This document shows, one piece after another, positions 1 through 64,000 of a DNA stretch of 64,000 nt. The notes under the pieces are model-generated. The model saw only the letters and a program-made list of their open reading frames with translations. It made no database searches and was not told where the DNA came from. The translations under genes were made by a program, and so were the position numbers. Within the stretch, counting starts at the first letter, position 1. Each line of letters starts with the position of its first letter. The DNA comes from Oscillatoria sp. FACHB-1407. Lineage in GTDB: Bacteria > Cyanobacteriota > Cyanobacteriia > Elainellales > Elainellaceae. The DNA lies in assembly GCF_014697545.1 (NCBI RefSeq), contig NZ_JACJSA010000004.1, positions 348,479-412,478 on the forward strand, read 5' to 3'.

Positions 1-2
1 TC

Positions 3-440
3 TATTCCCAGATCCAACACCTAATTGTTAACGCCTTCGAGGTGCCCGATCAAATCCCAGTTAATGCTACTAAAATCCTCGTGGCACATGGTAGTCGGCG
101 ATCGCAGGGTAACGATACGGTTGAGGCGATCGCCCAAGACATCGGCGCAGTGACGGCATATTGGTCACTGGCTCCCAGTCTGGAGGATCGAGTTCTGGCA
201 CTGTCAAACATGGGCTATCGTGATATCGCTGTCCTGCCCTATTTTCTATTTGCTGGGGGCATTACCGATGCGATCGCCCAAAAGGTTGAACAGTTATCTG
301 ACCAGTTCCCTAAAATTCACTTTTACCTGGCTCAGCCGTTAGGTGCTCGTCCCGCCTTTGCTGACCAGATTGCAGCGTTGTTGCAGTCTGATGATGCTAG
401 CCTGCGTTTACATTGCGAGGCAATTCCACACGGAAGGTAG
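3..440 (+). CDS. Sirohydrochlorin chelatase (CbiX/SirB type), 3' part only
   Basis: The reading frame is open to the left edge, so the gene begins before the window; the GTG at 42 is an internal codon rather than a convincing start. The translated part contains KILVAHGSRRSQGN, the typical opening of a CbiX domain, then a region ending LPYFLFAGGITDAI, which is the conserved metal-site neighbourhood of these chelatases. The family inserts Fe2+ or Co2+ into sirohydrochlorin for siroheme or cobalamin synthesis in the cytosol. What is visible looks like the second half of a two-domain protein or a complete single CbiX domain with an N-terminal extension. Its 3' end overlaps the convergent kinase gene by about 44 bp. 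Whether iron or cobalt is the substrate cannot be told from sequence. Confidence 0.8.
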   Translation, partial: YSQIQHLIVNAFEVPDQIPVNATKILVAHGSRRSQGNDTVEAIAQDIGAVTAYWSLAPSLEDRVLALSNMGYRDIAVLPYFLFAGGITDAIAQKVEQLSDQFPKIHFYLAQPLGARPAFADQIAALLQSDDASLRLHCEAIPHGR

Positions 441-1737
441 ATCCCACGCCAACTTCGCTTTCCAGGGCTATGCTACCGTGCATCAGCTTGACCAGAGCTT
501 GGGTAATTGGTAACCCCAAACCTGTGCCATTGTGCTGGCGGGTCAAGGTCTGGTTGACCTGCCAAAACTCCTGGAAGATGAGCTTTTGATGTTTTGGATC
601 GATGCCAATCCCGGTATCGTGTACAGCGATCGCCACCCGTCCTTCGGGTAACTCAAAGACTTCAACAAAAACTCCACCAATATTGGTAAATTTGATGGCG
701 TTAGACATCAGATTGATTAAAACTTGATGCAAACGAGTGCGATCGTTGACCACAGGAATACTGGCATTTGTTGGCAAACTGACCTGGAGAGATAGTTCTT
801 TTTGCTTTGCCAGACTTTGCAACTCATGCATCGTACTTTTAACCAACTCCACCAGATCAAAAGAACTGGGGCACAATTCAAGGTGATTGACCTTGAGCCG
901 GGAGATGTCAAGCATCTCTTCAATCAGGGTCAGCAGGTGACGACCATTACTGACAATCCTCTCGACCATGTGGACGACCTGGGGATCGGCACCCTGATGA
1001 AATTGTCGAAATAACAATTGCGAAAACCCCAATATGGCGTTCATGGGTGTCCGCAACTCATGCGACAACATCGCAATAAACTGATTTTTGAGGCGATCGG
1101 CTTCTAGCAGTTGCAAATTTTGGAGTTGCATCTGGCGCAACTGTTCATCGGCTTGCTTACGAGCCGTGATGTCTCGCAATAACCAACGTAGGGCGATCGC
1201 GTGTCCTCGCTCATCTCGGACTGTTTCGATTGTTAAGGCTGCATCAAACAGTCCCTGATCCTGCGATAACAATTTAATCTCCCACTCTTGCACTCGATTA
1301 ATGCTGGGAAGTTGATTGAGCAGCATACAAAAGCTGCGCTGATCCTCTTCAGGGACAACAGAGACTAAATTTTTGCCGATCAAATCTTGTTTGCAAATGT
1401 TGAGCACTGAAGCTGCAACTCGATTAGCCTCACAGATCGTGCCGTAAATATCAGTGACTAAATAGCCATCAGGTGCAAACTCAAACAGCTCCTGATAGCG
1501 ATGTTGCTCAGCTTCAGCTAATTGTTGAGCAATTAGTAATTGCTCGTTCTGTTGTCGTAGCTCTTCCTCAGCCGTTTGCAACTCTTCTAATGCAGTTTGC
1601 AACTCATGCAAACAGGAAATCACCAAGTCAGGTTGCCGCCAGGGAGTCTTTCCAGCAGTGTGATGTAACTGTTCCATCCGATGTTGCACATTTTCTATAC
1701 GGTATAGAAAAGTCCTACCCTGTCCATGTCTAGTCAT
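397..1737 (-). CDS. PAS domain sensor histidine kinase
   Basis: 446 residues. An N-terminal coiled coil (about residues 40-85, rich in E, Q and L) leads into a PAS domain (about 85-200; FEFAPDGYLVTD start, LRWLLRDITARK end). The kinase core follows: H-box SHELRTPMNAILGFSQLL with the phospho-accepting His near residue 226, N-box NLMSNAIKFT near 340, G1 DTGIGID and G2 GTGLGLP near 405. No transmembrane segment is visible, so it should be a soluble sensor. No receiver domain is fused and no response regulator lies beside it, so the partner is unknown. The stop overlaps the end of the convergent chelatase gene. The N-terminal half closely resembles the PAS part of the next gene, suggesting that the two arose by domain duplication. 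Confidence 0.93.
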   Translation of the reverse strand: MTRHGQGRTFLYRIENVQHRMEQLHHTAGKTPWRQPDLVISCLHELQTALEELQTAEEELRQQNEQLLIAQQLAEAEQHRYQELFEFAPDGYLVTDIYGTICEANRVAASVLNICKQDLIGKNLVSVVPEEDQRSFCMLLNQLPSINRVQEWEIKLLSQDQGLFDAALTIETVRDERGHAIALRWLLRDITARKQADEQLRQMQLQNLQLLEADRLKNQFIAMLSHELRTPMNAILGFSQLLFRQFHQGADPQVVHMVERIVSNGRHLLTLIEEMLDISRLKVNHLELCPSSFDLVELVKSTMHELQSLAKQKELSLQVSLPTNASIPVVNDRTRLHQVLINLMSNAIKFTNIGGVFVEVFELPEGRVAIAVHDTGIGIDPKHQKLIFQEFWQVNQTLTRQHNGTGLGLPITQALVKLMHGSIALESEVGVGSTFRVELPRNVNAG

Positions 1738-2186
1738 TTTTTCAAAAAAACTAAATTAAATCTTTGTTCAGATCAAATAAAAGGGTTTAGTAAAAAGCTG
1801 TCAGAATTAATGCAGGCTAATTCCAACATCCTTTTAAGAATGACTTTCAGGGTTGCTAAAGTGCATCCTCTTTAGGATTGAGTCTGTTGAAGATAAGTTT
1901 GGCAGAGATAATGAGTTAGTTTTAAGTGTTAGAAAAGAGAAACATAATGAAAAGAAAAGTGAAACAAATTATATGACAGTAATAGATAAGTAAATGGGAT
2001 AACTTAACGTGAATTGAGATAAGGGTTTTGGCGGTTGAAACCGTAGCTGTAGTAAAGTGCCGAGTGCTAAGAACTAAGTACTAAGACTGAAAGGCAGGTC
2101 ATACATCACGTTCAGATTTGAGAGATGTCTTAACTAACCTTTCAGTTGCTCCTGGAAGGAGATATCGAGAGGAACGTAGACCCGCG
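1738..2186. other. Intergenic, no gene seen
   Basis: About 450 bp upstream of the kinase gene and downstream of the PAS-Crp gene. AT-rich, with a short degenerate repeat around 2060-2090 (gtgctaagaactaagtacta). No ORF with believable codon use and no clear terminator. It must hold the promoter of the minus-strand kinase gene near its left end, but I see no diagnostic box. Confidence 0.4.
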
Positions 2187-3374
2187 TTATAGTCCTTCCT
2201 TAAGGTAGATGTGCCCTTTCCCATCCACCGTCAATTTTTCCTGTTGTTGTAGTTCGCCCATTAAGCGAGTGATTGTAGCTCTGGTGCTTCCACAGGCATT
2301 TGCCAGGTCTTCGTGGGTTAGACGAACACTCAGGCGTGTTCCTTCAGGTGTAGGCTCACTCATTTCTTTTTTGAGTAGCTCTAATAGGCGGTACAACCGA
2401 TCTTTAATATGACGCTCTCCAGCGATCGCTAATAACGCTTCTGTTTGCCGCAACCGTCGGGCATTGATTACAAAAAAGAGTTGGGCTAATTGAGGAGAAT
2501 TGGCAATTTCTTCGAGCGAGATAGCGACGAGTTGAACATCTGAGAGGGCGATCGCCTGATATAGCGATAGCGAGGTCAGATAAGCTCCAAAAACCATTCC
2601 TGGACCTACCAACCCAGTGACAATATCTGAGTTGGCATCAATTGGAGTCGTTAGCTTGACTAATCCCTGAACAACGAGCCAGATCTTCTCAGGCTCTAAA
2701 GCAATCAGTTCTCGGCGATTGTAGGTATGGACAAAGCGATTTTTTTGGATGGTCTGGATATAATCTGTGTTGGACTGATGTTTGTTGTGGTTGTAGTTGT
2801 TAATGGAAATTAATTGCTTACGATTAGTGATATCCCGAATTAACCAGCGTAATGTTTTGCGATCGCCTCTGGATGCAGCAATTCCTACGACACATTCCAC
2901 ATCTACAGGTTTGCGATCGCGTGGATAAATTGAGAGTTCCCATGTTTGTGGAGAACTGTTGTTAAGTTGCAGAAGACGCGATCGCAAGTGAGCGTGATAA
3001 TGCTCATCAACAAATAAACTAAACGGTTTACCCGCCAAAAATCGAGTAGATACACCCAAAAGACTTGCTGTTGCTTGATTGGCTTCTAAAATATTGCCAT
3101 CGACATCTGTAATTAAGTAAGCTTCTGGAGCAGATTCAAATAGGTCTTGATATTGCTGTCTTTCTCGCTCTGCTGTTGCTAAAGCTTGACCTAAAGCCTC
3201 ATTCTGCTCACGCAATGCTTCTAAAGTCACTTCCAATTCTTCAGAAGCCACTCCCAGTTCTTTCAAAGAAAAAGGGACTAAATCCAAAGACATGTCAGAG
3301 TCAGCACGAGTCATCAATGTGAAGATGCGATCGCGCATGGCAGTGATCTGTCGGGAAAAGTACTCGATATCCAT
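2187..3374 (-). CDS. PAS domain fused to Crp/FNR-type transcription regulator
   Basis: 395 residues in three parts. Residues about 1-75 are a helical/coiled-coil lead. Residues 75-190 are a PAS domain (FESAPEAYLITDVDGNILEA; ends LRWLIRDITNRKQ). Residues about 215-395 look like a Crp/FNR regulator: an effector-domain-like beta region (LVVQGLVKL, VGPGMVFG), a long dimer helix, and a C-terminal winged helix with THEDLANACGSTRATITRLM as recognition region. The effector part lacks an obvious cAMP phosphate cassette and any FNR cysteine cluster. PAS may therefore provide the signal (inference). The PAS domain is most like that of the downstream histidine kinase. The start ATG lies against a run of TTA triplets on the plus strand and has no clear Shine-Dalgarno. 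Confidence 0.85.
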   Translation of the reverse strand: MDIEYFSRQITAMRDRIFTLMTRADSDMSLDLVPFSLKELGVASEELEVTLEALREQNEALGQALATAERERQQYQDLFESAPEAYLITDVDGNILEANQATASLLGVSTRFLAGKPFSLFVDEHYHAHLRSRLLQLNNSSPQTWELSIYPRDRKPVDVECVVGIAASRGDRKTLRWLIRDITNRKQLISINNYNHNKHQSNTDYIQTIQKNRFVHTYNRRELIALEPEKIWLVVQGLVKLTTPIDANSDIVTGLVGPGMVFGAYLTSLSLYQAIALSDVQLVAISLEEIANSPQLAQLFFVINARRLRQTEALLAIAGERHIKDRLYRLLELLKKEMSEPTPEGTRLSVRLTHEDLANACGSTRATITRLMGELQQQEKLTVDGKGHIYLKEGL

Positions 3375-3652
3375 TATTATTATTATTGAAGTAATTTGAC
3401 TTTGAGTTCCTAATTAAAGGCTTTTCTGGAGCTTTCGCCTTTAAATTGTAGTAACCATATTCTGAGACAGAACTCCCCCTCGTAATAATTCTGTCTAGCG
3501 ATTAATCCGAGCAAGTAGTTTATATTGAACCTGTGTTGATCAACACATTTTGTCTTCACAGATCAATTGTGAATTGTTGCTCAGGCTATTTCTCCTTAAT
3601 TTGTGCTGCACCTCAACATGGAGCTAAAGGCATTTCGCGAAATCTTCTCAAG

Positions 3653-4663
3653 TCAGTCCTTACGGGCGATCAGATAATAACGCCACGGCGCAGGATATCC
3701 CTCAATTGTCTGGGAGCGATCGCCAGGGTCAAGAAACTCTTGCAGACTATCAATATTTGCCCAGGCTGTGCGGCGTTGTTCCTCGATAGAAAGGGGAGCC
3801 GCAAAGAAGGAATGCACCTGCGAGAAACCTGCACGAGCCATCCAGGTTTCCAGACAGGATTGAGTTGGCAAAAACCAAATGCCCCTTGCCTGAGCATAGC
3901 GTTTGCGGGGAGTCAGTGCTACAGGCATATCTCCAGGAATGCCCTGGCAATCGATAATTAATTCGCCTTTGGGAGCCAGAGCTTCTCGCAGTTTCACTAA
4001 CAAGCCGATGGGGTCTGTGTGATGATACAAAATTCCTAAACAAAAAATTGTGTCAAAAAAATTGGGATAAAAGTGGATGTGCTCAACACCCAACAACTCA
4101 AAGGATAACTGGCTTTGTTGAGCAATGTTTTGTAGCAATTGGAAGTTCCAAAAATGTTTCGCAACAGGCTCAAAACCAATGACACAAGCGGGTTTATGAT
4201 CTGCCATGCGAAACATGAAATATCCGTTGTGACATCCAATATCGGCTACTTTGCGATCGCCCAACGGTTGAATGTGGGGTAAGATGCGTGCCCATTTCCA
4301 ATCCGATCGCCACTCCGCGTCGATTGCCACTCCAAACAATTCAAAAGGTCCTTTTTTCCAGGGACAAAAGGTTTGTAGTGCGCGGTAGAACTGCTGCTGT
4401 TGTTCGGCGGATAGCTCGTCTGCGCGACCGATTTTGACCGTATCTCCAGCAAAATCAAACCACTGACTGTGCAGGTCACGAACAGATTCCACTGCCCCAA
4501 GGTAAGGTTGCATAGAAGGGGTAAACAGACTGGCTAGCCGTTCTTGACGTACCGTGGCGATCGCCTCTCGATTTAGCTCGTTGCCATATTGGTCGAGGTA
4601 ATCGGGGGCTGTATAAACAATTGCCTCAGAGGAAAAACTGCTTTGCATCGCGTCGTGCAACAT
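3653..4663 (-). CDS. cmoB: tRNA U34 carboxymethyltransferase CmoB
   Basis: 336 residues from the ATG at 4663; a longer frame would need a TTG. CmoB transfers the carboxymethyl group of carboxy-S-adenosylmethionine to 5-hydroxyuridine at tRNA position 34, giving cmo5U. The signature block is present: GPFELFGVAIDAEWRSDWKW, then the SAM motif VADIGCHNGYFMFRM, GILYHHTDP, EEQRRT and the C-terminal EGYPAPWRYYLIARK. From memory of the E. coli enzyme, Lys91, Tyr200 and Arg315 hold the Cx-SAM carboxylate; equivalents (PWKKGPF, LYHH, PAPWR) are all kept here. The length matches the E. coli protein closely. The gene stands alone, about 4 kb from cmoA on the same strand. Confidence 0.93.
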   Translation of the reverse strand: MLHDAMQSSFSSEAIVYTAPDYLDQYGNELNREAIATVRQERLASLFTPSMQPYLGAVESVRDLHSQWFDFAGDTVKIGRADELSAEQQQQFYRALQTFCPWKKGPFELFGVAIDAEWRSDWKWARILPHIQPLGDRKVADIGCHNGYFMFRMADHKPACVIGFEPVAKHFWNFQLLQNIAQQSQLSFELLGVEHIHFYPNFFDTIFCLGILYHHTDPIGLLVKLREALAPKGELIIDCQGIPGDMPVALTPRKRYAQARGIWFLPTQSCLETWMARAGFSQVHSFFAAPLSIEEQRRTAWANIDSLQEFLDPGDRSQTIEGYPAPWRYYLIARKD

Positions 4664-4863
4664 AACCAATCGTTAGCCAAAAACACGGATGTGTTACCCC
4701 TGTAGAGTAGCTTGATTCCGCAGGAATTGGAATTCGGCATGGAGTTAGTGCCTGTCCGAAAACCAGTTCTTGTTCCCAACTTCTAGCTGAGAATGCCCTA
4801 CAAGTGCTTCTACCACTGATGGTCAGGGGGCAGAGCTTTGGAACGAGATATTCAGTCAATCAG

Positions 4864-5041
4864 GGTTAATAGTTATTGGTTAATGGTCAATGGTCAATGG
4901 TCAATAGTTATTGGTTAATGGTTAATAGTCAATGGTCAATAGTTATTGGTTAATGGTCAATAGTTATTGGTTAATGGTCAATGGTTAATAGTCAATGGTC
5001 AATAGTTGTCGGTTAATAGGCCATTGGTCAATAGTTATTGT
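4864..5041. repeat. Heptamer tandem repeat tract (STRR-like)
   Basis: About 180 bp of degenerate heptamers built on GGTTAAT, GGTCAAT and AGTTATT, for example ttggttaatggtcaatggtc. Such short tandemly repeated repetitive sequences are typical of intergenic DNA in filamentous cyanobacteria. It starts about 200 bp upstream of the cmoB start codon. No coding potential. Confidence 0.85.
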
Positions 5042-5133
5042 TTACCTGAAAGCGCAATGTTTACTTTTCAGACATTTTCTTCTCAATGATTTGGAATTGT
5101 TCTAGCAACGATTGAACAATAACCTCGCTTCAA

Positions 5134-5740
5134 ATTAATCATCACCATTGATTCATGACCCCATTCCGTTTTGATAGTAACGATTGATAGATAGCTCTAT
5201 GCCATCGCGATCGCAGGTAGACAATAACGAAGGTTTGCTGGTCGTTACAACATTTGGTCAATCACTCTTTGCGATCGCCCCTTCCTGCTAGATGTGTACC
5301 CTTAGTAGGTAAGCTGAGCTTCTCAAACCTTTGCTTAATTACGCCAGTTGATAGAAACCTCACTTCATTTTAATAATCATGATTGATAGTTAGCTCTATT
5401 CCATTCTGATAGTTACTGTCTATATAGCGATCCTAAATCGTTTGTGAAAGTGCCCGCCCTTTGGGCGGGCACTTTCACAAACAGCTTTTTTCACAAATCA
5501 AATAGGATTGCTATAGCAGCAATTGATAGTCATGATTGATAAATGGCTCTATTTGAGTTACTAAGACGTTCCTGAATAGATAGATAAGGGCACTGCGATT
5601 GCTGAATGTTGAAGACTGTATATAAAGCTGAAAGCGTTTCAGGGTAAAGATTTCCGTCTATTAACTTGTTCTGATGCAAGGCGAAATTCCTGGTTGAGCC
5701 TGAGGCCATCCTGATAATAACGATTGACCTATTGAGTGAT
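5134..5740. repeat. Degenerate interspersed repeat around attgatagatagctctat
   Basis: Four related stretches near 5178, 5373, 5529 and 5711 share a core like cgattgatagatagctctat followed by tccat and tgatagtta. They are 150-200 bp apart and partly decayed. The whole spacer 4664-6113 otherwise shows no credible gene; it also holds the heptamer tract and the palindrome at 5420-5516. Function unknown. Confidence 0.5.
5420..5516. repeat. 97-bp palindromic element (MITE-like)
   Basis: A perfect 20-bp inverted repeat (arms 5440-5459 and 5463-5482, arm sequence GTTTGTGAAAGTGCCCGCCC) with a 3-nt loop is nested inside a second, imperfect pair: ctatatagcgatcctaaat on the left and aaataggattgctatag on the right. 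The whole unit can fold into one long hairpin. It resembles small non-autonomous cyanobacterial palindromic elements. A T-rich stretch after the right arm could also let it act as a terminator, but no plus-strand gene ends just before it. Confidence 0.7.
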
Positions 5741-6113
5741 TGATCAACAACTAAATGTAATTTCAATAGTAAGTATTGATGGATTTTTGGATTAAACTCT
5801 GGTAGTAAGCATTTATAACTAATCGTGATTCATAAATTGGCATTTTAAGCCAAAACTAAAAAGAAAACCTTATTCTTCAAATTAATGAATTTGAGATACA
5901 AAGCTAAACAAAATCAAAACTTATATATCTAATTTGAACTTTCATTTTTTAATTGCATTTATGAGCTTAAAAAAACCTTTAAGAGAAGCTAATCTATTTT
6001 CAAGTAAGAAATTAAGCATTTGACAAATAGCCAAGACCAACTGGAAAGAAAGCCCTTCTTTTCGGCTACTTCGCAATGTCAAATATTCACTCATGTTAGG
6101 AGGAAAATTGCTC

Positions 6114-7460
6114 ATGTCTAAGCTTTCAAGACGTCGGTTTCTCTATACTGCCGGTGCAACTACAGCAGGTACAATTTTGCTCAATGCCTGCACCAACCCA
6201 CCTAATCCAAATCAACAACAAACAACTACAACCGCTTCCCCGGCAGTTAACGTTGGTGGTGGAGAAGGGCCGGAAGTCACTACGGCTCGACTGGGTTATA
6301 TCCCGATTTTTGAATCAACTCCCATTATCATTGCGAAGGTCAAAGGCTTTTTTGATAAGTATGGAATGACCGATGTACAGGTTGTGAAACAAGCCTCTTG
6401 GGGGGCGTTGCGGGATAACGTGATCATTGGTTCTCAAGGGGGCGGATTGGATGCAGCCCAGTTTCAAATGCCTATGCCCTACTTTTTAAATGAAGGGTTG
6501 ATTACAGCAGACAAATCCAAACTGCCCATGTATGTGCTGTTGCAAACTTCCACGCAGGGGAATGGAATTGCGATCGCGGGTAAGCACAGCGGCAAGAACA
6601 TGCACTTGAATTTGAGTCAGGTAAAATCCTATTTCACTCAACTCAAAGGGGGTGGAACTCCGTTCACAGCGGCTTACACCTTCCCCGGTGCGAATCAGGA
6701 ATTGTGGATTCGCTACTGGTTAGCCGCAGGTGGAATTGACCCTGATGCTGATGTGAAGCTGATTGCTGTTCCACCACCACAAACCGTTGCCAACATGAAG
6801 ACGGGAACCATGGATGGATTTAGCACAGGTGACCCGTGGCCCTACCGGATTGTGCAAGAAAACATTGGCTTCATGGCAACATTGACTGCTCAAATTTGGC
6901 CTGCTCACCCAGAGGAATACTTTGCAGTGCGTGCTGATTGGGCAGATCAATATCCCAAGGCGACGAAAGCCATCATGAAGGCGTTGATGGAGGCACAGCA
7001 ATGGGTTGATGACCCTGCCAACCGGGATGAAGCCATTCAGATTCTCTCCGGTCGGGAATACTTTAACCTCGCTGCCGATATCCTCACTCCTCCGATGAAG
7101 GGGCAATACAACCTGGGTGACGGTCAGCCCGCTATCAATGACATCAACATGGGACCACTCTTCTGGAAAGATCCGAGAGGCAGTGTGTCTTATCCTTACA
7201 AGAGCCACGATGCCTGGTTTCTGACAGAAAATATCCGGTGGGGCATGTTACCACTCGATACAGATGTCAAAGGATGGATTGATAAGGTCAACCGGGAAGA
7301 CCTCTGGCGTGAAGCGGCTAAAGAAATGGGCATCGCCGATGCTGACATTCCTAAAGAAACTACACGCGGCGTTGAAACCTTCTTTGACGGCATTACCTTT
7401 GATGCCAATGATCCGACGGCATACCTGAAGAGCCTGCAAATCAAGAAGGTTTCTGTGTAG
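6114..7460 (+). CDS. NrtA/CmpA-like ABC transporter substrate-binding lipoprotein (orphan)
   Basis: 448 residues. The start at ATG 6114 is preferred over the upstream ATG at 6093 because TAGGAGGA (6097-6104) sits 9 bp before it. The N-terminus has a twin-arginine motif ([10 protein letters not shown]) and a lipobox-like LLNAC, so the protein is probably exported by Tat and lipid-anchored. The mature part matches the NitT/TauT nitrate/bicarbonate binding family: [49 protein letters not shown]. The segment [13 protein letters not shown] differs from what I recall of NrtA/CmpA at the ligand side, so the ligand (nitrate, nitrite, bicarbonate or another) is uncertain. No permease or ATPase gene is adjacent, which is unusual for this family. 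A long repeat-rich spacer precedes it. Confidence 0.88.
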
Positions 7461-7870
7461 GCAGTTTGGTGGCGATCGCCCCTTGTAATAAGAGCGATGC
7501 TTTGACTTGTGGCGATCGCTATTGAACTTCGCTTATTCATCGCACTCAGCCCTGACATCGTAGTTACACATATGACCCAAATCTTTTGGGCTTGGCGATT
7601 GAAATCACAGCTAAAAGAGCAAAACCCGTCGATGTGGGTTACAGAAAACCTTGATGCATTGAGTCCGCGCAGATGGGCTTCGATCAAATAGGTGCGAATT
7701 CCATTCGCCTGCCACAGCACGGAATATCAAGGGTTTTGGAAATTTTGTCAGTCAACCAGATATAGCCGTAACCACATTCGATAGGGCGGAGGCGAGTCAG
7801 GAAACTCCCCCAATATCAGGGTTTGAACGATTGCCTTTGTCCTATGCTCTCTGACCAAAGCTATCAGAAC

Positions 7871-7983
7871 TTATACCGACTTAAAGAGTTTTTTGGGCAA
7901 ATCAGCGTTGGGGAGGGGTTTGGTACTGCCAAACCCGTACAAGCATTCGTCGCCTTCACAATTCAAATTGATATTACGCAGTT
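7871..7983. repeat. Dispersed repeat, copy 1
   Basis: Begins ataccgacttaaagag and contains ggggtttggtactgccaaac, then acaagcattcg. It aligns over about 110 bp with 17877-17992 (ataccgatttaaacgg, ggttggcaccgccaaccc, acaggcattgagcg). The central inverted repeat (TTGG-TAC-TGCCAA) is kept by compensating changes between copies (GGTTTGGTACTGCCAAACC here, GGTTGGCACCGCCAACC there), which suggests a selected hairpin. Confidence 0.65.
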
Positions 7984-8038
7984 AGAACCCCTAACTCTTT
8001 TAAAGGGTAGCTTCCGGGATTTTCCCCTTCTCAAGTTA

Positions 8039-8309
8039 CGGTGTACACACATCTCTGTTTTTTAATGAGACTTGGTTGCTCCAATGAGTTTCAAAACCAG
8101 GCATTGGGAGATTTTCCCCCAACCCCCCATTGGGGGACGCCACTGCCTCCCCTAAACCCCCTAGCAGAAGGTGTTTTGGTTAACCCAAAGGCGCGCTTCG
8201 CATCGGTTCCAAGTATGGGTGTTTCTGATTGGGTCAAGACTCTTGATAAAGGCTCAAAGTCCCTCAACGTTAGGGGATTTAGGGTCTGAAAGAACTTGTG
8301 TGTACACGG
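8039..8309. mobile_element. MITE-like element with TA flanks
   Basis: A 271-bp stretch bounded by inverted ends CGGTGTACACACA (8039-8051) and its near-perfect complement TGTGTGTACACGG (8297-8309), with TA dinucleotides directly outside both ends (8037-8038 and 8310-8311). TA duplication is the hallmark of IS630/Tc1-mariner mobilised elements. The inside is C-rich and G-rich spacer with no coding content, as expected for a non-autonomous element. Confidence 0.65.
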
Positions 8310-8362
8310 TAGCCTTTTCACAGTCTTAACCACCTCTCACTCACAAGGTTTCCTAACAGCCC

Positions 8363-8392
8363 AAGGGCAACCCTAAAAAGTTGCCCTTTTTT
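8363..8392 (+). terminator. Rho-independent terminator
   Basis: Stem AAGGGCAAC / GTTGCCCTT with an 8-nt loop followed by TTTT on the plus strand (8387-8392). It lies just beyond the end of the minus-strand cmoA gene, so it blocks plus-strand transcription from running into cmoA. The stem would also form in the cmoA transcript, but without a U-tract. Confidence 0.75.
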
Positions 8393-8398
8393 CTGGCG

Positions 8399-9169
8399 TT
8401 ATTTCAATGCCACTAGTGAAACAAAATTATGCAATTTGATTAAAGTATCGATGTGCTCAAAGCCACTGTCGCGTAACATTTGAATCTGTTGCTGTTCCGT
8501 TAGGGGGACAAGCACATTCTCTAAAGCTTCTTTTTTACGTTCGATCTCAGTTCGGGCATAGCCGTTACGGGTTTTAAAGGCTTCATAATGCAACGTCACT
8601 GTTTCTTGTAATCGTGGATGGGGCGACTTCACCTTTTCACTCAAAAACAGCAGCCCTCCGGGTACTAAACCCTCATAGAGCGATCGCAACAACGTCTGTC
8701 GCTGTTTCACGGGCAAAAATTGCAACGTGTAATTAATTACGACGACACTGCTATTGTCAAACGATATATCTTCCGCATTCGCACAAATCAGTTTCACCTG
8801 ATGTGTATGTTGAATCTCTTTTAACTTCTCATGGGCTTTCTCTAACATCGCCTCAGAGTTGTCGATGCCAACGAGTTGAGCCGGTTGTTTGAGAAAGCGT
8901 CCCAACAGTTCTAAAAAAGTACCGGTTGAGCAACCGATATCTACAATTTGAGTGTTGGGCTGGTAGTAGGCGTGTGCCCAATGCACCGCACAGGCAATCA
9001 CCTCCCGATACAGTGGCACTGAGCGTGACACCATGTTATCGAAGACCCGCGCTACCTCTTCGTTAAAGGTGAAGGGCTTGGGCCACGGTCCTTTTTCAAA
9101 TAGGTCATCTTTGTCAGGGTTGAGATAGAGCGATGTGGAATAAAGCTCAGCGTCGATTGGGTCGGGCAT
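8399..9169 (-). CDS. cmoA: Carboxy-S-adenosyl-L-methionine synthase CmoA
   Basis: 256 residues from the ATG at 9169; the frame continues upstream through a low-complexity F/S/L stretch that I exclude because E. coli CmoA is about 247 residues and begins at the equivalent point. CmoA converts SAM and prephenate to Cx-SAM, the donor used by CmoB. Recognisable motifs: KPFTFNEEVARVFDNMVSRS, SAM-binding QIVDIGCSTGTFLELL, VVINYTLQFLP, GGLLFLSEKV, KTRNGYARTEIERKKEALEN and the family-typical C-terminal FVSLVALK. It is last in a minus-strand run after two U32-family genes, consistent with one pathway. No Shine-Dalgarno is visible before the chosen start; the leader is pyrimidine-rich. Confidence 0.92.
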   Translation of the reverse strand: MPDPIDAELYSTSLYLNPDKDDLFEKGPWPKPFTFNEEVARVFDNMVSRSVPLYREVIACAVHWAHAYYQPNTQIVDIGCSTGTFLELLGRFLKQPAQLVGIDNSEAMLEKAHEKLKEIQHTHQVKLICANAEDISFDNSSVVVINYTLQFLPVKQRQTLLRSLYEGLVPGGLLFLSEKVKSPHPRLQETVTLHYEAFKTRNGYARTEIERKKEALENVLVPLTEQQQIQMLRDSGFEHIDTLIKLHNFVSLVALK

Positions 9170-9301
9170 AAGGGAAAAAAGAAGAGAGAAGAAAGAAAAA
9201 AGAAGAGAGAAGAGAGAAAAAAGAAGGATGAAGGATAAAAGATAAAAAGAAAAGTAAGAGGGGTTGTTCCCCATTCCCTCACTTCCCTACTCCTCCACTC
9301 C
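9170..9301. repeat. Purine/pyrimidine-biased low-complexity spacer
   Basis: Between the second U32 gene and cmoA. On the plus strand it is a run of aagaagagagaaaa-type units followed by ccctactcc-type units; on the transcribed strand it is C/T-rich, then G-rich. The bias opens artificial frames on both strands. It separates cmoA from its upstream neighbours by 132 bp. Confidence 0.6.
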
Positions 9302-10474
9302 CTACTCCCCACTCCCTCCAATCAACAGTGAACCCGACACAACTTTCTTAATCCACTCGGTGATGATTAATTGCTGTGGTGCGATCGCCTCTACTGTTTC
9401 ATTGTGGATGTCTCGGAAGACTAAATTTTGGGGCAGAGGGAGTTCTTCTCCTGTAGTCAGCACAATACTTTTGATGTGTGAAACGTGAAACGATTGCGTT
9501 GTGTAGAAGACAAGGTACTGACCTTTCTCAGCAGCAACCACTTCGGCTAACCGTTGCGGCGTATTGTAATCATCCAGTTTTGATTTCATCCGGTTGAATA
9601 AAGAGGTCGTCCGATTGGCATTAAAAAATGGCGCACGAGTCTCTCGTACCCACTGTTTCCGCAGCACAACGGGATCATCCAAAATTTGCTGACAAATGCG
9701 GTCTATATCGATCGCCATATCTCCATCACGTCCCAGATGACGCAGATCTAAACGAACGGTATGTAAACCCGCTGCCTTCAGTGCCTCTAAGCGATCGAGA
9801 ATGAACTGATCTTTGTCGAGAAACATCAACGTACCGTGAGCCGTTTCCACCGTGGGGAAGGGGCGTTGAGGAGACTCTTCAAACGCGACGGTGGTTTCTA
9901 AATAGGGTGCATTCTCTTCTTCTTGAGGATTGGAAATGTGTGCTGACAGGAGCGATCGCGGCGAGTAAAACAACAAAATCTGTCCAACGCCCAACAACTC
10001 ACAGGCAACAGGCAGGCTTTGACAGTACTCAACCAATTGCTTTTCGGGGAGTTCGATGGATAGGATCAATCGCTCCAGCGAAGTGCCAAACAACTCACAC
10101 CATCCTTGCAATGCCTCAAGGTTGTGGTTGCCTGTTTCGACGATGAGTTGCAGTGGCATCTCTGGCGCGTGAGTTGTAAGCCAATAAGCGGCTCCTACGT
10201 CGCTCACCCGCACTGCGGCGAAACGGCGCAGATCCCACCGTTGCAGGCGATCGCTCACCACCGACAACATCCGCTCGGTCATCACAATGTCCCATACCAG
10301 AACGGGACGCAATCCCCGCTGCGTGGCTTCTAGTGCCAGGGATTGCACCTCTGCTTCCCCCAACCTTCCCTGGCGAGCTAACAACGCTGGCTCCAGCAGC
10401 ACCTCCTGTAACTGGGGGGCATGGGCACACCGCTCAAGATCACGACTGGAGGAGGCAAAGGTGTTGAATTGCAT
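9302..10474 (-). CDS. U32 family protein, TrhP partner-like (lacks Fe-S cysteines)
   Basis: 390 residues. This is a second U32-type (peptidase U32 family) protein that follows the first U32 gene with a 5-bp gap, so the two are surely co-transcribed. Residues about 60-200 have the barrel-like pattern of the family (LVWDIVMTERML, FAAVRVSDVGAAYWL, LIVETGNHNLEAL, LLFYSPRSLL), but the cysteine cluster of its neighbour is absent. Paired U32 proteins are known in Bacillus (YrrN/YrrO) and take part in tRNA U34 hydroxylation; I infer a similar heteromeric partner role here because cmoA follows. The UbiU/UbiV pair is a less likely alternative, since cyanobacteria make plastoquinone rather than ubiquinone. 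Confidence 0.75.
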   Translation of the reverse strand: MQFNTFASSSRDLERCAHAPQLQEVLLEPALLARQGRLGEAEVQSLALEATQRGLRPVLVWDIVMTERMLSVVSDRLQRWDLRRFAAVRVSDVGAAYWLTTHAPEMPLQLIVETGNHNLEALQGWCELFGTSLERLILSIELPEKQLVEYCQSLPVACELLGVGQILLFYSPRSLLSAHISNPQEEENAPYLETTVAFEESPQRPFPTVETAHGTLMFLDKDQFILDRLEALKAAGLHTVRLDLRHLGRDGDMAIDIDRICQQILDDPVVLRKQWVRETRAPFFNANRTTSLFNRMKSKLDDYNTPQRLAEVVAAEKGQYLVFYTTQSFHVSHIKSIVLTTGEELPLPQNLVFRDIHNETVEAIAPQQLIITEWIKKVVSGSLLIGGSGE

Positions 10475-10479
10475 AGAGT

Positions 10480-11745
10480 CTAAACCGCAACCGATTCAAG
10501 GACAGGTTGGGTGTTGGAGGACGACGCATTGGAGGCAAGACGGACAACATTCCATTGCGCGATCGCCCCCCAACGTTCCAGTCCCTCTGGTTTGGCAACA
10601 CACACTACACTGTCTTGTCGCATCGATTGCAGTGGTTCTCCCGTAATCGAAGTCAACTGCTGTGCTGTCCAGGCGATCGGCTCTCCCACAAACGGCACAA
10701 TCTCTAAGCGATCGCCCACCGCCAATGGCTCCAACAATCGCACAATCACCGTTTCTGAAGTAACGTCCAGGACTAACCCAATATATTGATGGGTGCCCGT
10801 ATTAATGCCATGCAACCGCTCAAACACAGAGGAGCGATCGGCAGGGGTTTCCAGCGATCCGGTGGTGTAATCGCGGTGGGGAACGGACTGCAACTCAGCC
10901 GCAGCTTCTGCCAGCAAAGCAGCATCCAACGTGCCATTGGCATAGGCATCAATCAGTTGCCGATACACTTTGCAGGTCAGGGCAACATAAAAGGATGATT
11001 TCATTCGCCCTTCAATCTTGAGGGAGCAAATTTGGTGAGTAAAAAAGTCGCCAATTTGCGAAATACCCCACAGATCTTTGGACGACATAAACGCCACTAA
11101 CTCAGTCGGTTGGGCTTGCTCAATGGCATGATCTGTCGGCAAATGATAGGGCAATCGACAGGACTGGATGCATCCCCCCCGATTTGAGTCTCGCCCTGCG
11201 GTAAAGTTTGAGATGGTGCAATGCCCCGAATACGCCATACACATAGCACCGTGGGTAAACATCTCCACGTCCATTCCGGTTTGCTGGCGAATCTGACCTG
11301 CTTCAGCAATGCTCAACTCTCGCCCCACAATTAACCGCTTCACCCCCAACTTTGCCCACACCTGAGCCGCATAAACGTTGAGGCAGGAGGCTTGTGTTGA
11401 GAGATGAATCGAGAGATTCGAGCTAGCTTGAATTCTGCGAATCACCCCAAGATCAGACACGATGACTGCATCTACCCCGATCGCTTCAAGAAACTGGCAA
11501 TACTCCGCAAAGCCCTCAAAGTCAGCATCATGAAGAAAGGCATTGAGAGTGACATAAATTTTGGCGTTGTGCTGATGGGCAAATTGGATGCCCTGCACCA
11601 GATCATCCTCTGTGAAGTTATCGGCTCGTGCCCGTAACCCATACTTTTGCCCACCCAAATACACTGCGTCCGCTCCGTAGGCGATCGCAACGTACAATCT
11701 TTCCAAGTTTTTAGCAGGAGCGAGCAACTCCGGTTTCCACATCAT
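10480..11745 (-). CDS. trhP: U32 family tRNA U34 hydroxylation protein, TrhP-like
   Basis: 421 residues. The start is one of three consecutive codons GTG-ATG-ATG; the first ATG (11745) is used. The N-terminal KPELLAPAKNLERLYVAIAYG opening and EIEGRMKS-like tail of the catalytic domain (KIEGRMKSSFYVAL) are typical of U32 proteins. Four cysteines expected to hold an iron-sulfur cluster are visible around residues 168-193: HGAMCMAYSGHC, RGGCIQSC. A C-terminal beta domain (about 320-400) follows. In E. coli, TrhP (YegQ) makes 5-hydroxyuridine at tRNA position 34 using prephenate; its product is the substrate of CmoB. Adjacency to cmoA supports the same role. The gene heads a minus-strand operon with the next U32 gene. 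Confidence 0.82.
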   Translation of the reverse strand: MMWKPELLAPAKNLERLYVAIAYGADAVYLGGQKYGLRARADNFTEDDLVQGIQFAHQHNAKIYVTLNAFLHDADFEGFAEYCQFLEAIGVDAVIVSDLGVIRRIQASSNLSIHLSTQASCLNVYAAQVWAKLGVKRLIVGRELSIAEAGQIRQQTGMDVEMFTHGAMCMAYSGHCTISNFTAGRDSNRGGCIQSCRLPYHLPTDHAIEQAQPTELVAFMSSKDLWGISQIGDFFTHQICSLKIEGRMKSSFYVALTCKVYRQLIDAYANGTLDAALLAEAAAELQSVPHRDYTTGSLETPADRSSVFERLHGINTGTHQYIGLVLDVTSETVIVRLLEPLAVGDRLEIVPFVGEPIAWTAQQLTSITGEPLQSMRQDSVVCVAKPEGLERWGAIAQWNVVRLASNASSSNTQPVLESVAV

Positions 11746-11872
11746 CACAATAAACGCAGCCCCATTGAGTCACTCCATTCTACCGCACTAGAAAATCGAC
11801 GCGCCGAGAAACTAGCGCAGTGAGATATTGAGGATGCGTGGATTTCCCAATTTCAATTGATGGCTAGAAGCT

Positions 11873-12460
11873 CTACGACGCTAAAGATGTATCCTTTTTG
11901 CGGCGAGTCTTGCGGCCATTGGATGGACTAACTTTGACCTGATTCTCAGATTGATTTTTAGCGGCAGCTTGAGTACGAGACGATGAACGAGGACGTCTTC
12001 CCCGCTTAGCCGGAGCTTCTGGCTCAGTGGATGTTGGTGCAGTCGGAGCATCTGCCGCCGCAGATTCATCAGCAGAGCCTTTATCTTCTGCTTCTGGTGT
12101 TGCTCCATTGGCAGTATTTGATTGAGCGTCTGCCTGGTCTGATTTTGGCTTACGACCTCTCGGTTTACGAGTCGCTTTTGCAGGAGCCGCAGCACTACTT
12201 TCTCGCTTACTGCGAGTGAGGTAATTCTTCAAGGAAGAAACACTAATTTCAATGCCCTGACCCCGAAGCAACTCAACCAGCTCTTCATAGCTGTAGCCTT
12301 TGCTAATGGCTGCTGAAATCACATCGTTCATCTGATCAATCGCTTCCCGCAAGGACCAACCTTGCTTTGGTTTTTCGGGAAGACTTTGGAGTGTTTGTGT
12401 GGCTTGATCGATTGATGTTTTAGAAACGGTAACTGATGAGCGTTTTTTTGATGTAGTCAT
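11873..12460 (-). CDS. HTH plus basic AT-hook-like tail, putative DNA-binding protein
   Basis: 195 residues. Residues about 35-90 form a helical region (SLREAIDQMNDVISAAISKG, YSYEELVELLRGQGIEISVS, SLKNYLTRSKR) resembling the HTH-like N-terminus of TraK/MobC-type and related cyanobacterial proteins. The rest is a disordered Ala/Ser/Lys/Arg tail with two AT-hook-like cores, PRGRKPK and KRGRRPR, and a basic C-terminus (GRKTRRKK). This design suggests binding to AT-rich or minor-groove DNA, perhaps as a nucleoid-associated or mobilisation-related protein; I cannot assign a specific role. It is monocistronic, minus strand, 127 bp upstream of trhP. Confidence 0.75.
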   Translation of the reverse strand: MTTSKKRSSVTVSKTSIDQATQTLQSLPEKPKQGWSLREAIDQMNDVISAAISKGYSYEELVELLRGQGIEISVSSLKNYLTRSKRESSAAAPAKATRKPRGRKPKSDQADAQSNTANGATPEAEDKGSADESAAADAPTAPTSTEPEAPAKRGRRPRSSSRTQAAAKNQSENQVKVSPSNGRKTRRKKDTSLAS

Positions 12461-13370
12461 TGTTAAGACACAGTATATGTGGGGTGGATGGTGGCTTTGG
12501 AGTCTGTATGGCTGAATGCGGGGCGATCGCTTATGATATCGCTCACGATGTGTAGTGCAAATGAAAGCACTTTAGCAGATCAACGCATGAATTTAGTGTA
12601 TTTCATGAAATAGATAAATCAATAACATTGAGTAAGAATCTATCTTTAGATCAGGTACAAAATTTTTTATCTCGATAAAGATTTTCAGAACTTTTGAAAG
12701 TTTGTGTGATTGACTTCAGCGATCATTTATTCCTGCATCTTTCAGTTCTGTCTTTACAAACTGCAAACTCTAGATGAACATCTTTCTGAAATATTCTAGA
12801 GCAATCCTAAATCAATTTATGAGCGATGCATTCAGAAATGTATTTAACAGTGATACTTTTCATACTGCGTTCATCTCAGATCTTAGGGTTGTGGATTTAA
12901 TCAATCCGAAAACCGTATGGACAGGTTTAGCAGACCAACGATTAAATGCGGCAATTGCCAAGACCGTTAAGGAGATTTCCAGGAAACAAAATACCTGTAA
13001 GAGCGTTTCGCGAAACGCCCCTGCCGAAAACCGATTGGTAGATTCTGGCTCAGGAGATTTCTGAGCCAGAGAATGGGGGGTTGTAGTCCTGGTCGGGGAT
13101 TTCGCATCACCAGAAAGTTAAAACTACGGAGTCCCGCCTGACTCGGTTAAAACTACTTCATGGAAAATTACGGAGTCTTTCCCATCTGTACAGGTAGTCC
13201 AAACTAGGGTAATACCGCTGCCTCGCATCTCCTCCTGTATTACATCCGTACTTCTTCGGAGGTTCACTAAAGCGGAGCAGAATTCTTGCGTTGAACTGCT
13301 GAGGATTCGATCGCTCATGAGGCGCACCATAGGGACATAAGTCAGACCACATTCAATCCCGGAAAACGCA
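12461..13370. other. 910-bp spacer, no gene supported
   Basis: AT-rich first half, containing the promoter region of the AT-hook-like gene. A short palindrome (gcgtttcgcgaaacgc, 13004-13019) has a relative at 21980. Small frames at 12774-13064 (+) and 13124-13330 (-) have no recognisable homology or ribosome binding site, although the latter could be a decayed gene. Confidence 0.45.
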
Positions 13371-13670
13371 ATGAGAACCCCAATACTAGAACCGAAGACC
13401 TTTAGAGGATGGGAAATTAACCTCTATTTGGAGAAAGGAGGTTTTTCATTCCAGGTCAAACCCCCCGTTCCTTTTCTGTTTGATATGTTTGACGACGGCT
13501 GTATTTATTCCACCTCTGCACAAGCTTATGCCGCTGCAAAGCGGTTTATTAAAGTGGAAATGGTTTCAATTGCAGTGGAGCGATGGTTGTCTGAGGTTTA
13601 TGAGACGGACACGATTTCCCAAGCAGAATACGAATCGCTCTATTACTCGTTGAGAAATTTTCAAGGATAG
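13371..13670 (+). CDS. Hypothetical protein, 99 aa
   Basis: Not recognised. The protein is 99 residues, mixed alpha/beta, with aromatic-rich N-terminus (TFRGWEINLYLEKGGFSFQV) and a helix containing YAAAKRFIKVEMVSIAVERW. Normal amino-acid composition and termination before a repeat-rich spacer suggest a real gene. No signal peptide or membrane segment. The pattern of short strands followed by a helix would fit a small adaptor-like or DUF-type cyanobacterial protein, but that is only an impression. Confidence 0.6.
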   Translation: MRTPILEPKTFRGWEINLYLEKGGFSFQVKPPVPFLFDMFDDGCIYSTSAQAYAAAKRFIKVEMVSIAVERWLSEVYETDTISQAEYESLYYSLRNFQG

Positions 13671-13779
13671 ATCAGAAGCAAGGGATACGGGGCATACCTG
13701 TTGGGGTGACGGCTGATTAACCCAAGGCGACTGCTCTAAGTACTGCTATTCACAGATAGGATTCGGAAATAAAACAAGG

Positions 13780-13835
13780 GGATGTGGGGGCTGCGCCCCA
13801 GCCAGGGGTGGAACCCCTGCACCCCAAATTCCCAA
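13780..13835. repeat. GC-rich double hairpin in spacer
   Basis: Two adjacent inverted repeats, GGGGCTGCGCCCC and AGGGGT-ggA-ACCCCT, flanked by ggggat and ccccaaattccc, sit in the 290-bp spacer before the GST gene. This looks like a dispersed cyanobacterial palindromic element rather than a terminator, since no U-tract follows. Confidence 0.5.
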
Positions 13836-13958
13836 CCCTATTTACGACGAGTTGTACTAAGAATTGGAGTTTTAGTCAGGGTTTAAGTTCTTGTGTTGAA
13901 TTCTAGCGATTCATCTAGGCTTAGGGTATTGTCAGGATGAATTGCTAGGAGTGACGCA

Positions 13959-14660
13959 ATGATTGACCTCTATTACTGGGCAACCCCAAACGGGCACAAA
14001 ATCACTATCTTTTTAGAAGAAGCGGCACTTGAATATCGCATCGTGCCTGTCAACATTGGAGCAGGCGACCAATTCAAACCCGATTTTCTGAAAATTGCTC
14101 CTAATAATCGAATGCCTGCGATCGTCGATCATGCCCCAGCCGACTCAGGAGAGCCGATTTCAGTATTTGAATCAGGTGCAATTTTACTTTATCTCGCGGA
14201 AAAAACGGGTCAGTTTTTGCCTGCTAATGTGCGTGGACGCAAAACCGTAACCGAATGGCTGTTTTGGCAGATGGGCGGATTAGGGCCGATGGCAGGGCAA
14301 AATCATCACTTTGTGCAATACGCTCCAGAAAAAATTCCCTACGCAATCGATCGCTATGTACGCGAAACAAACCGATTATATGGAGTGCTCGATCGCCAAC
14401 TTCAAGGTCGAGCGTACATAGCAGGGGACTATTCCATCGCCGATATGGCTTGTTATCCCTGGATTGTGCCCTACGAGCGACAACAGCAAAACTTAGCAGA
14501 TTTTCCCAATCTCCAGCGATGGTTTGAGCAAATGCAGGCTCGACCGGCTGTCGTTCGTGCCTACGAAAAAGGGGAGACGTTTAAAAGTGCCTCCACGATG
14601 ACCGAGGAGAGCAAGAAGATTCTGTTTGGGCAAACAGCCGCAACATTGCCAACCCCTTAA
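13959..14660 (+). CDS. yfcG: YfcG-type glutathione S-transferase / disulfide-bond oxidoreductase
   Basis: 233 residues; ATG preceded by AGGAG at about 8 bp. The thioredoxin-fold N-domain starts MIDLYYWATPNGHKITIFLE, with the TPN motif used for glutathione in the Nu class. Also present are PAIVDHAPADSGEPISVFES and the alpha-helical C-domain hallmark QMGGLGPMAGQNHHFVQYAP and SIADMACYPW. In E. coli, YfcG reduces disulfides with glutathione and has little classical transferase activity. It acts in the cytosol in redox maintenance. The next gene begins 31 bp downstream on the same strand, so co-transcription is possible. Confidence 0.92.
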   Translation: MIDLYYWATPNGHKITIFLEEAALEYRIVPVNIGAGDQFKPDFLKIAPNNRMPAIVDHAPADSGEPISVFESGAILLYLAEKTGQFLPANVRGRKTVTEWLFWQMGGLGPMAGQNHHFVQYAPEKIPYAIDRYVRETNRLYGVLDRQLQGRAYIAGDYSIADMACYPWIVPYERQQQNLADFPNLQRWFEQMQARPAVVRAYEKGETFKSASTMTEESKKILFGQTAATLPTP

Positions 14661-14691
14661 GCTGTATACATTATTTATATAAAGACGTTCA

Positions 14692-15588
14692 GTGACCTCT
14701 AAACGCACTCCGCCCCAGGTTGCCATTCTGGCTCTAATTGGTCTGGCAATGATTTGGGGCTACAACTGGGTTGTCATGAAAATTGCTGTCCGTGATGCGG
14801 CTCCCTTTGATTTCGCAGCAATTCGAGCCTTTTTTGGATCGTTGAGCCTGTTTCTCCTCATGGTCTGGTTGCGGAAACCCCTCAAACCTGTAGCGATCGC
14901 TGAAACGGTTGTATGTGGCGTGTTACAAACAACCGGGGTAGTGGGGTTAATTGCCTGGGCATTGGTGAGTGGTGGCGCAGGTAAAACCGCTGTTTTGAAT
15001 TACACCATGCCGTTTTGGGCACTGATCCTGGCGTGGATTTTTCTCAAGGAACGGCTGCGTGGCTTGCAGTGGTTGAGTGTGGGGCTATCGCTGGTGGGCT
15101 TGGTGTTGGTGCTGCTGCCGTTGAGTTTAACGGGCGGTTTGTTAAGCGAAGCGTTGGCCGTTTCCGCTGGGATCAGTTGGGCAATGAGTGCGATCATTCT
15201 CAAAAAGATCAATCACCGCCCTGCTTTTGATGTGTTGTCGTTCACAACCTGGCAGATGTTGTTTGGCAGCATTCCCCTGATTCTGGTGGCGATCGCCATT
15301 CCGGCTCCCCCGATTCACTGGACACCCTCGTTTATTGCGGCTCTGTTATACAACATTCTTCCCGGAGGGGCGATCGCCTGGTTGCTCTGGTTTTACGCTC
15401 TCAATGAGTTACCCACCGGGGTTGCCAGTTTGGGTACTCTGGCGATCCCTGTGGTGGGGGTATTTGCCGCCTGGATACAACTGAGTGAAGTGCCCAGTCT
15501 GACAGAGTGGCTTGGCATTGCACTGATTCTAATTGCACTGATTCTGAACTCTATGGCAGCAAAGAATCCCCATTCAGCAACACACTGA
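14692..15588 (+). CDS. EamA family (DMT) transporter
   Basis: 298 residues from a GTG; ATG codons further in would truncate the first helix, so GTG is preferred. About ten hydrophobic segments are arranged as two repeated EamA domains (first: LALIGLAMIWGYNWVVMKI; second: ISWAMSAIILKKI). The drug/metabolite exporter motif WGYNW in the first helix and a proline- and glycine-rich final helix pair are typical. Substrates of this family are often amino acids or other metabolites; none can be assigned here. Located in the inner membrane. It lies close behind the GST gene. Confidence 0.88.
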   Translation: MTSKRTPPQVAILALIGLAMIWGYNWVVMKIAVRDAAPFDFAAIRAFFGSLSLFLLMVWLRKPLKPVAIAETVVCGVLQTTGVVGLIAWALVSGGAGKTAVLNYTMPFWALILAWIFLKERLRGLQWLSVGLSLVGLVLVLLPLSLTGGLLSEALAVSAGISWAMSAIILKKINHRPAFDVLSFTTWQMLFGSIPLILVAIAIPAPPIHWTPSFIAALLYNILPGGAIAWLLWFYALNELPTGVASLGTLAIPVVGVFAAWIQLSEVPSLTEWLGIALILIALILNSMAAKNPHSATH

Positions 15589-15840
15589 TTAGGATAGGTA
15601 AGGTTACACTAGTGGCAGAGGGATATTCTACGGTTTCAAACCTTCAGGATTTGCCCCAAAGACCTGATGGTACGTATCAAATTCAACTTCCATAACAGCG
15701 ATAGAGGGAATTAGGGTGGGGTGCAGGGTGAAATCCCTGGTTGGGACTCAGTTCCCGCACCGCACTGGTTTTAGCCGTCTCGACGGTTAGCAGCATATAA
15801 ACTCACATTTGGTTACGGCACGGAAAGGACATCTTAAGTT

Positions 15841-17784
15841 ATGAAGCAACCTACTAACGAGGGATCGATGGATCAAGCGTCAATGACAACGTCAGCGCGA
15901 TCGCCTAAAACCAGCTCTGTCGCAATGGGAGCTGTAACCGCCCTCTGGATGATGTTGCAAACGGTTTTGGCGAGTCCAGCTCTGGCACAAAATAGCTCTC
16001 CTGCTCGCAACAACACGCTCACCTACACTGAACTGTTAGAGAGAATTGAGTCGGGTCAGGTGAGCAAAATTGAGATCGATCCTGTACGCAGTGTGGCTGA
16101 GGTCTATCTGGAAGATCAGCCCCGCAACACGCAACCCAAAGAAGTGACCCTGTTTACGGGCGATCGCAACCCCGAATTGGTCGAAGCGGCGCGTCAAAAC
16201 AATGTGGACTTGGGAGTGCGTCCCTCCGCCAGCAGTGGGGCGATCGCCTGGTTTGTCACCCATGCCTTGTTAGCGTTTCTTATCATTGTTGGGTTGCTGA
16301 TGATTTTGCGGCGATCGAGCAACGCCTCTGGGCAAGCCATGAACTTCGGCAAATCGAAGGCGCGGTTCCAGATGGAAGCCAAAACGGGTGTGATGTTTGA
16401 TGATGTGGCTGGGATCGAAGAAGCCAAGGAAGAACTGCAAGAGGTTGTTACCTTCTTGAAAAAACCTGAGAAATTCACGGCGATCGGTGCCAAGATCCCC
16501 AAAGGGGTGTTGCTGGTAGGCCCTCCTGGAACTGGAAAAACCCTGCTGGCAAAGGCGATCGCGGGTGAGGCGGGGGTTCCCTTCTTTAGCATCTCTGGCT
16601 CTGAATTCGTTGAGATGTTTGTCGGGGTGGGTGCTTCTCGTGTTCGCGACCTGTTCAAAAAAGCGAAAGAGAATGCCCCCTGTATTGTCTTTATTGATGA
16701 GATTGATGCGGTCGGACGGCAACGGGGCGCGGGTATCGGTGGTGGCAATGATGAACGAGAACAGACGTTGAACCAGTTACTCACCGAGATGGACGGCTTT
16801 GAGGGCAACACTGGCATCATTATCATTGCGGCAACAAACCGCCCAGATGTGCTGGATTCAGCCTTGCTGCGTCCGGGTCGCTTTGACCGTCAGGTGATGG
16901 TCGATCTGCCCAGCTATAAAGGGCGATTAGGGATTCTACAAGTCCATGCCCGTAACAAAAAGCTGGATCAGGATGTCTCTCTAGAAGCGATCGCCCGTCG
17001 GACTCCTGGATTTTCTGGGGCAGAACTCGCCAATATGCTGAATGAAGCGGCAATTTTAACGGCCCGTCGGCGCAAAGACGCTGTGACGATGCTCGAAATT
17101 GACGATGCGATCGATCGCGTGACGACGGGCATGACGCTCGCCCCGTTGATGGATAGCAAGAAAAAACGACTGATTGCTTATCACGAGGTGGGTCACGCTC
17201 TCCTGATGACACTACTCAAAAATTCTGACCCTCTCAACAAAGTGACGATTATCCCTCGCTCTGGGGGAGTGGGTGGGTTTGCACAGCAAACCTTTAACGA
17301 AGAGATGATCGATAGCGGTCTGTATACCCGCTCCTGGTTGCTCGATCGCATTACGATCGCCCTGGGTGGTCGTGCCGCCGAACAGGAAGTGTTTGGTGAT
17401 GCAGAGATCACAGTCGGTGCAGGCAATGACATTCGTGTTGTTGCAGACATGGCACGCGAAATGGTGACTCGTTATGGCATGTCTGATCTTGGACCTTTTG
17501 CTCTGGAGAGCGGCAACAACGAAGTCTTTTTAGGACGTGATTGGATGGCACGCTCTGAATACTCAGAGGAAGTCGCGGTCAAGGTCGATCAACAGGTGCG
17601 GGCGATCGCCACCCGTTGTTATGCTGAAGCTCGTCGCATTATCCGCGAACACCGAGGTCTGGTGGATAAACTGGTCGATATCTTGCTGGAGCAGGAAACC
17701 ATTGAAGGGGAACAGTTCCGCAAGATTGTAGCAGAACATACGCCCCTGCCTGAAAGACAACTGGCAACTCCGGCAGTGTCGTAA
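15841..17784 (+). CDS. ftsH: ATP-dependent zinc metalloprotease FtsH
   Basis: 647 residues. Two transmembrane segments (about residues 27-50 and 133-158) flank a lumenal/periplasmic domain. The AAA module has Walker A GPPGTGKT near residue 227, Walker [13 protein letters not shown] near 282 and the second region of homology [20 protein letters not shown]. The protease domain has zinc motif HEVGH near 447. FtsH degrades damaged membrane proteins; in cyanobacteria, hexamers of this type remove photodamaged D1. The first membrane segment may be a cleavable signal (ASPALAQ), as in several thylakoid FtsH proteins. Several paralogues are expected in the genome, so FtsH1-4 identity cannot be fixed from this copy. 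A hairpin terminator follows. Confidence 0.97.
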
Positions 17785-17815
17785 CCGTTGCTATAACCCG
17801 ATTTCATCCTTTTGC

Positions 17816-17846
17816 TGAAGGGGCTTCGTATTGTGAAGCCCCTTCA
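17816..17846 (+). terminator. Hairpin terminator after ftsH
   Basis: Perfect 12-bp stem TGAAGGGGCTTC / GAAGCCCCTTCA with a 7-nt loop, 31 bp after the ftsH stop. The T-tract after the stem is weak, so it may act as a 3' stabiliser as much as a terminator. Confidence 0.7.
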
Positions 17847-17876
17847 ATCGTTATACAGGTTAGGACGTTGCTTATC

Positions 17877-17992
17877 TAATACCGATTTAAACGGGTCTTT
17901 AGACAAATCAAGGTTTAGGAGGGGGTTGGCACCGCCAACCCTGTACAGGCATTGAGCGTCCACATTGCACCGGAAACTATAATTCGCGTTTC
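17877..17992. repeat. Dispersed repeat, copy 2
   Basis: Second copy of the element at 7871-7983: starts ataccgatttaaacgg and carries the hairpin GGGTTGGCACCGCCAACCC. It lies between ftsH and the convergent small gene. Confidence 0.65.
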
Positions 17993-18003
17993 TGAGGAGA
18001 TTG

Positions 18004-18309
18004 CTACAGCAACCCATTCAGCAATTGCACCAGAGGATTGGCTTCCTGTTGCTTAATCTGTTTGTAAGTTTCGACCAATTCAGTGGCAAAACGGTTCTCG
18101 ATCTCGTCTGCTTCGTGTCGAGAATGGCACTGGGTATAAAGGTCTTGAGCTTGTTTTGATTGAAACAGAGTTGTCGCCAGGTCACGCAACAGGTCTTCGT
18201 CTACCAGAGGGCAATCATCTTGAAACTCAATTCCCTCTATGAGTTTCGCCTTTGCCTTGTGTCTCACTAAGGCTCGCATTGGATAGGCACTGCCAACTGG
18301 GTCTATCAT
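18004..18309 (-). CDS. Hypothetical protein, 101 aa
   Basis: Not recognised. 101 residues, largely helical and charged, with ATG start. Begins MIDPVGSAYPMRALVRHKAK and has an acidic middle (QDDCPLVDEDLLRDLATTLF) and a helical end rich in K, Q and E. No membrane segment. Composition and codon pattern look like a real cytosolic protein. Convergent with ftsH. Confidence 0.6.
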   Translation of the reverse strand: MIDPVGSAYPMRALVRHKAKAKLIEGIEFQDDCPLVDEDLLRDLATTLFQSKQAQDLYTQCHSRHEADEIENRFATELVETYKQIKQQEANPLVQLLNGLL

Positions 18310-18674
18310 GTTTGCTTTCCTTGCAACAACGCTACATTACTTTCTCAACGTATCGTTCCCCGTTATTGGATACATCTATGAAAGGATGCAGGCCTGCTTG
18401 AGAGCCTTCTTTCAAGAGGTAGAAATTGCAGTAGGCAATTTCTCATTCAAAGGAGAAATTTTCCTGCCAAAAACAGCAGATCAAGCGATCGCCACAATGG
18501 TTAGAAGTTCACGGCTGACATAACCGTGAGTTCAGCTTTTCCCTGTGGTCTTGTGCCTGCTGTCATGCTCTAGAACGGGTCGGTGAGAATTAAACATAGC
18601 GTGCCTTAAAACGGCACTGATAGTGTTGGGATTCAGAAAAACTTAAAAGATCTTTAAGAATTGACTATCTCTGT
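18310..18674. other. Spacer, nothing recognised
   Basis: About 365 bp between two minus-strand genes. A plus-strand frame at 18308-18523 begins inside the start codon of the neighbouring gene and resembles nothing known. No terminator or repeat seen. Confidence 0.35.
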
Positions 18675-19697
18675 TTAAACAACTTGTAAAACAGGCACTT
18701 CAAAATAACCTGACGGGGCTGTTGCCTGTCGGACATTAACTAGAACTTGAAGCCGATAAAAACCGGGGTCTTCAAACATCAACTCTGGAAAAGTGGCTTT
18801 GTGAGTTGGGGCTTCTCCGACAATTTCAGTGACCTCAATGCTGCTGAGAGGTGAGATGCAACCTGTGTAACGATGACGAGCATACACCTGAGCCGTATAG
18901 GCAAATGAGGCGTTAGGATTAACATCCTCTAAACCGACCACCTCAAAGGCGACAGTGAGCGTAAACGCCTGACGACTGTGAATCGGGTTTAGGAATGCCT
19001 GATTCGTGCGATCGACAATCATCACACTGCCCGTTGTAGGGGGTTGTTTGATTTCGAGTTGGTGAATTCTAACAGCTAAGGGATAGTCAACGGAAACCAT
19101 CTCAACCTCAGCTTGCGGTAAGGATTGAGTGGGGGTTGAGTTTACGTCAAGTTGGGTCGCTATCCAATTTGATAATGGTTGAGTCTGGATGCCTGACCAA
19201 ATCTCAGTTTTATGGGAGTCAACCTGTTGAATGACAGTCTGATATTCGGTGTGATTTGCAAGGGTGCGGCTCTGCACTGTGACGTTAAACGATGTCATGG
19301 TTTCCCATTCAGGGATGGGCTGTGAGGTGGCAACAGAAGCGATTGCTGCAATGTCTGTTTCTGCAATGTCTGTTTCTGCAATGTCTGTTTCTGCAATGTC
19401 TGTTTCTGCAATGTTTGTTTCTGCAATGTTTGTTTCTGCAATTCTCGTTTTTGCAATATTGATTGTTGCAATATCGATGTTATCTGTGGTGCAAAGCGGT
19501 TTCTGCTCTGGGGCGATCGCCTCTAGAGTGGGCGGTTCGGTGATTTGCTCCGCCGCATCTGCTTCAGTGTTTGGGATGGGCTGCACGATGGCTTCAGGGG
19601 TGGGCTGTTTGGCAGCTTCACTCTCTGGCACTGAGGTCACAGTCTTACGCCGACGAGAAGAAGTTGTCGTTTTCTTTCTGCTGGTTGGTTCCGTCAT
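18675..19697 (-). CDS. Repeat-bearing protein with C-terminal beta domain, unknown function
   Basis: 340 residues from the ATG at 19697, chosen because GGAG lies 8 bp upstream; an ATG 45 bp earlier has no such site. Residues 1-80 are a basic then acidic disordered region (RKKTTTSSRRRKTVTS). Residues about 80-125 hold a pentapeptide array of AETNI/AETDI units with I every fifth residue. The remainder is a beta-rich domain ending GFYRLQVLVNVRQATAPSG. This last part resembles the C-terminus of the upstream gene product (FYAIAGVVNVGPADHPCG) and both have FTL-V-F/DI blocks, so the two are likely paralogous domains. No signal peptide. Function unknown. Confidence 0.7.
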   Translation of the reverse strand: MTEPTSRKKTTTSSRRRKTVTSVPESEAAKQPTPEAIVQPIPNTEADAAEQITEPPTLEAIAPEQKPLCTTDNIDIATINIAKTRIAETNIAETNIAETDIAETDIAETDIAETDIAAIASVATSQPIPEWETMTSFNVTVQSRTLANHTEYQTVIQQVDSHKTEIWSGIQTQPLSNWIATQLDVNSTPTQSLPQAEVEMVSVDYPLAVRIHQLEIKQPPTTGSVMIVDRTNQAFLNPIHSRQAFTLTVAFEVVGLEDVNPNASFAYTAQVYARHRYTGCISPLSSIEVTEIVGEAPTHKATFPELMFEDPGFYRLQVLVNVRQATAPSGYFEVPVLQVV

Positions 19698-19779
19698 GGT
19701 GGTTGCTCCAACTGTCATATGAGGAAACTGGCAGGTTAGCAACCTACCAGTTAATTTGGTTTACTGTCGTGTTTTAGGG

Positions 19780-19801
19780 CTAGCCCTCACGGGAGGGCTA
19801 G
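19780..19801 (-). promoter_or_regulatory. Intercistronic hairpin
   Basis: Perfect 9-bp stem CTAGCCCTC / GAGGGCTAG with 4-nt loop between the two related minus-strand genes. There is no U-tract, so a differential-stability or attenuation role is more likely than full termination. Confidence 0.5.
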
Positions 19802-19833
19802 GTATCGTGACTGCTATGTTAGGAGCGTGAATC

Positions 19834-20382
19834 CTAGCAAACTTGCAGGAATACGCCAGCGATGTAACCGCAACCCAACAGGAATTGACCGCAAGGATGA
19901 TCCGCAGGACCAACGTTCACTACACCCGCGATCGCATAGAAGCCAGGAGTCATTTTGGCGTACTTGGGAGTACCCTTCCAGGTGATGGTGTAGGTGTACT
20001 TGTCCTTCTCGGAAATGATGCTCTCGCTCAGATCCAATTCAACTGCTTTTGCACCCACACCTTCTAAAGCGAAGTGAGCTTCCATTTTGATGCCCAGACA
20101 GAGCAACAGGCGAGTTAGCGGAGTGTTGTTAAATTTGATATCTACACTCAGGGTAAAGTTTTCATCTTCCATAACGATGTAGGGGGATTGACCAGGAGCT
20201 ACATAGTCAGGGAAAGGAGGAATACCTGCTGTACCTGCAACGCGCAAGTTGCTCAATTCATAAAAGACTGGACCCAAAATTGCTCTGGAGTAAGTTTCAG
20301 TTGCAGACAGTTGAGCACGGGGCTGAGGTCCGACAACAGGAACAGAAGGAGTGGATGTCATAGATGTAATAGTGTCTGCCAT
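19834..20382 (-). CDS. Beta-rich hypothetical protein, paralogue of the next gene
   Basis: 182 residues; start supported by GAGGA about 8 bp upstream. After about 40 residues of S/T/P-rich N-terminus, the chain looks like a single beta-sandwich (FTLSVDIKFNNTPLTRLLLC, YTYTITWKGTPKYAK, GFYAIAGVVNVGPADH) ending in FLLGCGYIAGVFLQVC with several cysteines. No signal peptide. It lies first in a two-gene minus-strand unit with its longer relative and faces the divergent LuxR-type regulator across 784 bp. I do not recognise a function. Confidence 0.7.
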   Translation of the reverse strand: MADTITSMTSTPSVPVVGPQPRAQLSATETYSRAILGPVFYELSNLRVAGTAGIPPFPDYVAPGQSPYIVMEDENFTLSVDIKFNNTPLTRLLLCLGIKMEAHFALEGVGAKAVELDLSESIISEKDKYTYTITWKGTPKYAKMTPGFYAIAGVVNVGPADHPCGQFLLGCGYIAGVFLQVC

Positions 20383-21166
20383 GAAATGTATCCTCGTAGT
20401 TGTTACAAAGTGGTGAAGTTAACAAGTTGACTGAGAGCAATGGTTTAACGTTTGGTTTGTTTGCTCTTGTCGTTTCCTTGTCAACTAAAGTAATCATGGC
20501 AAATGGATTTACGGCTCACAGTACCCAGTGCGGGTACTCTTTCCAGACAGGCATCTTTTTAGAGTTCTTCATAGTGCCCCATACCTATTTGCTTCACAGA
20601 TATTTCCTCACGAAAATCCCTTCACGAAAATCTCTGCGAATTTGCATAATAGGCGATGTTTTGGCAGACCTGTATGTATGACAAAAGCCACGTTGTTAAG
20701 GCGGGGTGTTAGAGGTTTACCCTGAATGAGGGTCAAGCCTCGCACCGATCGATTGCAATGTTTGAAGTTATGTGGCGATCGCTAAACATCCTGTTGCTCA
20801 AATGGCTGATAGAACCCAGAAACGTACGGCAATCACTCCAATATCAATGACCAGTTATAGAAGTGGATCATTAATTTACGGTCTATCCGGAATGGCTTCA
20901 TTGATTCGTGAGACATTGATGCATTAAGGCGATCGCTACGTTAAATGGGTGCCTCCAACGCTATCAGGGCTAAAGTACTACCGAAATTTTCAGATCAGTT
21001 GATGTAGTGGCATAAAGCAAACTACCGTACAAACCTGCGTGGATTTCTATAGAAGCATCCTGACCACAGAACTTAAATGCGAACTGATCAAACAAGCTAA
21101 AAATACTAGAAACGAGAGCATTTAGCCTCCTGTGTAAGGATTTAGTAGTTCATTCGAGCCCCCAAA
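20383..21166. other. Divergent control region between beta-rich genes and LuxR-type gene
   Basis: 784 bp separating two divergently transcribed units, so it should contain both promoters. Short frames here lack family resemblance. No clear repeat, riboswitch or dyad symmetry diagnostic for a LuxR site was found by eye. Confidence 0.4.
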
Positions 21167-21832
21167 ATGAACAAACTCATTAACACATCAAAACAAACTC
21201 CATCAATTTCACAATCAAGTGTGTCGTTGTCCGTGCTGCAAGCTGAGGTTCAACTTGCAACGCAAACCCAAAATGCGGTCTTATTTCAAAGTAATAAGTC
21301 AACTGGGTTGTTGTTGAGTGTCTTAGAAAGCCTCATGGATGGCGTGTTACTGCTGACCGATAAAGGCAAATTGGTAAATGCCAATAACTACGCTTTGCAG
21401 ATTTGTCATCAGTTTATGCAAGACCGTTCCAGCACAACCCAAGTCCCCCAGCAGATCTGGCGGATCTGTGAGGCGTTGATTGATAGCCGGGATCACTATC
21501 CCGACCGAATCGTCACGATTGAAGATGAGATTGATATCGGCAAGACCAGCGTTATTCGGATTCGTGCGCGTTGGGTCGAGATAGAGGATGCCAATCGTCC
21601 TTATCTGTTGGTGATGCTAGAAGACCGCAGTCAATCTCTCAAGGATGCTGTCATCGCTGAAGCTCGCAAATATAACTTGACACCGCGAGAAGCAGAGGTG
21701 TGGCTGTTACGCCGAGCCAACTGCACCTACAAAGCGATCGCTGCCGAGTTGCACATTGCAATCGACACGGTTAAAAAGCACGTCAAAAGCATCAACGCCA
21801 AACGGGATGCTTTTCTCTGGGCAAACGAGTAA
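21167..21832 (+). CDS. PAS-like domain LuxR-type transcription regulator
   Basis: 221 residues. Residues about 45-155 resemble a PAS fold (LLSVLESLMDGVLLLTDKGK, LVNANNYALQIC; ends LVMLEDRS). Residues 165-215 are a GerE/LuxR helix-turn-helix: LTPREAEVWLLRRANCTYKA, IAAELHIAIDTVKKHVKSI. There is no phosphorylatable receiver domain, so activity is probably set by a PAS ligand or partner. Divergent from the pair of beta-rich genes, which are its most obvious candidate targets (inference). A strong terminator follows at 21909. Confidence 0.88.
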   Translation: MNKLINTSKQTPSISQSSVSLSVLQAEVQLATQTQNAVLFQSNKSTGLLLSVLESLMDGVLLLTDKGKLVNANNYALQICHQFMQDRSSTTQVPQQIWRICEALIDSRDHYPDRIVTIEDEIDIGKTSVIRIRARWVEIEDANRPYLLVMLEDRSQSLKDAVIAEARKYNLTPREAEVWLLRRANCTYKAIAAELHIAIDTVKKHVKSINAKRDAFLWANE

Positions 21833-21908
21833 CTGGTGGTTCTGGAGAGTGACACCGGAGTAGGCAACTAAACACCCTGGTCAAGGGTTTGTTAGATTTT
21901 GACGGCAG

Positions 21909-21933
21909 GAGGGGCGATCGCCCCTCTTTTTTT
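21909..21933 (+). terminator. Rho-independent terminator made from HIP1 palindrome
   Basis: GAGGGGCGATCGCCCCTC forms a perfect palindromic stem, followed directly by seven T. It ends the LuxR-type gene. The stem centre is the HIP1 octamer GCGATCGC. Confidence 0.85.
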
Positions 21934-22093
21934 GGGCGTTGCTTGCCGCTGCCCCATCAATCTGGCTACAGCAATACAAGCGTTTTGCGAAACGCCCCTC
22001 CAAAATTCCTGGATTGGAGCAGCACCCCCTTTTTGAACGGCTTTCGTAATTTTGCTGTTGCGAATTTCAGTAGATTCGCTTAGGCTCATAGCC

Positions 22094-22666
22094 ATGTCCT
22101 TTAAATCGCTCCACCAACTCTTCAGTTCCTTTGACAACCAGGACGCATGGCAAGCCCAACAACAGTTTCAGAAATTGTTGGGGTGCTGGTTCCAGGTTGT
22201 GGGTCCGGTTGTGGCAGCCCATACCCGCCCGATCAAGATTCAGCGGCAGGTGTTGCAGGTTGCTACATCGAGTCCTGCATGGGCGCAAAATCTCGTGTTT
22301 GAACGACACCGTATTCTAGAAAAGTTGAACGCTCAGCTTGGCAGCCAGTTGACGGATATTCGATTTTCGACGGCTCAGTGGTATTCGGATGCCCCCAAAC
22401 AGGATAAACCTGACAGTGCCACTGTCACCTGGCAAGAACACCCCAGTCGGATTGAGACAGACTTGAACACTCTGAAACCGGGTCTGTCCGAAACCAGCAG
22501 CGACCCAGTTGAAGTGTTTCAACACTGGTCTGAAAGGATGCGATCGCGCCTACAACATTTGCCCTTGTGCCCTCAGTGTCAGTGCCCCACCCCAACTGGA
22601 GAGCTAAAGCGGTGGTCTGTTTGTGCGCTATGCGCCACTAAGCAATGGCAGCCAAAGGATTCTTGA
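22094..22666 (+). CDS. dciA: DciA family (DUF721) replicative helicase loader-like protein
   Basis: 190 residues from ATG 22094; an earlier in-frame ATG at 22052 adds a segment not expected in the family. Residues 1-85 match DUF721/DciA: SFKSLHQLFSSFD, FQKLLGCWFQVVGPVVAAHT, LQVATSSPAWAQNLVFERHR. DciA is the ancestral bacterial loader of the DnaB replicative helicase, found where DnaC is absent. The C-terminal part is low-complexity and ends with a zinc-ribbon-like cysteine set (CPQCQCP, CALC), a feature of several cyanobacterial members. Monocistronic by layout. Confidence 0.85.
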   Translation: MSFKSLHQLFSSFDNQDAWQAQQQFQKLLGCWFQVVGPVVAAHTRPIKIQRQVLQVATSSPAWAQNLVFERHRILEKLNAQLGSQLTDIRFSTAQWYSDAPKQDKPDSATVTWQEHPSRIETDLNTLKPGLSETSSDPVEVFQHWSERMRSRLQHLPLCPQCQCPTPTGELKRWSVCALCATKQWQPKDS

Positions 22667-23044
22667 TTTACGTTAGTCAGGGTAATAGTCTAAGCCGAAA
22701 AAGTTGTAGAGCATAGCCTAAATACCTGAAATTGACATTAGAAGGGTCCGTAATTTCCCTGAGAAATAAAAAGTTGAGAAGAGGGCGATCGCTTTCGGTT
22801 CTTCTTGATCCCCAGATTGTTTTAACCGAAAGCAGTACATCCACTCAAAAGATATAGGAATCGTGATTGCTGTTTTTAATATGTCTGTTTCTTAAGGGAA
22901 ATATAAAAACAATTTGAAACTTATTTTATTTTCGGGATCGCCAAACCTCCTATCAATTAAGAGGTTTAGTCGTTTTTGACAGATTTATTGGCAAAAAAGC
23001 AAAGATGAGAATGGTTATAAAGATATTTGATAAAAAAGCTCACC
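22667..23044. other. Spacer with inverted repeats
   Basis: Contains a 10-bp inverted repeat GCTTTCGGTT (22791-22800) / AACCGAAAGC (22824-22833) and a weaker pair AAACCTC / GAGGTTT near 22943-22968. The first could be a 3' hairpin of the dciA transcript. No gene. Confidence 0.45.
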
Positions 23045-23332
23045 ATGAACACTTCTAACCTCGGCGTTTCAGTTTGTCGCCACTGCCAGTATTATCGGGC
23101 AGAGGGACGACGTGGAGGGTATTGTCAGCAACTCTGTGCGGGGGTTCAGGGTACGTGGAAGGCTTGCTCACTGGCGATCCCACCCTTTGCTCCCACCTGG
23201 GAAGCCATACCGGGGATCATCGCCTGGCGCAATCAAATGCAACACTCTGCTGAGCATCAACTCGACCTGTTAAGTAAAGATGTTGAGCCTGCGGTTGAGA
23301 CGGTAAAAGTTGCGATTGATGGAGATATATAA
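23045..23332 (+). CDS. Conserved cyanobacterial cysteine-motif protein
   Basis: 95 residues from ATG 23045 (an upstream TTG is less likely). Carries a compact CRHCQYYRAEGRRGGYCQQL block followed by WKACSLAIPPFAPTWE. Five cysteines in a C-x2-C...C-x3-C...C arrangement suggest metal binding or redox function. I recall this as a widespread short cyanobacterial hypothetical protein; no function is established to my knowledge. Soluble. Terminates 120 bp before the convergent neighbour. Confidence 0.78.
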   Translation: MNTSNLGVSVCRHCQYYRAEGRRGGYCQQLCAGVQGTWKACSLAIPPFAPTWEAIPGIIAWRNQMQHSAEHQLDLLSKDVEPAVETVKVAIDGDI

Positions 23333-23452
23333 ACTGCTTTCATAACCCAATGCCAGGGAACCGGGAAAGAGGCAGTTAGATGAATTGGGAAAGTGTGGGG
23401 CGATCGCCCCTGGCTTAATGCTCGTCAAGAGCGATCGCCCTTAATTGAGTGG

Positions 23453-23923
23453 CTAAGCCTGAGACGAAGGGGTTTTTGTTTTGCGGCTCTTACGGCTGAA
23501 GTGACGTCCCATTTGATCAACCGCTTCACTTAGCCCCATCGTTTTGCCATTGGCACGAGCAGAGTTATATGCGGTGCGAGCCGCCGAATACGCCTCACTG
23601 CCTGCTAACAAATAGGTGTCCTCAATTAATTCTTTCAATTGCCCGATTGAGAACAAGATGGGATATAACGCCTCGACGAGTTCTAAATCTCGCCGCATTT
23701 CTTCAACATCTAAACAGCGAGGCATCAGGTCAGCATTTTGCGTAGCTAGTTCTAACGCCCTATCCACAAAGGCACGAGACTTGTCACCCATCCGACACAA
23801 ACTGCGCCGTTGCTCAGGGGTCAGACCCAACAGGAAGGGAAGCTTTTCACGGATGGTGGTAAGAGCTGTCAAAATATCGGCTTGGTCGGCAGCAGGCAAA
23901 CTCGCACTGATTAAGTTAGACAT
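23453..23923 (-). CDS. Conserved helical hypothetical protein
   Basis: 156 residues, all-helical. Block LPFLLGLTPEQRRSLCRMGD followed by ALELATQNADLMPRCLDVEE and LAGSEAYSAARTAYNSARA is a pattern I recognise from a conserved hypothetical family of Bacteroidetes and cyanobacteria. The C-terminus is basic (RKSRKTKTPSSQA). No membrane segment. Role unknown. Confidence 0.75.
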   Translation of the reverse strand: MSNLISASLPAADQADILTALTTIREKLPFLLGLTPEQRRSLCRMGDKSRAFVDRALELATQNADLMPRCLDVEEMRRDLELVEALYPILFSIGQLKELIEDTYLLAGSEAYSAARTAYNSARANGKTMGLSEAVDQMGRHFSRKSRKTKTPSSQA

Positions 23924-24102
23924 GGGTTTAGATTCAATTTAAAGTAGTGCACTCAATGGTGAATGCATTGGGATAGCTCTATAGATGCCCGATATGAAGT
24001 GGAACTAACCTGTAATAGCACTGAAAATTTAGTTGGTAGAAAAATAAAGGCTCAGAAAATTCTAGGAGGAAATAAATTTAGGAGTAAGCACATTTGCTCT
24101 TT

Positions 24103-24340
24103 AAGTTCCGTCGGTGGAGGTCAAAGTTCCGTTGGTGGAGGTCAAAGCTCCATTGATGGAGGTCAAAGCTCCATTGATGGAGGTCGAAGTTCCGTCGTTA
24201 GAGGTCAAAGCTCCATTGATAGGAGTCAAAGTGCGATCGATGGGGGTTGAAGTGCGATCGATGGAGGTCAAAGCTCCATTGATGGAGGTCAAAGTGCGAT
24301 CGATGGGGGTTGAAGTGCGATTGATGGGGGTTGAAGTTCC
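24103..24340. repeat. 21-bp tandem repeat array, 11 full copies
   Basis: Eleven consecutive 21-mers plus a 7-bp remainder. Units fall in two main types, aagctccattgatggaggtca and aagtgcgatcgatgggggttg (split here at 20 bases: the last base is not needed to see the type), with a third, aagttccg-type. Types alternate, which points to unequal exchange between units. Because 21 is divisible by three the array is open in several frames on both strands, but none has a ribosome binding site or known homologue, so I treat it as non-coding. Confidence 0.85.
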
Positions 24341-24365
24341 ATTTCATGATTTATACGCTACAGAT

Positions 24366-24600
24366 CAAGATCCCCCTGCCTGCGGCATCCCCCTTAAAAA
24401 GGGGGACTTTGGCTCTCATTTTTCCCTTTAAGGAGGCGTAGGGGAATCTCTCTAAACAGGGGGCTTTAGCTCTCACCGCCCCCCTTTTGAAGGGGGGTAG
24501 GGGGGATCTCTAGAAAAGGATTTGCATTTTGAAGAATTCTCTCCAGTTTTTGATCCCCCTGCCTACGGCATCCCCCTTAAAAAGGGAGACTTGAAATCTT
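24366..24600. repeat. GATCCCCC-type interspersed repeats upstream of NACHT gene
   Basis: Three hairpin-forming modules of the kind gatccccctgcctgcggca followed by tcccccttaaaaaggggga, and cccccttttgaaggggggta. Related copies are at 27806-27841, 28207-28291 and 28557-28616, so the NACHT and DUF559 genes are bracketed by them. The rest of the 886-bp spacer 23924-24809 has the 21-bp array and no gene. Confidence 0.75.
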
Positions 24601-24809
24601 GAGGGTAATTAAAGCCTAGAACGCGATAGTTAGAGTTGAAAGGGCGATCGCTTGAATTCTAATCTCAACATTCCGCATCTAAAACTGAGTTCCAACCAGG
24701 CTATCTCAGTTTCTTAATTAAGACTAATAATGTTGCTGGCATATCGTGAATAACTTGCTTAAATAGATGCAACCCCTTACCTATCAGCAAAGCTACTCCT
24801 TAATTCCCT

Positions 24810-27734
24810 ATGACAAGTGATTCTGGACTACCAATCAGCAAGCCTACCTCAGTTTTGAAAAAATCCATTAAGGTCAATTTCAAAGATTTTTCAAAAGCAC
24901 TGGGTAAAGGTTTAGTAGATTTCGGTTTTGGTAAGTGGGATAGTCTAGCAGGAGATGGAGTTGATGCTCTAGCAGCTTTGGGTTTAGCGGCAAATGCCGA
25001 AGAAATTGCCTGGTTAATGGTGTACCGCTCTTTACTTCAGGCAATGAAGACTCTCATTGATGAGAAGACTGAATTAGAGCCAGACAAGTTTGACAGTAAA
25101 GCTTTGCAGGTCAGGATTAACCAGGCTTTAGAAACCAGTAGCTTACTAATTAACAAGAAATTTTTTGAGCATCCAGATAAAGACCCTATTGTTGAGGCGG
25201 TTAAACCTGCTTTTAGGGAATGGTTGCAGCAGTATGGGCTGAGTGAAGTCGATGCTCAGGCGATCGCGGATCGTCTGCCTATCTACTTTGCAGCAGCACT
25301 ACATGAAGAGTGGGGCAGTCACGCAAAGGACTATGCTGTACTTAAAGACAAGCTGGATACTCCCTTTACGCAAGCCAATGAGCGAGCTCAGGCGTGGTTG
25401 CGATATGCAACTTGGCTGCAAAAGCAGGTAGAAGAACCCATGTTTTTGGAAGCCTTTAGCCTCAAGCGGGTGTATGTGCCGCTACGGGCTTACTACAACC
25501 GTAAAGTTGAAGCACAGAAAGCTGAGGAATTAGAAGGAAGGATTGCAGGCAATAAACAACAGGAGCGAGTCGTTGTTGATCTGGAGAAAGAGCTAGAAAC
25601 CTGGCTCGACAAAGCGGTACGAACGGATGCAATTCGATTAATTAGTGGTGGTCCTGGAAGCGGCAAGTCATCTTTTGCCAAAATGTTTGCCGCTAAGTTG
25701 GCAGCCAAGGGCAAGATTCCAGTGCTATTTGTTCCATTGCACCATTTTGAACCCTCGGACGACCTGATTGATGCAGTAGGCAAGTTTGTGCAGATGGATG
25801 GTATTTTGCCTCACAATCCACTAGCCGTTGAGCAACGGGAATCTCGCCTGCTGATCATCTTTGATGGTTTAGATGAGCTAGCCATGCAGGGAAAGATTGC
25901 CGAGAAAACCGCGCAGGACTTTGTGCGAGAGGTACAACGTAAGGTGGAGCGGTTTAACCACCAAGGAACTTGCTTACAAGTCCTAATTAGCGGGCGAGAA
26001 GTGGTTGTGCAGGCAAATGAAACCGACTTTCGCAAAGATGGACAAATCTTGCACGTCTTGCCCTACTTTTTGCCAAAAAACGACCGAAAACATTATGTAG
26101 ATGGGAAAAAGCTACTGGAGCAGGATCAGCGGCAGCTTTGGTGGCAAAACTATGGTGCAGCAAGCGGTAGAGGGTATGCTGGATTGCCCCCTGAGTTAGA
26201 CCAGGGAAATTTGATTGAGATTACAGCGCAACCCCTGCTGAATTATTTGGTTGCCCTCAGTCTGAAACGGGGAAAGCTGAATTTTTCGAAAGAGACTAAC
26301 CTGAATGCAGTCTATGGGGATCTACTTAAAGCTATTTATGAACGAGGTTGGGAGCAAGGTGGGGCGGGAAACCGTCAACATGCTGCCATTCAAGGAATTG
26401 AGGAAGAAGATTTTGTTCGAATTTTAGAGGAGATTGCTCTGGCAGCTTGGCATGGAAATGGACGCACCACTACGGTACGGGAGATTGAGCGTCATTGCGA
26501 AAACAGCAATCTCAAGAACCTATTAAACCGATTTCAAGAGGGCTTTCGGGACGACTCAAAAGCTAGCATTACTCGTTTGCTGACTGCCTTTTATTTCCGT
26601 CAAAGCGGACATGACCGATCCGGTGACAAAACTTTTGAATTTACTCACAAGAGTTTTGGAGAGTACTTAACTGCTCGACGTATTGTTCAAGAAATTCAGC
26701 ATATCCATCGGAAATTGAAGGACCGCCACAAGGACCCTTATGAAGACTGGGATGAGCGACATGCATTGTATCGTTGGGCATTAGTTTGTGGACCTTCAAC
26801 CATAGATAGAAATCTATTTAATTTTATTTTAAATGAAATGTTTCAACAGCAGCAATATTCAGCAGATGTTGCTGGTTGGCAGCAAACCCTTTGCCATTTA
26901 ATTAATTTCATTTTTCAGTATGGAATGCCAATGGAACGCTTAAATTCATGCCCTGATTTTAAGACAAAATATCAGTATGCCTGTAACTCGGAAAAAGCAT
27001 TGTTAATCGCTTTACATACTTGTGCTATGGCAACTAAGAGCACTTCAATGATTGAATGGTCCTCATCTGAAGTTCTTGGTGCTTGGATTTCAAAAAGTCA
27101 AGGGCAGAGAATAGAGCTAGGATCTGAGTTATTTCTGAATTGCTTGAGAACTCTAAACATGAAGGGATGTATTTTAATAGGCAGAGATTTTTATGGAGTA
27201 AATTTTGAAGGAGCAAATTTTGAAGGAGCAAATCTTGAAGATGTGTGCTTCTACAGTGCAAACCTTAAACGAGCAAATTTGAGAAATGCAAATCTAAATG
27301 AAGCTAATTTAGGAGAAGCAAATCTAGAAGGAGCAGATTTCTCAGGAGCAAATTTTAGTGGAACAAGATTTTGGAGCACTAAACTCGAAGGAGCAATTTT
27401 CAAAAAAGCTGAGCTATCAGGAGTTACTTTTTCTGCAACTAATTTTGTAAATATTAATTTTGAACAAGTGAATCTTCGAGATGTAAATTTAGTTGGAGAA
27501 AACCTTAGAAGAGCTAATTTCAGAGAAGCATATTTAGAGTATGTAAATTTTCGATTTGCAAATCTTGAAGGGGCAAATCTTGAAGGGGCAACTCTGGAAG
27601 AGGTAGATTTTGAAGGAGCAAATTTGAAAGGAGTGAATTTTGAGGGGGCAAATCTTGAAGGAGCAAATCTGAAAGGAACAATTTTGGAGAACAAGCTGAT
27701 GATTAGTTCAACCGAGGAAACAGAATCAAAATAA
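24810..27734 (+). CDS. NACHT STAND NTPase with C-terminal pentapeptide repeats
   Basis: 974 residues. Residues 1-270 are a helical N-terminal region (YVPLRAYYNRKVEA near 220-240) of unknown effector type. The NACHT core has Walker A ISGGPGSGKSSFAKMF near residue 280 and Walker B LLIIFDGLDEL near 350. A helical arm (380-780) includes FTHKSFGEYLTARRIV, typical of NACHT winged-helix regions. Residues about 795-960 are pentapeptide repeats (A-N/D-L/F-x-x), for example NFEGANFEGANLED. The architecture matches bacterial NACHT proteins, some of which are shown to be antiphage; the repeats would act as sensor (inference). No partner operon is seen, but a nuclease-like gene lies 110 bp downstream, separated by a GATCCCCC repeat. 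Confidence 0.88.
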   Translation: MTSDSGLPISKPTSVLKKSIKVNFKDFSKALGKGLVDFGFGKWDSLAGDGVDALAALGLAANAEEIAWLMVYRSLLQAMKTLIDEKTELEPDKFDSKALQVRINQALETSSLLINKKFFEHPDKDPIVEAVKPAFREWLQQYGLSEVDAQAIADRLPIYFAAALHEEWGSHAKDYAVLKDKLDTPFTQANERAQAWLRYATWLQKQVEEPMFLEAFSLKRVYVPLRAYYNRKVEAQKAEELEGRIAGNKQQERVVVDLEKELETWLDKAVRTDAIRLISGGPGSGKSSFAKMFAAKLAAKGKIPVLFVPLHHFEPSDDLIDAVGKFVQMDGILPHNPLAVEQRESRLLIIFDGLDELAMQGKIAEKTAQDFVREVQRKVERFNHQGTCLQVLISGREVVVQANETDFRKDGQILHVLPYFLPKNDRKHYVDGKKLLEQDQRQLWWQNYGAASGRGYAGLPPELDQGNLIEITAQPLLNYLVALSLKRGKLNFSKETNLNAVYGDLLKAIYERGWEQGGAGNRQHAAIQGIEEEDFVRILEEIALAAWHGNGRTTTVREIERHCENSNLKNLLNRFQEGFRDDSKASITRLLTAFYFRQSGHDRSGDKTFEFTHKSFGEYLTARRIVQEIQHIHRKLKDRHKDPYEDWDERHALYRWALVCGPSTIDRNLFNFILNEMFQQQQYSADVAGWQQTLCHLINFIFQYGMPMERLNSCPDFKTKYQYACNSEKALLIALHTCAMATKSTSMIEWSSSEVLGAWISKSQGQRIELGSELFLNCLRTLNMKGCILIGRDFYGVNFEGANFEGANLEDVCFYSANLKRANLRNANLNEANLGEANLEGADFSGANFSGTRFWSTKLEGAIFKKAELSGVTFSATNFVNINFEQVNLRDVNLVGENLRRANFREAYLEYVNFRFANLEGANLEGATLEEVDFEGANLKGVNFEGANLEGANLKGTILENKLMISSTEETESK

Positions 27735-27805
27735 GCAAAGGAAATAGAGACAATCACAAAGTTAAAACATTAGAAATTAAGCCGCTTGCAACCTAACTAG
27801 CACTC

Positions 27806-27841
27806 AACCCCCCTTTTGAAGGGGGGTAGGGGGGATCTACT
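27806..27841. repeat. GATCCCCC-type repeat copy
   Basis: acccccctt ttgaagggggg hairpin followed by taggggggatct. It ends two bases before the DUF559 start codon, so that gene's ribosome-binding region is supplied by the repeat. Confidence 0.7.
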
Positions 27842-27843
27842 AA

Positions 27844-28218
27844 ATGCCCAACCTCAACAACAGCGACTTTCATCTTCCCTACAATCCTGCTCTCATTTCC
27901 AAAGCAAAAGAACTGCGACAGAACATGACACCCGCAGAAAAGAAGCTTTGGTATCAATACTTGAGAACCTTCAAATTCAAAGTTTTAAGACAAAGACCGA
28001 TCGATTATTTCATCGTTGACTTCTATTGTCCCAGCTTAAAGCTAGTGATTGAAATTGATGGAGAGAGCCACTTCACACAAGATGGTCAAGATTATGACCA
28101 AGCGAGAACTGAGCGATTAGAAGGGTACGGATTACAGGTCTTAAGGTTTACAAATCAGCAGGTATTGAAGGATTTTGAAAATGTTTGTTGGGCGATCGAA
28201 GGGTTGATCCCCCCTTGA
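27844..28218 (+). CDS. DUF559 (Vsr-like) endonuclease domain protein
   Basis: 124 residues, length typical of the family. Matches DUF559: AKELRQNMTPAEKKLWYQYL, FKVLRQRPIDYFIVDFYCPS, LKLVIEIDGESHFTQ, RTERLEGYGLQVLRFTNQQV. The D-x(n)-E-x-D pattern (VDFYCP, EIDGESH) fits a PD-(D/E)XK-related nuclease fold. Family members accompany mobile and restriction-like loci; the biological role is not settled. Both ends lie in GATCCCCC repeats: the ATG is two bases after one repeat and the stop codon lies inside the next, indicating that gene and repeats move or recombine together. Confidence 0.85.
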   Translation: MPNLNNSDFHLPYNPALISKAKELRQNMTPAEKKLWYQYLRTFKFKVLRQRPIDYFIVDFYCPSLKLVIEIDGESHFTQDGQDYDQARTERLEGYGLQVLRFTNQQVLKDFENVCWAIEGLIPP

Positions 28219-28291
28219 TCCCCCCTTAAAAAGGGGGGCGATAAAAGCCAAAGTCCCCCTTTTTAAGGGGGATGCCGCAGGCAGGGGGATC
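28207..28291. repeat. GATCCCCC-type repeat pair
   Basis: gatccccccttgatcccccc, an AAAAAGGGGGG-type arm, spacer, then agtccccctttttaaggggg and atgccgcaggcagggggatc. Begins inside the last codons of the DUF559 gene. The rest of 28292-28556 shows no gene. Confidence 0.7.
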
Positions 28292-28556
28292 AATTATTGA
28301 TATCCACAGTGCGATCGCCTAAACCTGTATCAAAACACGCTTGCGAAAAACCCCGTTCTTTAGTACGGTTGTTTGTCAGTCAACAAAAAATATCCACCAT
28401 CAAAGCGTCACCTGGAAGCTGCGCCAACAGCCCCAGATGACTAACCCTCAAAACTGCGTCAACAGTTCGGAGGGCTAGAGGGCAGTTTATCACTCCACTA
28501 GCCACCCTGACTTTGCTACGGCAAAAAAGCAGCAGGGTGGCTTTGGTTTTGGGTAT

Positions 28557-28616
28557 CGATCCCCCCGGCTAACGCCACCCCCCTTATTAAGGGGGGCTAG
28601 GGGGGATCTCAAACCT
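28557..28616. repeat. GATCCCCC-type repeat copy
   Basis: atcgatccccccggctaacg, ccacccccctta / ttaaggggggct, then aggggggatctc. It lies 22 bp before the next small gene. Confidence 0.65.
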
Positions 28617-28637
28617 TAGTGGAGTGAAACAACTGCC

Positions 28638-28847
28638 ATGACAAACAATGCTCTTCCCATGCAATCGATCAATCCTGACCCGCGCATTCTCACCCTTCTT
28701 GTGATTGGCACTGAAGATAACGTCAAAGCCCACATCCTGCGACAACATACCCTTGGTATTAATGAAGCAGGTCACTGGAGCAAACTGCTTCCTGTGCCAA
28801 ATTGTCCCGATAAGGTGATGAGCGTTCTCAATCGGGTGATGGTGTAG
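28638..28847 (+). CDS. Small conserved hypothetical protein, 69 aa
   Basis: 69 residues with GTGGAGTG 15-20 bp upstream of the ATG. Core ILTLLVIGTEDNVKAHILRQ, HTLGINEAGHWSKLLPVPN resembles a family of short cyanobacterial proteins I have seen without assigned function. One hydrophobic strand, no membrane helix. Possibly followed by a weak terminator (ttccgctttcg near 28890). Confidence 0.6.
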   Translation: MTNNALPMQSINPDPRILTLLVIGTEDNVKAHILRQHTLGINEAGHWSKLLPVPNCPDKVMSVLNRVMV

Positions 28848-28927
28848 AACCGTCAGCACAAGCAAAGCGGAAGTTTAGCCTTATCTATCCTTCCGCTTTC
28901 GTAGGAATCGATAAATGAGACAAATGA

Positions 28928-29638
28928 TTATTCAACAATCTCCGCTAACCGTTTAAGAATCTGCAACACCCGATCAAGGTCATGGTCTTGTCCTAAAACA
29001 AACTGGCGCGATCGCCCATATCGTGGCACATCCTCAAATCGCAATTTAAGAAAGACAAAATCAGTTCCATTCGTGACTAACCCGTATAAAGGATAGTCCC
29101 GTTTAGGAGTAGCCAACATATACGACAAGACTTGTGGGATGCCCACCTTTGGTGAAAACTCTGCTCGCTTAGACTCAATCACCAATACCCAAAGTTGTTC
29201 CTTCAACACCAAGATATCGATACGACCTCGTACAACCACACTTTGATCCGTTGCCTCGATCTCCACCGAATCTTCAGTACTGACATAAAACGGTGGTAAA
29301 AACATCCCCGACAAATCCAACAAAGGAGCAATCACCGCCAGTTTGACCGTGTTCTCTAACACCGATCGCCGCTCTAAGTTAGAAACGATCGCCCGCACCC
29401 GTTCAAGCCGTTGTTGTTCACTTTGTGTCAGTGCTGGTAAGTCTTCTTGCCACTCTGTAAAAAATGCAGGGTCCGATACTTGCTGCAAGTTAAATCGTTG
29501 CTCTAAGTCGTAGAGCGTGATTTTATCTGCTGCAATTGTGGAGTAATAAAACGGATCACCAATTTCATTTCCTGAAACCCTTGCTCTGCCGTTGTACTTT
29601 TGAAGGTAGGAAAAAAACGGATCACCAATTTTACTCAT
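28928..29638 (-). CDS. Restriction endonuclease-like (HsdR N-terminal type) protein
   Basis: 236 residues from ATG 29638; a TTG at 29716 would extend the frame. Residues about 130-190 show a PD-(D/E)XK-like core: VVVRGRIDILVLKEQLWVLV then IESKRAEFSP, as in the N-terminal nuclease domain of type I restriction subunits and stand-alone cyanobacterial relatives. The first 45 residues contain two copies of an IGDPF motif encoded by the short repeat aaaacggatcaccaatt, so the natural N-terminus has probably been altered by repeat insertion; family-like sequence begins only near TLYDLEQRFNLQQ. No methylase or helicase lies nearby. Overlaps the small ORF upstream by 8 bp (ATGAGTAA). Confidence 0.7.
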   Translation of the reverse strand: MSKIGDPFFSYLQKYNGRARVSGNEIGDPFYYSTIAADKITLYDLEQRFNLQQVSDPAFFTEWQEDLPALTQSEQQRLERVRAIVSNLERRSVLENTVKLAVIAPLLDLSGMFLPPFYVSTEDSVEIEATDQSVVVRGRIDILVLKEQLWVLVIESKRAEFSPKVGIPQVLSYMLATPKRDYPLYGLVTNGTDFVFLKLRFEDVPRYGRSRQFVLGQDHDLDRVLQILKRLAEIVE

Positions 29639-29690
29639 CACCTTCGTAATCTTCGACCAAATTTTTGATAAAACGGATCGCCAATTCTTG
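29548..29690. repeat. Three copies of aaaacggatcRccaatt inside a gene start
   Basis: Copies at about 29551, 29615 and 29673, spaced about 60 bp. The reverse complement aattggcgatccgttttat recurs as a tandem triplet at 59765-59820 near the transposon genes. The copies lie in the 5' end of the nuclease gene and its leader ORF. Confidence 0.7.
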
Positions 29691-29720
29691 AAAGTGCTTT
29701 GGAGTGGGTTTTTCAAGCAT
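29631..29720 (-). CDS. Possible 29-aa leader peptide overlapping the nuclease gene
   Basis: ATG at 29720 is preceded by TGAGGTAG, a good Shine-Dalgarno, and reads 29 codons (MLEKPTPKHF, ELAIRFIKNLVEDY) to a TAA that overlaps the next start in ATGAGTAA, allowing translational coupling. Part of it (ELAIRF) is encoded by the same 17-bp repeat that encodes IGDPF in the next frame. It could be a genuine tiny gene or a relic of the original nuclease N-terminus shifted by repeat insertion. Confidence 0.45.
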   Translation of the reverse strand: MLEKPTPKHFQELAIRFIKNLVEDYEGDE

Positions 29721-29962
29721 CTACCTCACAAAGTTAGACAATTCCTGAAAGTCCTGCCGTATGTAGCATCGATTATACTTCTCCGCCTAAGGAGTTCACC
29801 AACCACAAAAATTTTGGAATTTTTTGGATGGTTTACGCTTTGAACCTACTTAAGCTAAAAGTAGGTTAGGTATTCCTACTATTCAAGGTAAAATCGCTAG
29901 TTTCTCCAAAATCGTCTGCACGAGTAAAACCCACTGAATAGTTGCCCAATCTCTTATTTAAG

Positions 29963-30262
29963 TCATAGATAGACAACTTCTCGCAGGATCTGTGCACCAA
30001 TATGAGGTTTCAACCCCTTTTTCATGACTAGGTCAACCTTTAGCCCCAACAGGTCACTGAGGTAATTCTCTAGTTCACAGAATGTGAGCAACCCAAACCG
30101 AAATCCTGGCTCGAACTCGACCAAGACATCAACATCGCTGTTTTGTGTTTGGTCTCCTCGCACATACGAGCCAAAAATACCAATTTGGGCAACATGATAT
30201 TTCTGCTGAATCAATGGTTTAGCAGATTCTAATCGTTGCTTAATTTCGATTAAAGATTGCAT
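29963..30262 (-). CDS. Minimal nucleotidyltransferase (MNT/MntA-like)
   Basis: 99 residues, typical length for MNT proteins. Motif GIFGSYVRGDQTQNSDVDVL contains the G-S-x-x-x-G and D-x-D active site of polymerase-beta-type nucleotidyltransferases. MntA proteins are usually antitoxins that AMPylate a HEPN toxin encoded next door. No HEPN gene is visible on either side, so this is an orphan or the partner is lost or distant. The C-terminal GLKPHIGAQILREVVYL fits the family. Confidence 0.85.
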   Translation of the reverse strand: MQSLIEIKQRLESAKPLIQQKYHVAQIGIFGSYVRGDQTQNSDVDVLVEFEPGFRFGLLTFCELENYLSDLLGLKVDLVMKKGLKPHIGAQILREVVYL

Positions 30263-30524
30263 GGGTCTGATGGGCTAAGCGATTGAACAATTTTTGAAAG
30301 ATTAATCTGAAGCTAGTTTCCAACATTATATTTAAGGGATGTTGAATTTGGTTTCATGAGGCAAGCCGTTCTTTGTACCCCACTATCAAGGAATCAGACG
30401 CCCTCGGTGAAGCTAGTAGCTTAATGAGTGTGACCGTATCAAAGTCAGATGGCCTCACCGGAGGCTTCTCGATTAGCCTCTAGGATTGCCCTCCTTTATC
30501 TGTGATGTCTTGTTCTCGGATTTA

Positions 30525-30659
30525 TCACTTTATAGCTTTTAGCTCAAATTTTAATGTCGATACAGCATAGCCTCGTGCCCAGAAATGCTTCCCAGCAAAA
30601 TTCTGTTGCTTGCCCTTAAACTGCTTTGCAATCGCAATTGCGCTTTTGCCCTTAATAGC
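30525..30659 (-). pseudogene. IS200/IS605 TnpA transposase remnant
   Basis: An open stretch of 44 codons encodes AIKGKSAIAIAKQF, NFAGKHFWARGYAVSTL, matching the C-terminal part of Y1 (IS200) transposases, then ends in TGA. Nothing upstream in frame continues the protein (a TGA closes it), so the catalytic half is gone. The rest of the 607-bp spacer 30263-30869 shows no gene; short inverted stretches near 30400-30480 could be old IS ends. Confidence 0.75.
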
Positions 30660-30869
30660 CAATCATGGATATTACAGAATACTTAGGGTGAGGAGTTTAT
30701 CAGAAACAATTAATACTCCAAGAGCTTAGGAGACATGCAATACTCAACTTTGTGTATTTTTAGTAATCCCTCTCTTAAGTTATACAAAATAAAAATTTCA
30801 CTGGTTTTGTTTGCCTATCTAAATTTATTTGGCTACTAACTTTATGCTTTCGTTTATCATAACAATCAG

Positions 30870-32711
30870 TTATAGCCTGTAGTTCACGCTAAAGTGCAAT
30901 CCGTTATCCTGCAAATTGTCACCTCGATCGCTTACATCAACAAACGGCAAAGCATAATCAACTCTCAAGTTAAGATTTGGAAATGGTTGCCAAAGGACTC
31001 CTAACCCTACACTTCCTAAAAAGTTTTGGTCGGGTAGGCGATTGGGATTGTCAGCATTGTTCCAGACATAGCCCACATCTACAAATGGGGCAAGTTGCAG
31101 TACAGGTTGAAGATCACGATTACGGTCTACAGTAAAACGATTTTCGACTGAAAAGCGAATCCCATTATCAGCCGATCGCGCGTTCTCACGATAGCCTCGT
31201 AATGAGGTGCCTCCCCCTAGAGCAAACTGTTGGGAGGGCAGAAGGCTATTCGGTGTTAACTGTACATCTCCTTGAAAGATTAAAAAGTTACGTCCTCCAA
31301 TTCGTTGAACTCGCTGTACTTGCCCTAAGCAACTAACAAATTGCCCGTCAGGGGTTGGTTCTGGATTATCTGTAGCATCAAAAATTCCTAACCCAAATTG
31401 GCATTGTGCTTGAGACAACCATCGTCCTGAGCTGTCACGATGCAAGTAGTCTAGACCTAGCGTTAAGGCACTGGTACGGCTGACCCCGTTTTCATCGGGA
31501 CCAATACCAAACGGTTGAGGGCGATTATTGAAGACAAATGTCTGCCCGTTCTGATAGGAAAATCCAAGTGATAATCCTAACTCTTCGTTATATGAGCGAT
31601 GAAGTGCATGACGAAAACTAACTTCAAATAATTCCGAAGATGCTCTTAGATCAAATTCTCTAAACTCATCCTGAATAATTGCATTCTGATTTGTCTCGAC
31701 ACGCAATTGTAAGGCGGTGTTGTCACGATCGAGGGGAATGCGATATCCCAACCCAACGAAGTTAGCCCCACCGACTGTTGAAAAATTGAGTGGATCAAAC
31801 TGAGTAGAGATTACTAGTTGATCTCCATCACGAATCGCATTGTTTAATCGAAAATTGCTATCAACTCGTTCTGCCCCTGTGCTGGGAGGGGAGTAATTGT
31901 TGAAATCAATGTTAAGCCCAAACTCATTTTCTTGATACCGAATAGTTAACAGACTGATACCGGGTGTACCGCTCTGTGAGAGAACAGGTTCAATTTTTGA
32001 AAAACGAGAATCGCTTTCTAGAAGTCTCAATGCATTTTCAAGTTGAATTGTATTGACTGGTGGTGCGATCGCATCTGAAAGTTGTTGTTCAATATGAGAT
32101 CTAAAAGTGTTGTGCCATGCATCTGCTTCTATGCTACTAAAGTTAAAATCGGGCGTTTCAATGGGTTCAATTTGAAGTTGAACTTGTCCCTCAGTAATTT
32201 CAACCATAACTGACCCCTCTTCAGAAGAGGGATGAACCTCTGCCCATGAAGTAATGTAGCCATTTTGGATGTAACAGAGGGTGATGGCATCTTGAAGACT
32301 ACTCAAAACTTCAGGTGTCAGAATTAGTCCTCGATAAGCCTCTCGAATTTGATCGATTTCATTAGCCAGGACTGTATTTCTCCTAATACTGTCAACCCTG
32401 ATCTCACGAATAAATAGTTCACCTTCCTCAGCCCGAAGGCTTTCGGGTACTTCGATAGAGCGTAAGCATTCGTTTTCAGGTTGATTAGCAGCAGGCAACG
32501 CAGGCTGAATAGGAGATTCTGCGGTGAGATCTGTCTCTAAATCTCTGGCTGTCCCTGTTGTTGTAGGAAGACTTTCCGAGCCATTATCAATTTGGGTACT
32601 GTAATTAGGCTCTCCATCTTGTGCCAAGAGTGGTAATTGAATTTGAAATATCAGCAGCACAATCCACAAGGGCTGCAGGAGAAACGCAAATTGTTTGAAC
32701 GCGATCGCCAC
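30870..32711 (-). CDS. Two-partner secretion transporter TpsB (FhaC/ShlB family)
   Basis: 613 residues from a GTG at 32711, chosen because it overlaps the stop of the upstream TpsA gene as TAGTG and directly starts a signal peptide (FKQFAFLLQPLWIVLLIFQI, cleavage near LLAQD). A TTG 36 bp upstream would spoil it. After a linker, a POTRA domain (about 80-185; LFIREIRVDSIRRNTVLA, YIQNGYITSWAEV) and a second POTRA-like region precede a 16-strand barrel with the family motif GGTSLRGYRENARSADNG near residue 520. It should export the two TpsA-CHAT proteins encoded just upstream across the outer membrane. Confidence 0.92.
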   Translation of the reverse strand: MAIAFKQFAFLLQPLWIVLLIFQIQLPLLAQDGEPNYSTQIDNGSESLPTTTGTARDLETDLTAESPIQPALPAANQPENECLRSIEVPESLRAEEGELFIREIRVDSIRRNTVLANEIDQIREAYRGLILTPEVLSSLQDAITLCYIQNGYITSWAEVHPSSEEGSVMVEITEGQVQLQIEPIETPDFNFSSIEADAWHNTFRSHIEQQLSDAIAPPVNTIQLENALRLLESDSRFSKIEPVLSQSGTPGISLLTIRYQENEFGLNIDFNNYSPPSTGAERVDSNFRLNNAIRDGDQLVISTQFDPLNFSTVGGANFVGLGYRIPLDRDNTALQLRVETNQNAIIQDEFREFDLRASSELFEVSFRHALHRSYNEELGLSLGFSYQNGQTFVFNNRPQPFGIGPDENGVSRTSALTLGLDYLHRDSSGRWLSQAQCQFGLGIFDATDNPEPTPDGQFVSCLGQVQRVQRIGGRNFLIFQGDVQLTPNSLLPSQQFALGGGTSLRGYRENARSADNGIRFSVENRFTVDRNRDLQPVLQLAPFVDVGYVWNNADNPNRLPDQNFLGSVGLGVLWQPFPNLNLRVDYALPFVDVSDRGDNLQDNGLHFSVNYRL

Positions 32712-35700
32712 TACCAAGGACTCCCAATCATCGTAAATGCTGACCAATAAGATGGGTGACTCAATTCTGTTGAAAGCCTATCCCTTGATTCATCCAGTAC
32801 CAGTAATGCATTTAACTCATATAAATCTCTTCGTAAAGCAGTTATTTCTTCACTCGACAGATCCGCAAACTGAGACAAAAATTGTGGGCGATCGCTACGC
32901 AACAAATCTTCAATCTCTTGCTGCAACTCAGTTAGGCTCCTGCTTAATTGGTTAGGGTCTACCAAGGATGATTGCGCCCTGCGCAGCGCCTCGGCTTTTG
33001 TTGGGGCAGTTTCTAACTGCCGATAAAACTCACGCATCAACACCAGTGTTCCTAAATCATTGACTCGCCATAAACTAGCGAGAGTCGATTTTACGCCTGC
33101 CTGTAGTGACAATCCAGCAAAGCCCAATCCCGCTAACCGCCACTCCTCTGAATCAATCTCTGAATCACCAATGCCCGTTTCACAAGCGCTCAACACCAGT
33201 AGGTCAATGGATGGCTTATCCCAATTTAGGTTGCGAAGTCGAGAATCTAAACGCTCATCTAATAGCAGAGAGGTATCCCAGAGCTGAATGTTCGATCTTC
33301 CAGGGTTATCGGATACAAATGTGGTGTGGGTAGCGAGATGCACGATTCTGAAGGGTCGCTCATTTCGTTGCTGTTGAAGGTTGCTAAAAATAAAACCTCG
33401 ATCGAGGAAAAGTTCATCGCCTCGACTTTCTGCAATCAAATACAACTCTAGCGGCACCCCAGGTAGCGGAGATGTTTGCATATCTTCCAGAATCTCTGAC
33501 ATTCCCATTGCTAAAACCTGGAAGTCATTCGTTTGAGTGTAACGAATGTCCGTCGAAGTAAAGTTTGGAATGATGCTAAAACTATATTTCTCAACAAAAA
33601 ACTTACCGGACTCTTCGTCATACAAAGCAGCTAGTGGAACGGGTCTTAATCTGCTATCCATTGAAAAAAGAAACGTGTCTATCGTTCCTTCGCCTAATTC
33701 TTCTAACTTATCTTCAATAGGTTTAATTAGAACGCGATAGAGATATCTAGCTGTGTCGGATCGTGGATCAGAATCTGGGTTTTGAGTATCTTTATAGAAC
33801 TGTTCAACGGCTTTTAATAGAGAATCTCTACTTTCTGATACAGATGTTTCGACCACTCGTTGCTCCGTTTCCACTCGTAGGCGAATTTGATCCTCCTCCA
33901 CAAACACATATACAACTGCCGATTTAGTGTTAGTTTGCTGTTCAATCGCGGTCAGAGTATATCGAATATCTCGCGCTGTTGCAAATTCCCGCTCAAACCC
34001 TCGTGCAATGACATCCTCAAACTCTCGTTGCCGACTTGCTTCAATCCGTACGGTTTCTTCAGAAGTCTCTGCGGATCGAGCCGGTGTTAAACTTGCCACA
34101 TCTTCTGGCAACTCAGATGGATCGAGTTGCTGCGGGGTCTGCTGCTGAGGTGATGAGCCAATTCTCGAATTAAACTCTGACCCTTCAATGATTGAAAGTA
34201 AATTACTGTCAGCCCCAAAGCCAAAATTAACTTCCCCCTCATCAACGTTAGCTGCACTGAGACTAATCGAGCCAAACCCATCACTACCTCGGTTGAAAAT
34301 ACTATCAATTGAAATGTTACTGCTAGCGCTGACTGAGATATCACCAGCTATTCCATCTGAATCTGAACCCGATGATTCTGTGATCAAGACATCAGTGGTT
34401 ACACTTCCGGATGTAGATCGGATAAAAATGTCACCACCATCTCCAGCGTTTCCCGTCTCGGCAATAGAAGAGTTAGGAAATGAAGTCGAACTGGTATTGC
34501 CACTGATATTTCCTGTAGTGATATCAGATGAGGCCAGAACTCGCACAGAACCAGCATCTCCGCTTTCTGCAAAGGTACTAATATCTCCAGTTTGCACTGT
34601 GGTTGCAGCATTCACTACAACAGATCCCCCATTACCTGACCCGAAAGGAACGAGCGTCAGTACATCACCTGTTGTGATACTGCCACTGCTTGATCTAAGT
34701 CGCACCGAGCCGCCATTTCCCTGACCTGTTGCAGTCGCATTTACAGTGCCAAGAGTAATATTTTGAGCAGCACTCACTTGAATATTGCCTCCATTGCCAA
34801 CAGAAGTCGTTGCAAATGAGGAAAGCGAGCCAACGGTAATGCTACCTGACTGAGACGTAATGGAAATACTTCCTCCATCTCCTGTTCCTCCAGTTGTGCC
34901 ACCGCTACGACTGGTTCTTAGAGTTCTATTTTCATAAGACACTGAAAATGTAGCTCCAGAGCCAGAGCCAGCACGACTATCGATGTTGCCAACTGTAATA
35001 TTTCCGGGAGCGTTTAAGATCAAAGGACCTCCACTACTAGTAGATGCAGAAGTAGTGACATTGCCAATGGTAATGCTGCTCAAATTTGAGGTAGTAGCGT
35101 TTGGAGTGAAGGTAGTCCCTCCAATTGTTTGAGGGACATTGGGAGAATTAACTAATGACGATAAACCTGCCCTTAGAATGAGTGCTCGATTGCTAGTTAG
35201 GATAGGGATATCTGGATCTGACCCGGTCAGCATGGTATCAGGACCGGTGATAGTAATATTGCCTCCAGTAATGCTGCCTAGAGTCTCAATCTTGAGGGCA
35301 ACACCTGTGTAGTTACCAAACGTGACATCTCCAGTGGAGCTAATGATGGGGTCGTATAAGCTAATAAAGTTGCCCGGTTGATTTGATAAATTGAGAATTG
35401 AGAATTGTCCCCCACTGGCGAAATGGGAGTCGGCAGACACAGCTCCATCACTCCTGAGAGTCAGATTACCTGCACTTTGAAATGGAGTGCCTGGGTGGTT
35501 AAGGGCAAGAATGTCAATGGAGCGATCGCCCTGAATCAGTAAATTCCCCCCTGATTGCACAGATAGAGGAACCAACTGGCTGTCTCTCAAACGCACAGTA
35601 TCTCGTGCTTGTAGGGTTAAATCTCCAGTTGTGGAAAGTTGACCTTCTACAGAGATCAGGTTGTTAGTAGCAGTAAGAGTTGCAGTTTGAGCATTGATCT

Positions 35701-36583
35701 CACGCACCGTTACATCACCGGGTGCGATTGGAATAGTTGTACCCGTTAGTTGTATTTCACCTGATGCGTTGGAGCTAACCCCAGTCATCAGATCACGGTT
35801 TCCTCCGGCTAATAACTCTGGTAGCGAGGTGATTGGCAATGTCCAAGGGGTGGGTGAACCTGTAGCAACAGGATTTTCAATCTCCAATTGCAAGACGTGC
35901 CCAGCCTGACGAATACGGAGGCGATCGCCCCCTGCGACTGCGGTTACCGTGATTTGACCATTGGGAGCTGATAATCGCCCAGTACTGGTAACAGTTCCTC
36001 CTAGAAGAGTCAATTGCTGTTCTGGGTTGAGTTCTAAGTCTCCCGCATTAAAAATGAGGCCCGGTTGCCCCATCGTAAAAGCAAATCCGGTTGGTGATCC
36101 TGTTAAGTTGGCATAGTCGTTCAGTCCGATGGCATTAAACCAGTTAGAGCCAAACGCAATGCCATTAGCAGTAGTTGCAGTAAAATCAGCGGGTAAGTTG
36201 AGTTGGGCACTGGGTCCAAAGACGATGCCCGATGGATTCATCAGATATAAGTTTGAGTTACCTCCACTGATCTGAAGCAGTCCGTTGATGAGTGAGGCTT
36301 CACCTCCTGAGACTCGCGTCAAGATATTGCGAATTTCGGGGTTAGATAGAAAATTAGCAATTTGATCACGACTGAGATTGAAGCGCTCAAAATCGTGAAA
36401 TAAGTTCGCGCGATCGCCTGAAAGTTGCCCTCCATCAATATCAAATTGTCTGCCTCGCAGTTGCACACGGGTATCAGTTCCATTTCTGGCTGGGATGGGG
36501 TCTGCATTAGTGGGAGCAACTATGATGACGCCCTGAAATATACAAATCAGTGCAACCCAAGCTTGAGGAAAGGCTAATTTCAT
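32711..36583 (-). CDS. TpsA exoprotein with C-terminal CHAT protease domain (smaller)
   Basis: 1290 residues. Signal peptide (WVALICIFQGVIIVAPTNAD), then a hemagglutination-activity TPS domain (about 30-240: FHDFERFNLSRDQIANFLSN, GGNSNLYLMNPSGIVFGPSA). A beta-helix region with many ITVG/ITTGDI turns runs to about 790, then an acidic linker. The last 350 residues are a CHAT domain, the caspase/separase relative: HLATHTTF (His about 1086) and LSACETGIGD (Cys about 1134), then LASLWRVNDLGT and FTMIGSPW at the end. Both catalytic residues are kept. The stop overlaps the TpsB start. An exported caspase-like peptidase is the natural reading; its target is unknown. Confidence 0.92.
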   Translation of the reverse strand: MKLAFPQAWVALICIFQGVIIVAPTNADPIPARNGTDTRVQLRGRQFDIDGGQLSGDRANLFHDFERFNLSRDQIANFLSNPEIRNILTRVSGGEASLINGLLQISGGNSNLYLMNPSGIVFGPSAQLNLPADFTATTANGIAFGSNWFNAIGLNDYANLTGSPTGFAFTMGQPGLIFNAGDLELNPEQQLTLLGGTVTSTGRLSAPNGQITVTAVAGGDRLRIRQAGHVLQLEIENPVATGSPTPWTLPITSLPELLAGGNRDLMTGVSSNASGEIQLTGTTIPIAPGDVTVREINAQTATLTATNNLISVEGQLSTTGDLTLQARDTVRLRDSQLVPLSVQSGGNLLIQGDRSIDILALNHPGTPFQSAGNLTLRSDGAVSADSHFASGGQFSILNLSNQPGNFISLYDPIISSTGDVTFGNYTGVALKIETLGSITGGNITITGPDTMLTGSDPDIPILTSNRALILRAGLSSLVNSPNVPQTIGGTTFTPNATTSNLSSITIGNVTTSASTSSGGPLILNAPGNITVGNIDSRAGSGSGATFSVSYENRTLRTSRSGGTTGGTGDGGSISITSQSGSITVGSLSSFATTSVGNGGNIQVSAAQNITLGTVNATATGQGNGGSVRLRSSSGSITTGDVLTLVPFGSGNGGSVVVNAATTVQTGDISTFAESGDAGSVRVLASSDITTGNISGNTSSTSFPNSSIAETGNAGDGGDIFIRSTSGSVTTDVLITESSGSDSDGIAGDISVSASSNISIDSIFNRGSDGFGSISLSAANVDEGEVNFGFGADSNLLSIIEGSEFNSRIGSSPQQQTPQQLDPSELPEDVASLTPARSAETSEETVRIEASRQREFEDVIARGFEREFATARDIRYTLTAIEQQTNTKSAVVYVFVEEDQIRLRVETEQRVVETSVSESRDSLLKAVEQFYKDTQNPDSDPRSDTARYLYRVLIKPIEDKLEELGEGTIDTFLFSMDSRLRPVPLAALYDEESGKFFVEKYSFSIIPNFTSTDIRYTQTNDFQVLAMGMSEILEDMQTSPLPGVPLELYLIAESRGDELFLDRGFIFSNLQQQRNERPFRIVHLATHTTFVSDNPGRSNIQLWDTSLLLDERLDSRLRNLNWDKPSIDLLVLSACETGIGDSEIDSEEWRLAGLGFAGLSLQAGVKSTLASLWRVNDLGTLVLMREFYRQLETAPTKAEALRRAQSSLVDPNQLSRSLTELQQEIEDLLRSDRPQFLSQFADLSSEEITALRRDLYELNALLVLDESRDRLSTELSHPSYWSAFTMIGSPW

Positions 36584-36693
36584 ACCATTGCTAAATAATC
36601 TGCAAGTACTTTACACTCTTATGCCGAAAATTTCTAGTAGTATTTATCAATGCTTAAGCCTTGGATATTTAGTAGCAATCTCGAAGGAACCTT

Positions 36694-39600
36694 TTACCAG
36701 GGGCTGCCAATTATCGTGTAGGTAGACCAATAAAATGGATGGCTCATCTTATTGAGCAAGTCGTTGCGTAATTCATCGGTACTTAGAAGCGCATTCAACT
36801 CAAATAAATCACTTCTCAATCTAATGATTTCTTCATCTAATCTAGCTATCTCCTCGTTTGATAAATTCTCAGATTCTTGTAGAGAACGAGTGCGATTTAG
36901 AAATTGCTGGGAAAACTGATTGCGATCGCTCTCTAAAACAGAATCCAGTTCTTGTTGTAACTCCTCTAGACTGGTTGCTAATTGAATTGGATTGAGCATG
37001 ACAGTTTGTGCTCTTCGCAATGCTTCTGCTTTAGTAGGGGCATTACCTAACTGCTGATAAAATTCACGCATTAAGAGCAGCGATCCTAAGTCGCTAGCAT
37101 TCCACAAACTTGCTAAAGCTGATTTTGATCCTGCTTTGACTGCAATTCCAGCAAATCCGAACTCTGCCTCTTCGCTGCCTAAAGCAGTCTTACAAGCACT
37201 TAATACTAGTAGTTCTAAGGAGGGAGGGCTTAGGTTTAATACCTGCAACTGCTCCAGTCGTAACCGTTGATTTCGAAACTGGATATATGATCGATTCAGC
37301 ACACTCGGATCAAAATTGGCGTGGGTTGCCAGATGGACAATGGAAAACGGATCGGGATATTGATAGGCTGTGGGTGATCGCCGCAATCCAAATGGATCGG
37401 GATATTGATAGACTGTGGGTGATCGCCGCAATGCAAGCTGTAAGCTCAGATTTTCGGTCACAAAGCTGTTATTTAGAAAAATCAAACTTTGCCAAGGCTC
37501 TTGAGTAATTGTATCTAACTCGATGGGAACAGCCGGTAGAGGGGTTTCACCTAACAAGTCAGGAGTTTCTCTGGAAATCCAAGTTGGTAAAGACGATGGA
37601 TCGACAAAGTCAGAAGCACCCATTGCTAAGACTTGAGCATTGTTTAACCCAACGTAACGAGTATCAGTTAGGCTAAAACTTGGCATCAAGCCAATACTAT
37701 ATCTTTCGATTAAAAACTGCTGTCCATTATAAAGAGTAGCAAACGGAACCGATCGTAAGTTTATATCTGGAATGAACGCGATGCTCTCAATACCTTGAGC
37801 TTGCAGATTGGCTTCTACCGGAGCAATGAACCACTGATAGAGTTGTTGAGCAGCAGCTAAATAATCGTTTGTACCCGTTTGTGCAGGATTGGTTATTTCA
37901 TTTAAGAGTTGCTGAGTAGCCTGCTGAACTTGGGTGCGGGTAACTCCTGAAATGCGCTGACAAATCGGTTGCCCTGTTGAGGTAATCAACGACAACGCCA
38001 GTTGATCGGTTGACTGAGGAGACACAAGTGTTGTACAAGTGCTTTGATTTTGACCTTCATTGCTCAACTGTGCAGGGACAAAATGAACATACAGTAGAGC
38101 AGGCTTAACTCCAGTTGACCTTTCGACTTCAAAAAGATTACTTTGAGCATACTCAATAGTTCTAATGGGCGTGTCAGGTATCCCTAACGCCTGTTCAAAC
38201 TCATTGGTGAAGCGAGTTTCTGGCTCTGGCAAACGAGTAATTCCTGTATCTTCAGCAGGAGAACTTTGGCCCTCTGATGGTGGAGGTAGCTCGTCGTCTA
38301 ACGAATCGACTTCTTGCGGTCTAATTTCAGGTGACGGATCAGTGATGAGTTGAATGTTACCTTCGACAAAGGTGTAGGGAAATGAACCAGAGGAGATGGT
38401 AAAGTCGCCACTCGTAATCGCAGCTACGGTTCCATTTGTCCCGGAATCGTCGATTTCAAAATTAGTGCCGATATTAAAGTTATTAATTTCACCAGAATCG
38501 TGAATAATTGTGATATTACCACCCCCTAGCCCACCTGCGGTGGAGATGCTGGCAAGAGTGCCATTGCGATCGCGAAACGACCCTGTCGCTGTGAAAAACT
38601 CTGACGCAACAGCAGTTACGTTGCCCCCAGTGCCATTGGTTCCACCCTGAGCATTGATGCTGGTGACTTGGATATTGATTGGATCAAGCTTGACATCTCC
38701 CCCATTTCCTTGAGTGCTACTGGAGTTGATGCGTCCTGTTGTGATGTTGTTCTCTGCATCGATTCTGACATCTCCCCCGGATGCTGCCCCAAATGTATTG
38801 ATGTTGCTGCTGGTCACTGAGCCGTCATTGCTCGTTACATTGATGTTGCCACCTGCCTGCTGTCTACTAAACGCATTTAAGACCCCTGTGCGAATGTCTC
38901 CGGTGGCAGTTAGAGCAATATTTCCACCTGGTTGATTGATACTGGCAGATCTCAAAGTAGCATCAGTGGCATTGATGGTACTGCCACTGATTGCAATGTT
39001 GCCGCCATTGGTTCTGACAGTTCCATCAATGGTTAATGCTCCAGAGGAGAACAAGTTAAATGCTCCCCCATTGGTCAAAATATTGATGTCTCCAAGTGTC
39101 GCGCTCGAAGCCAAGCGTAGGAATACATCACCACCATTGGTGTTTAGTGTTGAATCTGTCGATAATCCAAGCAAGCTAGACGCATTATTAACGCTGACGC
39201 TAGCCCCTTGAGTGAGAATACTGCTGGGGAAAGTTACTCTGCTAGAAGTATCAATATCGATGCCATTGCCGTCGGAACCACTGCTCGAGCCAACAACAAT
39301 CGCACCACCTAACGTAATATCACCCTCAGTTGTTAGGGCGATCGCCCCTCCTTGACCAGTGACAGCACTACTATTCAAAGCACCTGTCTGAATCGTGCTA
39401 TTTGCAATTAATGTTAGCGTTCCGCCATTGCCGTTTTGAGAAGAAGACGAATTAATATCCCCTGTGGTGATGCTTCCTGCAATGGCAGTAAGAGCGATCG
39501 CACCACCATCACCGTTGATTGAACTCGTACTAAGTTGACCTGCACTTGTATTGATCGAGTCTTCACTGCTAGTAAGGGTAACTGCTCCTCCTCTACCATT

Positions 39601-42267
39601 GGTAGCACTGCTATTGAGAGCACCTGTTTGGATTGTGCCATTACCAGTTAGAGCAATATTTCCACCATCCCCATTTTGAGAAGAGGTATTTAAGGCTCCT
39701 CCAGTGGTATTGATATTTCCACCACTGGTTAGTCTAATTGCCCCGGAATTGCCTGTACTCCCTGTATTGATAGCTCCCCTTGTATCAATAGCCTCTGTCG
39801 TAATGTCTCCTTGAGAGGCAGTGAGTGTAACATTTCCACCATTACCATTTTGAGAAAAAGAATTAATATCTCCTGCGATAATATTTTCAGTATTAGCATT
39901 GAGAGATACATTACCCCCTGAACCATTAACAGCACTAGCATCTATTGTTCCGGTGATAATGCCTTCTGGGGCACTCAAAATGACAGTACCTCCATTACCA
40001 ATGGAGGAAGTCAACACAGAACCAGCACTAGTATTGATGCTTCCTGAAAAACTCTCAAGCCGGATGTTACCAGCATTACCTAATACAGCATTAGTGGTTC
40101 TTTCGGTAGATAAATCCCCAGTAGTAATATCATTTTGTGCGGTAAGGATAATGTCACCAGGAGAACCAAGACTATTGGAAGCATCTAATCTGCCTGCAAT
40201 ATTGATTGTGTCACCGCTATTTAAGATGATATCGCCGCTATCTCCTCTCGGGCGATTTGATTGTCCTTCTCTAAAAGTTTGAATACCCCCACCATTCTCT
40301 GCTGAATTGGGTAAGGTGATATTACCACCTGCAGATAATTCAACTGTTGCACCATCTGTAGTTGACCAACTTCGGATACGATTTGTGATAGTAATGTCAT
40401 TATCTGCATGAATGTATACATTACCAGCTGTATTATCAGCTCCATTCGATATAACTGTTGTATCTAACTCTGAAATAGAAATATTGTTTCTAGCTCTTAA
40501 AGTAATAGAGCCAGAACTAGCATCTATTCTACTTGTATTAAGAATACCCCCAATAATATTGAAACCTGAGACAGAAATATTTCCTTGAGAGTTAATGGAA
40601 CCATTCTGCTCCATTATGAAAGAGCCATCATTGTTATTGTCCGCATCTGCGACAAAAGTAATTGACCTATTGATTAAGAGACGAGGGAGTGTATCTGATC
40701 CATCAAAATTTGGATCTGGATTAGGAGTTAGTTCTCCAATCACAATATCGTTTGTGGCTTGCAACACCATAGGTGTACCTGGTGGCAAACCTTCTAATTC
40801 TGATTCAAAAATGGTAGTTGGCGCATCATCATTAATTACACTCAATGGAGTACTCAAAATACTTCCAACTACTCTGGAGTTATTCCCAGAAAATGTATTG
40901 TTTCCATCCGCTGCACTGTCACCTGTTCCATTGGCAATTATGATATTTGTCGGGTCAAGCAACAAAGTTCCATTTACACCATTAAATGCACGAGTGTCTA
41001 CATCTCCCCGAAAAAGTAGATGTTCTCGCCCAGACACTTCTACAAAACCACCATTACCCAGGGTTAACCCACCTCTAGCCGTGATATCTCCATAGAAGCC
41101 TGTCACCTCATCTGCCCAGATAATGACCTGACCACCATCCCCCTGATCGATCGCATCTGCATTGATCACCGAATTAGGGTCAACAAACGTGCGTGATGCA
41201 TTAAAAACAGTGCCTCGTCCCTGGTAGTCTCCACCAACGCGAACCGTGCCACCGCCATTCGTACCAGAGGCGTTGAGAGTGGCATTCACGAGGGCAACGC
41301 GATCGCCCAATACGCTAATTTGAGGGATCGCAGAGACGCGATTAATCGCGTCTGTACTAGAAGCGTTGAGTGTACCAGAGGCAACGACCGTTCCAGGGTT
41401 GCTGGGAAGGGTGTTCTCTGACCCCGTTAGCCGCACAGTGCCATCTGGATTGACGGAGATGCCAGTCGCACCACTCAGTTCCCCTCCCGTTAGCAACTCT
41501 GGCAACGACAGGGGAGTGAAGGGCATTGCGTTACCACTGGTTCCATCGCCTTCTAATGCTTCTAACTCTAGGCTTAATAAAGCCCCTTCCTGGCTCACTC
41601 GAACTCGATTTTCACCCGGAATAGCAGCGATCGTGATGGTTCCACCTGGTGCAGAAAGCATTCCTGTGTTGATAACAGTGCCACCTAACAGCATTAGACT
41701 TTGCCCTGCTGAGACGGCTAAATCTCCGGTATTAACAATTGCTCCCGGTTGAGCAGTCGCAAACGAAAAAGCGTTGGGGTCACCAACCAACGCCTCGTAG
41801 TTATTCGTGCCGATCGCATTTAGCCAGGTATCGCCAAAGCCAATTCCTGTGGCGGTTGTAGCAGTAAAGGAGGCAGGTAAATCTAACCGAGCATTGGGTC
41901 CAAATAGAATCCCAGCCGGGTTGATTAAATACAGATTGGAGTTACCCCCGCTGACTTGCAGCAAGCCATCTATGTAGGAAGCATTTCCACCCGTCACCCG
42001 CGATAAAATATTGCGGATCTCTGGGTTGGAAATGAAGTTGGCAATTTCAGAAGCGCTTAACCCAAACTGTTCAAACTCATGAAAGAGACTGGCGCGATCG
42101 CCCGACAACCGTCCACCTTCGATATCAAAGCGTCCATTTCGCAGTTGTACACGGGTATCTGTGCCGTTCGTGGTTGGAACAGGCTCTGCATGAGCCGGAA
42201 GGAGAGCGATCGCCCCTTGAAGACCCGTTGCGATAACAAAACCAACATTGAAGACGATAGATTTCAT
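36694..42267 (-). CDS. TpsA exoprotein with C-terminal CHAT protease domain (larger)
   Basis: 1857 residues from ATG 42267 (a TTG lies 15 bp upstream). Signal peptide, TPS secretion domain (FHEFEQFGLSASEIANFISN, GGNSNLYLINPAGILFGPNA), then a long right-handed beta-helix with dozens of short turns such as GDINSFSQNGNGGNVTLTA up to about residue 1300. A linker and a CHAT domain follow, with His about 1649 (HLATHANF) and Cys about 1692 (LSACKTALG). It ends TYTIIGSPW like its smaller neighbour. First gene of the minus-strand tpsA-tpsA-tpsB operon (110 bp to the next). A 45-bp tandem duplication lies just N-terminal to the catalytic His. The upstream 126 bp separate it from a divergent TIR gene. 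Confidence 0.92.
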   Translation of the reverse strand: MKSIVFNVGFVIATGLQGAIALLPAHAEPVPTTNGTDTRVQLRNGRFDIEGGRLSGDRASLFHEFEQFGLSASEIANFISNPEIRNILSRVTGGNASYIDGLLQVSGGNSNLYLINPAGILFGPNARLDLPASFTATTATGIGFGDTWLNAIGTNNYEALVGDPNAFSFATAQPGAIVNTGDLAVSAGQSLMLLGGTVINTGMLSAPGGTITIAAIPGENRVRVSQEGALLSLELEALEGDGTSGNAMPFTPLSLPELLTGGELSGATGISVNPDGTVRLTGSENTLPSNPGTVVASGTLNASSTDAINRVSAIPQISVLGDRVALVNATLNASGTNGGGTVRVGGDYQGRGTVFNASRTFVDPNSVINADAIDQGDGGQVIIWADEVTGFYGDITARGGLTLGNGGFVEVSGREHLLFRGDVDTRAFNGVNGTLLLDPTNIIIANGTGDSAADGNNTFSGNNSRVVGSILSTPLSVINDDAPTTIFESELEGLPPGTPMVLQATNDIVIGELTPNPDPNFDGSDTLPRLLINRSITFVADADNNNDGSFIMEQNGSINSQGNISVSGFNIIGGILNTSRIDASSGSITLRARNNISISELDTTVISNGADNTAGNVYIHADNDITITNRIRSWSTTDGATVELSAGGNITLPNSAENGGGIQTFREGQSNRPRGDSGDIILNSGDTINIAGRLDASNSLGSPGDIILTAQNDITTGDLSTERTTNAVLGNAGNIRLESFSGSINTSAGSVLTSSIGNGGTVILSAPEGIITGTIDASAVNGSGGNVSLNANTENIIAGDINSFSQNGNGGNVTLTASQGDITTEAIDTRGAINTGSTGNSGAIRLTSGGNINTTGGALNTSSQNGDGGNIALTGNGTIQTGALNSSATNGRGGAVTLTSSEDSINTSAGQLSTSSINGDGGAIALTAIAGSITTGDINSSSSQNGNGGTLTLIANSTIQTGALNSSAVTGQGGAIALTTEGDITLGGAIVVGSSSGSDGNGIDIDTSSRVTFPSSILTQGASVSVNNASSLLGLSTDSTLNTNGGDVFLRLASSATLGDINILTNGGAFNLFSSGALTIDGTVRTNGGNIAISGSTINATDATLRSASINQPGGNIALTATGDIRTGVLNAFSRQQAGGNINVTSNDGSVTSSNINTFGAASGGDVRIDAENNITTGRINSSSTQGNGGDVKLDPINIQVTSINAQGGTNGTGGNVTAVASEFFTATGSFRDRNGTLASISTAGGLGGGNITIIHDSGEINNFNIGTNFEIDDSGTNGTVAAITSGDFTISSGSFPYTFVEGNIQLITDPSPEIRPQEVDSLDDELPPPSEGQSSPAEDTGITRLPEPETRFTNEFEQALGIPDTPIRTIEYAQSNLFEVERSTGVKPALLYVHFVPAQLSNEGQNQSTCTTLVSPQSTDQLALSLITSTGQPICQRISGVTRTQVQQATQQLLNEITNPAQTGTNDYLAAAQQLYQWFIAPVEANLQAQGIESIAFIPDINLRSVPFATLYNGQQFLIERYSIGLMPSFSLTDTRYVGLNNAQVLAMGASDFVDPSSLPTWISRETPDLLGETPLPAVPIELDTITQEPWQSLIFLNNSFVTENLSLQLALRRSPTVYQYPDPFGLRRSPTAYQYPDPFSIVHLATHANFDPSVLNRSYIQFRNQRLRLEQLQVLNLSPPSLELLVLSACKTALGSEEAEFGFAGIAVKAGSKSALASLWNASDLGSLLLMREFYQQLGNAPTKAEALRRAQTVMLNPIQLATSLEELQQELDSVLESDRNQFSQQFLNRTRSLQESENLSNEEIARLDEEIIRLRSDLFELNALLSTDELRNDLLNKMSHPFYWSTYTIIGSPW
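37349..37438. repeat. 45-bp in-frame tandem duplication inside CHAT domain
   Basis: Units 37349-37393 and 37394-37438 differ at four positions. They encode LRRSPTVYQYPDPFG and LRRSPTAYQYPDPFS, 10-40 residues before the catalytic His. The other CHAT protein has no equivalent segment. Confidence 0.85.
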
Positions 42268-42393
42268 AGCAGAAGCACCCAAGCTGACAATTACCTTAGC
42301 GCTTTTGTCAAAAATTCTCCACTCTCAGCTAAAATCTCATAGCGATTACCTAAAATATCGGTGTAAATTAAATTGAAGTGATTTCATTACTTT

Positions 42394-43824
42394 ATGACAG
42401 ACGTCTTCATTAGCTATTCTTGGGGAGATAACCAAAGTCCCGACGATCAAGGGAGGTGGGTCACTGTATTTCATGGTTATCTCGAGAGCTATCTACATGG
42501 AGATTTGGGTAGACGACCAGATATTTTTCGAGATGAAAACGAATTGCGAGGTTATGAGTGTTTAACACCTGCCATTGCTGAAAGGGTCAGGCAATCACGG
42601 GTTCTGTTGGCAGTTATGTCGAAGGGATATATCTCATCAGGGTGGTGCCAAGAAGAAGCAAGGATATTTTTAGAAAAGTGTCAAAAATTGAAGCAACCTA
42701 GCAGATTGCCAGTTTGCAAAGTTATTAAAAATCTTCCTGAGCCACAGTCACACAGACCTCAAGAATTTCAGGATTTACTAGGCTATCCGTTTTATGATTT
42801 TAAGAATGGAAACAGACCTCGAGAGTATAGACCTGAATTCGGAGAAACAAAAGAACAATTTCGTCAGTGTATTAAGGATGTTTCTGAAGAAATAGCAGAA
42901 CTAATTGCGTCGATTGATTGCGATTTAGTAAAATACCGTCCTGAAGTTTTATCTTTCTCAGAAACAGTAGTTTACTTGGCAGAAACAACAGAGGATCAAA
43001 AAGAGAATAGACTTAAACTTAGACGTGAGCTTAAACAGTTAGGCTACATAGTTCTTCCCGAAAAAGATTTGCCCTACAATTCTCAAATAACTGATAGGAT
43101 TCGTGACGATTTAAGTCGCTGTATTCTCTCTATTCATATTTTAGGTGAAAGATATGGCATTATTCCTGAGGCTGAAGCTTCAGGACGATCTGTTATTCAA
43201 ATTCAAGCTGAATTAGCAGATGTTCGTAGTTCGGAAGAATCTAGATTTTCTCGTTTGATTTGGATGCCTCCGGAATTAGATATTAAAGCGCCTCAAAATA
43301 GAATTGAAACATCTCAGATTAATTTGATTCGCACTCTTCAAAACTCGGATGAGTTTATACAAAACTCCCTTGAAGATCTTAAAACTTACATTGAAGATAA
43401 ATTGAAAAAATTAATTTCTTCTAGCAAAATTCGACAACCTATTAGGCGGGTTTATTTGATGTATGAAAATTGCGATTGCCAAACTGTTGAACCGTTAAAA
43501 AATTACCTTTTTGATCAAGATTTCGAGGAAGTAGATACATCTATATTTGACGTTGAGGCATCTGACAAAGAGCGACATAACCAAACTTGTATGAGTGATT
43601 GTGATGCTGCAATTATTTTCTGTAACCACGCTAGTCTAGACTGGGTAACATTAATGCTGAAGGATCTTCGGAAAATAGACAAAAGCGGCTCAAAGTTAAA
43701 AATAGTCTATTTAAGTAATGTGGAGTTACAAGATGACCGACGATTCGGAAAAATGAAAGATATCAAATTAATTTGTCAATCTGGGAACTTTATGTTTGAT
43801 GAGTTAAATAATCTTTTGACGTGA
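42394..43824 (+). CDS. TIR domain protein with second TIR/DUF4062-like region
   Basis: 476 residues. The N-terminal TIR domain (1-150) opens TDVFISYSWGDN and has the SSGWCQEEARIF block with the likely catalytic Glu region. Residues about 195-290 resemble DUF4062 (SETVVYLAETTEDQKENRLK, DDLSRCILSIHILGERYG). Residues 345-476 look like another degenerate TIR fold (RRVYLMYENCDCQTVEPLKN, DCDAAIIFCNHASLDW). A STAND ATPase gene follows after 29 bp, so both are one operon. TIR proteins cleave NAD+ in defence; coupling to a STAND/WD40 sensor is a common bacterial layout. Weak Shine-Dalgarno; divergent from the TpsA operon. Confidence 0.87.
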   Translation: MTDVFISYSWGDNQSPDDQGRWVTVFHGYLESYLHGDLGRRPDIFRDENELRGYECLTPAIAERVRQSRVLLAVMSKGYISSGWCQEEARIFLEKCQKLKQPSRLPVCKVIKNLPEPQSHRPQEFQDLLGYPFYDFKNGNRPREYRPEFGETKEQFRQCIKDVSEEIAELIASIDCDLVKYRPEVLSFSETVVYLAETTEDQKENRLKLRRELKQLGYIVLPEKDLPYNSQITDRIRDDLSRCILSIHILGERYGIIPEAEASGRSVIQIQAELADVRSSEESRFSRLIWMPPELDIKAPQNRIETSQINLIRTLQNSDEFIQNSLEDLKTYIEDKLKKLISSSKIRQPIRRVYLMYENCDCQTVEPLKNYLFDQDFEEVDTSIFDVEASDKERHNQTCMSDCDAAIIFCNHASLDWVTLMLKDLRKIDKSGSKLKIVYLSNVELQDDRRFGKMKDIKLICQSGNFMFDELNNLLT

Positions 43825-43853
43825 ACTGCTTAGGAAGAATGAGAATTGAGTGA

Positions 43854-46800
43854 ATGGTTGAAACGCAAATACCCTTAAATCCCTTTCCGGGGCTGCGACC
43901 TTTTAAAGCTAGTGAAGCAAATCTGTTCTATGGTCGAGAGGGTCAAACAGAAGAGTTAATTCACATTCTGGAACGTACTCATTTTCTGACAGTGGTAGGG
44001 GTTTCTGGAAGTGGAAAGTCTTCACTGGTTCGAGCTGGACTATTGCCTTCCTTGAGTGACGAGCGCACAAGTGGAGCAGCTCCAATCTGGCGAGTTTCTA
44101 TCTCCCGTCCTGAAGACGATCCGATAGGCAATTTAGCAAAAGAATTGAACAAGATACCGGAGCTACAACGCAGAACCTACAACGATGATGGAACAGAATC
44201 TATCTCTCTTAACTTTTCTTTGGATATCATTGAAACACTACTCCGTCGTGGCTCTCGAGGATTAATTGAAGCTGTTTGGCAAGCCAGACTTCCAAACCCT
44301 GTTAAGTTGCTGATTGTAATCGATCAGTTTGAAGAACTGTTTCGATTTAAGCAGGTTCGTCCAAGACAAGATGCCATCAATGAGGCAGCAGCATTTGTCA
44401 AACTTCTAATTCAGGCTACTAAAAAGCAACAAGAACTCCCCATTTATGTGGTTCTTACCATGCGATCTGACTTTTTGGGTGAATGTGCTCAGTTTCGTGA
44501 TCTGCCTGAAGCCATTAACGAAGGGCAGTACCTGATTCCCCGCATGACCCGTGACCAGATTCGATCTGCAATTGAGCAACCAATCGCAGTGGATGGCGCT
44601 ACGATCGCTCCACAACTCGTCAATCGATTGCTAAATACGGTAGGCGATAACCCTGATCAATTGCCTATTCTGCAACATGCTTTAATGCAAACCTGGAATG
44701 TATGGGTTGCTGACCATCAGCCCAATGAACCTCTTGACTTGAAACACTACGATGCGACTGGAGGAATGGAGCAAGCTCTTTCCAGACATGCAGACTCAAT
44801 TTATGAGGGGTTGCCGAGCGATCGCCACCAAAAGATTGCCGAAGTTCTCTTTAAACGCTTGACGGAACGAGATGCTGAAGGATATGAAACGCGCCGTCCT
44901 ACGGCTTTATCTGAGATCTGTGACATTGCTAGCGCAACAGAGACTAGGGCAACGGAAGCTGAAGTCATTGAGGTAGTTGATGCCTTTCGGGCCGAGGGGC
45001 AATCGTTTCTCATGCCGCCAGTTGATGAAGTTGAAACCCTGACCGCAAACTCAAAACTCGATATTTCCCATGAAAGTCTGATGCGGGTTTGGGAAAAGTT
45101 AAAGGGCAAAGTTGAAGGGGACAAAGTTACGAAAGGCTGGATAGCAGAAGAAGCAGAATCTGCTGAGACTTATCGTCGGTTAGCACAAGCAGCAGTGTGT
45201 CAAAGAGAACTGTGGAGAGGGATTGACCTTGCTAGTGCTTGGGAATGGAAAACGAAAGAACAACCTAACCAAGTCTGGGCAAGACGATATAATCCCAAAA
45301 ATACTTCACCATCTCTCTTTCAGCAGGCGATCGATTTTCTCAATAAGAGTGAACAAAAACGACTACACGATCTCAATCGCGAACGACGAATTGGCATTAC
45401 CTTAATTACGCTTTCTATTGCAACTGCAATTACGGCCATCATGGCGTCTATCCAATACGTTAATGCTCAAAATAGTCGGCTAATTAGTAATTTATCCAAC
45501 GCGGAAGCCTCGTTTGCATTAAATGATCAACTGGCTGCATTGGTAACCGCTTTAGAGGCAAGTGAACAAATCCAGCAAACTTCCATTACAAACCCTGTCA
45601 CTCGACTGTCAGCGATCGCCACCCTTCGCCAGATTGTGTACAGCATTCAAGAACGCGATCGCTTCATTCATGGGGTTCAAACAGGCGATAATCTGAACAA
45701 TAAAGGAGGACGGGTTTACAGTGCCAGCTATAGCCCTGATGGTCGCTGGATTGCTTCCGGTGGGGGTGATTCTACGGTCAAACTGTGGTTGCCCAATGAG
45801 TCGCAACCTCACACCCTAGAAGGGCATACTGAGGCTGTCCACGACGTTGCCTTTAGCCCAGATGGGCAATTGCTTGCCTCAGGCAGTGCTGACGATACCA
45901 TTAAAATTTGGCAATTAGATGGAACACTCGTGCAAACAATGGGTAACCCTGGCAGGGTTGGCGATCTCACATTTGACGTTGAGGATATCAGCTTTAGTCC
46001 TGATGGCACTTTGATTGCTGCAGCTTACAAAGATGACACCATCAAGCTCTGGGATCTCAATGGTACTCAAATCAAAACCTTTGCAGGGCATCAGGGATAT
46101 GTAACTGCAGTGAACTTTAGTCCAACAGGCGATCGCCTTGTTTCTGGCAGTGTAGATGGAACCGTTAAACTTTGGAATTTAGATGGAACTCTGCTGCAAA
46201 CTTGGAACCATAGCGAGGGTGTGCAAGATGTTGCCTTTAGTTCCGATGGACAATGGGTTGCTTCAGCCGGAGATGATAATGAGGTAAAACTTTGGCGTGC
46301 AGATGGTGGATCGTCTCAAATACCTCAAGTATTGCTCGGACATAACGACACAATCTATAGTGTGAGATTTAGTCCAGATGGTCAAACTGTTGCCTCTGCC
46401 AGTAAGGATAACACGATCAAACTGTGGGAGGTAAAAGATGGAAGGTTACTCAATACCTTTCAAGGTCATCGTCAGAGCATCTTGAGTGTGGATTTCAGCC
46501 CTGATGGAGAAACCTTAATTTCTGCGAGCTTTGACAACACGATCCGGTTGTGGAACCGTGCCCCTACCAACCTTGAACATCTGTCTGGGCTTGCCGATAT
46601 CAGGAGTATTAGCATTAGCCCTAATGGTCAACTGCTGGCTTATGGTAGTGACGATGGCACTCTAACCCTTTGGAATAGAGTGACTCGTACTGCTCCAAAA
46701 GTATTAGCAGTAAATACAGAGGCGATTCTTAGTACTGCCTTCAGTTCAGATAGCCAATACCTTCTGACAGGAGATACAGATAGCACTGTCAAGCTTTGGA

Positions 46801-47561
46801 GAGTTGGAGAAGATCAGCCTTTGCGTACTCTAGAAATGGATGATGGTGATGATTGGGGACAAGGTGCGAGGGCAGTGAATGCTGTAGGTTTTAGCCCTAA
46901 TGATCAACAAATTGCGGCTGCCAGTTCAAATGGCATGATTACGTTGTGGAATATCAACGGCACTCGACTCCGCACCTTCCAAGCCCATGACAAAGAAATC
47001 TATGGGGTGTCATTTAGTCCAAATGGTACTCAAATCGCCTCTGCCAGCGCAGATAACACGGTTAAACTCTGGACTCTAGAGGGTAGACGACTGCAAACCT
47101 TTAGTGGACATCAAGACCAGGTTTACAGTATCCGTTTTAGCCCTGATGCTCAGGAGCTTGTCTCCGCCAGTGCTGATAGGACCATTAGACGCTGGCGACT
47201 GGATGGCACCGAAATAGGGCAACCTCTCCGAGGCCATGAAGATGCAGTGCGTGATGCCATTTTTGCCCCTGATGGAAACACGATTGCCTCTGCTAGTTAT
47301 GACAACACGGTAAGACTTTGGAGTAAGGACGGAAACCCAATACGTACCCTTGAAGGCCATCACGATTTTGTTTACAGTCTGAGCTTTAGCCCCGATGGCA
47401 AAACCCTCGCTTCTGCCAGTGCCGACGATTCTATTATTTTGTGGAATTTAGATCTTGATAATTTGATCCAGCGGGGTTGCCAATGGGTATTTGCTTATAT
47501 TCAGAAAAATCCTGGTTTTCGTGAAGACAGTTTGTCTCTCTGTAGCGATCGCCAACCCTAA
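43854..47561 (+). CDS. nSTAND1 NTPase with 14 WD40 repeats
   Basis: 1235 residues. Starts with the nSTAND1 signature NPFPGLRPFKASEANLFYGR, Walker A VGVSGSGKSSLVRAGLLPSL near residue 48 and Walker B LLIVIDQFEELFRF near 155. A transmembrane helix lies about 512-535 (GITLITLSIATAITAIMASI). The C-terminal 620 residues hold 14 WD40 units (FSPDG...IASAS.D.TVKLW), enough for two seven-blade propellers. In this architecture the propellers sense a trigger and the STAND module oligomerises, here probably to activate the adjacent TIR protein (inference). It sits between the TIR gene (29 bp) and a TPR gene (35 bp). Confidence 0.93.
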   Translation: MVETQIPLNPFPGLRPFKASEANLFYGREGQTEELIHILERTHFLTVVGVSGSGKSSLVRAGLLPSLSDERTSGAAPIWRVSISRPEDDPIGNLAKELNKIPELQRRTYNDDGTESISLNFSLDIIETLLRRGSRGLIEAVWQARLPNPVKLLIVIDQFEELFRFKQVRPRQDAINEAAAFVKLLIQATKKQQELPIYVVLTMRSDFLGECAQFRDLPEAINEGQYLIPRMTRDQIRSAIEQPIAVDGATIAPQLVNRLLNTVGDNPDQLPILQHALMQTWNVWVADHQPNEPLDLKHYDATGGMEQALSRHADSIYEGLPSDRHQKIAEVLFKRLTERDAEGYETRRPTALSEICDIASATETRATEAEVIEVVDAFRAEGQSFLMPPVDEVETLTANSKLDISHESLMRVWEKLKGKVEGDKVTKGWIAEEAESAETYRRLAQAAVCQRELWRGIDLASAWEWKTKEQPNQVWARRYNPKNTSPSLFQQAIDFLNKSEQKRLHDLNRERRIGITLITLSIATAITAIMASIQYVNAQNSRLISNLSNAEASFALNDQLAALVTALEASEQIQQTSITNPVTRLSAIATLRQIVYSIQERDRFIHGVQTGDNLNNKGGRVYSASYSPDGRWIASGGGDSTVKLWLPNESQPHTLEGHTEAVHDVAFSPDGQLLASGSADDTIKIWQLDGTLVQTMGNPGRVGDLTFDVEDISFSPDGTLIAAAYKDDTIKLWDLNGTQIKTFAGHQGYVTAVNFSPTGDRLVSGSVDGTVKLWNLDGTLLQTWNHSEGVQDVAFSSDGQWVASAGDDNEVKLWRADGGSSQIPQVLLGHNDTIYSVRFSPDGQTVASASKDNTIKLWEVKDGRLLNTFQGHRQSILSVDFSPDGETLISASFDNTIRLWNRAPTNLEHLSGLADIRSISISPNGQLLAYGSDDGTLTLWNRVTRTAPKVLAVNTEAILSTAFSSDSQYLLTGDTDSTVKLWRVGEDQPLRTLEMDDGDDWGQGARAVNAVGFSPNDQQIAAASSNGMITLWNINGTRLRTFQAHDKEIYGVSFSPNGTQIASASADNTVKLWTLEGRRLQTFSGHQDQVYSIRFSPDAQELVSASADRTIRRWRLDGTEIGQPLRGHEDAVRDAIFAPDGNTIASASYDNTVRLWSKDGNPIRTLEGHHDFVYSLSFSPDGKTLASASADDSIILWNLDLDNLIQRGCQWVFAYIQKNPGFREDSLSLCSDRQP

Positions 47562-47596
47562 TTTTACATCTACCGATTTATCTCATTAAGCCATCT

Positions 47597-48217
47597 ATGA
47601 AAAAAAATCAGAATAAACGATACCCGTTAGCCAGCCAAATCACTCTTGGGGTAATGATGATATGGCTCAGTTTGACGTCGAATGGACTGGCGCAAGCAAA
47701 TCCCATTGAACCAGATGTACCTAGCGACCCCGCCCAGACGATAGTGTGTGAGCGCGAGCCCATCGCAAATGATATCGAGATGATGGCTGAGGCTTGTTAT
47801 CGGCTAGGGGTGGGATCAATCGATAGGGGTCGTTATGAAGAAGCGATCGCTGCCTTAACCCGTGCGATCGAGTTAAATCCAAATGATAGTGATGCTTATG
47901 CCTGGCGAGCCGTGGCCTATGACGCTCTGAATAATGTCGAAGCGGCGATTCAAGATTCCCGTGAGGCTGTTCGGTTAAATGCCGATCACGTCTTATCAGA
48001 TTGGCTTAGTCGTCAACGACCAGCCGACGAAGAAGATGCATATGACTTACTGAGTACGGGGCGGCGTTTGTGTGAGCCAGGGAACGGATTGGATAATCGT
48101 AGTACAGGGCTAGGCAAATTACAGGCAGCTCTTGATTCGTATATCCGTATTCGAGATGAAGCAGGAGCACGACAAGCAAGTGAAGCGATTAGACTCTGTC
48201 GTCGTAGGCAAACGTAA
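47597..48217 (+). CDS. Exported TPR repeat protein
   Basis: 206 residues. N-terminal signal peptide (LGVMMIWLSLTSNGLAQANP), so probably periplasmic. TPR motifs at about 65-130 (YEEAIAALTRAIELNPNDSD). The C-terminal part carries DWLSRQRP and GRRLCEPGNG, shared with the truncated paralogue at 49438-50067. It is 35 bp after the STAND gene, likely co-transcribed, although its location differs from the cytosolic TIR protein. Perhaps an accessory scaffold; role unknown. Confidence 0.82.
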   Translation: MKKNQNKRYPLASQITLGVMMIWLSLTSNGLAQANPIEPDVPSDPAQTIVCEREPIANDIEMMAEACYRLGVGSIDRGRYEEAIAALTRAIELNPNDSDAYAWRAVAYDALNNVEAAIQDSREAVRLNADHVLSDWLSRQRPADEEDAYDLLSTGRRLCEPGNGLDNRSTGLGKLQAALDSYIRIRDEAGARQASEAIRLCRRRQT

Positions 48218-48219
48218 AA

Positions 48220-48435
48220 TTAAGAGGGATCAACACCTACAATTACTGCTAACGCATTAGCATACTGTTCTAAAGCCTGGTTGAGTTCTTTCAATTCGCG
48301 TCGGAGTTGGGGCTCCTCAGAGCAATTCTTTTCATGGGCTTTAGGACTCAGATTTGACGGACGTTCTGCTTCCCATACTTGCAGAGCTGGATGCCACTTT
48401 GTTAAGAAAGGGCGCAATCCCTTATTACAGAGGTT
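48220..48435 (-). pseudogene. 3' remnant of an interrupted gene
   Basis: In frame on the minus strand the sequence reads NLCNKGLRPFLTKWHPALQV then EWEAERPSNLSPKAHEK-like and QLRRELKELNQALEQYANAL before the stop. This looks like the conserved C-terminus of a hypothetical protein seen in restriction/toxin-type loci. Its upstream part is replaced by IS630 sequence beginning around 48436. The 5' part of the gene is not found beyond the IS, so it was deleted or the IS arrived with rearrangement. Confidence 0.55.
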
Positions 48436-48436
48436 C

Positions 48437-49391
48437 TCAGATGAATAAGCCACAGTGAGCGAACCAGCCAAGAGCGTCATCAGTAGAAATGCGCTCGTTA
48501 ATAATCTGGGTTAAAGCTTGGTCGAGGGCTTCGACCGTTCCAGCTTTAGCTGAACGCAAAAGTTGCTTGAGTTTTGACCAACATAACTCAATCGGTGAAA
48601 GGTCGGGGGAGTAGGGTGGTAGAAATACAACCTTTGCACTCACTGCTTCAATGGCCTCGCGCACCACTCAGGCGTGTTGCACCGGCAAGTTATCCATGAC
48701 AATGATGGCTCCTATCCACAATTGAGGAATCAGAATCTCTTGAATGTAGAACAAGAACACGTCGGTATTAACGCTGCCAACGATGCTCATGGTGGCAATC
48801 AACCCATCAATACTCATGCCCCCAATCAACGAGATATTCTTGCCGCCATCTCCAGGAGCCTCGTTGTCATACAGGCGTTCACCAATCGGAGCACGACCAT
48901 ACAAGCGCGTCATCCCCAGGTGAATGCCCGTTTCATCAATGAATACCAGATTATGAGGATCGATGGAGAAGCTCCACAGTCGATGAGCAAACCGCAGATC
49001 CTTGACCCTTTGAGTGTCTTGTTCAGATGCAATCAGTGTTTTTTTTGACGCTTAACTTGAGTTTGCACACAGCCTGTTGCATGGTCGAAACACTCACTTC
49101 CACCCCAGTGCGTTGAGCAAAGCGTTCACACAGTTCTTTGAGCAGGGCATCCGGTTGAGCTGTAACTAAGGCTGCAACAATGGGCAACTGCTCTTTTGTC
49201 AACTTGGCGATGGCTCCTCCTCCGTGTGGCTTAGGCTCCACTGTGCCCGTTTCACGATAGTGTCGCCTCAAATCTCGGATAAAAGACAAGCTCACCTTGA
49301 ATCGCTCGGCTAGTTGCCGTTGTGATCCTTCTTTCGCTTCATACGCGGCAATGATTCGTTGGCGTAAATCGACAGACAAAGGGGCAGGCAT
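48437..49391 (-). mobile_element. IS630 family insertion sequence, transposase broken
   Basis: The first ORF (49023-49391) has the HTH region PLSVDLRQRIIAAYEAKEGS and VSTMQQAVCKLKLSVKK. It then runs into an A8 tract (about 49033-49040), where a -1 shift joins it to the catalytic ORF: FIDETGIHLGMTRLYG (first Asp), IIVMDNLPVQHA (second Asp), LSPIELCWSKLKQLL (Glu). Frameshifting at such a tract is normal for IS630. However, an in-frame TGA at 48668-48670, between the second Asp and the Glu, truncates the product, so this copy is probably dead. I could not define the terminal inverted repeats by eye; the true ends lie slightly outside these coordinates. Confidence 0.85.
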
Positions 49392-49437
49392 GAGTGACTA
49401 TTTTCGATCGCGCTGGATCTGCTTAGCCCACCAAATT

Positions 49438-50067
49438 ATGGCTTACTCAATCAATAACCGCTGTAAGAACAGCGATCGCTTACTTGCTAATGGATGTTAT
49501 ACAGAAGCGATCGCCCCGTTAACCCGCTCTATTGCGCTAGATTCGGGTAATAGCAACGCCTATGTTCTATTAGGTGTTGCCTATAATGCATTGGATAGAA
49601 ATGAAGATGCGATCGCGGCTTTAACTCGTGCAACAGAATTAGACCCGAATAATAGTGATGCCTGGTTTTATCTGGGAATCGCACACAATGCATTAGGTCA
49701 GTATGCAGACGTGATCATGGCTTTAACACAGGCGATCGCATTAGATCCACAAAGCAGTGAAGCCTATTTCCTAAGAGGCATGTCGCGTGATGCTTTGGGT
49801 GATGTGGATGGTGCGCTGCAAGATACCAGAGATGCCGTGCGGTTAAATAATGATGCGGTGTTGTTTGACTGGTTGAATCGACAACGACCAGGGGAAGCGG
49901 CACGGGCAGATGCTTTACTCGCTAGAGGTTGGCGGTTGTGCCGTGCCGGGAGACCTAGCGAAGGGTTACGCGACTTATTTGCTGCTTTGAACCTATATCC
50001 CTCAAATAATCCAAACCGAAGACGGGCAGAGGACGCTATTAGTCGTTGTGGGCGTAGACGAAGGTAA
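49438..50067 (+). CDS. TPR repeat protein, N-terminus likely lost to IS630
   Basis: 209 residues from ATG 49438; an alternative ATG at 49390 lies in the IS edge. At least three TPRs (YTEAIAPLTRSIALDSGNSN, NEDAIAALTRATELDPNNSD, YADVIMALTQAIALDPQSSE). The C-terminal block (DWLNRQRPGEAARADALLARG) is the same as in the TPR gene at 47597-48217, so they are paralogues. Unlike that gene, no signal peptide is present and the 5' side abuts the IS630 element, so insertion probably removed the original start and export signal. A paralogue pair interrupted by an IS suggests an older tandem duplication. Confidence 0.75.
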   Translation: MAYSINNRCKNSDRLLANGCYTEAIAPLTRSIALDSGNSNAYVLLGVAYNALDRNEDAIAALTRATELDPNNSDAWFYLGIAHNALGQYADVIMALTQAIALDPQSSEAYFLRGMSRDALGDVDGALQDTRDAVRLNNDAVLFDWLNRQRPGEAARADALLARGWRLCRAGRPSEGLRDLFAALNLYPSNNPNRRRAEDAISRCGRRRR

Positions 50068-50213
50068 GGGCGATCGCCCTCCCCTCCTTCACTGATAAGC
50101 TTCACTTAACTCCCCCACTCTGTCGCCTGAAACCATCAGTCACCGTTCGTATTTCATCCATAATACGAAATACACTCGAAAAAGCGGTTGGTAAAAAAGG
50201 GTTAAAAAGAAAC

Positions 50214-50705
50214 ATGGCACGAGGCGGGAAAGTGAACCGTTCTGAGCAAGCATCCGTATTGGAACTGGCAGAAATGCAATGGCTGTTTGGGGAGTTGGAT
50301 GATCCCTATCGGGCGATCGCCCAACTCTGCTATTTCACGGCAGGTCGCATCAGTGAGGTGTTGAGTCTACGGGTAGAACACATCACGAATGGCTATGTTG
50401 TATTCCCCGGCATCAATACCAAAACAGGCGAAACCCGTAAGGTGGTGATTTCTGAGCCATTGCAGCAGGTCTTGAATAGGATTGAGGTGCAATCGGGGTA
50501 TCTATTTCCCTCTGGTGGTAAGACGGGTCATCTCACTGCACGATCGGTGGAGTACAAGGTGAAGGATGCAGCAGCGGTATTGGGCTATTCAGGAGTGAGC
50601 CTGTACAGCTTTGGTCGCTCCAGGCTGACCCATCTGCATGAACAAGGGTGGGGGTTGCATGAGTTGAAGCGGGTGAGTGGACATCAGAGCCTCCAGCAGT
50701 TATAG
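50214..50705 (+). pseudogene. Tyrosine recombinase/integrase, cut just before the catalytic Tyr
   Basis: 163 residues. The core resembles short cyanobacterial phage-type integrases: FTAGRISEVLSLRVEHI with the first catalytic Arg, INTKTGETRKVVISEPL, and the box II region SLYSFGRSRLTHLHEQG then LKRVSGHQSLQQL. A TAG follows exactly where relatives continue LQRYLEV with the nucleophilic Tyr. A single C-to-T change (CAG to TAG) would explain it, and the following codons have drifted too. The His usually before the second Arg appears as Tyr. It is therefore almost certainly inactive. Confidence 0.75.
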
Positions 50706-50941
50706 CATTTAGTGTTTGGTTTAGGAATGGCAATTGTTAGAATTGCAACGACCAAGTCCATTCAGATGTGCATGGCAAGTATTCAGTTGTTGAGAAGCTA
50801 GATGAGCTTAATGGTTTCTGTCCGGGTTTGCAATCTGAGTGGGTAGCTGCTCCAGTTTAGTCAACCATATCTGATAATGGGTTGAGTATTGCATTGTAAA
50901 ACTCCTCTGTGCCTTTTGCGTCTTTGTGATGTAGACAGGGG

Positions 50942-51003
50942 CACCACAGAGACGCAGAGAACGCAGAGAGGGGCGCAAAGGCGTCCTCTGCGTCTCTGCG
51001 GTG
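50942..51003. repeat. 18-bp inverted repeat downstream of TIR-FGE gene
   Basis: CACCACAGAGACGCAGAG (50942-50959) and CTCTGCGTCTCTGCGGTG (50986-51003), one mismatch, 26-bp loop. It begins 33 bp after the stop of the minus-strand TIR-FGE gene. Related CACAGAG/GCAGAG repeats are common in cyanobacterial genomes; it may act as a terminator or, if the gene is a DGR target, as a downstream hairpin. Confidence 0.6.
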
Positions 51004-51035
51004 AAAAAAGGGCAAGAGGGCAAAAGGGTAAAGGG

Positions 51036-52460
51036 CTATAGAGTCCTCGGAGCACTACACACAACCCGAAAACCAATAAAACAGCTGCGGAAGTCGGGCG
51101 AACACCAGGTGCGACAGGCAGAACGGCAAAGCCCCGGAAGGTCGTCCCAGGAGCCGCCGTGAACGACACGATCAGCATTCTCATTCTCAATTAACCAGGC
51201 AATTCCATCCGTTGGGGCACCTTGATAATTGCTATGCCAATGGTCTTGACACCACTCATTTACATTTCCATGCATATCACATAGCCCAAACGCATTCGCA
51301 ATCCCAAACAGATCTACAGGAGTTGTTTCTTTTCGATACACCCCCTTGGGAGCATTTTTATAAGTGTAGTTACCATTGTAATTTGCCAGATCAGTCGTAA
51401 TCGTTTCTCCAAAATGAAATGGGGTAGTCGTTCCGGCACGACACGCATATTCCCACTCTGCTTCTGTAGGTAAGCGATACTGAAGTCCCGTCTTTATAAA
51501 CAATCGCTTACAAAACTCCACTGCTTCATGCCAGGATATATTTTCTACAGGACGTGTATCACCCTTGAACACGGATGGAGCAGGATTCAGTTCCAGCGCA
51601 ACCTTTGGCAATCTAGCTACTGTTTTCCACAACTGCTGAGTGACAGGATATTTACCCATGAAGAACGGTTGAACTGTAACTTTATGCTGAGGGTATTCTC
51701 CGTCTTTTGAACCCTCTTCCAAAGAAGGAGATCCCATTCTGAAGGCTCCAACAGGGATATAAACCATTTCAAAAAAAATACCCTTCCCCACATCTTCAAT
51801 GTATTGCCTAGCTTCTCCTTCTATCCTCTCCGGATTCACAACCTTACGAGTAACTCTCTCCGTTTTTCGCCCCAGCCAACCTGTCTTGATCTCTTCGGTC
51901 GTCTCAGAAATACTAAGAGTGACAACCTTGAACTTAAACTGCTCAAGTGCAATGGGTGGGGGTGGCTTCAGTGCAGGAACGTTCCCTTCAATTGCTTCAA
52001 TGATCCCTTCCATCCCTGCTTTGAATAACGTTGTATTCTCCCTTGTGATTAAACGACAGGCATTTGCCCCTAGCAATCCTTGAATCGATTGAGGTAGTTC
52101 TTCTTTCCTAGGTATAGTAGCTTCATTCAACAAGACTGGAATCACATAACGCTTATTCTTCAGGGCTAGTTCAATTTCTTGTCGTACCCAATCATCAGGA
52201 TTATCCAAGCGCCTTTTCCATCCATCCTTCGCATTCAGCCAGTCAGAACCAATCACCACCAGCATGACTTTACTGTTTTCTACTGCTGGTTTAATCTGCT
52301 CTGCAAAATTAGCGCCACCAGGAATTGATTCCCGGTCTAAAAACACCTGCCCCTGTCCAAAGTGAGCGATCAGAGCCCTATACATGAGGTTAACCGCTTC
52401 GTCACTATCACTTCTGCGGTAGGAGATGAAAATTGATTCCTTGGGGGATGTTGGGGGCAT
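51036..52460 (-). CDS. TIR domain fused to FGE/SUMF1-type C-lectin domain
   Basis: 474 residues. TIR domain at 1-150 (ESIFISYRRSDSDEAVNLMY, FLDRESIPGGANFAEQIKPA, MLVVIGSDWL). A linker (GWLGRKTERVTRKVVNPERI) follows, then a formylglycine-generating-enzyme-like domain (about 225-474): FEMVYIPVGAFRMGSPSLEE, YPVTQQLWKTV, RLPTEAEWEYACRAGTTTPF, GLCDMHGNVNEWCQDHW. The end VVHGGSWDDLPGLCRSACRT and SCFIGFRVVCSAPRTL has exactly the layout of the variable region of diversity-generating retroelement targets. Such TIR-FGE fusions are known cyanobacterial DGR target architectures, but no reverse transcriptase or template repeat is in this window. True sulfatase-maturing function is unlikely. Confidence 0.9.
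   Translation of the reverse strand: MPPTSPKESIFISYRRSDSDEAVNLMYRALIAHFGQGQVFLDRESIPGGANFAEQIKPAVENSKVMLVVIGSDWLNAKDGWKRRLDNPDDWVRQEIELALKNKRYVIPVLLNEATIPRKEELPQSIQGLLGANACRLITRENTTLFKAGMEGIIEAIEGNVPALKPPPPIALEQFKFKVVTLSISETTEEIKTGWLGRKTERVTRKVVNPERIEGEARQYIEDVGKGIFFEMVYIPVGAFRMGSPSLEEGSKDGEYPQHKVTVQPFFMGKYPVTQQLWKTVARLPKVALELNPAPSVFKGDTRPVENISWHEAVEFCKRLFIKTGLQYRLPTEAEWEYACRAGTTTPFHFGETITTDLANYNGNYTYKNAPKGVYRKETTPVDLFGIANAFGLCDMHGNVNEWCQDHWHSNYQGAPTDGIAWLIENENADRVVHGGSWDDLPGLCRSACRTWCSPDFRSCFIGFRVVCSAPRTL
51055..51160 (-). other. Putative DGR variable repeat (VR)
   Basis: On the coding strand it runs from GGCGGCTCCTGG to GGTTTTCGGGTTGTG. Between these conserved anchors the codons are strikingly poor in adenine and vary where DGR templates usually carry AAC/AAY codons (around RGGSWNNNPxNCRSAYRNNN). 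This fits adenine-directed diversification, but no template is present here to compare. Confidence 0.5.
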
Positions 52461-53050
52461 CGTCTTAAATCCAGAGGGTAACTAAAACTAAAAACACCGT
52501 TCACCTAGCGGACTCCAGACAAAACCCAGTTGGATTTGTCTTTCACTGGACATTAAACTCTAGTTACTATAAAACTTCCAACGTATCCCTCGGTATTCTC
52601 TGCTACCTGCCTCACAGCAAGGCGCAATCTCCAAAGCCATATTGAAACACTTGTTCTAGCCGTTGTTTTGCTCAAAAGCCATTTGCGTCAGACAAAAATC
52701 CTTTATCCCCACTGACAAGAACATGACTGGCAGCAGTTCTCATTGGGGTGTAATCAGGATAAATGTTTTTAAGTGCCACCAACTTCTGAAACCTTTACCC
52801 AATGGAACTTCTAGAATTTAATATTTCATAGCAAATCCTTCCTAAAGGGTTACGTGGAATCAAGCGTTTCAAGCGTTCGTGGCACTAAATTACGCGCATT
52901 CAGATTACACCCCCTGATTGTTCAACAGGGTAATCAGCGTAATCACCTTTTGATATCTCTAGACCTGCCTATAATAACCATCCTGAACGATGACTGGAGA
53001 TTTGGGATAACCTTATATTTTGACAGAGTTTTACCGCTGTTTGAGTTTCT
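52461..53050. other. Spacer between TIR-FGE and deoxyribosyltransferase genes
   Basis: 590 bp holding both divergent promoters. On the minus strand 52672-52785 a short open stretch reads QKLVALKNIYPDYTPMRTAA and then SHVLVSGDKGFL before TGA, reminiscent of the end of a PIN-type or similar protein, with no start; probably a relic. No repeats of note. Confidence 0.35.
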
Positions 53051-54208
53051 ATGAAATGCGTATACGCAGACCAGCCATATCCAGAAACATTCTTCAAGTC
53101 CCTATACTTGGCTGGTCCAACCCCTCGTGATTCCAACGTTTCCTCTTGGCGACCCAACGCTTTAAAGATATTAAAACAGTTGGGATATGACGGCGTTGTT
53201 TTTATTCCTGAATCTCAAGACGCTCAGCGGAGTAGCGACTATGACCAGCAAATGGACTGGGAATTGGCAGCAATGCGGCGATCGGATGTCATTCTTTTTT
53301 GGATACCCGCTACGCCAGATACTTTACCTGCCTATACCACTCGTGTTGAATTGGGGCTACAAATTCATAGCGGTAAGGTTATTCTTGGCATTCCGCAAGG
53401 GGCTTATCGAACTCGCTACCTTGAAAGGTTAGCCAGCCAGCGCAACATCGCGGTTTATTGCACTTTAGAAGAAACGCTTAACGCTGCTTACAATCAGCTA
53501 GATGCGGGTGCAGAGCGATCGCACGCTGAGTGCTTAATTCCCTTAGAAATTTGGCAAACCAGACATTTCCAACAATGGTATTCCTCACAAACTTCAGCAG
53601 GTCATAGCCTTGAAGATGTCCCTAACATCGAATGGGTTTTTCGGGTTGGTGCGGATAAGTCATTTCCCCTCCTGTTAGCGATTCATGTCGCAATGAAAGT
53701 GAAGGGTGAGGAACGGATCAAATCAAATGAAGCTGTCATTATTAGACCCAGCATTGTAACAGTGTGCGTGTACTGCCTTGGTAAAACGAGAAATCGCGAT
53801 CGCTTTGTTCTCATTAAGGAATACAGAACTTCTGCCCTGAATGCTCAAGGATTTGTCTTTGAATTGCCAGGGGGATCTTCCTTCAAACCGGGGATTGAAC
53901 TCTCTGAGTTAGCAATGGAGGAGTTAGAAGAAGAAACCGGAATGCGGTTTTCTCAAGATCGCTTTCGGATGGTAACTCAACGCCAAATAGTCGCAACGCT
54001 GGTTGCCAATGAAGCATTATTGATGGCGATCGAATTAGAACCTGCGGAAATGGATGCGATCGCCGCCCAAGCTAGGCAAACTTATGGTAATTTCTCTGAG
54101 ACGGAACAAACCTATTTGCATGTATTCACTAGAGAACAAATCATGGAAGGAGGTTTCGTCGATTTTGTAACGTTGGGTCAAATTGCGTTAGTAGGCTTTG
54201 ACAAATGA
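53051..54208 (+). CDS. Nucleoside 2-deoxyribosyltransferase-like domain fused to NUDIX
   Basis: 385 residues. The N-terminal domain (about 15-165) matches the Nuc_deoxyrib_tr2 family: SLYLAGPTPRDSNVSSWRPN, YDGVVFIPES, DQQMDWELAAMRRSDVILFW, TTRVELGLQIHSGKVILGIP. The Glu in TRVELG is the expected nucleophile position. The C-terminal NUDIX domain (about 235-380) has the box GGSSFKPGIELSELAME followed by ELEEETGMRF; the usual R-E of the box appears as E-E. Together these suggest cleavage or exchange of a nucleoside/NAD-derived molecule and hydrolysis of a diphosphate. It overlaps the TIR-SLOG gene by 4 bp (ATGA), a strong sign of joint function in NAD+-related signalling. Confidence 0.87.
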   Translation: MKCVYADQPYPETFFKSLYLAGPTPRDSNVSSWRPNALKILKQLGYDGVVFIPESQDAQRSSDYDQQMDWELAAMRRSDVILFWIPATPDTLPAYTTRVELGLQIHSGKVILGIPQGAYRTRYLERLASQRNIAVYCTLEETLNAAYNQLDAGAERSHAECLIPLEIWQTRHFQQWYSSQTSAGHSLEDVPNIEWVFRVGADKSFPLLLAIHVAMKVKGEERIKSNEAVIIRPSIVTVCVYCLGKTRNRDRFVLIKEYRTSALNAQGFVFELPGGSSFKPGIELSELAMEELEEETGMRFSQDRFRMVTQRQIVATLVANEALLMAIELEPAEMDAIAAQARQTYGNFSETEQTYLHVFTREQIMEGGFVDFVTLGQIALVGFDK

Positions 54209-56520
54209 TGTCATCTCACGTTGATCCGGTGCGAATCTATGTCCTCTGGCACTCAGACTGTTTAGTGGGGAAGGAATTTGCAAAAGATATTTATACGTGG
54301 TTTCGTGGAAATCCCAGTGATCTTTCTCAATGCGGATACGGCATCCCAGTAGAGTACCGCAGCTACCCTTCAGCAGTTCCACCTGACAAACGGCGAGAAA
54401 TAGAACTCGACAACGCTGAAATTAATGTTGTCGTGCCACTGGTGGATGAACACATGGTGGTCGATGCCCCTTGGAGGAAGGTTCTAAGCGAGCTTGCTCA
54501 GCGAAGCTTTAAAACTGCTGCGAGTTCTCAAACCAATGTGAATTCCGAGACCAATGAGAGCTTTAAAGCCAGGACATTGATTTCCCCGGTCGCATTGCAT
54601 CCTGCTGCCTATCAGCTTCCTAGCGAGATTACTCAACTCAACTTCCTGCGAATTGACCGGGTGAATGATCCCCAAGATTGGGACGAAAAACACCGTTTGC
54701 AAGTCCGTCGAAAACGCCTTTTGAGTCTTTTAACTCAGGTGTGTTGTCGCTTATTGTGGCAACAAGATGAAACAGGAGCAATTAATATTGATGCTCCATC
54801 ATCTCCAATTAAAGTATTTATCAGTCATGCCAAGAGTGACGGAACAGATATTGCTGAAACAATTCGCGAACAAATTTATCAGCACGGTCAACTGGAAGCC
54901 TTTTTTGATGAAAGCGATCTGGCGATCGGTTACGCCTGGGATTCAGGGCTGAGAAACAATGCTCAACTGAACACTGCTGCAATGATTGCAGTTCTCACCG
55001 ATAGCTACGCAGGCAGACCGTGGTGCCGTCGAGAAATTCGTCTGGCGAGAACAGCAAAGCCTGTTTTGACTAAACAGTTTAAAGGCGATCGCGGCAATGA
55101 TATTGAGGAAAGTCCTTATGGATGGACAGTGAAACCACTCGTTGTTGTGGATGCTCTTGTTAATGGAACCAACTCTTTTCTTCCAGACTTTGGTCATGCT
55201 CCAATTATTAGATGGAACCCTGAGCAAGTTGAGCTTCTGATTGATCAGTTACTCCGTGAAATTCTGTTATATGGTTATAACGAAAAACGAGTCAGAAACT
55301 TGCTCAAATATTGCCCTAAAAGGGATGGGCAGCACTATTTGAACTGTATTCCTGATCTGCAAACCATTTTAGAACTCTGGCAAGCAACCCAAAAACGCAG
55401 TTTAAAGCAAGAAATAGAATCTACTTTAAGTAGGGTAGTTGTTCCTCCGCCTGGTATTTCCCTCAGTGAAGAGCAAATGCTGAGAGAGTTTGTGCCATTG
55501 ATGAGCGAACTTCAGATCGTGACTTTCGATGACGTGCTGGAACTCGATGATCAAACCGTCTCGTTCACTGCAAATCAGGCTCCCCTTCAACAAAAGCTCA
55601 TTGCAGTATCAATATCCGATAGTGCAGATCTCATAAAGTTCGGATACGGGATGGAACATTTGCATGAACTGACCATTAATATCGCTCGTTTAGTTCTCCG
55701 TTTGGGTGGCAATTTAGCCTACGGTGGAGACCTTCGTCCCAGTGGGTTTACTGAAACACTCTTCCTACTTGCCCGTGGGGAACACATGAATGCCAAAGGC
55801 TGGGAACAACGCCTTTATAGCTTCTTAGCCTGGCCTTATTATCAATCCTTAACAACCGTCGAAGAAGCCAAACTCATCAATACCTGCTGTTTTGTCAGAG
55901 TTCGCCCAAAAGACGTAGAACCCAAAGAACCTTTCAATGACACGATCGATCCAAATACCTCTAAAGGTGCCTATCAAGCAATGCGCTGTCTCAGCTACAT
56001 GCGTGACTGGATGACCCGTGGTGGCGCTCCACGCTTTGATGGAGAAACAGCCCCACCTCTAGCCGCTCGAATTCTAGTGGGTGGTAAATCTCAAGACTTT
56101 ATGGGTATCATGCCTGGCTTGTTTGAAGAGTATCTTCTAGCGGCTGAACATCAAATCCCGACCTACATTCTCGGCGGATTTGGTGGCGCTGCCAACATCC
56201 TGGCTGAAGCTTTAAAGACCCAGGATGATCAGCAAGGTATGCTGCACCATAAAAATTACAAGAGCAAACAATCCGCCCTTTTAGCAGAGAAATACAAACT
56301 GAATCCCGCAGAGCAATATAAACCGTATCCTGGTGGTTCCCATCCTGCGCAGCTATACGATCGCCTCAACTCTTGCTTGAGAACCGCCAGGGAAAATAGA
56401 CTGAAACCCCTCAAAAACGGTCTTACCGCCGAAGAAAATGAACAGCTAATGACCACGACAAATAGCAGAGCGATTTTATCTCTTCTAAGTAAAGGACTGA
56501 TACATACTTTAGGGAATTAA
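54205..56520 (+). CDS. Double TIR protein with C-terminal SLOG-like domain
   Basis: 771 residues. The first 135 residues form a TIR-like domain (RIYVLWHSDCLVGKEFAKDI, EINVVVPLVDEHM). A canonical TIR at about 202-330 follows: SPIKVFISHAKSDGTDIAET, LEAFFDESDLAIG, YAGRPWCRREIRLART with the catalytic Glu region. The C-terminal 310 residues have a Rossmann-like SLOG pattern: LRLGGNLAYGGDLRPSGFTE near 500 and ILVGGKSQDFMGIMPGLFEE, YILGGFGGAANILAEAL near 620-670. In Thoeris, a SLOG domain senses the cyclic ADP-ribose product made by a TIR protein; here synthesis and sensing may sit on one chain (inference). Start overlaps the preceding gene. Confidence 0.85.
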   Translation: MMSSHVDPVRIYVLWHSDCLVGKEFAKDIYTWFRGNPSDLSQCGYGIPVEYRSYPSAVPPDKRREIELDNAEINVVVPLVDEHMVVDAPWRKVLSELAQRSFKTAASSQTNVNSETNESFKARTLISPVALHPAAYQLPSEITQLNFLRIDRVNDPQDWDEKHRLQVRRKRLLSLLTQVCCRLLWQQDETGAINIDAPSSPIKVFISHAKSDGTDIAETIREQIYQHGQLEAFFDESDLAIGYAWDSGLRNNAQLNTAAMIAVLTDSYAGRPWCRREIRLARTAKPVLTKQFKGDRGNDIEESPYGWTVKPLVVVDALVNGTNSFLPDFGHAPIIRWNPEQVELLIDQLLREILLYGYNEKRVRNLLKYCPKRDGQHYLNCIPDLQTILELWQATQKRSLKQEIESTLSRVVVPPPGISLSEEQMLREFVPLMSELQIVTFDDVLELDDQTVSFTANQAPLQQKLIAVSISDSADLIKFGYGMEHLHELTINIARLVLRLGGNLAYGGDLRPSGFTETLFLLARGEHMNAKGWEQRLYSFLAWPYYQSLTTVEEAKLINTCCFVRVRPKDVEPKEPFNDTIDPNTSKGAYQAMRCLSYMRDWMTRGGAPRFDGETAPPLAARILVGGKSQDFMGIMPGLFEEYLLAAEHQIPTYILGGFGGAANILAEALKTQDDQQGMLHHKNYKSKQSALLAEKYKLNPAEQYKPYPGGSHPAQLYDRLNSCLRTARENRLKPLKNGLTAEENEQLMTTTNSRAILSLLSKGLIHTLGN

Positions 56521-56647
56521 TCACTTGCTAACAAAGTGATTTAGGAAGGGAACCCGGAAGAGAAGAAGCCAGCGATCGCCAAAGTAGTCGAAGTCTTCAC
56601 CGTATGGCTAAAGCCATCACTGCAGCTAATAAATTTGTATAAGCTTC

Positions 56648-56677
56648 AACATCCTTCTAATCAGTTGGATGTTTTTT
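56648..56677 (+). terminator. Probable terminator after the TIR-SLOG operon
   Basis: AACATCC / GGATGTT stem with 12-nt loop followed by TTTTTT, 128 bp after the stop. The rest of the 462-bp spacer up to 56982 has no gene that I can support. Confidence 0.55.
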
Positions 56678-56982
56678 GATGTGAACATCTACTCCATAAC
56701 GTAGATCTTAGTCTTTGCAGTCCTCAACGATGTCAACATCTTTGAGCAACTACCCCAGTCTATAAACATCCTCAAGAGATTCTTACAAGTGTTGAGAGCG
56801 TTGGGTGTTCTTGAGATTTAGAGCCTTCTGAGATATCCGGAAAGTTAGTTGGATTTTGTAAGAAATCTTGACAATACCGATGCCAATCCCGAAATCATTG
56901 GTTAAAATCCTTGCTAAATAAATATCTGAAAGGCTTTCGCGTGAGTACACCTTTACTATCTTGATAAAGAGTACGATAGCCA

Positions 56983-57456
56983 ATGGCTTACTTAGTTGCA
57001 CCTCAATATCCAGAACATCCGTTTCCAATTGAGAGTTCTAATAAAAAGAGGGCTAGGTATCTGGCAGCTAAAAAACTAGAGAACCTGGCTAATGACCCCA
57101 AATCAGGTGTGAAGATGCCTAATGGTTTCGACACCAGGCGATTTGTTGAAGTTGGAAAAGATGCATTCATGCCAAGCAACAAAAGAGAAATCGAACAACA
57201 CGTAAAGTCTCTTACAGTGTTTTGGGAGTCAAAGAAGGAGTCTGATCAGCTTCGTGAAGAATCAAAAAAAGCTTATAAAGATATAGATTTACTATTTGAA
57301 GCAAAAACTTTAACCGAAGAAGAATTTAGCAGAATTCGAAAGAGCCTTGACATTATTGAGAAATATGCAAAATGTTTTTCAGCTTACAAAAAAGCTTCAG
57401 AGAAAGCTGAAGAAGCCAAAAAATATCTTGATGAAAATTTAGATTTGTCAGAATAA
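56983..57456 (+). CDS. Coiled-coil hypothetical protein, partner of TIR gene
   Basis: 157 residues; not recognised. After an N-terminal MAYLVAPQYPEHPFPIESS, the chain is mostly helical and very rich in K and E, with coiled-coil character from about 70 to the end (SKKAYKDIDLLFEAKTLTEE, SEKAEEAKKYLDENL). Only 2 bp separate it from the start of the TIR gene, so they form an operon and are probably translated together. The local AT content is high compared with the housekeeping region, suggesting acquisition by transfer. A sensor or adaptor role for the TIR protein is inference. Confidence 0.75.
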   Translation: MAYLVAPQYPEHPFPIESSNKKRARYLAAKKLENLANDPKSGVKMPNGFDTRRFVEVGKDAFMPSNKREIEQHVKSLTVFWESKKESDQLREESKKAYKDIDLLFEAKTLTEEEFSRIRKSLDIIEKYAKCFSAYKKASEKAEEAKKYLDENLDLSE

Positions 57457-57458
57457 GC

Positions 57459-59618
57459 ATGATAGAAAATCAGAAAGTAAAGCCAGTTTTCTTCTCTGAA
57501 TTTTACGGTGATTCACCGGAAGTAGAAGAAGAATGGCAATGGTTTGATCCACCACTTGACAGAGACACTCCTCTATGCATTGATCCGTTTCAGATACTAA
57601 AAACTAATCACCCTCTTTTTTCTAAATGCAAAAATAAAATCTCATCTTTTTTTGAATTCGCATTCACACTTGCCTCTGAGTCTAATAGAGATTCATCAAA
57701 ATATAAAAAACTCATAAATGACATACTTGTATTTCCAGAAGTAGAAGAGGTCTGTTTAGGTTTCTCCAGAAATGAGAATATAGTTTTTCCTCGAGAGAAA
57801 CGAGGAAGGGGAGTAGGCGGCGAAAGGGTTGCTAAAGCTCTAATTAAGCTATCCCATCCTCCAAAACATTTCGAGCAAATTGAAATTTCAACTAGAGGTA
57901 TTGGAAAAGATTCTATTAGTGATATAACAGCCAATCTTATAAAAAGAGAGTTAATTCAATATACAAGGTATGTTTGCAATAGGATACTTGGTATTAGCGA
58001 CGAAAGTCTTACATGGTGTGTCATAAAAAACTGTGACTTCGACTTCCAAAATTATGAGTGGATTGATCAAGCATTCTATTTACCTATAAATCCTTGTTAT
58101 AGAATTAGGCAGCCAGTCCTTTTAGTTCCAAAAGCTTTTTTACGCGAAACACCTTCTATTAGCTCTGAGCAATTTCTTAAATTTTTTAAGGATACTCGAA
58201 GTGCTATTTTATCTAGCAGAAATGAAAATAAATTAGAACTTGAGAAGGAATCTGAATCAAGAGACGATATTTTAGGGATTAATGATGAGGAAGAAGTTCA
58301 ATTTTTAACGGACGAGAAAATTGCTAATGCATCGGATGAAGCAATTATTAATGAAATCAACAATCGCCCTCATCTTCGAGCAAAACTCATTGAAAAATAT
58401 GTAGAGAATGTTGATAATAATCCAGGCATTTACACACAATATGATTTCGAAAATGATCCTGAAAAGATTCATTTTCCTAGAGTTGTAAGAAAGTGTATCA
58501 GACAAAATCCCTTATCTATTGCTAGTTATTCTAATACAACGGAAGTACATAAGCTTCTCAAGTTCTTGATCCTCAAGCTAAGACTATTTACTGAAGATAG
58601 AGAATTTGAAGGATTTAAGTTTTTATGGAAAATATCAAAAAAATCCGACAATCTTGAATGTCGCTTTCAAGGTCAGCGCTCTATCATAACTCTACTTAGA
58701 AGATTTATAGAAGAATACTGCTATGAGTATGACATGCACGTAATCAAACACACTGACCTTGGGAAAGAACCTGTAGAATTTTTGGTTGCCAGCCCAAGAA
58801 TTAAAGATAAAGTTTTTTTGTTAGCCAATACAGTTGAATATGTAAGTTTCGAAAATGATAGCTTAAAGCAAATACTTGAAAAAATTGATAACGTAAGCCA
58901 TCTTTACTATATTGTTTTTCTCTCAAAAGGAGAACATGATAGTAAAATTCATCAAATCATTCAAGAGGTTGAGACCATTGAGTTTAGCAATACTGACTTC
59001 CATTTACTTTTCATAAATGCAGCTCAAGAGAGAAATTTTAGGACAGATCAGTTGGAGGGTCGATATATCCTAAAAGAAGAAAGAGAGGTATATATTAGCT
59101 ATTCGCGTAAAGATGGTAAAGAAATAAAAGATAGGGTATGTGAAGCCCTCAAAAGTAGAGGTATTACTGCTATTTTTGATGAAAAGGAAATACGATATAA
59201 AGATTCCCTAAAAGATTTCATGCAAAGAATTGGTAGAGGAAAGAGCGTGATAACAATTGTCAGTGATGGGTATTTCAAGTCCAAATATTGCATGAAGGAA
59301 TTACTCGAAATTGAGAGCAATGGAAATTTTGAGAAGAGAGTTTTCCCCTTAGTTTTATCCAATGCGAATATTTATGATGACAAGAAGATAGCTGATTATG
59401 TAGATTTTTGGAAAAACAAATTAGATGAGAAATATAAGACTGGAAGGATTACCAATGAAGCCGATATACAAGATGCACGTTTATATCAAGATATTATTTC
59501 TATGCTGGATAAAATTCTCGACAAACTACGTGACTTTCTGATACGACCTATTGATGAACATATTAGCTCTAATTTTAATGAAGTAATAGGTGCGATTGAG
59601 CAAGAGATGTCGCGTTGA
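57459..59618 (+). CDS. Unknown N-terminal domain fused to C-terminal TIR
   Basis: 719 residues. The first 220 residues hold conserved-looking blocks FSEFYGDSPEVEEEWQWFDP, LCIDPFQILKT, RGVGGERVAKALIKLSH and RGIGKDSISDITANLIKREL; I do not recognise the family, though it looks enzymatic. A helical middle region (about 300-500) follows. Residues 545-690 are a TIR domain: REVYISYSRKDGKEIKDRVC, ITAIFDEKEIRYKDSLKDFM, SVITIVSDGYFKSKYCMKEL, LLEIE with the likely catalytic Glu. Distinctly AT-rich, like its partner, and unlike the flanking genes. Layout fits an NAD+-depleting abortive infection module with an unfamiliar sensor half. Confidence 0.82.
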   Translation: MIENQKVKPVFFSEFYGDSPEVEEEWQWFDPPLDRDTPLCIDPFQILKTNHPLFSKCKNKISSFFEFAFTLASESNRDSSKYKKLINDILVFPEVEEVCLGFSRNENIVFPREKRGRGVGGERVAKALIKLSHPPKHFEQIEISTRGIGKDSISDITANLIKRELIQYTRYVCNRILGISDESLTWCVIKNCDFDFQNYEWIDQAFYLPINPCYRIRQPVLLVPKAFLRETPSISSEQFLKFFKDTRSAILSSRNENKLELEKESESRDDILGINDEEEVQFLTDEKIANASDEAIINEINNRPHLRAKLIEKYVENVDNNPGIYTQYDFENDPEKIHFPRVVRKCIRQNPLSIASYSNTTEVHKLLKFLILKLRLFTEDREFEGFKFLWKISKKSDNLECRFQGQRSIITLLRRFIEEYCYEYDMHVIKHTDLGKEPVEFLVASPRIKDKVFLLANTVEYVSFENDSLKQILEKIDNVSHLYYIVFLSKGEHDSKIHQIIQEVETIEFSNTDFHLLFINAAQERNFRTDQLEGRYILKEEREVYISYSRKDGKEIKDRVCEALKSRGITAIFDEKEIRYKDSLKDFMQRIGRGKSVITIVSDGYFKSKYCMKELLEIESNGNFEKRVFPLVLSNANIYDDKKIADYVDFWKNKLDEKYKTGRITNEADIQDARLYQDIISMLDKILDKLRDFLIRPIDEHISSNFNEVIGAIEQEMSR

Positions 59619-59764
59619 GTCACTTAAATTCTTAGTGATGCAGAGAACTCCTGGCAGCCTTGATACTAAAAGTTTCTGGGGGAAACATGAAAGTCTTTGG
59701 AGCCTGAGTAGACATATTGTTCTACCCAGATTCTAAGGACTGTAGCACGACTAAACTACAGGAG

Positions 59765-59820
59765 TAGCGATCCGTTTTATAAATTGGCGATTCGTTTTAT
59801 AAATTGGCGATCTGTTTTAT
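59765..59820. repeat. Tandem triplet of ttttataaattggcgat units
   Basis: Three units of about 21 bp (gcgatccgttttataaattg, gcgattcgttttataaattg, gcgatctgttttatta). It is the same motif, inverted, as the three copies inside the nuclease gene at 29548-29690. Confidence 0.8.
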
Positions 59821-59845
59821 TACTACACAGCAATCTGATCAATGG

Positions 59846-59990
59846 AAATAATGTTCTTTACTGGCAATGGCTGAAACCCTTGATTTTACGTTGCCGTTTT
59901 CAGCATCTCTCAAAACTAAAGTTCTTTGCTAGAGGCGGTATTCATCCAAAGCCTTCTAAAGTTGATATAAATAAAGTTCTTTACTGTCAC
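59846..59990. repeat. Three spaced copies of a TAAAGTTCTTTACTG motif
   Basis: aataatgttctttactgg near 59847, actaaagttctttgctag near 59915 and aataaagttctttactgt near 59970. Spaced repeats of this size downstream of tniQ resemble TnsB-binding sites at Tn7-like ends, but no clear TGT/ACA boundary was found. The remaining spacer 59619-60298 holds nothing else recognised. Confidence 0.45.
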
Positions 59991-60298
59991 ACAAGTACAA
60001 TTACTTAGTGCAAGTTACGCGAACGAGGCGCTCTCAAGTAAAATCCAAAACCTTTCTTAGATTGACTTTTACGGAGTTCTACCTGTTCACCAAAATCTCT
60101 AAAGCTTGCTTATAATAGTTCAATCTATGTAGCAGCTAGCAGCAATCAATCGATAGATTTAGTGTGAAAACATGAAATGCCATCATACTCTGGCAATTGA
60201 AACCTGCAGAACATGTAATTTGCACAACTTCTTATAAATACTTTACGCATTTCTCCTGGTAATCGTGATGAATACTCTTCGAGAAACGCAAGCTAATT

Positions 60299-62260
60299 CT
60301 ATCCGAGAATAGAGTGAAGTTGAGCTAGAGCACTATCAATAGCTTCTTGTACCTCCTTTAAGTGTGAAACAGAGTTTTCAGAACTATGAAAGCTAACTTT
60401 CATAACAAATAATCTTCTGGATGGAAGGATTCCCGCTTCTTGAAATTGTTTCATTGTCCAGTGAATTCGACGAATAGCGGCTTCTGCAATGGTTTCTGTG
60501 AATTCATCAAGGCTTTGCTTTGTTAAGGGCAATTTCGATAGATTATCTCTGATTTGTCCACGCCGTCCTATTTTTCTAGAAATTCCTTCTATTGTGATAC
60601 GTTTAGGACGCGACGTATCATTTAGTAAACGTTGTCCTGCATCGCGAACTAGCAGCGCTAGTTCACAGTCGATTTCTTCCCATTCTCTTACAGTTAGTTT
60701 CTTAGGGGGTATTACTTTATTCTTATTAGCTGGAAAATTAGCATCCAGCCAATCTCTGTCATATCCATATAGAAAAAGATAGGCTTTTAGGTGTTTCTCT
60801 CTAAAATAGCTTCTGGTTTTATCTGAATTTTCTAATTTAACCCCTAAAAGCTCTTCCCTATATTTCTTCCGTAGATCATCTATGCTTTCTTTAACTAGAT
60901 CTTTCTCTGAGTAATCAACAGACCTTACTTCCTTTGTACCCTGCCTAGATAAATCAAGACCTAATCGAAAAGCGTACTTCTCAAGCGTCGTTCCCGCCAT
61001 GCGGAATACTCTCTTGATCTCGAACAGCGTTATATTTGGGTCACTCCAAAATTGGGTGAATTTTTGTTCCCATTGCTCTCCATATTCTACAACTCTAGAA
61101 TATCGAAATCTATCTTCTGGTACTTTGTCAGGACCAAACCGATAATAAGAAAAACCGCACTTACACTTAAATAATCCTGTTGGCTGACGTCTGGAACTAC
61201 CATTCTTGTGTCTAATCAACTGATACTCCTCAATCACGGGTGAATTGAAGAATTTACAAGCATGATTCAAGCAAGGCCAAGGCCCGTCACCAAAAGGTTT
61301 AATTTCAAGAGGTAAGTCAAAGAAATCTTTGACCGAATACCCTAGAAATCTTATCAAGAGCAGGTGGCATAGTGGATTGAGTGCTGTTTGCCTAGTTCCG
61401 ATTTGTAATATCTGATTAAGCCATCTCTCAATAATTTTCTCTTCTATCTCACAACCAAGTTGCTGAAGTATCTCCCTTCCATAAAACTCTTTGAAGCATT
61501 TTACCAATTTATCTATACTAACTACTTTACCCCTACTAGATATTGAAAATCCCTTCTCAGCAAGTAACCTACGATAAGTTTGGGCTAAGGAATCTAATCC
61601 AGGAGCCAAATTTTGCTGACTTAATAACCAAGAAATATCCTGTGCTAGGTTGAGTAAGGTAATATGCTTGGAGTTTGATAAATCTATAGGACGTGCTGGT
61701 ACAGCTTGTATTTCATTTTCAGCTACAAAATAATAGGATCGTCTGTTCTCAGTTCTGGGATTAATATGGCTTCTATCCAAAAAAATTTTATGGATAGAAC
61801 ATACCTCCATCCCTACACATTGATGTGAACGGTGCCAGTAAGTCTCATCAAATTCTCTTCTATCATTTTCCACACAGAATGAACAAAATTTGAGTTTCTC
61901 CTGTTGCTGACTTTTTGATATCCCTAATCGAGCATAAATTTTCATGCCGTTACCGTACGTCATATCATTGCGCGTAAGAGCAATCTGTTCAGATCTAGCG
62001 AAAGGAATGTATAGAGGTAGTAGAGTTCCTTCGTCAATGAGTTGATTGACATTGTACGGATGTCCAGAGGGCAGAGTGCTGACAAAATCTTCAAGATGAC
62101 TGGGAAAATCAACGACCGCCTTAACGAGGGTACCAAATAGGCTTTTTGGTAGGTCATGCTCAGCTGGATAACGTAATACTTCTTGATAACGTCCAAACAG
62201 GCTATAAAGCAGTTCGTCAGGATAGCGGTTTAAACAAAACCCAAGAGTATGTTTTGTCAT
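60299..62260 (-). CDS. tnsD: TniQ/TnsD-type target selection protein
   Basis: 653 residues from ATG 62260; a TTG 39 bp upstream is less likely. N-terminal TniQ signature NRYPDELLYSLFGRYQEVLR with zinc-ribbon cysteines (KFCSFCVEND, SHQCVGMEVCSIH) at about residues 130-165, and a second cysteine cluster WPCLNHACKFF / KCKCGFSYYRFG near 345-390. The long C-terminal half is typical of TnsD rather than short TniQ of CRISPR-associated elements, so site-specific DNA recognition is expected. It follows tnsC with a 50-bp gap. Target site not identifiable here. Confidence 0.88.
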   Translation of the reverse strand: MTKHTLGFCLNRYPDELLYSLFGRYQEVLRYPAEHDLPKSLFGTLVKAVVDFPSHLEDFVSTLPSGHPYNVNQLIDEGTLLPLYIPFARSEQIALTRNDMTYGNGMKIYARLGISKSQQQEKLKFCSFCVENDRREFDETYWHRSHQCVGMEVCSIHKIFLDRSHINPRTENRRSYYFVAENEIQAVPARPIDLSNSKHITLLNLAQDISWLLSQQNLAPGLDSLAQTYRRLLAEKGFSISSRGKVVSIDKLVKCFKEFYGREILQQLGCEIEEKIIERWLNQILQIGTRQTALNPLCHLLLIRFLGYSVKDFFDLPLEIKPFGDGPWPCLNHACKFFNSPVIEEYQLIRHKNGSSRRQPTGLFKCKCGFSYYRFGPDKVPEDRFRYSRVVEYGEQWEQKFTQFWSDPNITLFEIKRVFRMAGTTLEKYAFRLGLDLSRQGTKEVRSVDYSEKDLVKESIDDLRKKYREELLGVKLENSDKTRSYFREKHLKAYLFLYGYDRDWLDANFPANKNKVIPPKKLTVREWEEIDCELALLVRDAGQRLLNDTSRPKRITIEGISRKIGRRGQIRDNLSKLPLTKQSLDEFTETIAEAAIRRIHWTMKQFQEAGILPSRRLFVMKVSFHSSENSVSHLKEVQEAIDSALAQLHSILG

Positions 62261-62310
62261 TTGATTATGATCTAGAGAAACTTTTGATTGTGCTTGCAAA
62301 TTCTAGAAAC

Positions 62311-63888
62311 CTAAACAGGCGATCGCACATAACCTGCTTCTACAAGAGATTTGTGATAAGGGGTTGAGCCATCTTCAGCTTTGAATGATGCGATTTCCAA
62401 AAGGCTTTTTCCTGTAAAATCCACATCGAATGATTGAGTTTCAGACTCTGCTACTTGCAAGGAAGTAGAGCCTCCTTTTCCTTCTTGCATTTCATCAGCG
62501 GAATTCTGTTCGGGCTGTGTCGTATCCTCTTCCGAATCGCTCTGCTCCTGCTCAGCTTGAGTTTCTGGCGATGCAACGTTGATATTTTGATCCATCAATT
62601 TCCTGTGAATTTTCTTGATGAATGATTCTTTATCTATGAAAATATCCTCATAGTCCTCAAGAGCGTCCCAATCTTTGGCTCTAAGAGCCTTGAGCATTGG
62701 ACCTGGTAGATTCAAATCGTCTTTTGCTGCCGATCGGATCATTCCAACTGTAATTTTCTCAACCCCGGAGACGATCGCTCGAATCTGAGCAAGCATGTAG
62801 ATCTTGACAGCGAAATCTATAATGCCAAAGCTCTCTTCGTGAAGCGCATTTTTTAGCTTCCGAGTTAAGGGAGAGACCTGTGTAGTGTACTGATATTTCC
62901 AAATGGACTCTACAAACAAATCCCAGCACTCATCCAAATCCATCGGCTCCCAAACAGCGTCTCCTAAGCCAGCACCACGACGCGTCTGATGCATCTTCCT
63001 ACTCAAAATTGATTTTGCTCTAGGAGTGCCGACAAGTACTACTGGAATTTGCATTCTATTTCTCAGTTCAACAAAGAAATCTAGCATTTCTTCATGACCG
63101 CCACTTTTTAACTTACTTAAGAATTGAATTTCATCGACTACTAATACGCCAATGCAATGTATAGCAGCTATACGAGCCATATCTGGAACCATGTCCCTAG
63201 CTGCTCGTTTATCTTTGCAGTAACGGGAATAGTAGTCTGTTCCCAATAGACTATCAATCGCTTTAAAGAAACTGAGAACAAGACCCTTAATTGAACCATC
63301 GTAAGGGCAATCAAGTTTGAGCCATACAATTTGTTTAAAGATGAAATCTTTACCCTTGTAATGAGTGTGGCAGATTACTTGCGGAAACCAAAGTAGAATT
63401 TCCTCAATAGTGCTTGTTTTCCCCATACCAGGTGTACCTAGAAATGTGAATCCCGCAAGTTTAGAGCGCCGAGATTTTTCTTTAAAGGGTTCACCGCGAC
63501 GTAAGGCTTCCACCTTAGAATTTACATCTCGAAAGTGTTTTGGAGAGAGAGGATTACGATGTCTCAATCCTCCACGAATGAGTCGCTCAAATTTAGAGAA
63601 AATATCTGTATGGATATGCCAAGGCTTAAAAATGTCAAATAACGAGAGCGTTAAATGAATACGGTCGTGAGGTGGTAGATTTCGTTCCTCCTCGTCATAA
63701 TCAGGTGAGCAAATCAAAGCCATTCCTTGTTCTTCCTCTGACAAGGTAGGAGGAAGAGGTTCAATCAGTGGATTGTCTCGATAAATAGAAACAGTTTGCT
63801 CATTGTACACAGCATCAACAACATCCCCCATTAGAAGAGCGGAAGGTTCCTTACTCATTGATTCCTGGACGACTGATTTTTTCTTCAT
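62311..63888 (-). CDS. tnsC: TnsC-type AAA+ transposition ATPase
   Basis: 525 residues, long like Tn7 TnsC. Walker A FTFLGTPGMGKTSTIEEILL near residue 150 and Walker B IGVLVVDEIQFLSKL near 245; sensor region PVVLVGTPRAKSILSRKM. N-terminal basic region and C-terminal acidic low-complexity tail (EQEQSDSEEDTTQPEQ) ending SLVEAGYVRSPV. TnsC links target-bound TniQ/TnsD to the TnsA/TnsB transposase. The transposase genes would be expected upstream, which is beyond the right edge of the window. Start ATG preceded by AAAGAG. Confidence 0.9.
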   Translation of the reverse strand: MKKKSVVQESMSKEPSALLMGDVVDAVYNEQTVSIYRDNPLIEPLPPTLSEEEQGMALICSPDYDEEERNLPPHDRIHLTLSLFDIFKPWHIHTDIFSKFERLIRGGLRHRNPLSPKHFRDVNSKVEALRRGEPFKEKSRRSKLAGFTFLGTPGMGKTSTIEEILLWFPQVICHTHYKGKDFIFKQIVWLKLDCPYDGSIKGLVLSFFKAIDSLLGTDYYSRYCKDKRAARDMVPDMARIAAIHCIGVLVVDEIQFLSKLKSGGHEEMLDFFVELRNRMQIPVVLVGTPRAKSILSRKMHQTRRGAGLGDAVWEPMDLDECWDLFVESIWKYQYTTQVSPLTRKLKNALHEESFGIIDFAVKIYMLAQIRAIVSGVEKITVGMIRSAAKDDLNLPGPMLKALRAKDWDALEDYEDIFIDKESFIKKIHRKLMDQNINVASPETQAEQEQSDSEEDTTQPEQNSADEMQEGKGGSTSLQVAESETQSFDVDFTGKSLLEIASFKAEDGSTPYHKSLVEAGYVRSPV

Positions 63889-63905
63889 CTCTTTTGTCTC
63901 AGGAC

Positions 63906-64000
63906 TTACGCAGTTGGAAGAACGAAACGAGGAGCAGCCAAATAAGCTCGAATGGCATCCCGTACGATCGCCGACTTTGCCTCATACCAACTGACCCCTG
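63906..64000 (-). CDS. C-terminal fragment of an unidentified ORF at the window edge
   Basis: On the minus strand the frame is open from the edge to a TAA at 63906-63908 and reads VSWYEAKSAIVRDAIRAYLA then APRFVLPTA. The gene lies upstream of tnsC and could be the end of a transposase, but 30 residues are too few to say. It stops 17 bp before the tnsC start. Confidence 0.4.
   Translation of the reverse strand, partial: GVSWYEAKSAIVRDAIRAYLAAPRFVLPTA

Follow-up and report, generated by a model that had tools for sequence, protein, structure and literature searches.

A DRT-NUDIX gene overlapping a TIR-SLOG gene in a cyanobacterium: a possible Thoeris-like circuit with its own signal eraser

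What might a deoxyribosyltransferase-like (DRT) domain fused to NUDIX do beside a TIR-SLOG protein, when the two are encoded by overlapping genes in the cyanobacterium Oscillatoria sp. FACHB-1407? We analyzed this pair and its surroundings in a stretch of 64,000 nucleotides, hereafter the window (Table 1). Our tentative reading, to which we give a probability of about 0.4, is that the pair in the window is a Thoeris-like circuit whose SLOG domain gates a TIR NADase in place of SIR2, and in which the DRT-NUDIX protein erases the signal.

Table 1. Features of the locus, in window positions
Feature	Position	Strand	Remark
Gene 1, DRT/DrHyd-like (deoxyribosyltransferase-like) + NUDIX fusion, 385 aa	53051..54208	+	
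DRT domain of gene 1, residues 16-117	53096..53401	+	D79, E100 invariant 30/30
NUDIX domain of gene 1, residues 181-385	53591..54205	+	ADP-ribose-diphosphatase-like fold; E291, E295 invariant 30/30
Gene 1/gene 2 overlap, ATGA, 4 bp	54205..54208	+	same in FACHB-471
Gene 2, 771 aa: N-terminal alpha/beta domain, TIR, SLOG	54205..56520	+	
N-terminal domain of gene 2, residues 1-188	54205..54768	+	TIR-like element order, without catalytic Glu
TIR domain of gene 2, residues 201-357	54805..55275	+	catalytic Glu E277 at 55033-55035
SLOG domain of gene 2, residues 460-770	55582..56514	+	Pfam SLOG cluster2 at 461-748
Stretch upstream of gene 1, common to FACHB-471	52916..53050	+	part of 88.3% identical block
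Membrane-protein gene stub	48223..48480	-	full gene accompanies pair in FACHB-471
DDE_3 transposase, broken pieces adjoining membrane-gene stub	48440..48898	-	
Tn7-like TnsD/TniQ gene	60299-62299	-	near contig end
AAA/TniB-type gene	62311-63888	-	adjoins contig end

An earlier, sequence-only reading of the locus described gene 1 as a fusion of a deoxyribosyltransferase-like domain with NUDIX, and our analysis bears this out. PF15891 matches the DRT domain above the Pfam cut-off, the nearest solved fold to its predicted structure is a putative nucleoside deoxyribosyltransferase, and the NUDIX half is predicted to adopt an ADPRase-type fold along its full length. We aligned the window protein with 29 sequences taken from the best 120 of 662 matches and find the DRT residues D79 and E100 and the Nudix box residues E291 and E295 to be invariant (30/30), with Glu at position 294 in 19/30 and mostly Glu or Asp, not Arg, at position 290. 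We take E100 to be the catalytic Glu of the DrHyd/nucleoside deoxyribosyltransferase superfamily. A proline downstream of the Nudix box is a marker of ADP-ribose pyrophosphatases; judged by eye it appears to be absent from gene 1, which would speak against an eraser circuit, and an invariant Q312 lies near the expected place, at an uncertain offset. PHROGs returned a marginal match for gene 1.

For gene 2, two TIR domains and a SLOG-like C-terminal domain had been proposed. One TIR domain stands: in an alignment of the window protein with 32 of 71 protein-collection matches, E277 is invariant (33/33) and lies in a WCRRE motif, which agrees with the WCxxE catalytic-Glu motif of TIR NADases. In residues 1-188 the elements follow a TIR-like order and one Trp is invariant, yet the place of the catalytic Glu is taken by Leu, Val, Ile or Ala in 33/33 sequences, and a second TIR domain found no support there from Pfam, profile comparison or the sequences of solved chains. 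In the structural comparison residues 200-357 alone are spanned by at least one-fifth of the rows, so that the N terminus was barely probed structurally. No SIR2 match was found in gene 2, which has TIR instead.

The proposed SLOG domain is confirmed by its Pfam match (Table 1) and by its predicted structure, which can be superposed on the domain with which Thoeris ThsA senses cyclic ADPR. G507, G508, R600, G627, G634, G638, E641 and E642 are invariant among the 33 aligned sequences, and R600, G627, G634, G638, E641 and E642 are still so in a wider set of 14 SLOG sequences; position 628 is Lys in 19/33 and 10/14 sequences, respectively. In ThsA, R371, K388 and E403 coordinate 3'cADPR (PMC10022894), and R600, K628 and E641/E642 of gene 2 are their putative counterparts. 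At the level of profiles, the SLOG domain gave no convincing match to solved chains (best E 0.47) and no significance against two STALD sequences; the latter result means that ligand identity is not transferable to gene 2, and it counts against an eraser circuit.

Searches of known families returned little for gene 2. PADLOC (2023) yielded partial TIR matches alone for gene 2 and for the related chains from Priestia (L122) and Escherichia coli (L152), and no match for the SLOG genes of Pseudomonas veronii (L127) and L152. With NCBIfam every match to window proteins lies far below cut-off, gene 2 coming nowhere near one. PHROGs gave no match to gene 2, a viral fold search with the whole chain gave none at E <= 0.001, and no relatives of gene 2 were found in viral contigs and annotated phages.

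The sequence-only reading had also noted the 4-bp overlap, which is correct, and had called for a check on conservation of the pair. The same pair with the same ATGA overlap is present in Cyanobacteria bacterium FACHB-471 (L002), with protein identities of 90% for gene 1 and 88% for gene 2. The two loci share a single DNA block (52916-56501, 88.3% identity), which starts 135 bp 5' of gene 1 and stops 16 bp before the end of the last sense codon of gene 2; its upstream stretch (52916-53050) may be a candidate promoter region. The dN/dS values of genes 1 and 2 are 0.117 and 0.151, well below 1, as a ratio that averages both lineages. Elsewhere the full-length DRT-NUDIX protein is rare: among 36 genomes of the order, two have it at E <= 1e-20 (the window genome and G265, whose coordinates are those of FACHB-471), and among 386 genomes sampled from the phylum, one at E <= 1e-15, the window genome itself. 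A looser search matched 45/244 genomes, in 44 of which just a part of the protein is covered. For gene 2 the searches gave 4/386 genomes (E <= 1e-20; one has the SLOG end only) and, less strictly, 13/244, 11 of them by TIR-region matches only. A single-protein scan of genome contigs found one locus.

In the protein collection we judged pairing by eye, solely from equally long longest contigs, and excluded the window's own cluster. At least 7 of the 11 closest gene 2 clusters share their longest-contig size with a DRT-NUDIX cluster among the matches listed (best 120 of 662 used, so that pairing counts are lower bounds), which suggests that genes 1 and 2 are linked in those clusters; among the same DRT-NUDIX matches, none of the 59 more distant gene 2 clusters has such a counterpart. 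Conversely, 38 of the 40 DRT-NUDIX clusters at 57-70% identity (P0084-P0123) are without a size-matched gene 2 cluster, many contigs being too short, and this too speaks against an eraser circuit. Given the FACHB-471 match and the low genome and cluster counts, the pair is real yet narrow, and it is rare outside FACHB-471 and the size-matched clusters.

Proteins of the gene 2 type, fused or split, occur in five named phyla. We compared 16 outside loci: L002 (FACHB-471), L090 (G123), L121 with L132 (Gloeothece; one plasmid, counted as a single locus), L122 (Priestia), L123 (Aureispira), L127 (P. veronii), L128 and L147 (Rhizobium), L129 (Rhodococcus), L133 (Klebsiella plasmid), L134 (Methylorubrum), L135 (Mesorhizobium), L136 (Roseicitreum), L137 (G349), L138 (G379) and L152 (E. 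coli). The sample is uneven, with 11 plasmids, four loci from the window's phylum and an E. coli locus reached via a plasmid. The TIR and SLOG parts are separate frames in Rhodococcus and in all eight loci from Pseudomonadota; these frames overlap except in L128, where an insertion splits them; the SLOG protein of L138 is without a TIR match. A ThsB-family TIR gene (PF08937 above cut-off, scoring 56-88 bits) is found no more than about 4 kb from the gene 2 relative in 12 of the 16 loci (L002, L132, L122, L123, L127, L129, L133, L134, L135, L136, L137 and L152). We counted as lacking one L090, L128, L138 (21.1 bits, cut-off 21.2) and L147 (a weak match in a 555-aa frame). As a control, a model of these TIRs matched 2 of 125 other loci (1.1 Mb), weakly and within long frames; nine of the test loci had supplied the seeds for this model, and PF08937 was applied to the test loci, not to the control loci. 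One of the ThsB-family TIRs matches 143 of 72,556 plasmid records.

A membrane-protein family accompanies the gene 2 relatives in 5/16 loci (L002, L090, L122, L123 and L152), and L147 has a weak match to it inside an 890-aa frame. Its members have two hydrophobic segments in four of the five cases and one in L123, and none of the five (from FACHB-471, G123, Priestia, Aureispira and E. coli) matches SLATT in Pfam. We looked for DRT-NUDIX in 15 of these 16 loci and found it in L002 only; the DRT gene of Aureispira stands alone.

Beside the window pair there is no ThsB-family gene, whereas in FACHB-471 one follows gene 2. Genome-wide, PF08937 gives 14 matches, the best a modest 32.1 bits, and the matching frames are 387-1,488 aa long. 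Both observations weigh against an eraser circuit. The membrane-gene stub retains 67 residues that match the FACHB-471 gene (48232-48432, minus strand, 64% identity). As context for a putative antiviral function, the setting is rich in TIR genes, with further ones in the window at 42394, 51036 and 57459, and in mobile elements. Since Tn7-like TnsD/TniQ and AAA/TniB-type genes lie downstream, up to the contig end, the pair is possibly transposon cargo.

In the Thoeris-like circuit that we favor, infection would lead to an ADP-ribose-type nucleotide, which the SLOG domain of gene 2 would sense and which would activate that chain's own TIR domain; the TIR domain would then likely destroy the cell's NAD. 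Like ThsA, gene 2 is in our view both sensor and effector, since a separate ThsB-family gene turns up repeatedly nearby, and this TIR is probably the signal maker in most of the relatives examined, with the membrane protein as a putative second effector in some. As the window pair has no such gene beside it, another maker must be assumed, which could lie elsewhere in the genome or be the TIR domain of gene 2 itself. Gene 1 would destroy the signal nucleotide, keeping the trigger off and resettable. We assign it this role because FACHB-471 also has a likely maker, because its NUDIX half has the fold of an ADP-ribose diphosphatase, and because the same protein is found in phages. The domains, predicted folds, conserved catalytic residues, overlap in two genomes, low dN/dS values and ThsB-family neighbors elsewhere are observations, from which the ligand, the NADase and erasing activities and a role in phage defense are inferences. 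Gene 1 matches 60 loci in IMG/VR, 17 of which hold a full DRT-NUDIX protein, and we detected no SLOG of the gene 2 family in these 60 loci. Bacillus phage G gp334 (AEO93593.1) is a full-length homologue, with 37.8% identity over 99%.

The phage homologue also invites an account in which gene 1 both makes and breaks the signal. Section 3.3.3 of PMC9503650 names gp334 among phage proteins predicted as ADP-ribosyl cyclases of the DrHyd superfamily, and PMC7824862 names it too, describing fusions of DrHyd/ARC-type domains to Nudix as possible toggles. The DRT domain would then be an ADP-ribosyl-cyclase-type maker and NUDIX the breaker, while gene 2 would serve as sensor and NADase, closing the circuit in two genes. 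The invariant E100 agrees with this, and a maker within gene 1 would account for a window copy without a ThsB-family gene, but gene 1 and a ThsB-family gene coexist in FACHB-471, and the cyclase role is itself a prediction for a domain closest, among solved folds, to a putative nucleoside deoxyribosyltransferase. We hold it unlikely that the pair is a self-contained immune circuit with its own off switch, in which DRT/ARC-NUDIX makes and erases an NAD-derived messenger and the same protein serves large phages in counter-defence. A little less likely still, in our estimate, gene 1 acts on deoxynucleotides, possibly modified ones, and gene 2 reads a nucleotide of a phage-disturbed pool, in the manner of Kongming, whose messenger is dITP (PMC12948488). 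Deoxynucleotide monophosphate kinase (DNMK) is matched by 6 of 97 neighbors of the 17 phage genes, and six similar proteins, presumably these, lie at most three genes downstream of DRT-NUDIX in 6/17 phage loci, a finding that favors deoxynucleotides over ADPR for gene 1 and thus counts against an eraser circuit. MazG, UDG, HMUDK or Nmad2 genes near the gene 2 relatives of Gloeothece, Mesorhizobium and E. coli point the same way; these genes, however, may be part of a neighboring system, because a ThsB-family TIR of their own comes with them, and the full-length ADPRase-type fold of the NUDIX half fits a deoxynucleotide role poorly.

It is doubtful, slightly more so again, that the pair in the window is a decaying, non-working remnant of a larger system, or a set of mere neighbors without joint function. 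The membrane gene reduced to a stub beside a broken transposase, the absence of an adjoining ThsB-family gene and the rarity of the pair would be expected of a remnant, but both genes are intact, their overlap is identical in two genomes, and their dN/dS values, albeit averages over both lineages, are well below 1.

The Thoeris-like circuit resembles Thoeris type I (ThsB TIR plus ThsA SIR2-SLOG) in placing a SLOG sensor at the C terminus of the effector, in the ThsB-family TIR near most of the gene 2 relatives examined and in its predicted NAD depletion. Unlike ThsA, gene 2 has TIR in place of SIR2 and a SLOG domain of another Pfam family; the DRT-NUDIX partner and the lack of an adjoining ThsB-family gene further set the window copy apart. 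The DrHyd(ARC)-Nudix proteins of large phages, exemplified by gp334, are full-length homologues of gene 1, which differs in sitting beside gene 2 in a bacterial locus. The TRPM2 chanzyme is one ion-channel chain, whereas here there are two proteins and a TIR output. Kongming has a nucleotide messenger and an NADase output, as our locus would; it differs in its protein families and serves as a model for the deoxynucleotide account only.

The sequence-only reading did not recognize the arrangement as a named defense system. Predicted SLOG-TIR systems share with our locus a TIR joined to a SLOG domain of Pfam SLOG cluster2, either within a single chain or across neighboring genes, and differ in that ours has a DRT-NUDIX partner; they reportedly originate with Burroughs et al. 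2015. SLOG-TIR as a class is already in print as a prediction, being named among immune systems in PMC7824862. In a literature search, mostly of papers outside subscription, we found no paper with SLOG, TIR, NUDIX and deoxyribosyltransferase together, nor the DRT-NUDIX partner or a TIR-for-SIR2 swap near a ThsB-family gene; nudix, deoxyribosyl and SLOG are all absent from the text of PMC13232231. If our reading is true, SLOG can gate TIR as well as SIR2, a defense locus can bring along the eraser of its signal, which the papers found treat on the phage side, and phage G gp334, with its published prediction, gains a bacterial partner.

Of 5,426 complete E. coli genomes, 12 match the split TIR-SLOG part, with DNA identity near 74% across half of the query, and the wider system could thus be probed in laboratory E. 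coli. The one of these 12 whose surroundings we examined, carrying L152, has at 4079-7982 of that locus a co-directional run of the membrane protein, two ThsB-family TIRs, TIR and SLOG.

The 719-aa TIR gene that lies downstream of the TIR-SLOG gene in the window matches the PADLOC candidate PDC-M36A with its N-terminal part (E = 1.2e-20) and is likely a further defence gene. The TIR-DUF4062, nSTAND1-WD40 and TPS-CHAT genes of the window represent additional conflict-type genes.

In Gloeothece, Mesorhizobium and E. coli, a set comprising Nmad2, MazG, HMUDK or UDG together with its own ThsB-family TIR lies near the TIR-SLOG relative; this set may be a system in its own right or may extend the TIR-SLOG system. 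In six phage loci containing DRT-NUDIX relatives (L036, L037, L039, L040, L041 and L042), a deoxynucleotide-monophosphate-kinase-like gene is located at most three genes downstream of the DRT-NUDIX gene.

On the Aureispira plasmid, the run that contains the TIR-SLOG relative is flanked by type III-B CRISPR genes. The Klebsiella plasmid carries split TIR-SLOG genes a few kb from a gene annotated as S-4TM effector, with insertion elements in between. Two cyanobacterial proteins matching the STALD family have an N-terminus that, judged by eye, appears TIR-like, and would represent another TIR-SLOG fusion, with a SLOG domain different from that of the window protein.

Features in the window and in loci (L) with related genes
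Locus	Position	Strand	Feature
Window	36694-42282	-	TPS-CHAT gene, opposite strand to next entry
Window	42394-47561		TIR-DUF4062 gene, then nSTAND1-WD40 gene
Window	51036-52460	-	TIR fused to formylglycine-generating-enzyme-like (FGE-sulfatase) domain
Window	56983-57456		157-aa gene, 2 bp before 719-aa TIR gene
Window	57459-59618		719-aa gene, C-terminal TIR, N-terminal part matching PDC-M36A
L132, Gloeothece	3978-7545		Nucleotide-modification gene set near TIR-SLOG relative
L135, Mesorhizobium	232-5045		Nucleotide-modification gene set near TIR-SLOG relative
L152, E. coli	10355-12555		Nucleotide-modification gene set near TIR-SLOG relative
L123, Aureispira plasmid	6942-12103		Single run: stand-alone DRT gene, ThsB-family TIRs, TIR-SLOG, membrane protein
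L133, Klebsiella plasmid	480-1397		Gene annotated S-4TM pore-forming effector
L148, cyanobacterial	841-2097		Protein matching STALD SLOG family
L149, cyanobacterial	1474-2751	-	Protein matching STALD SLOG family
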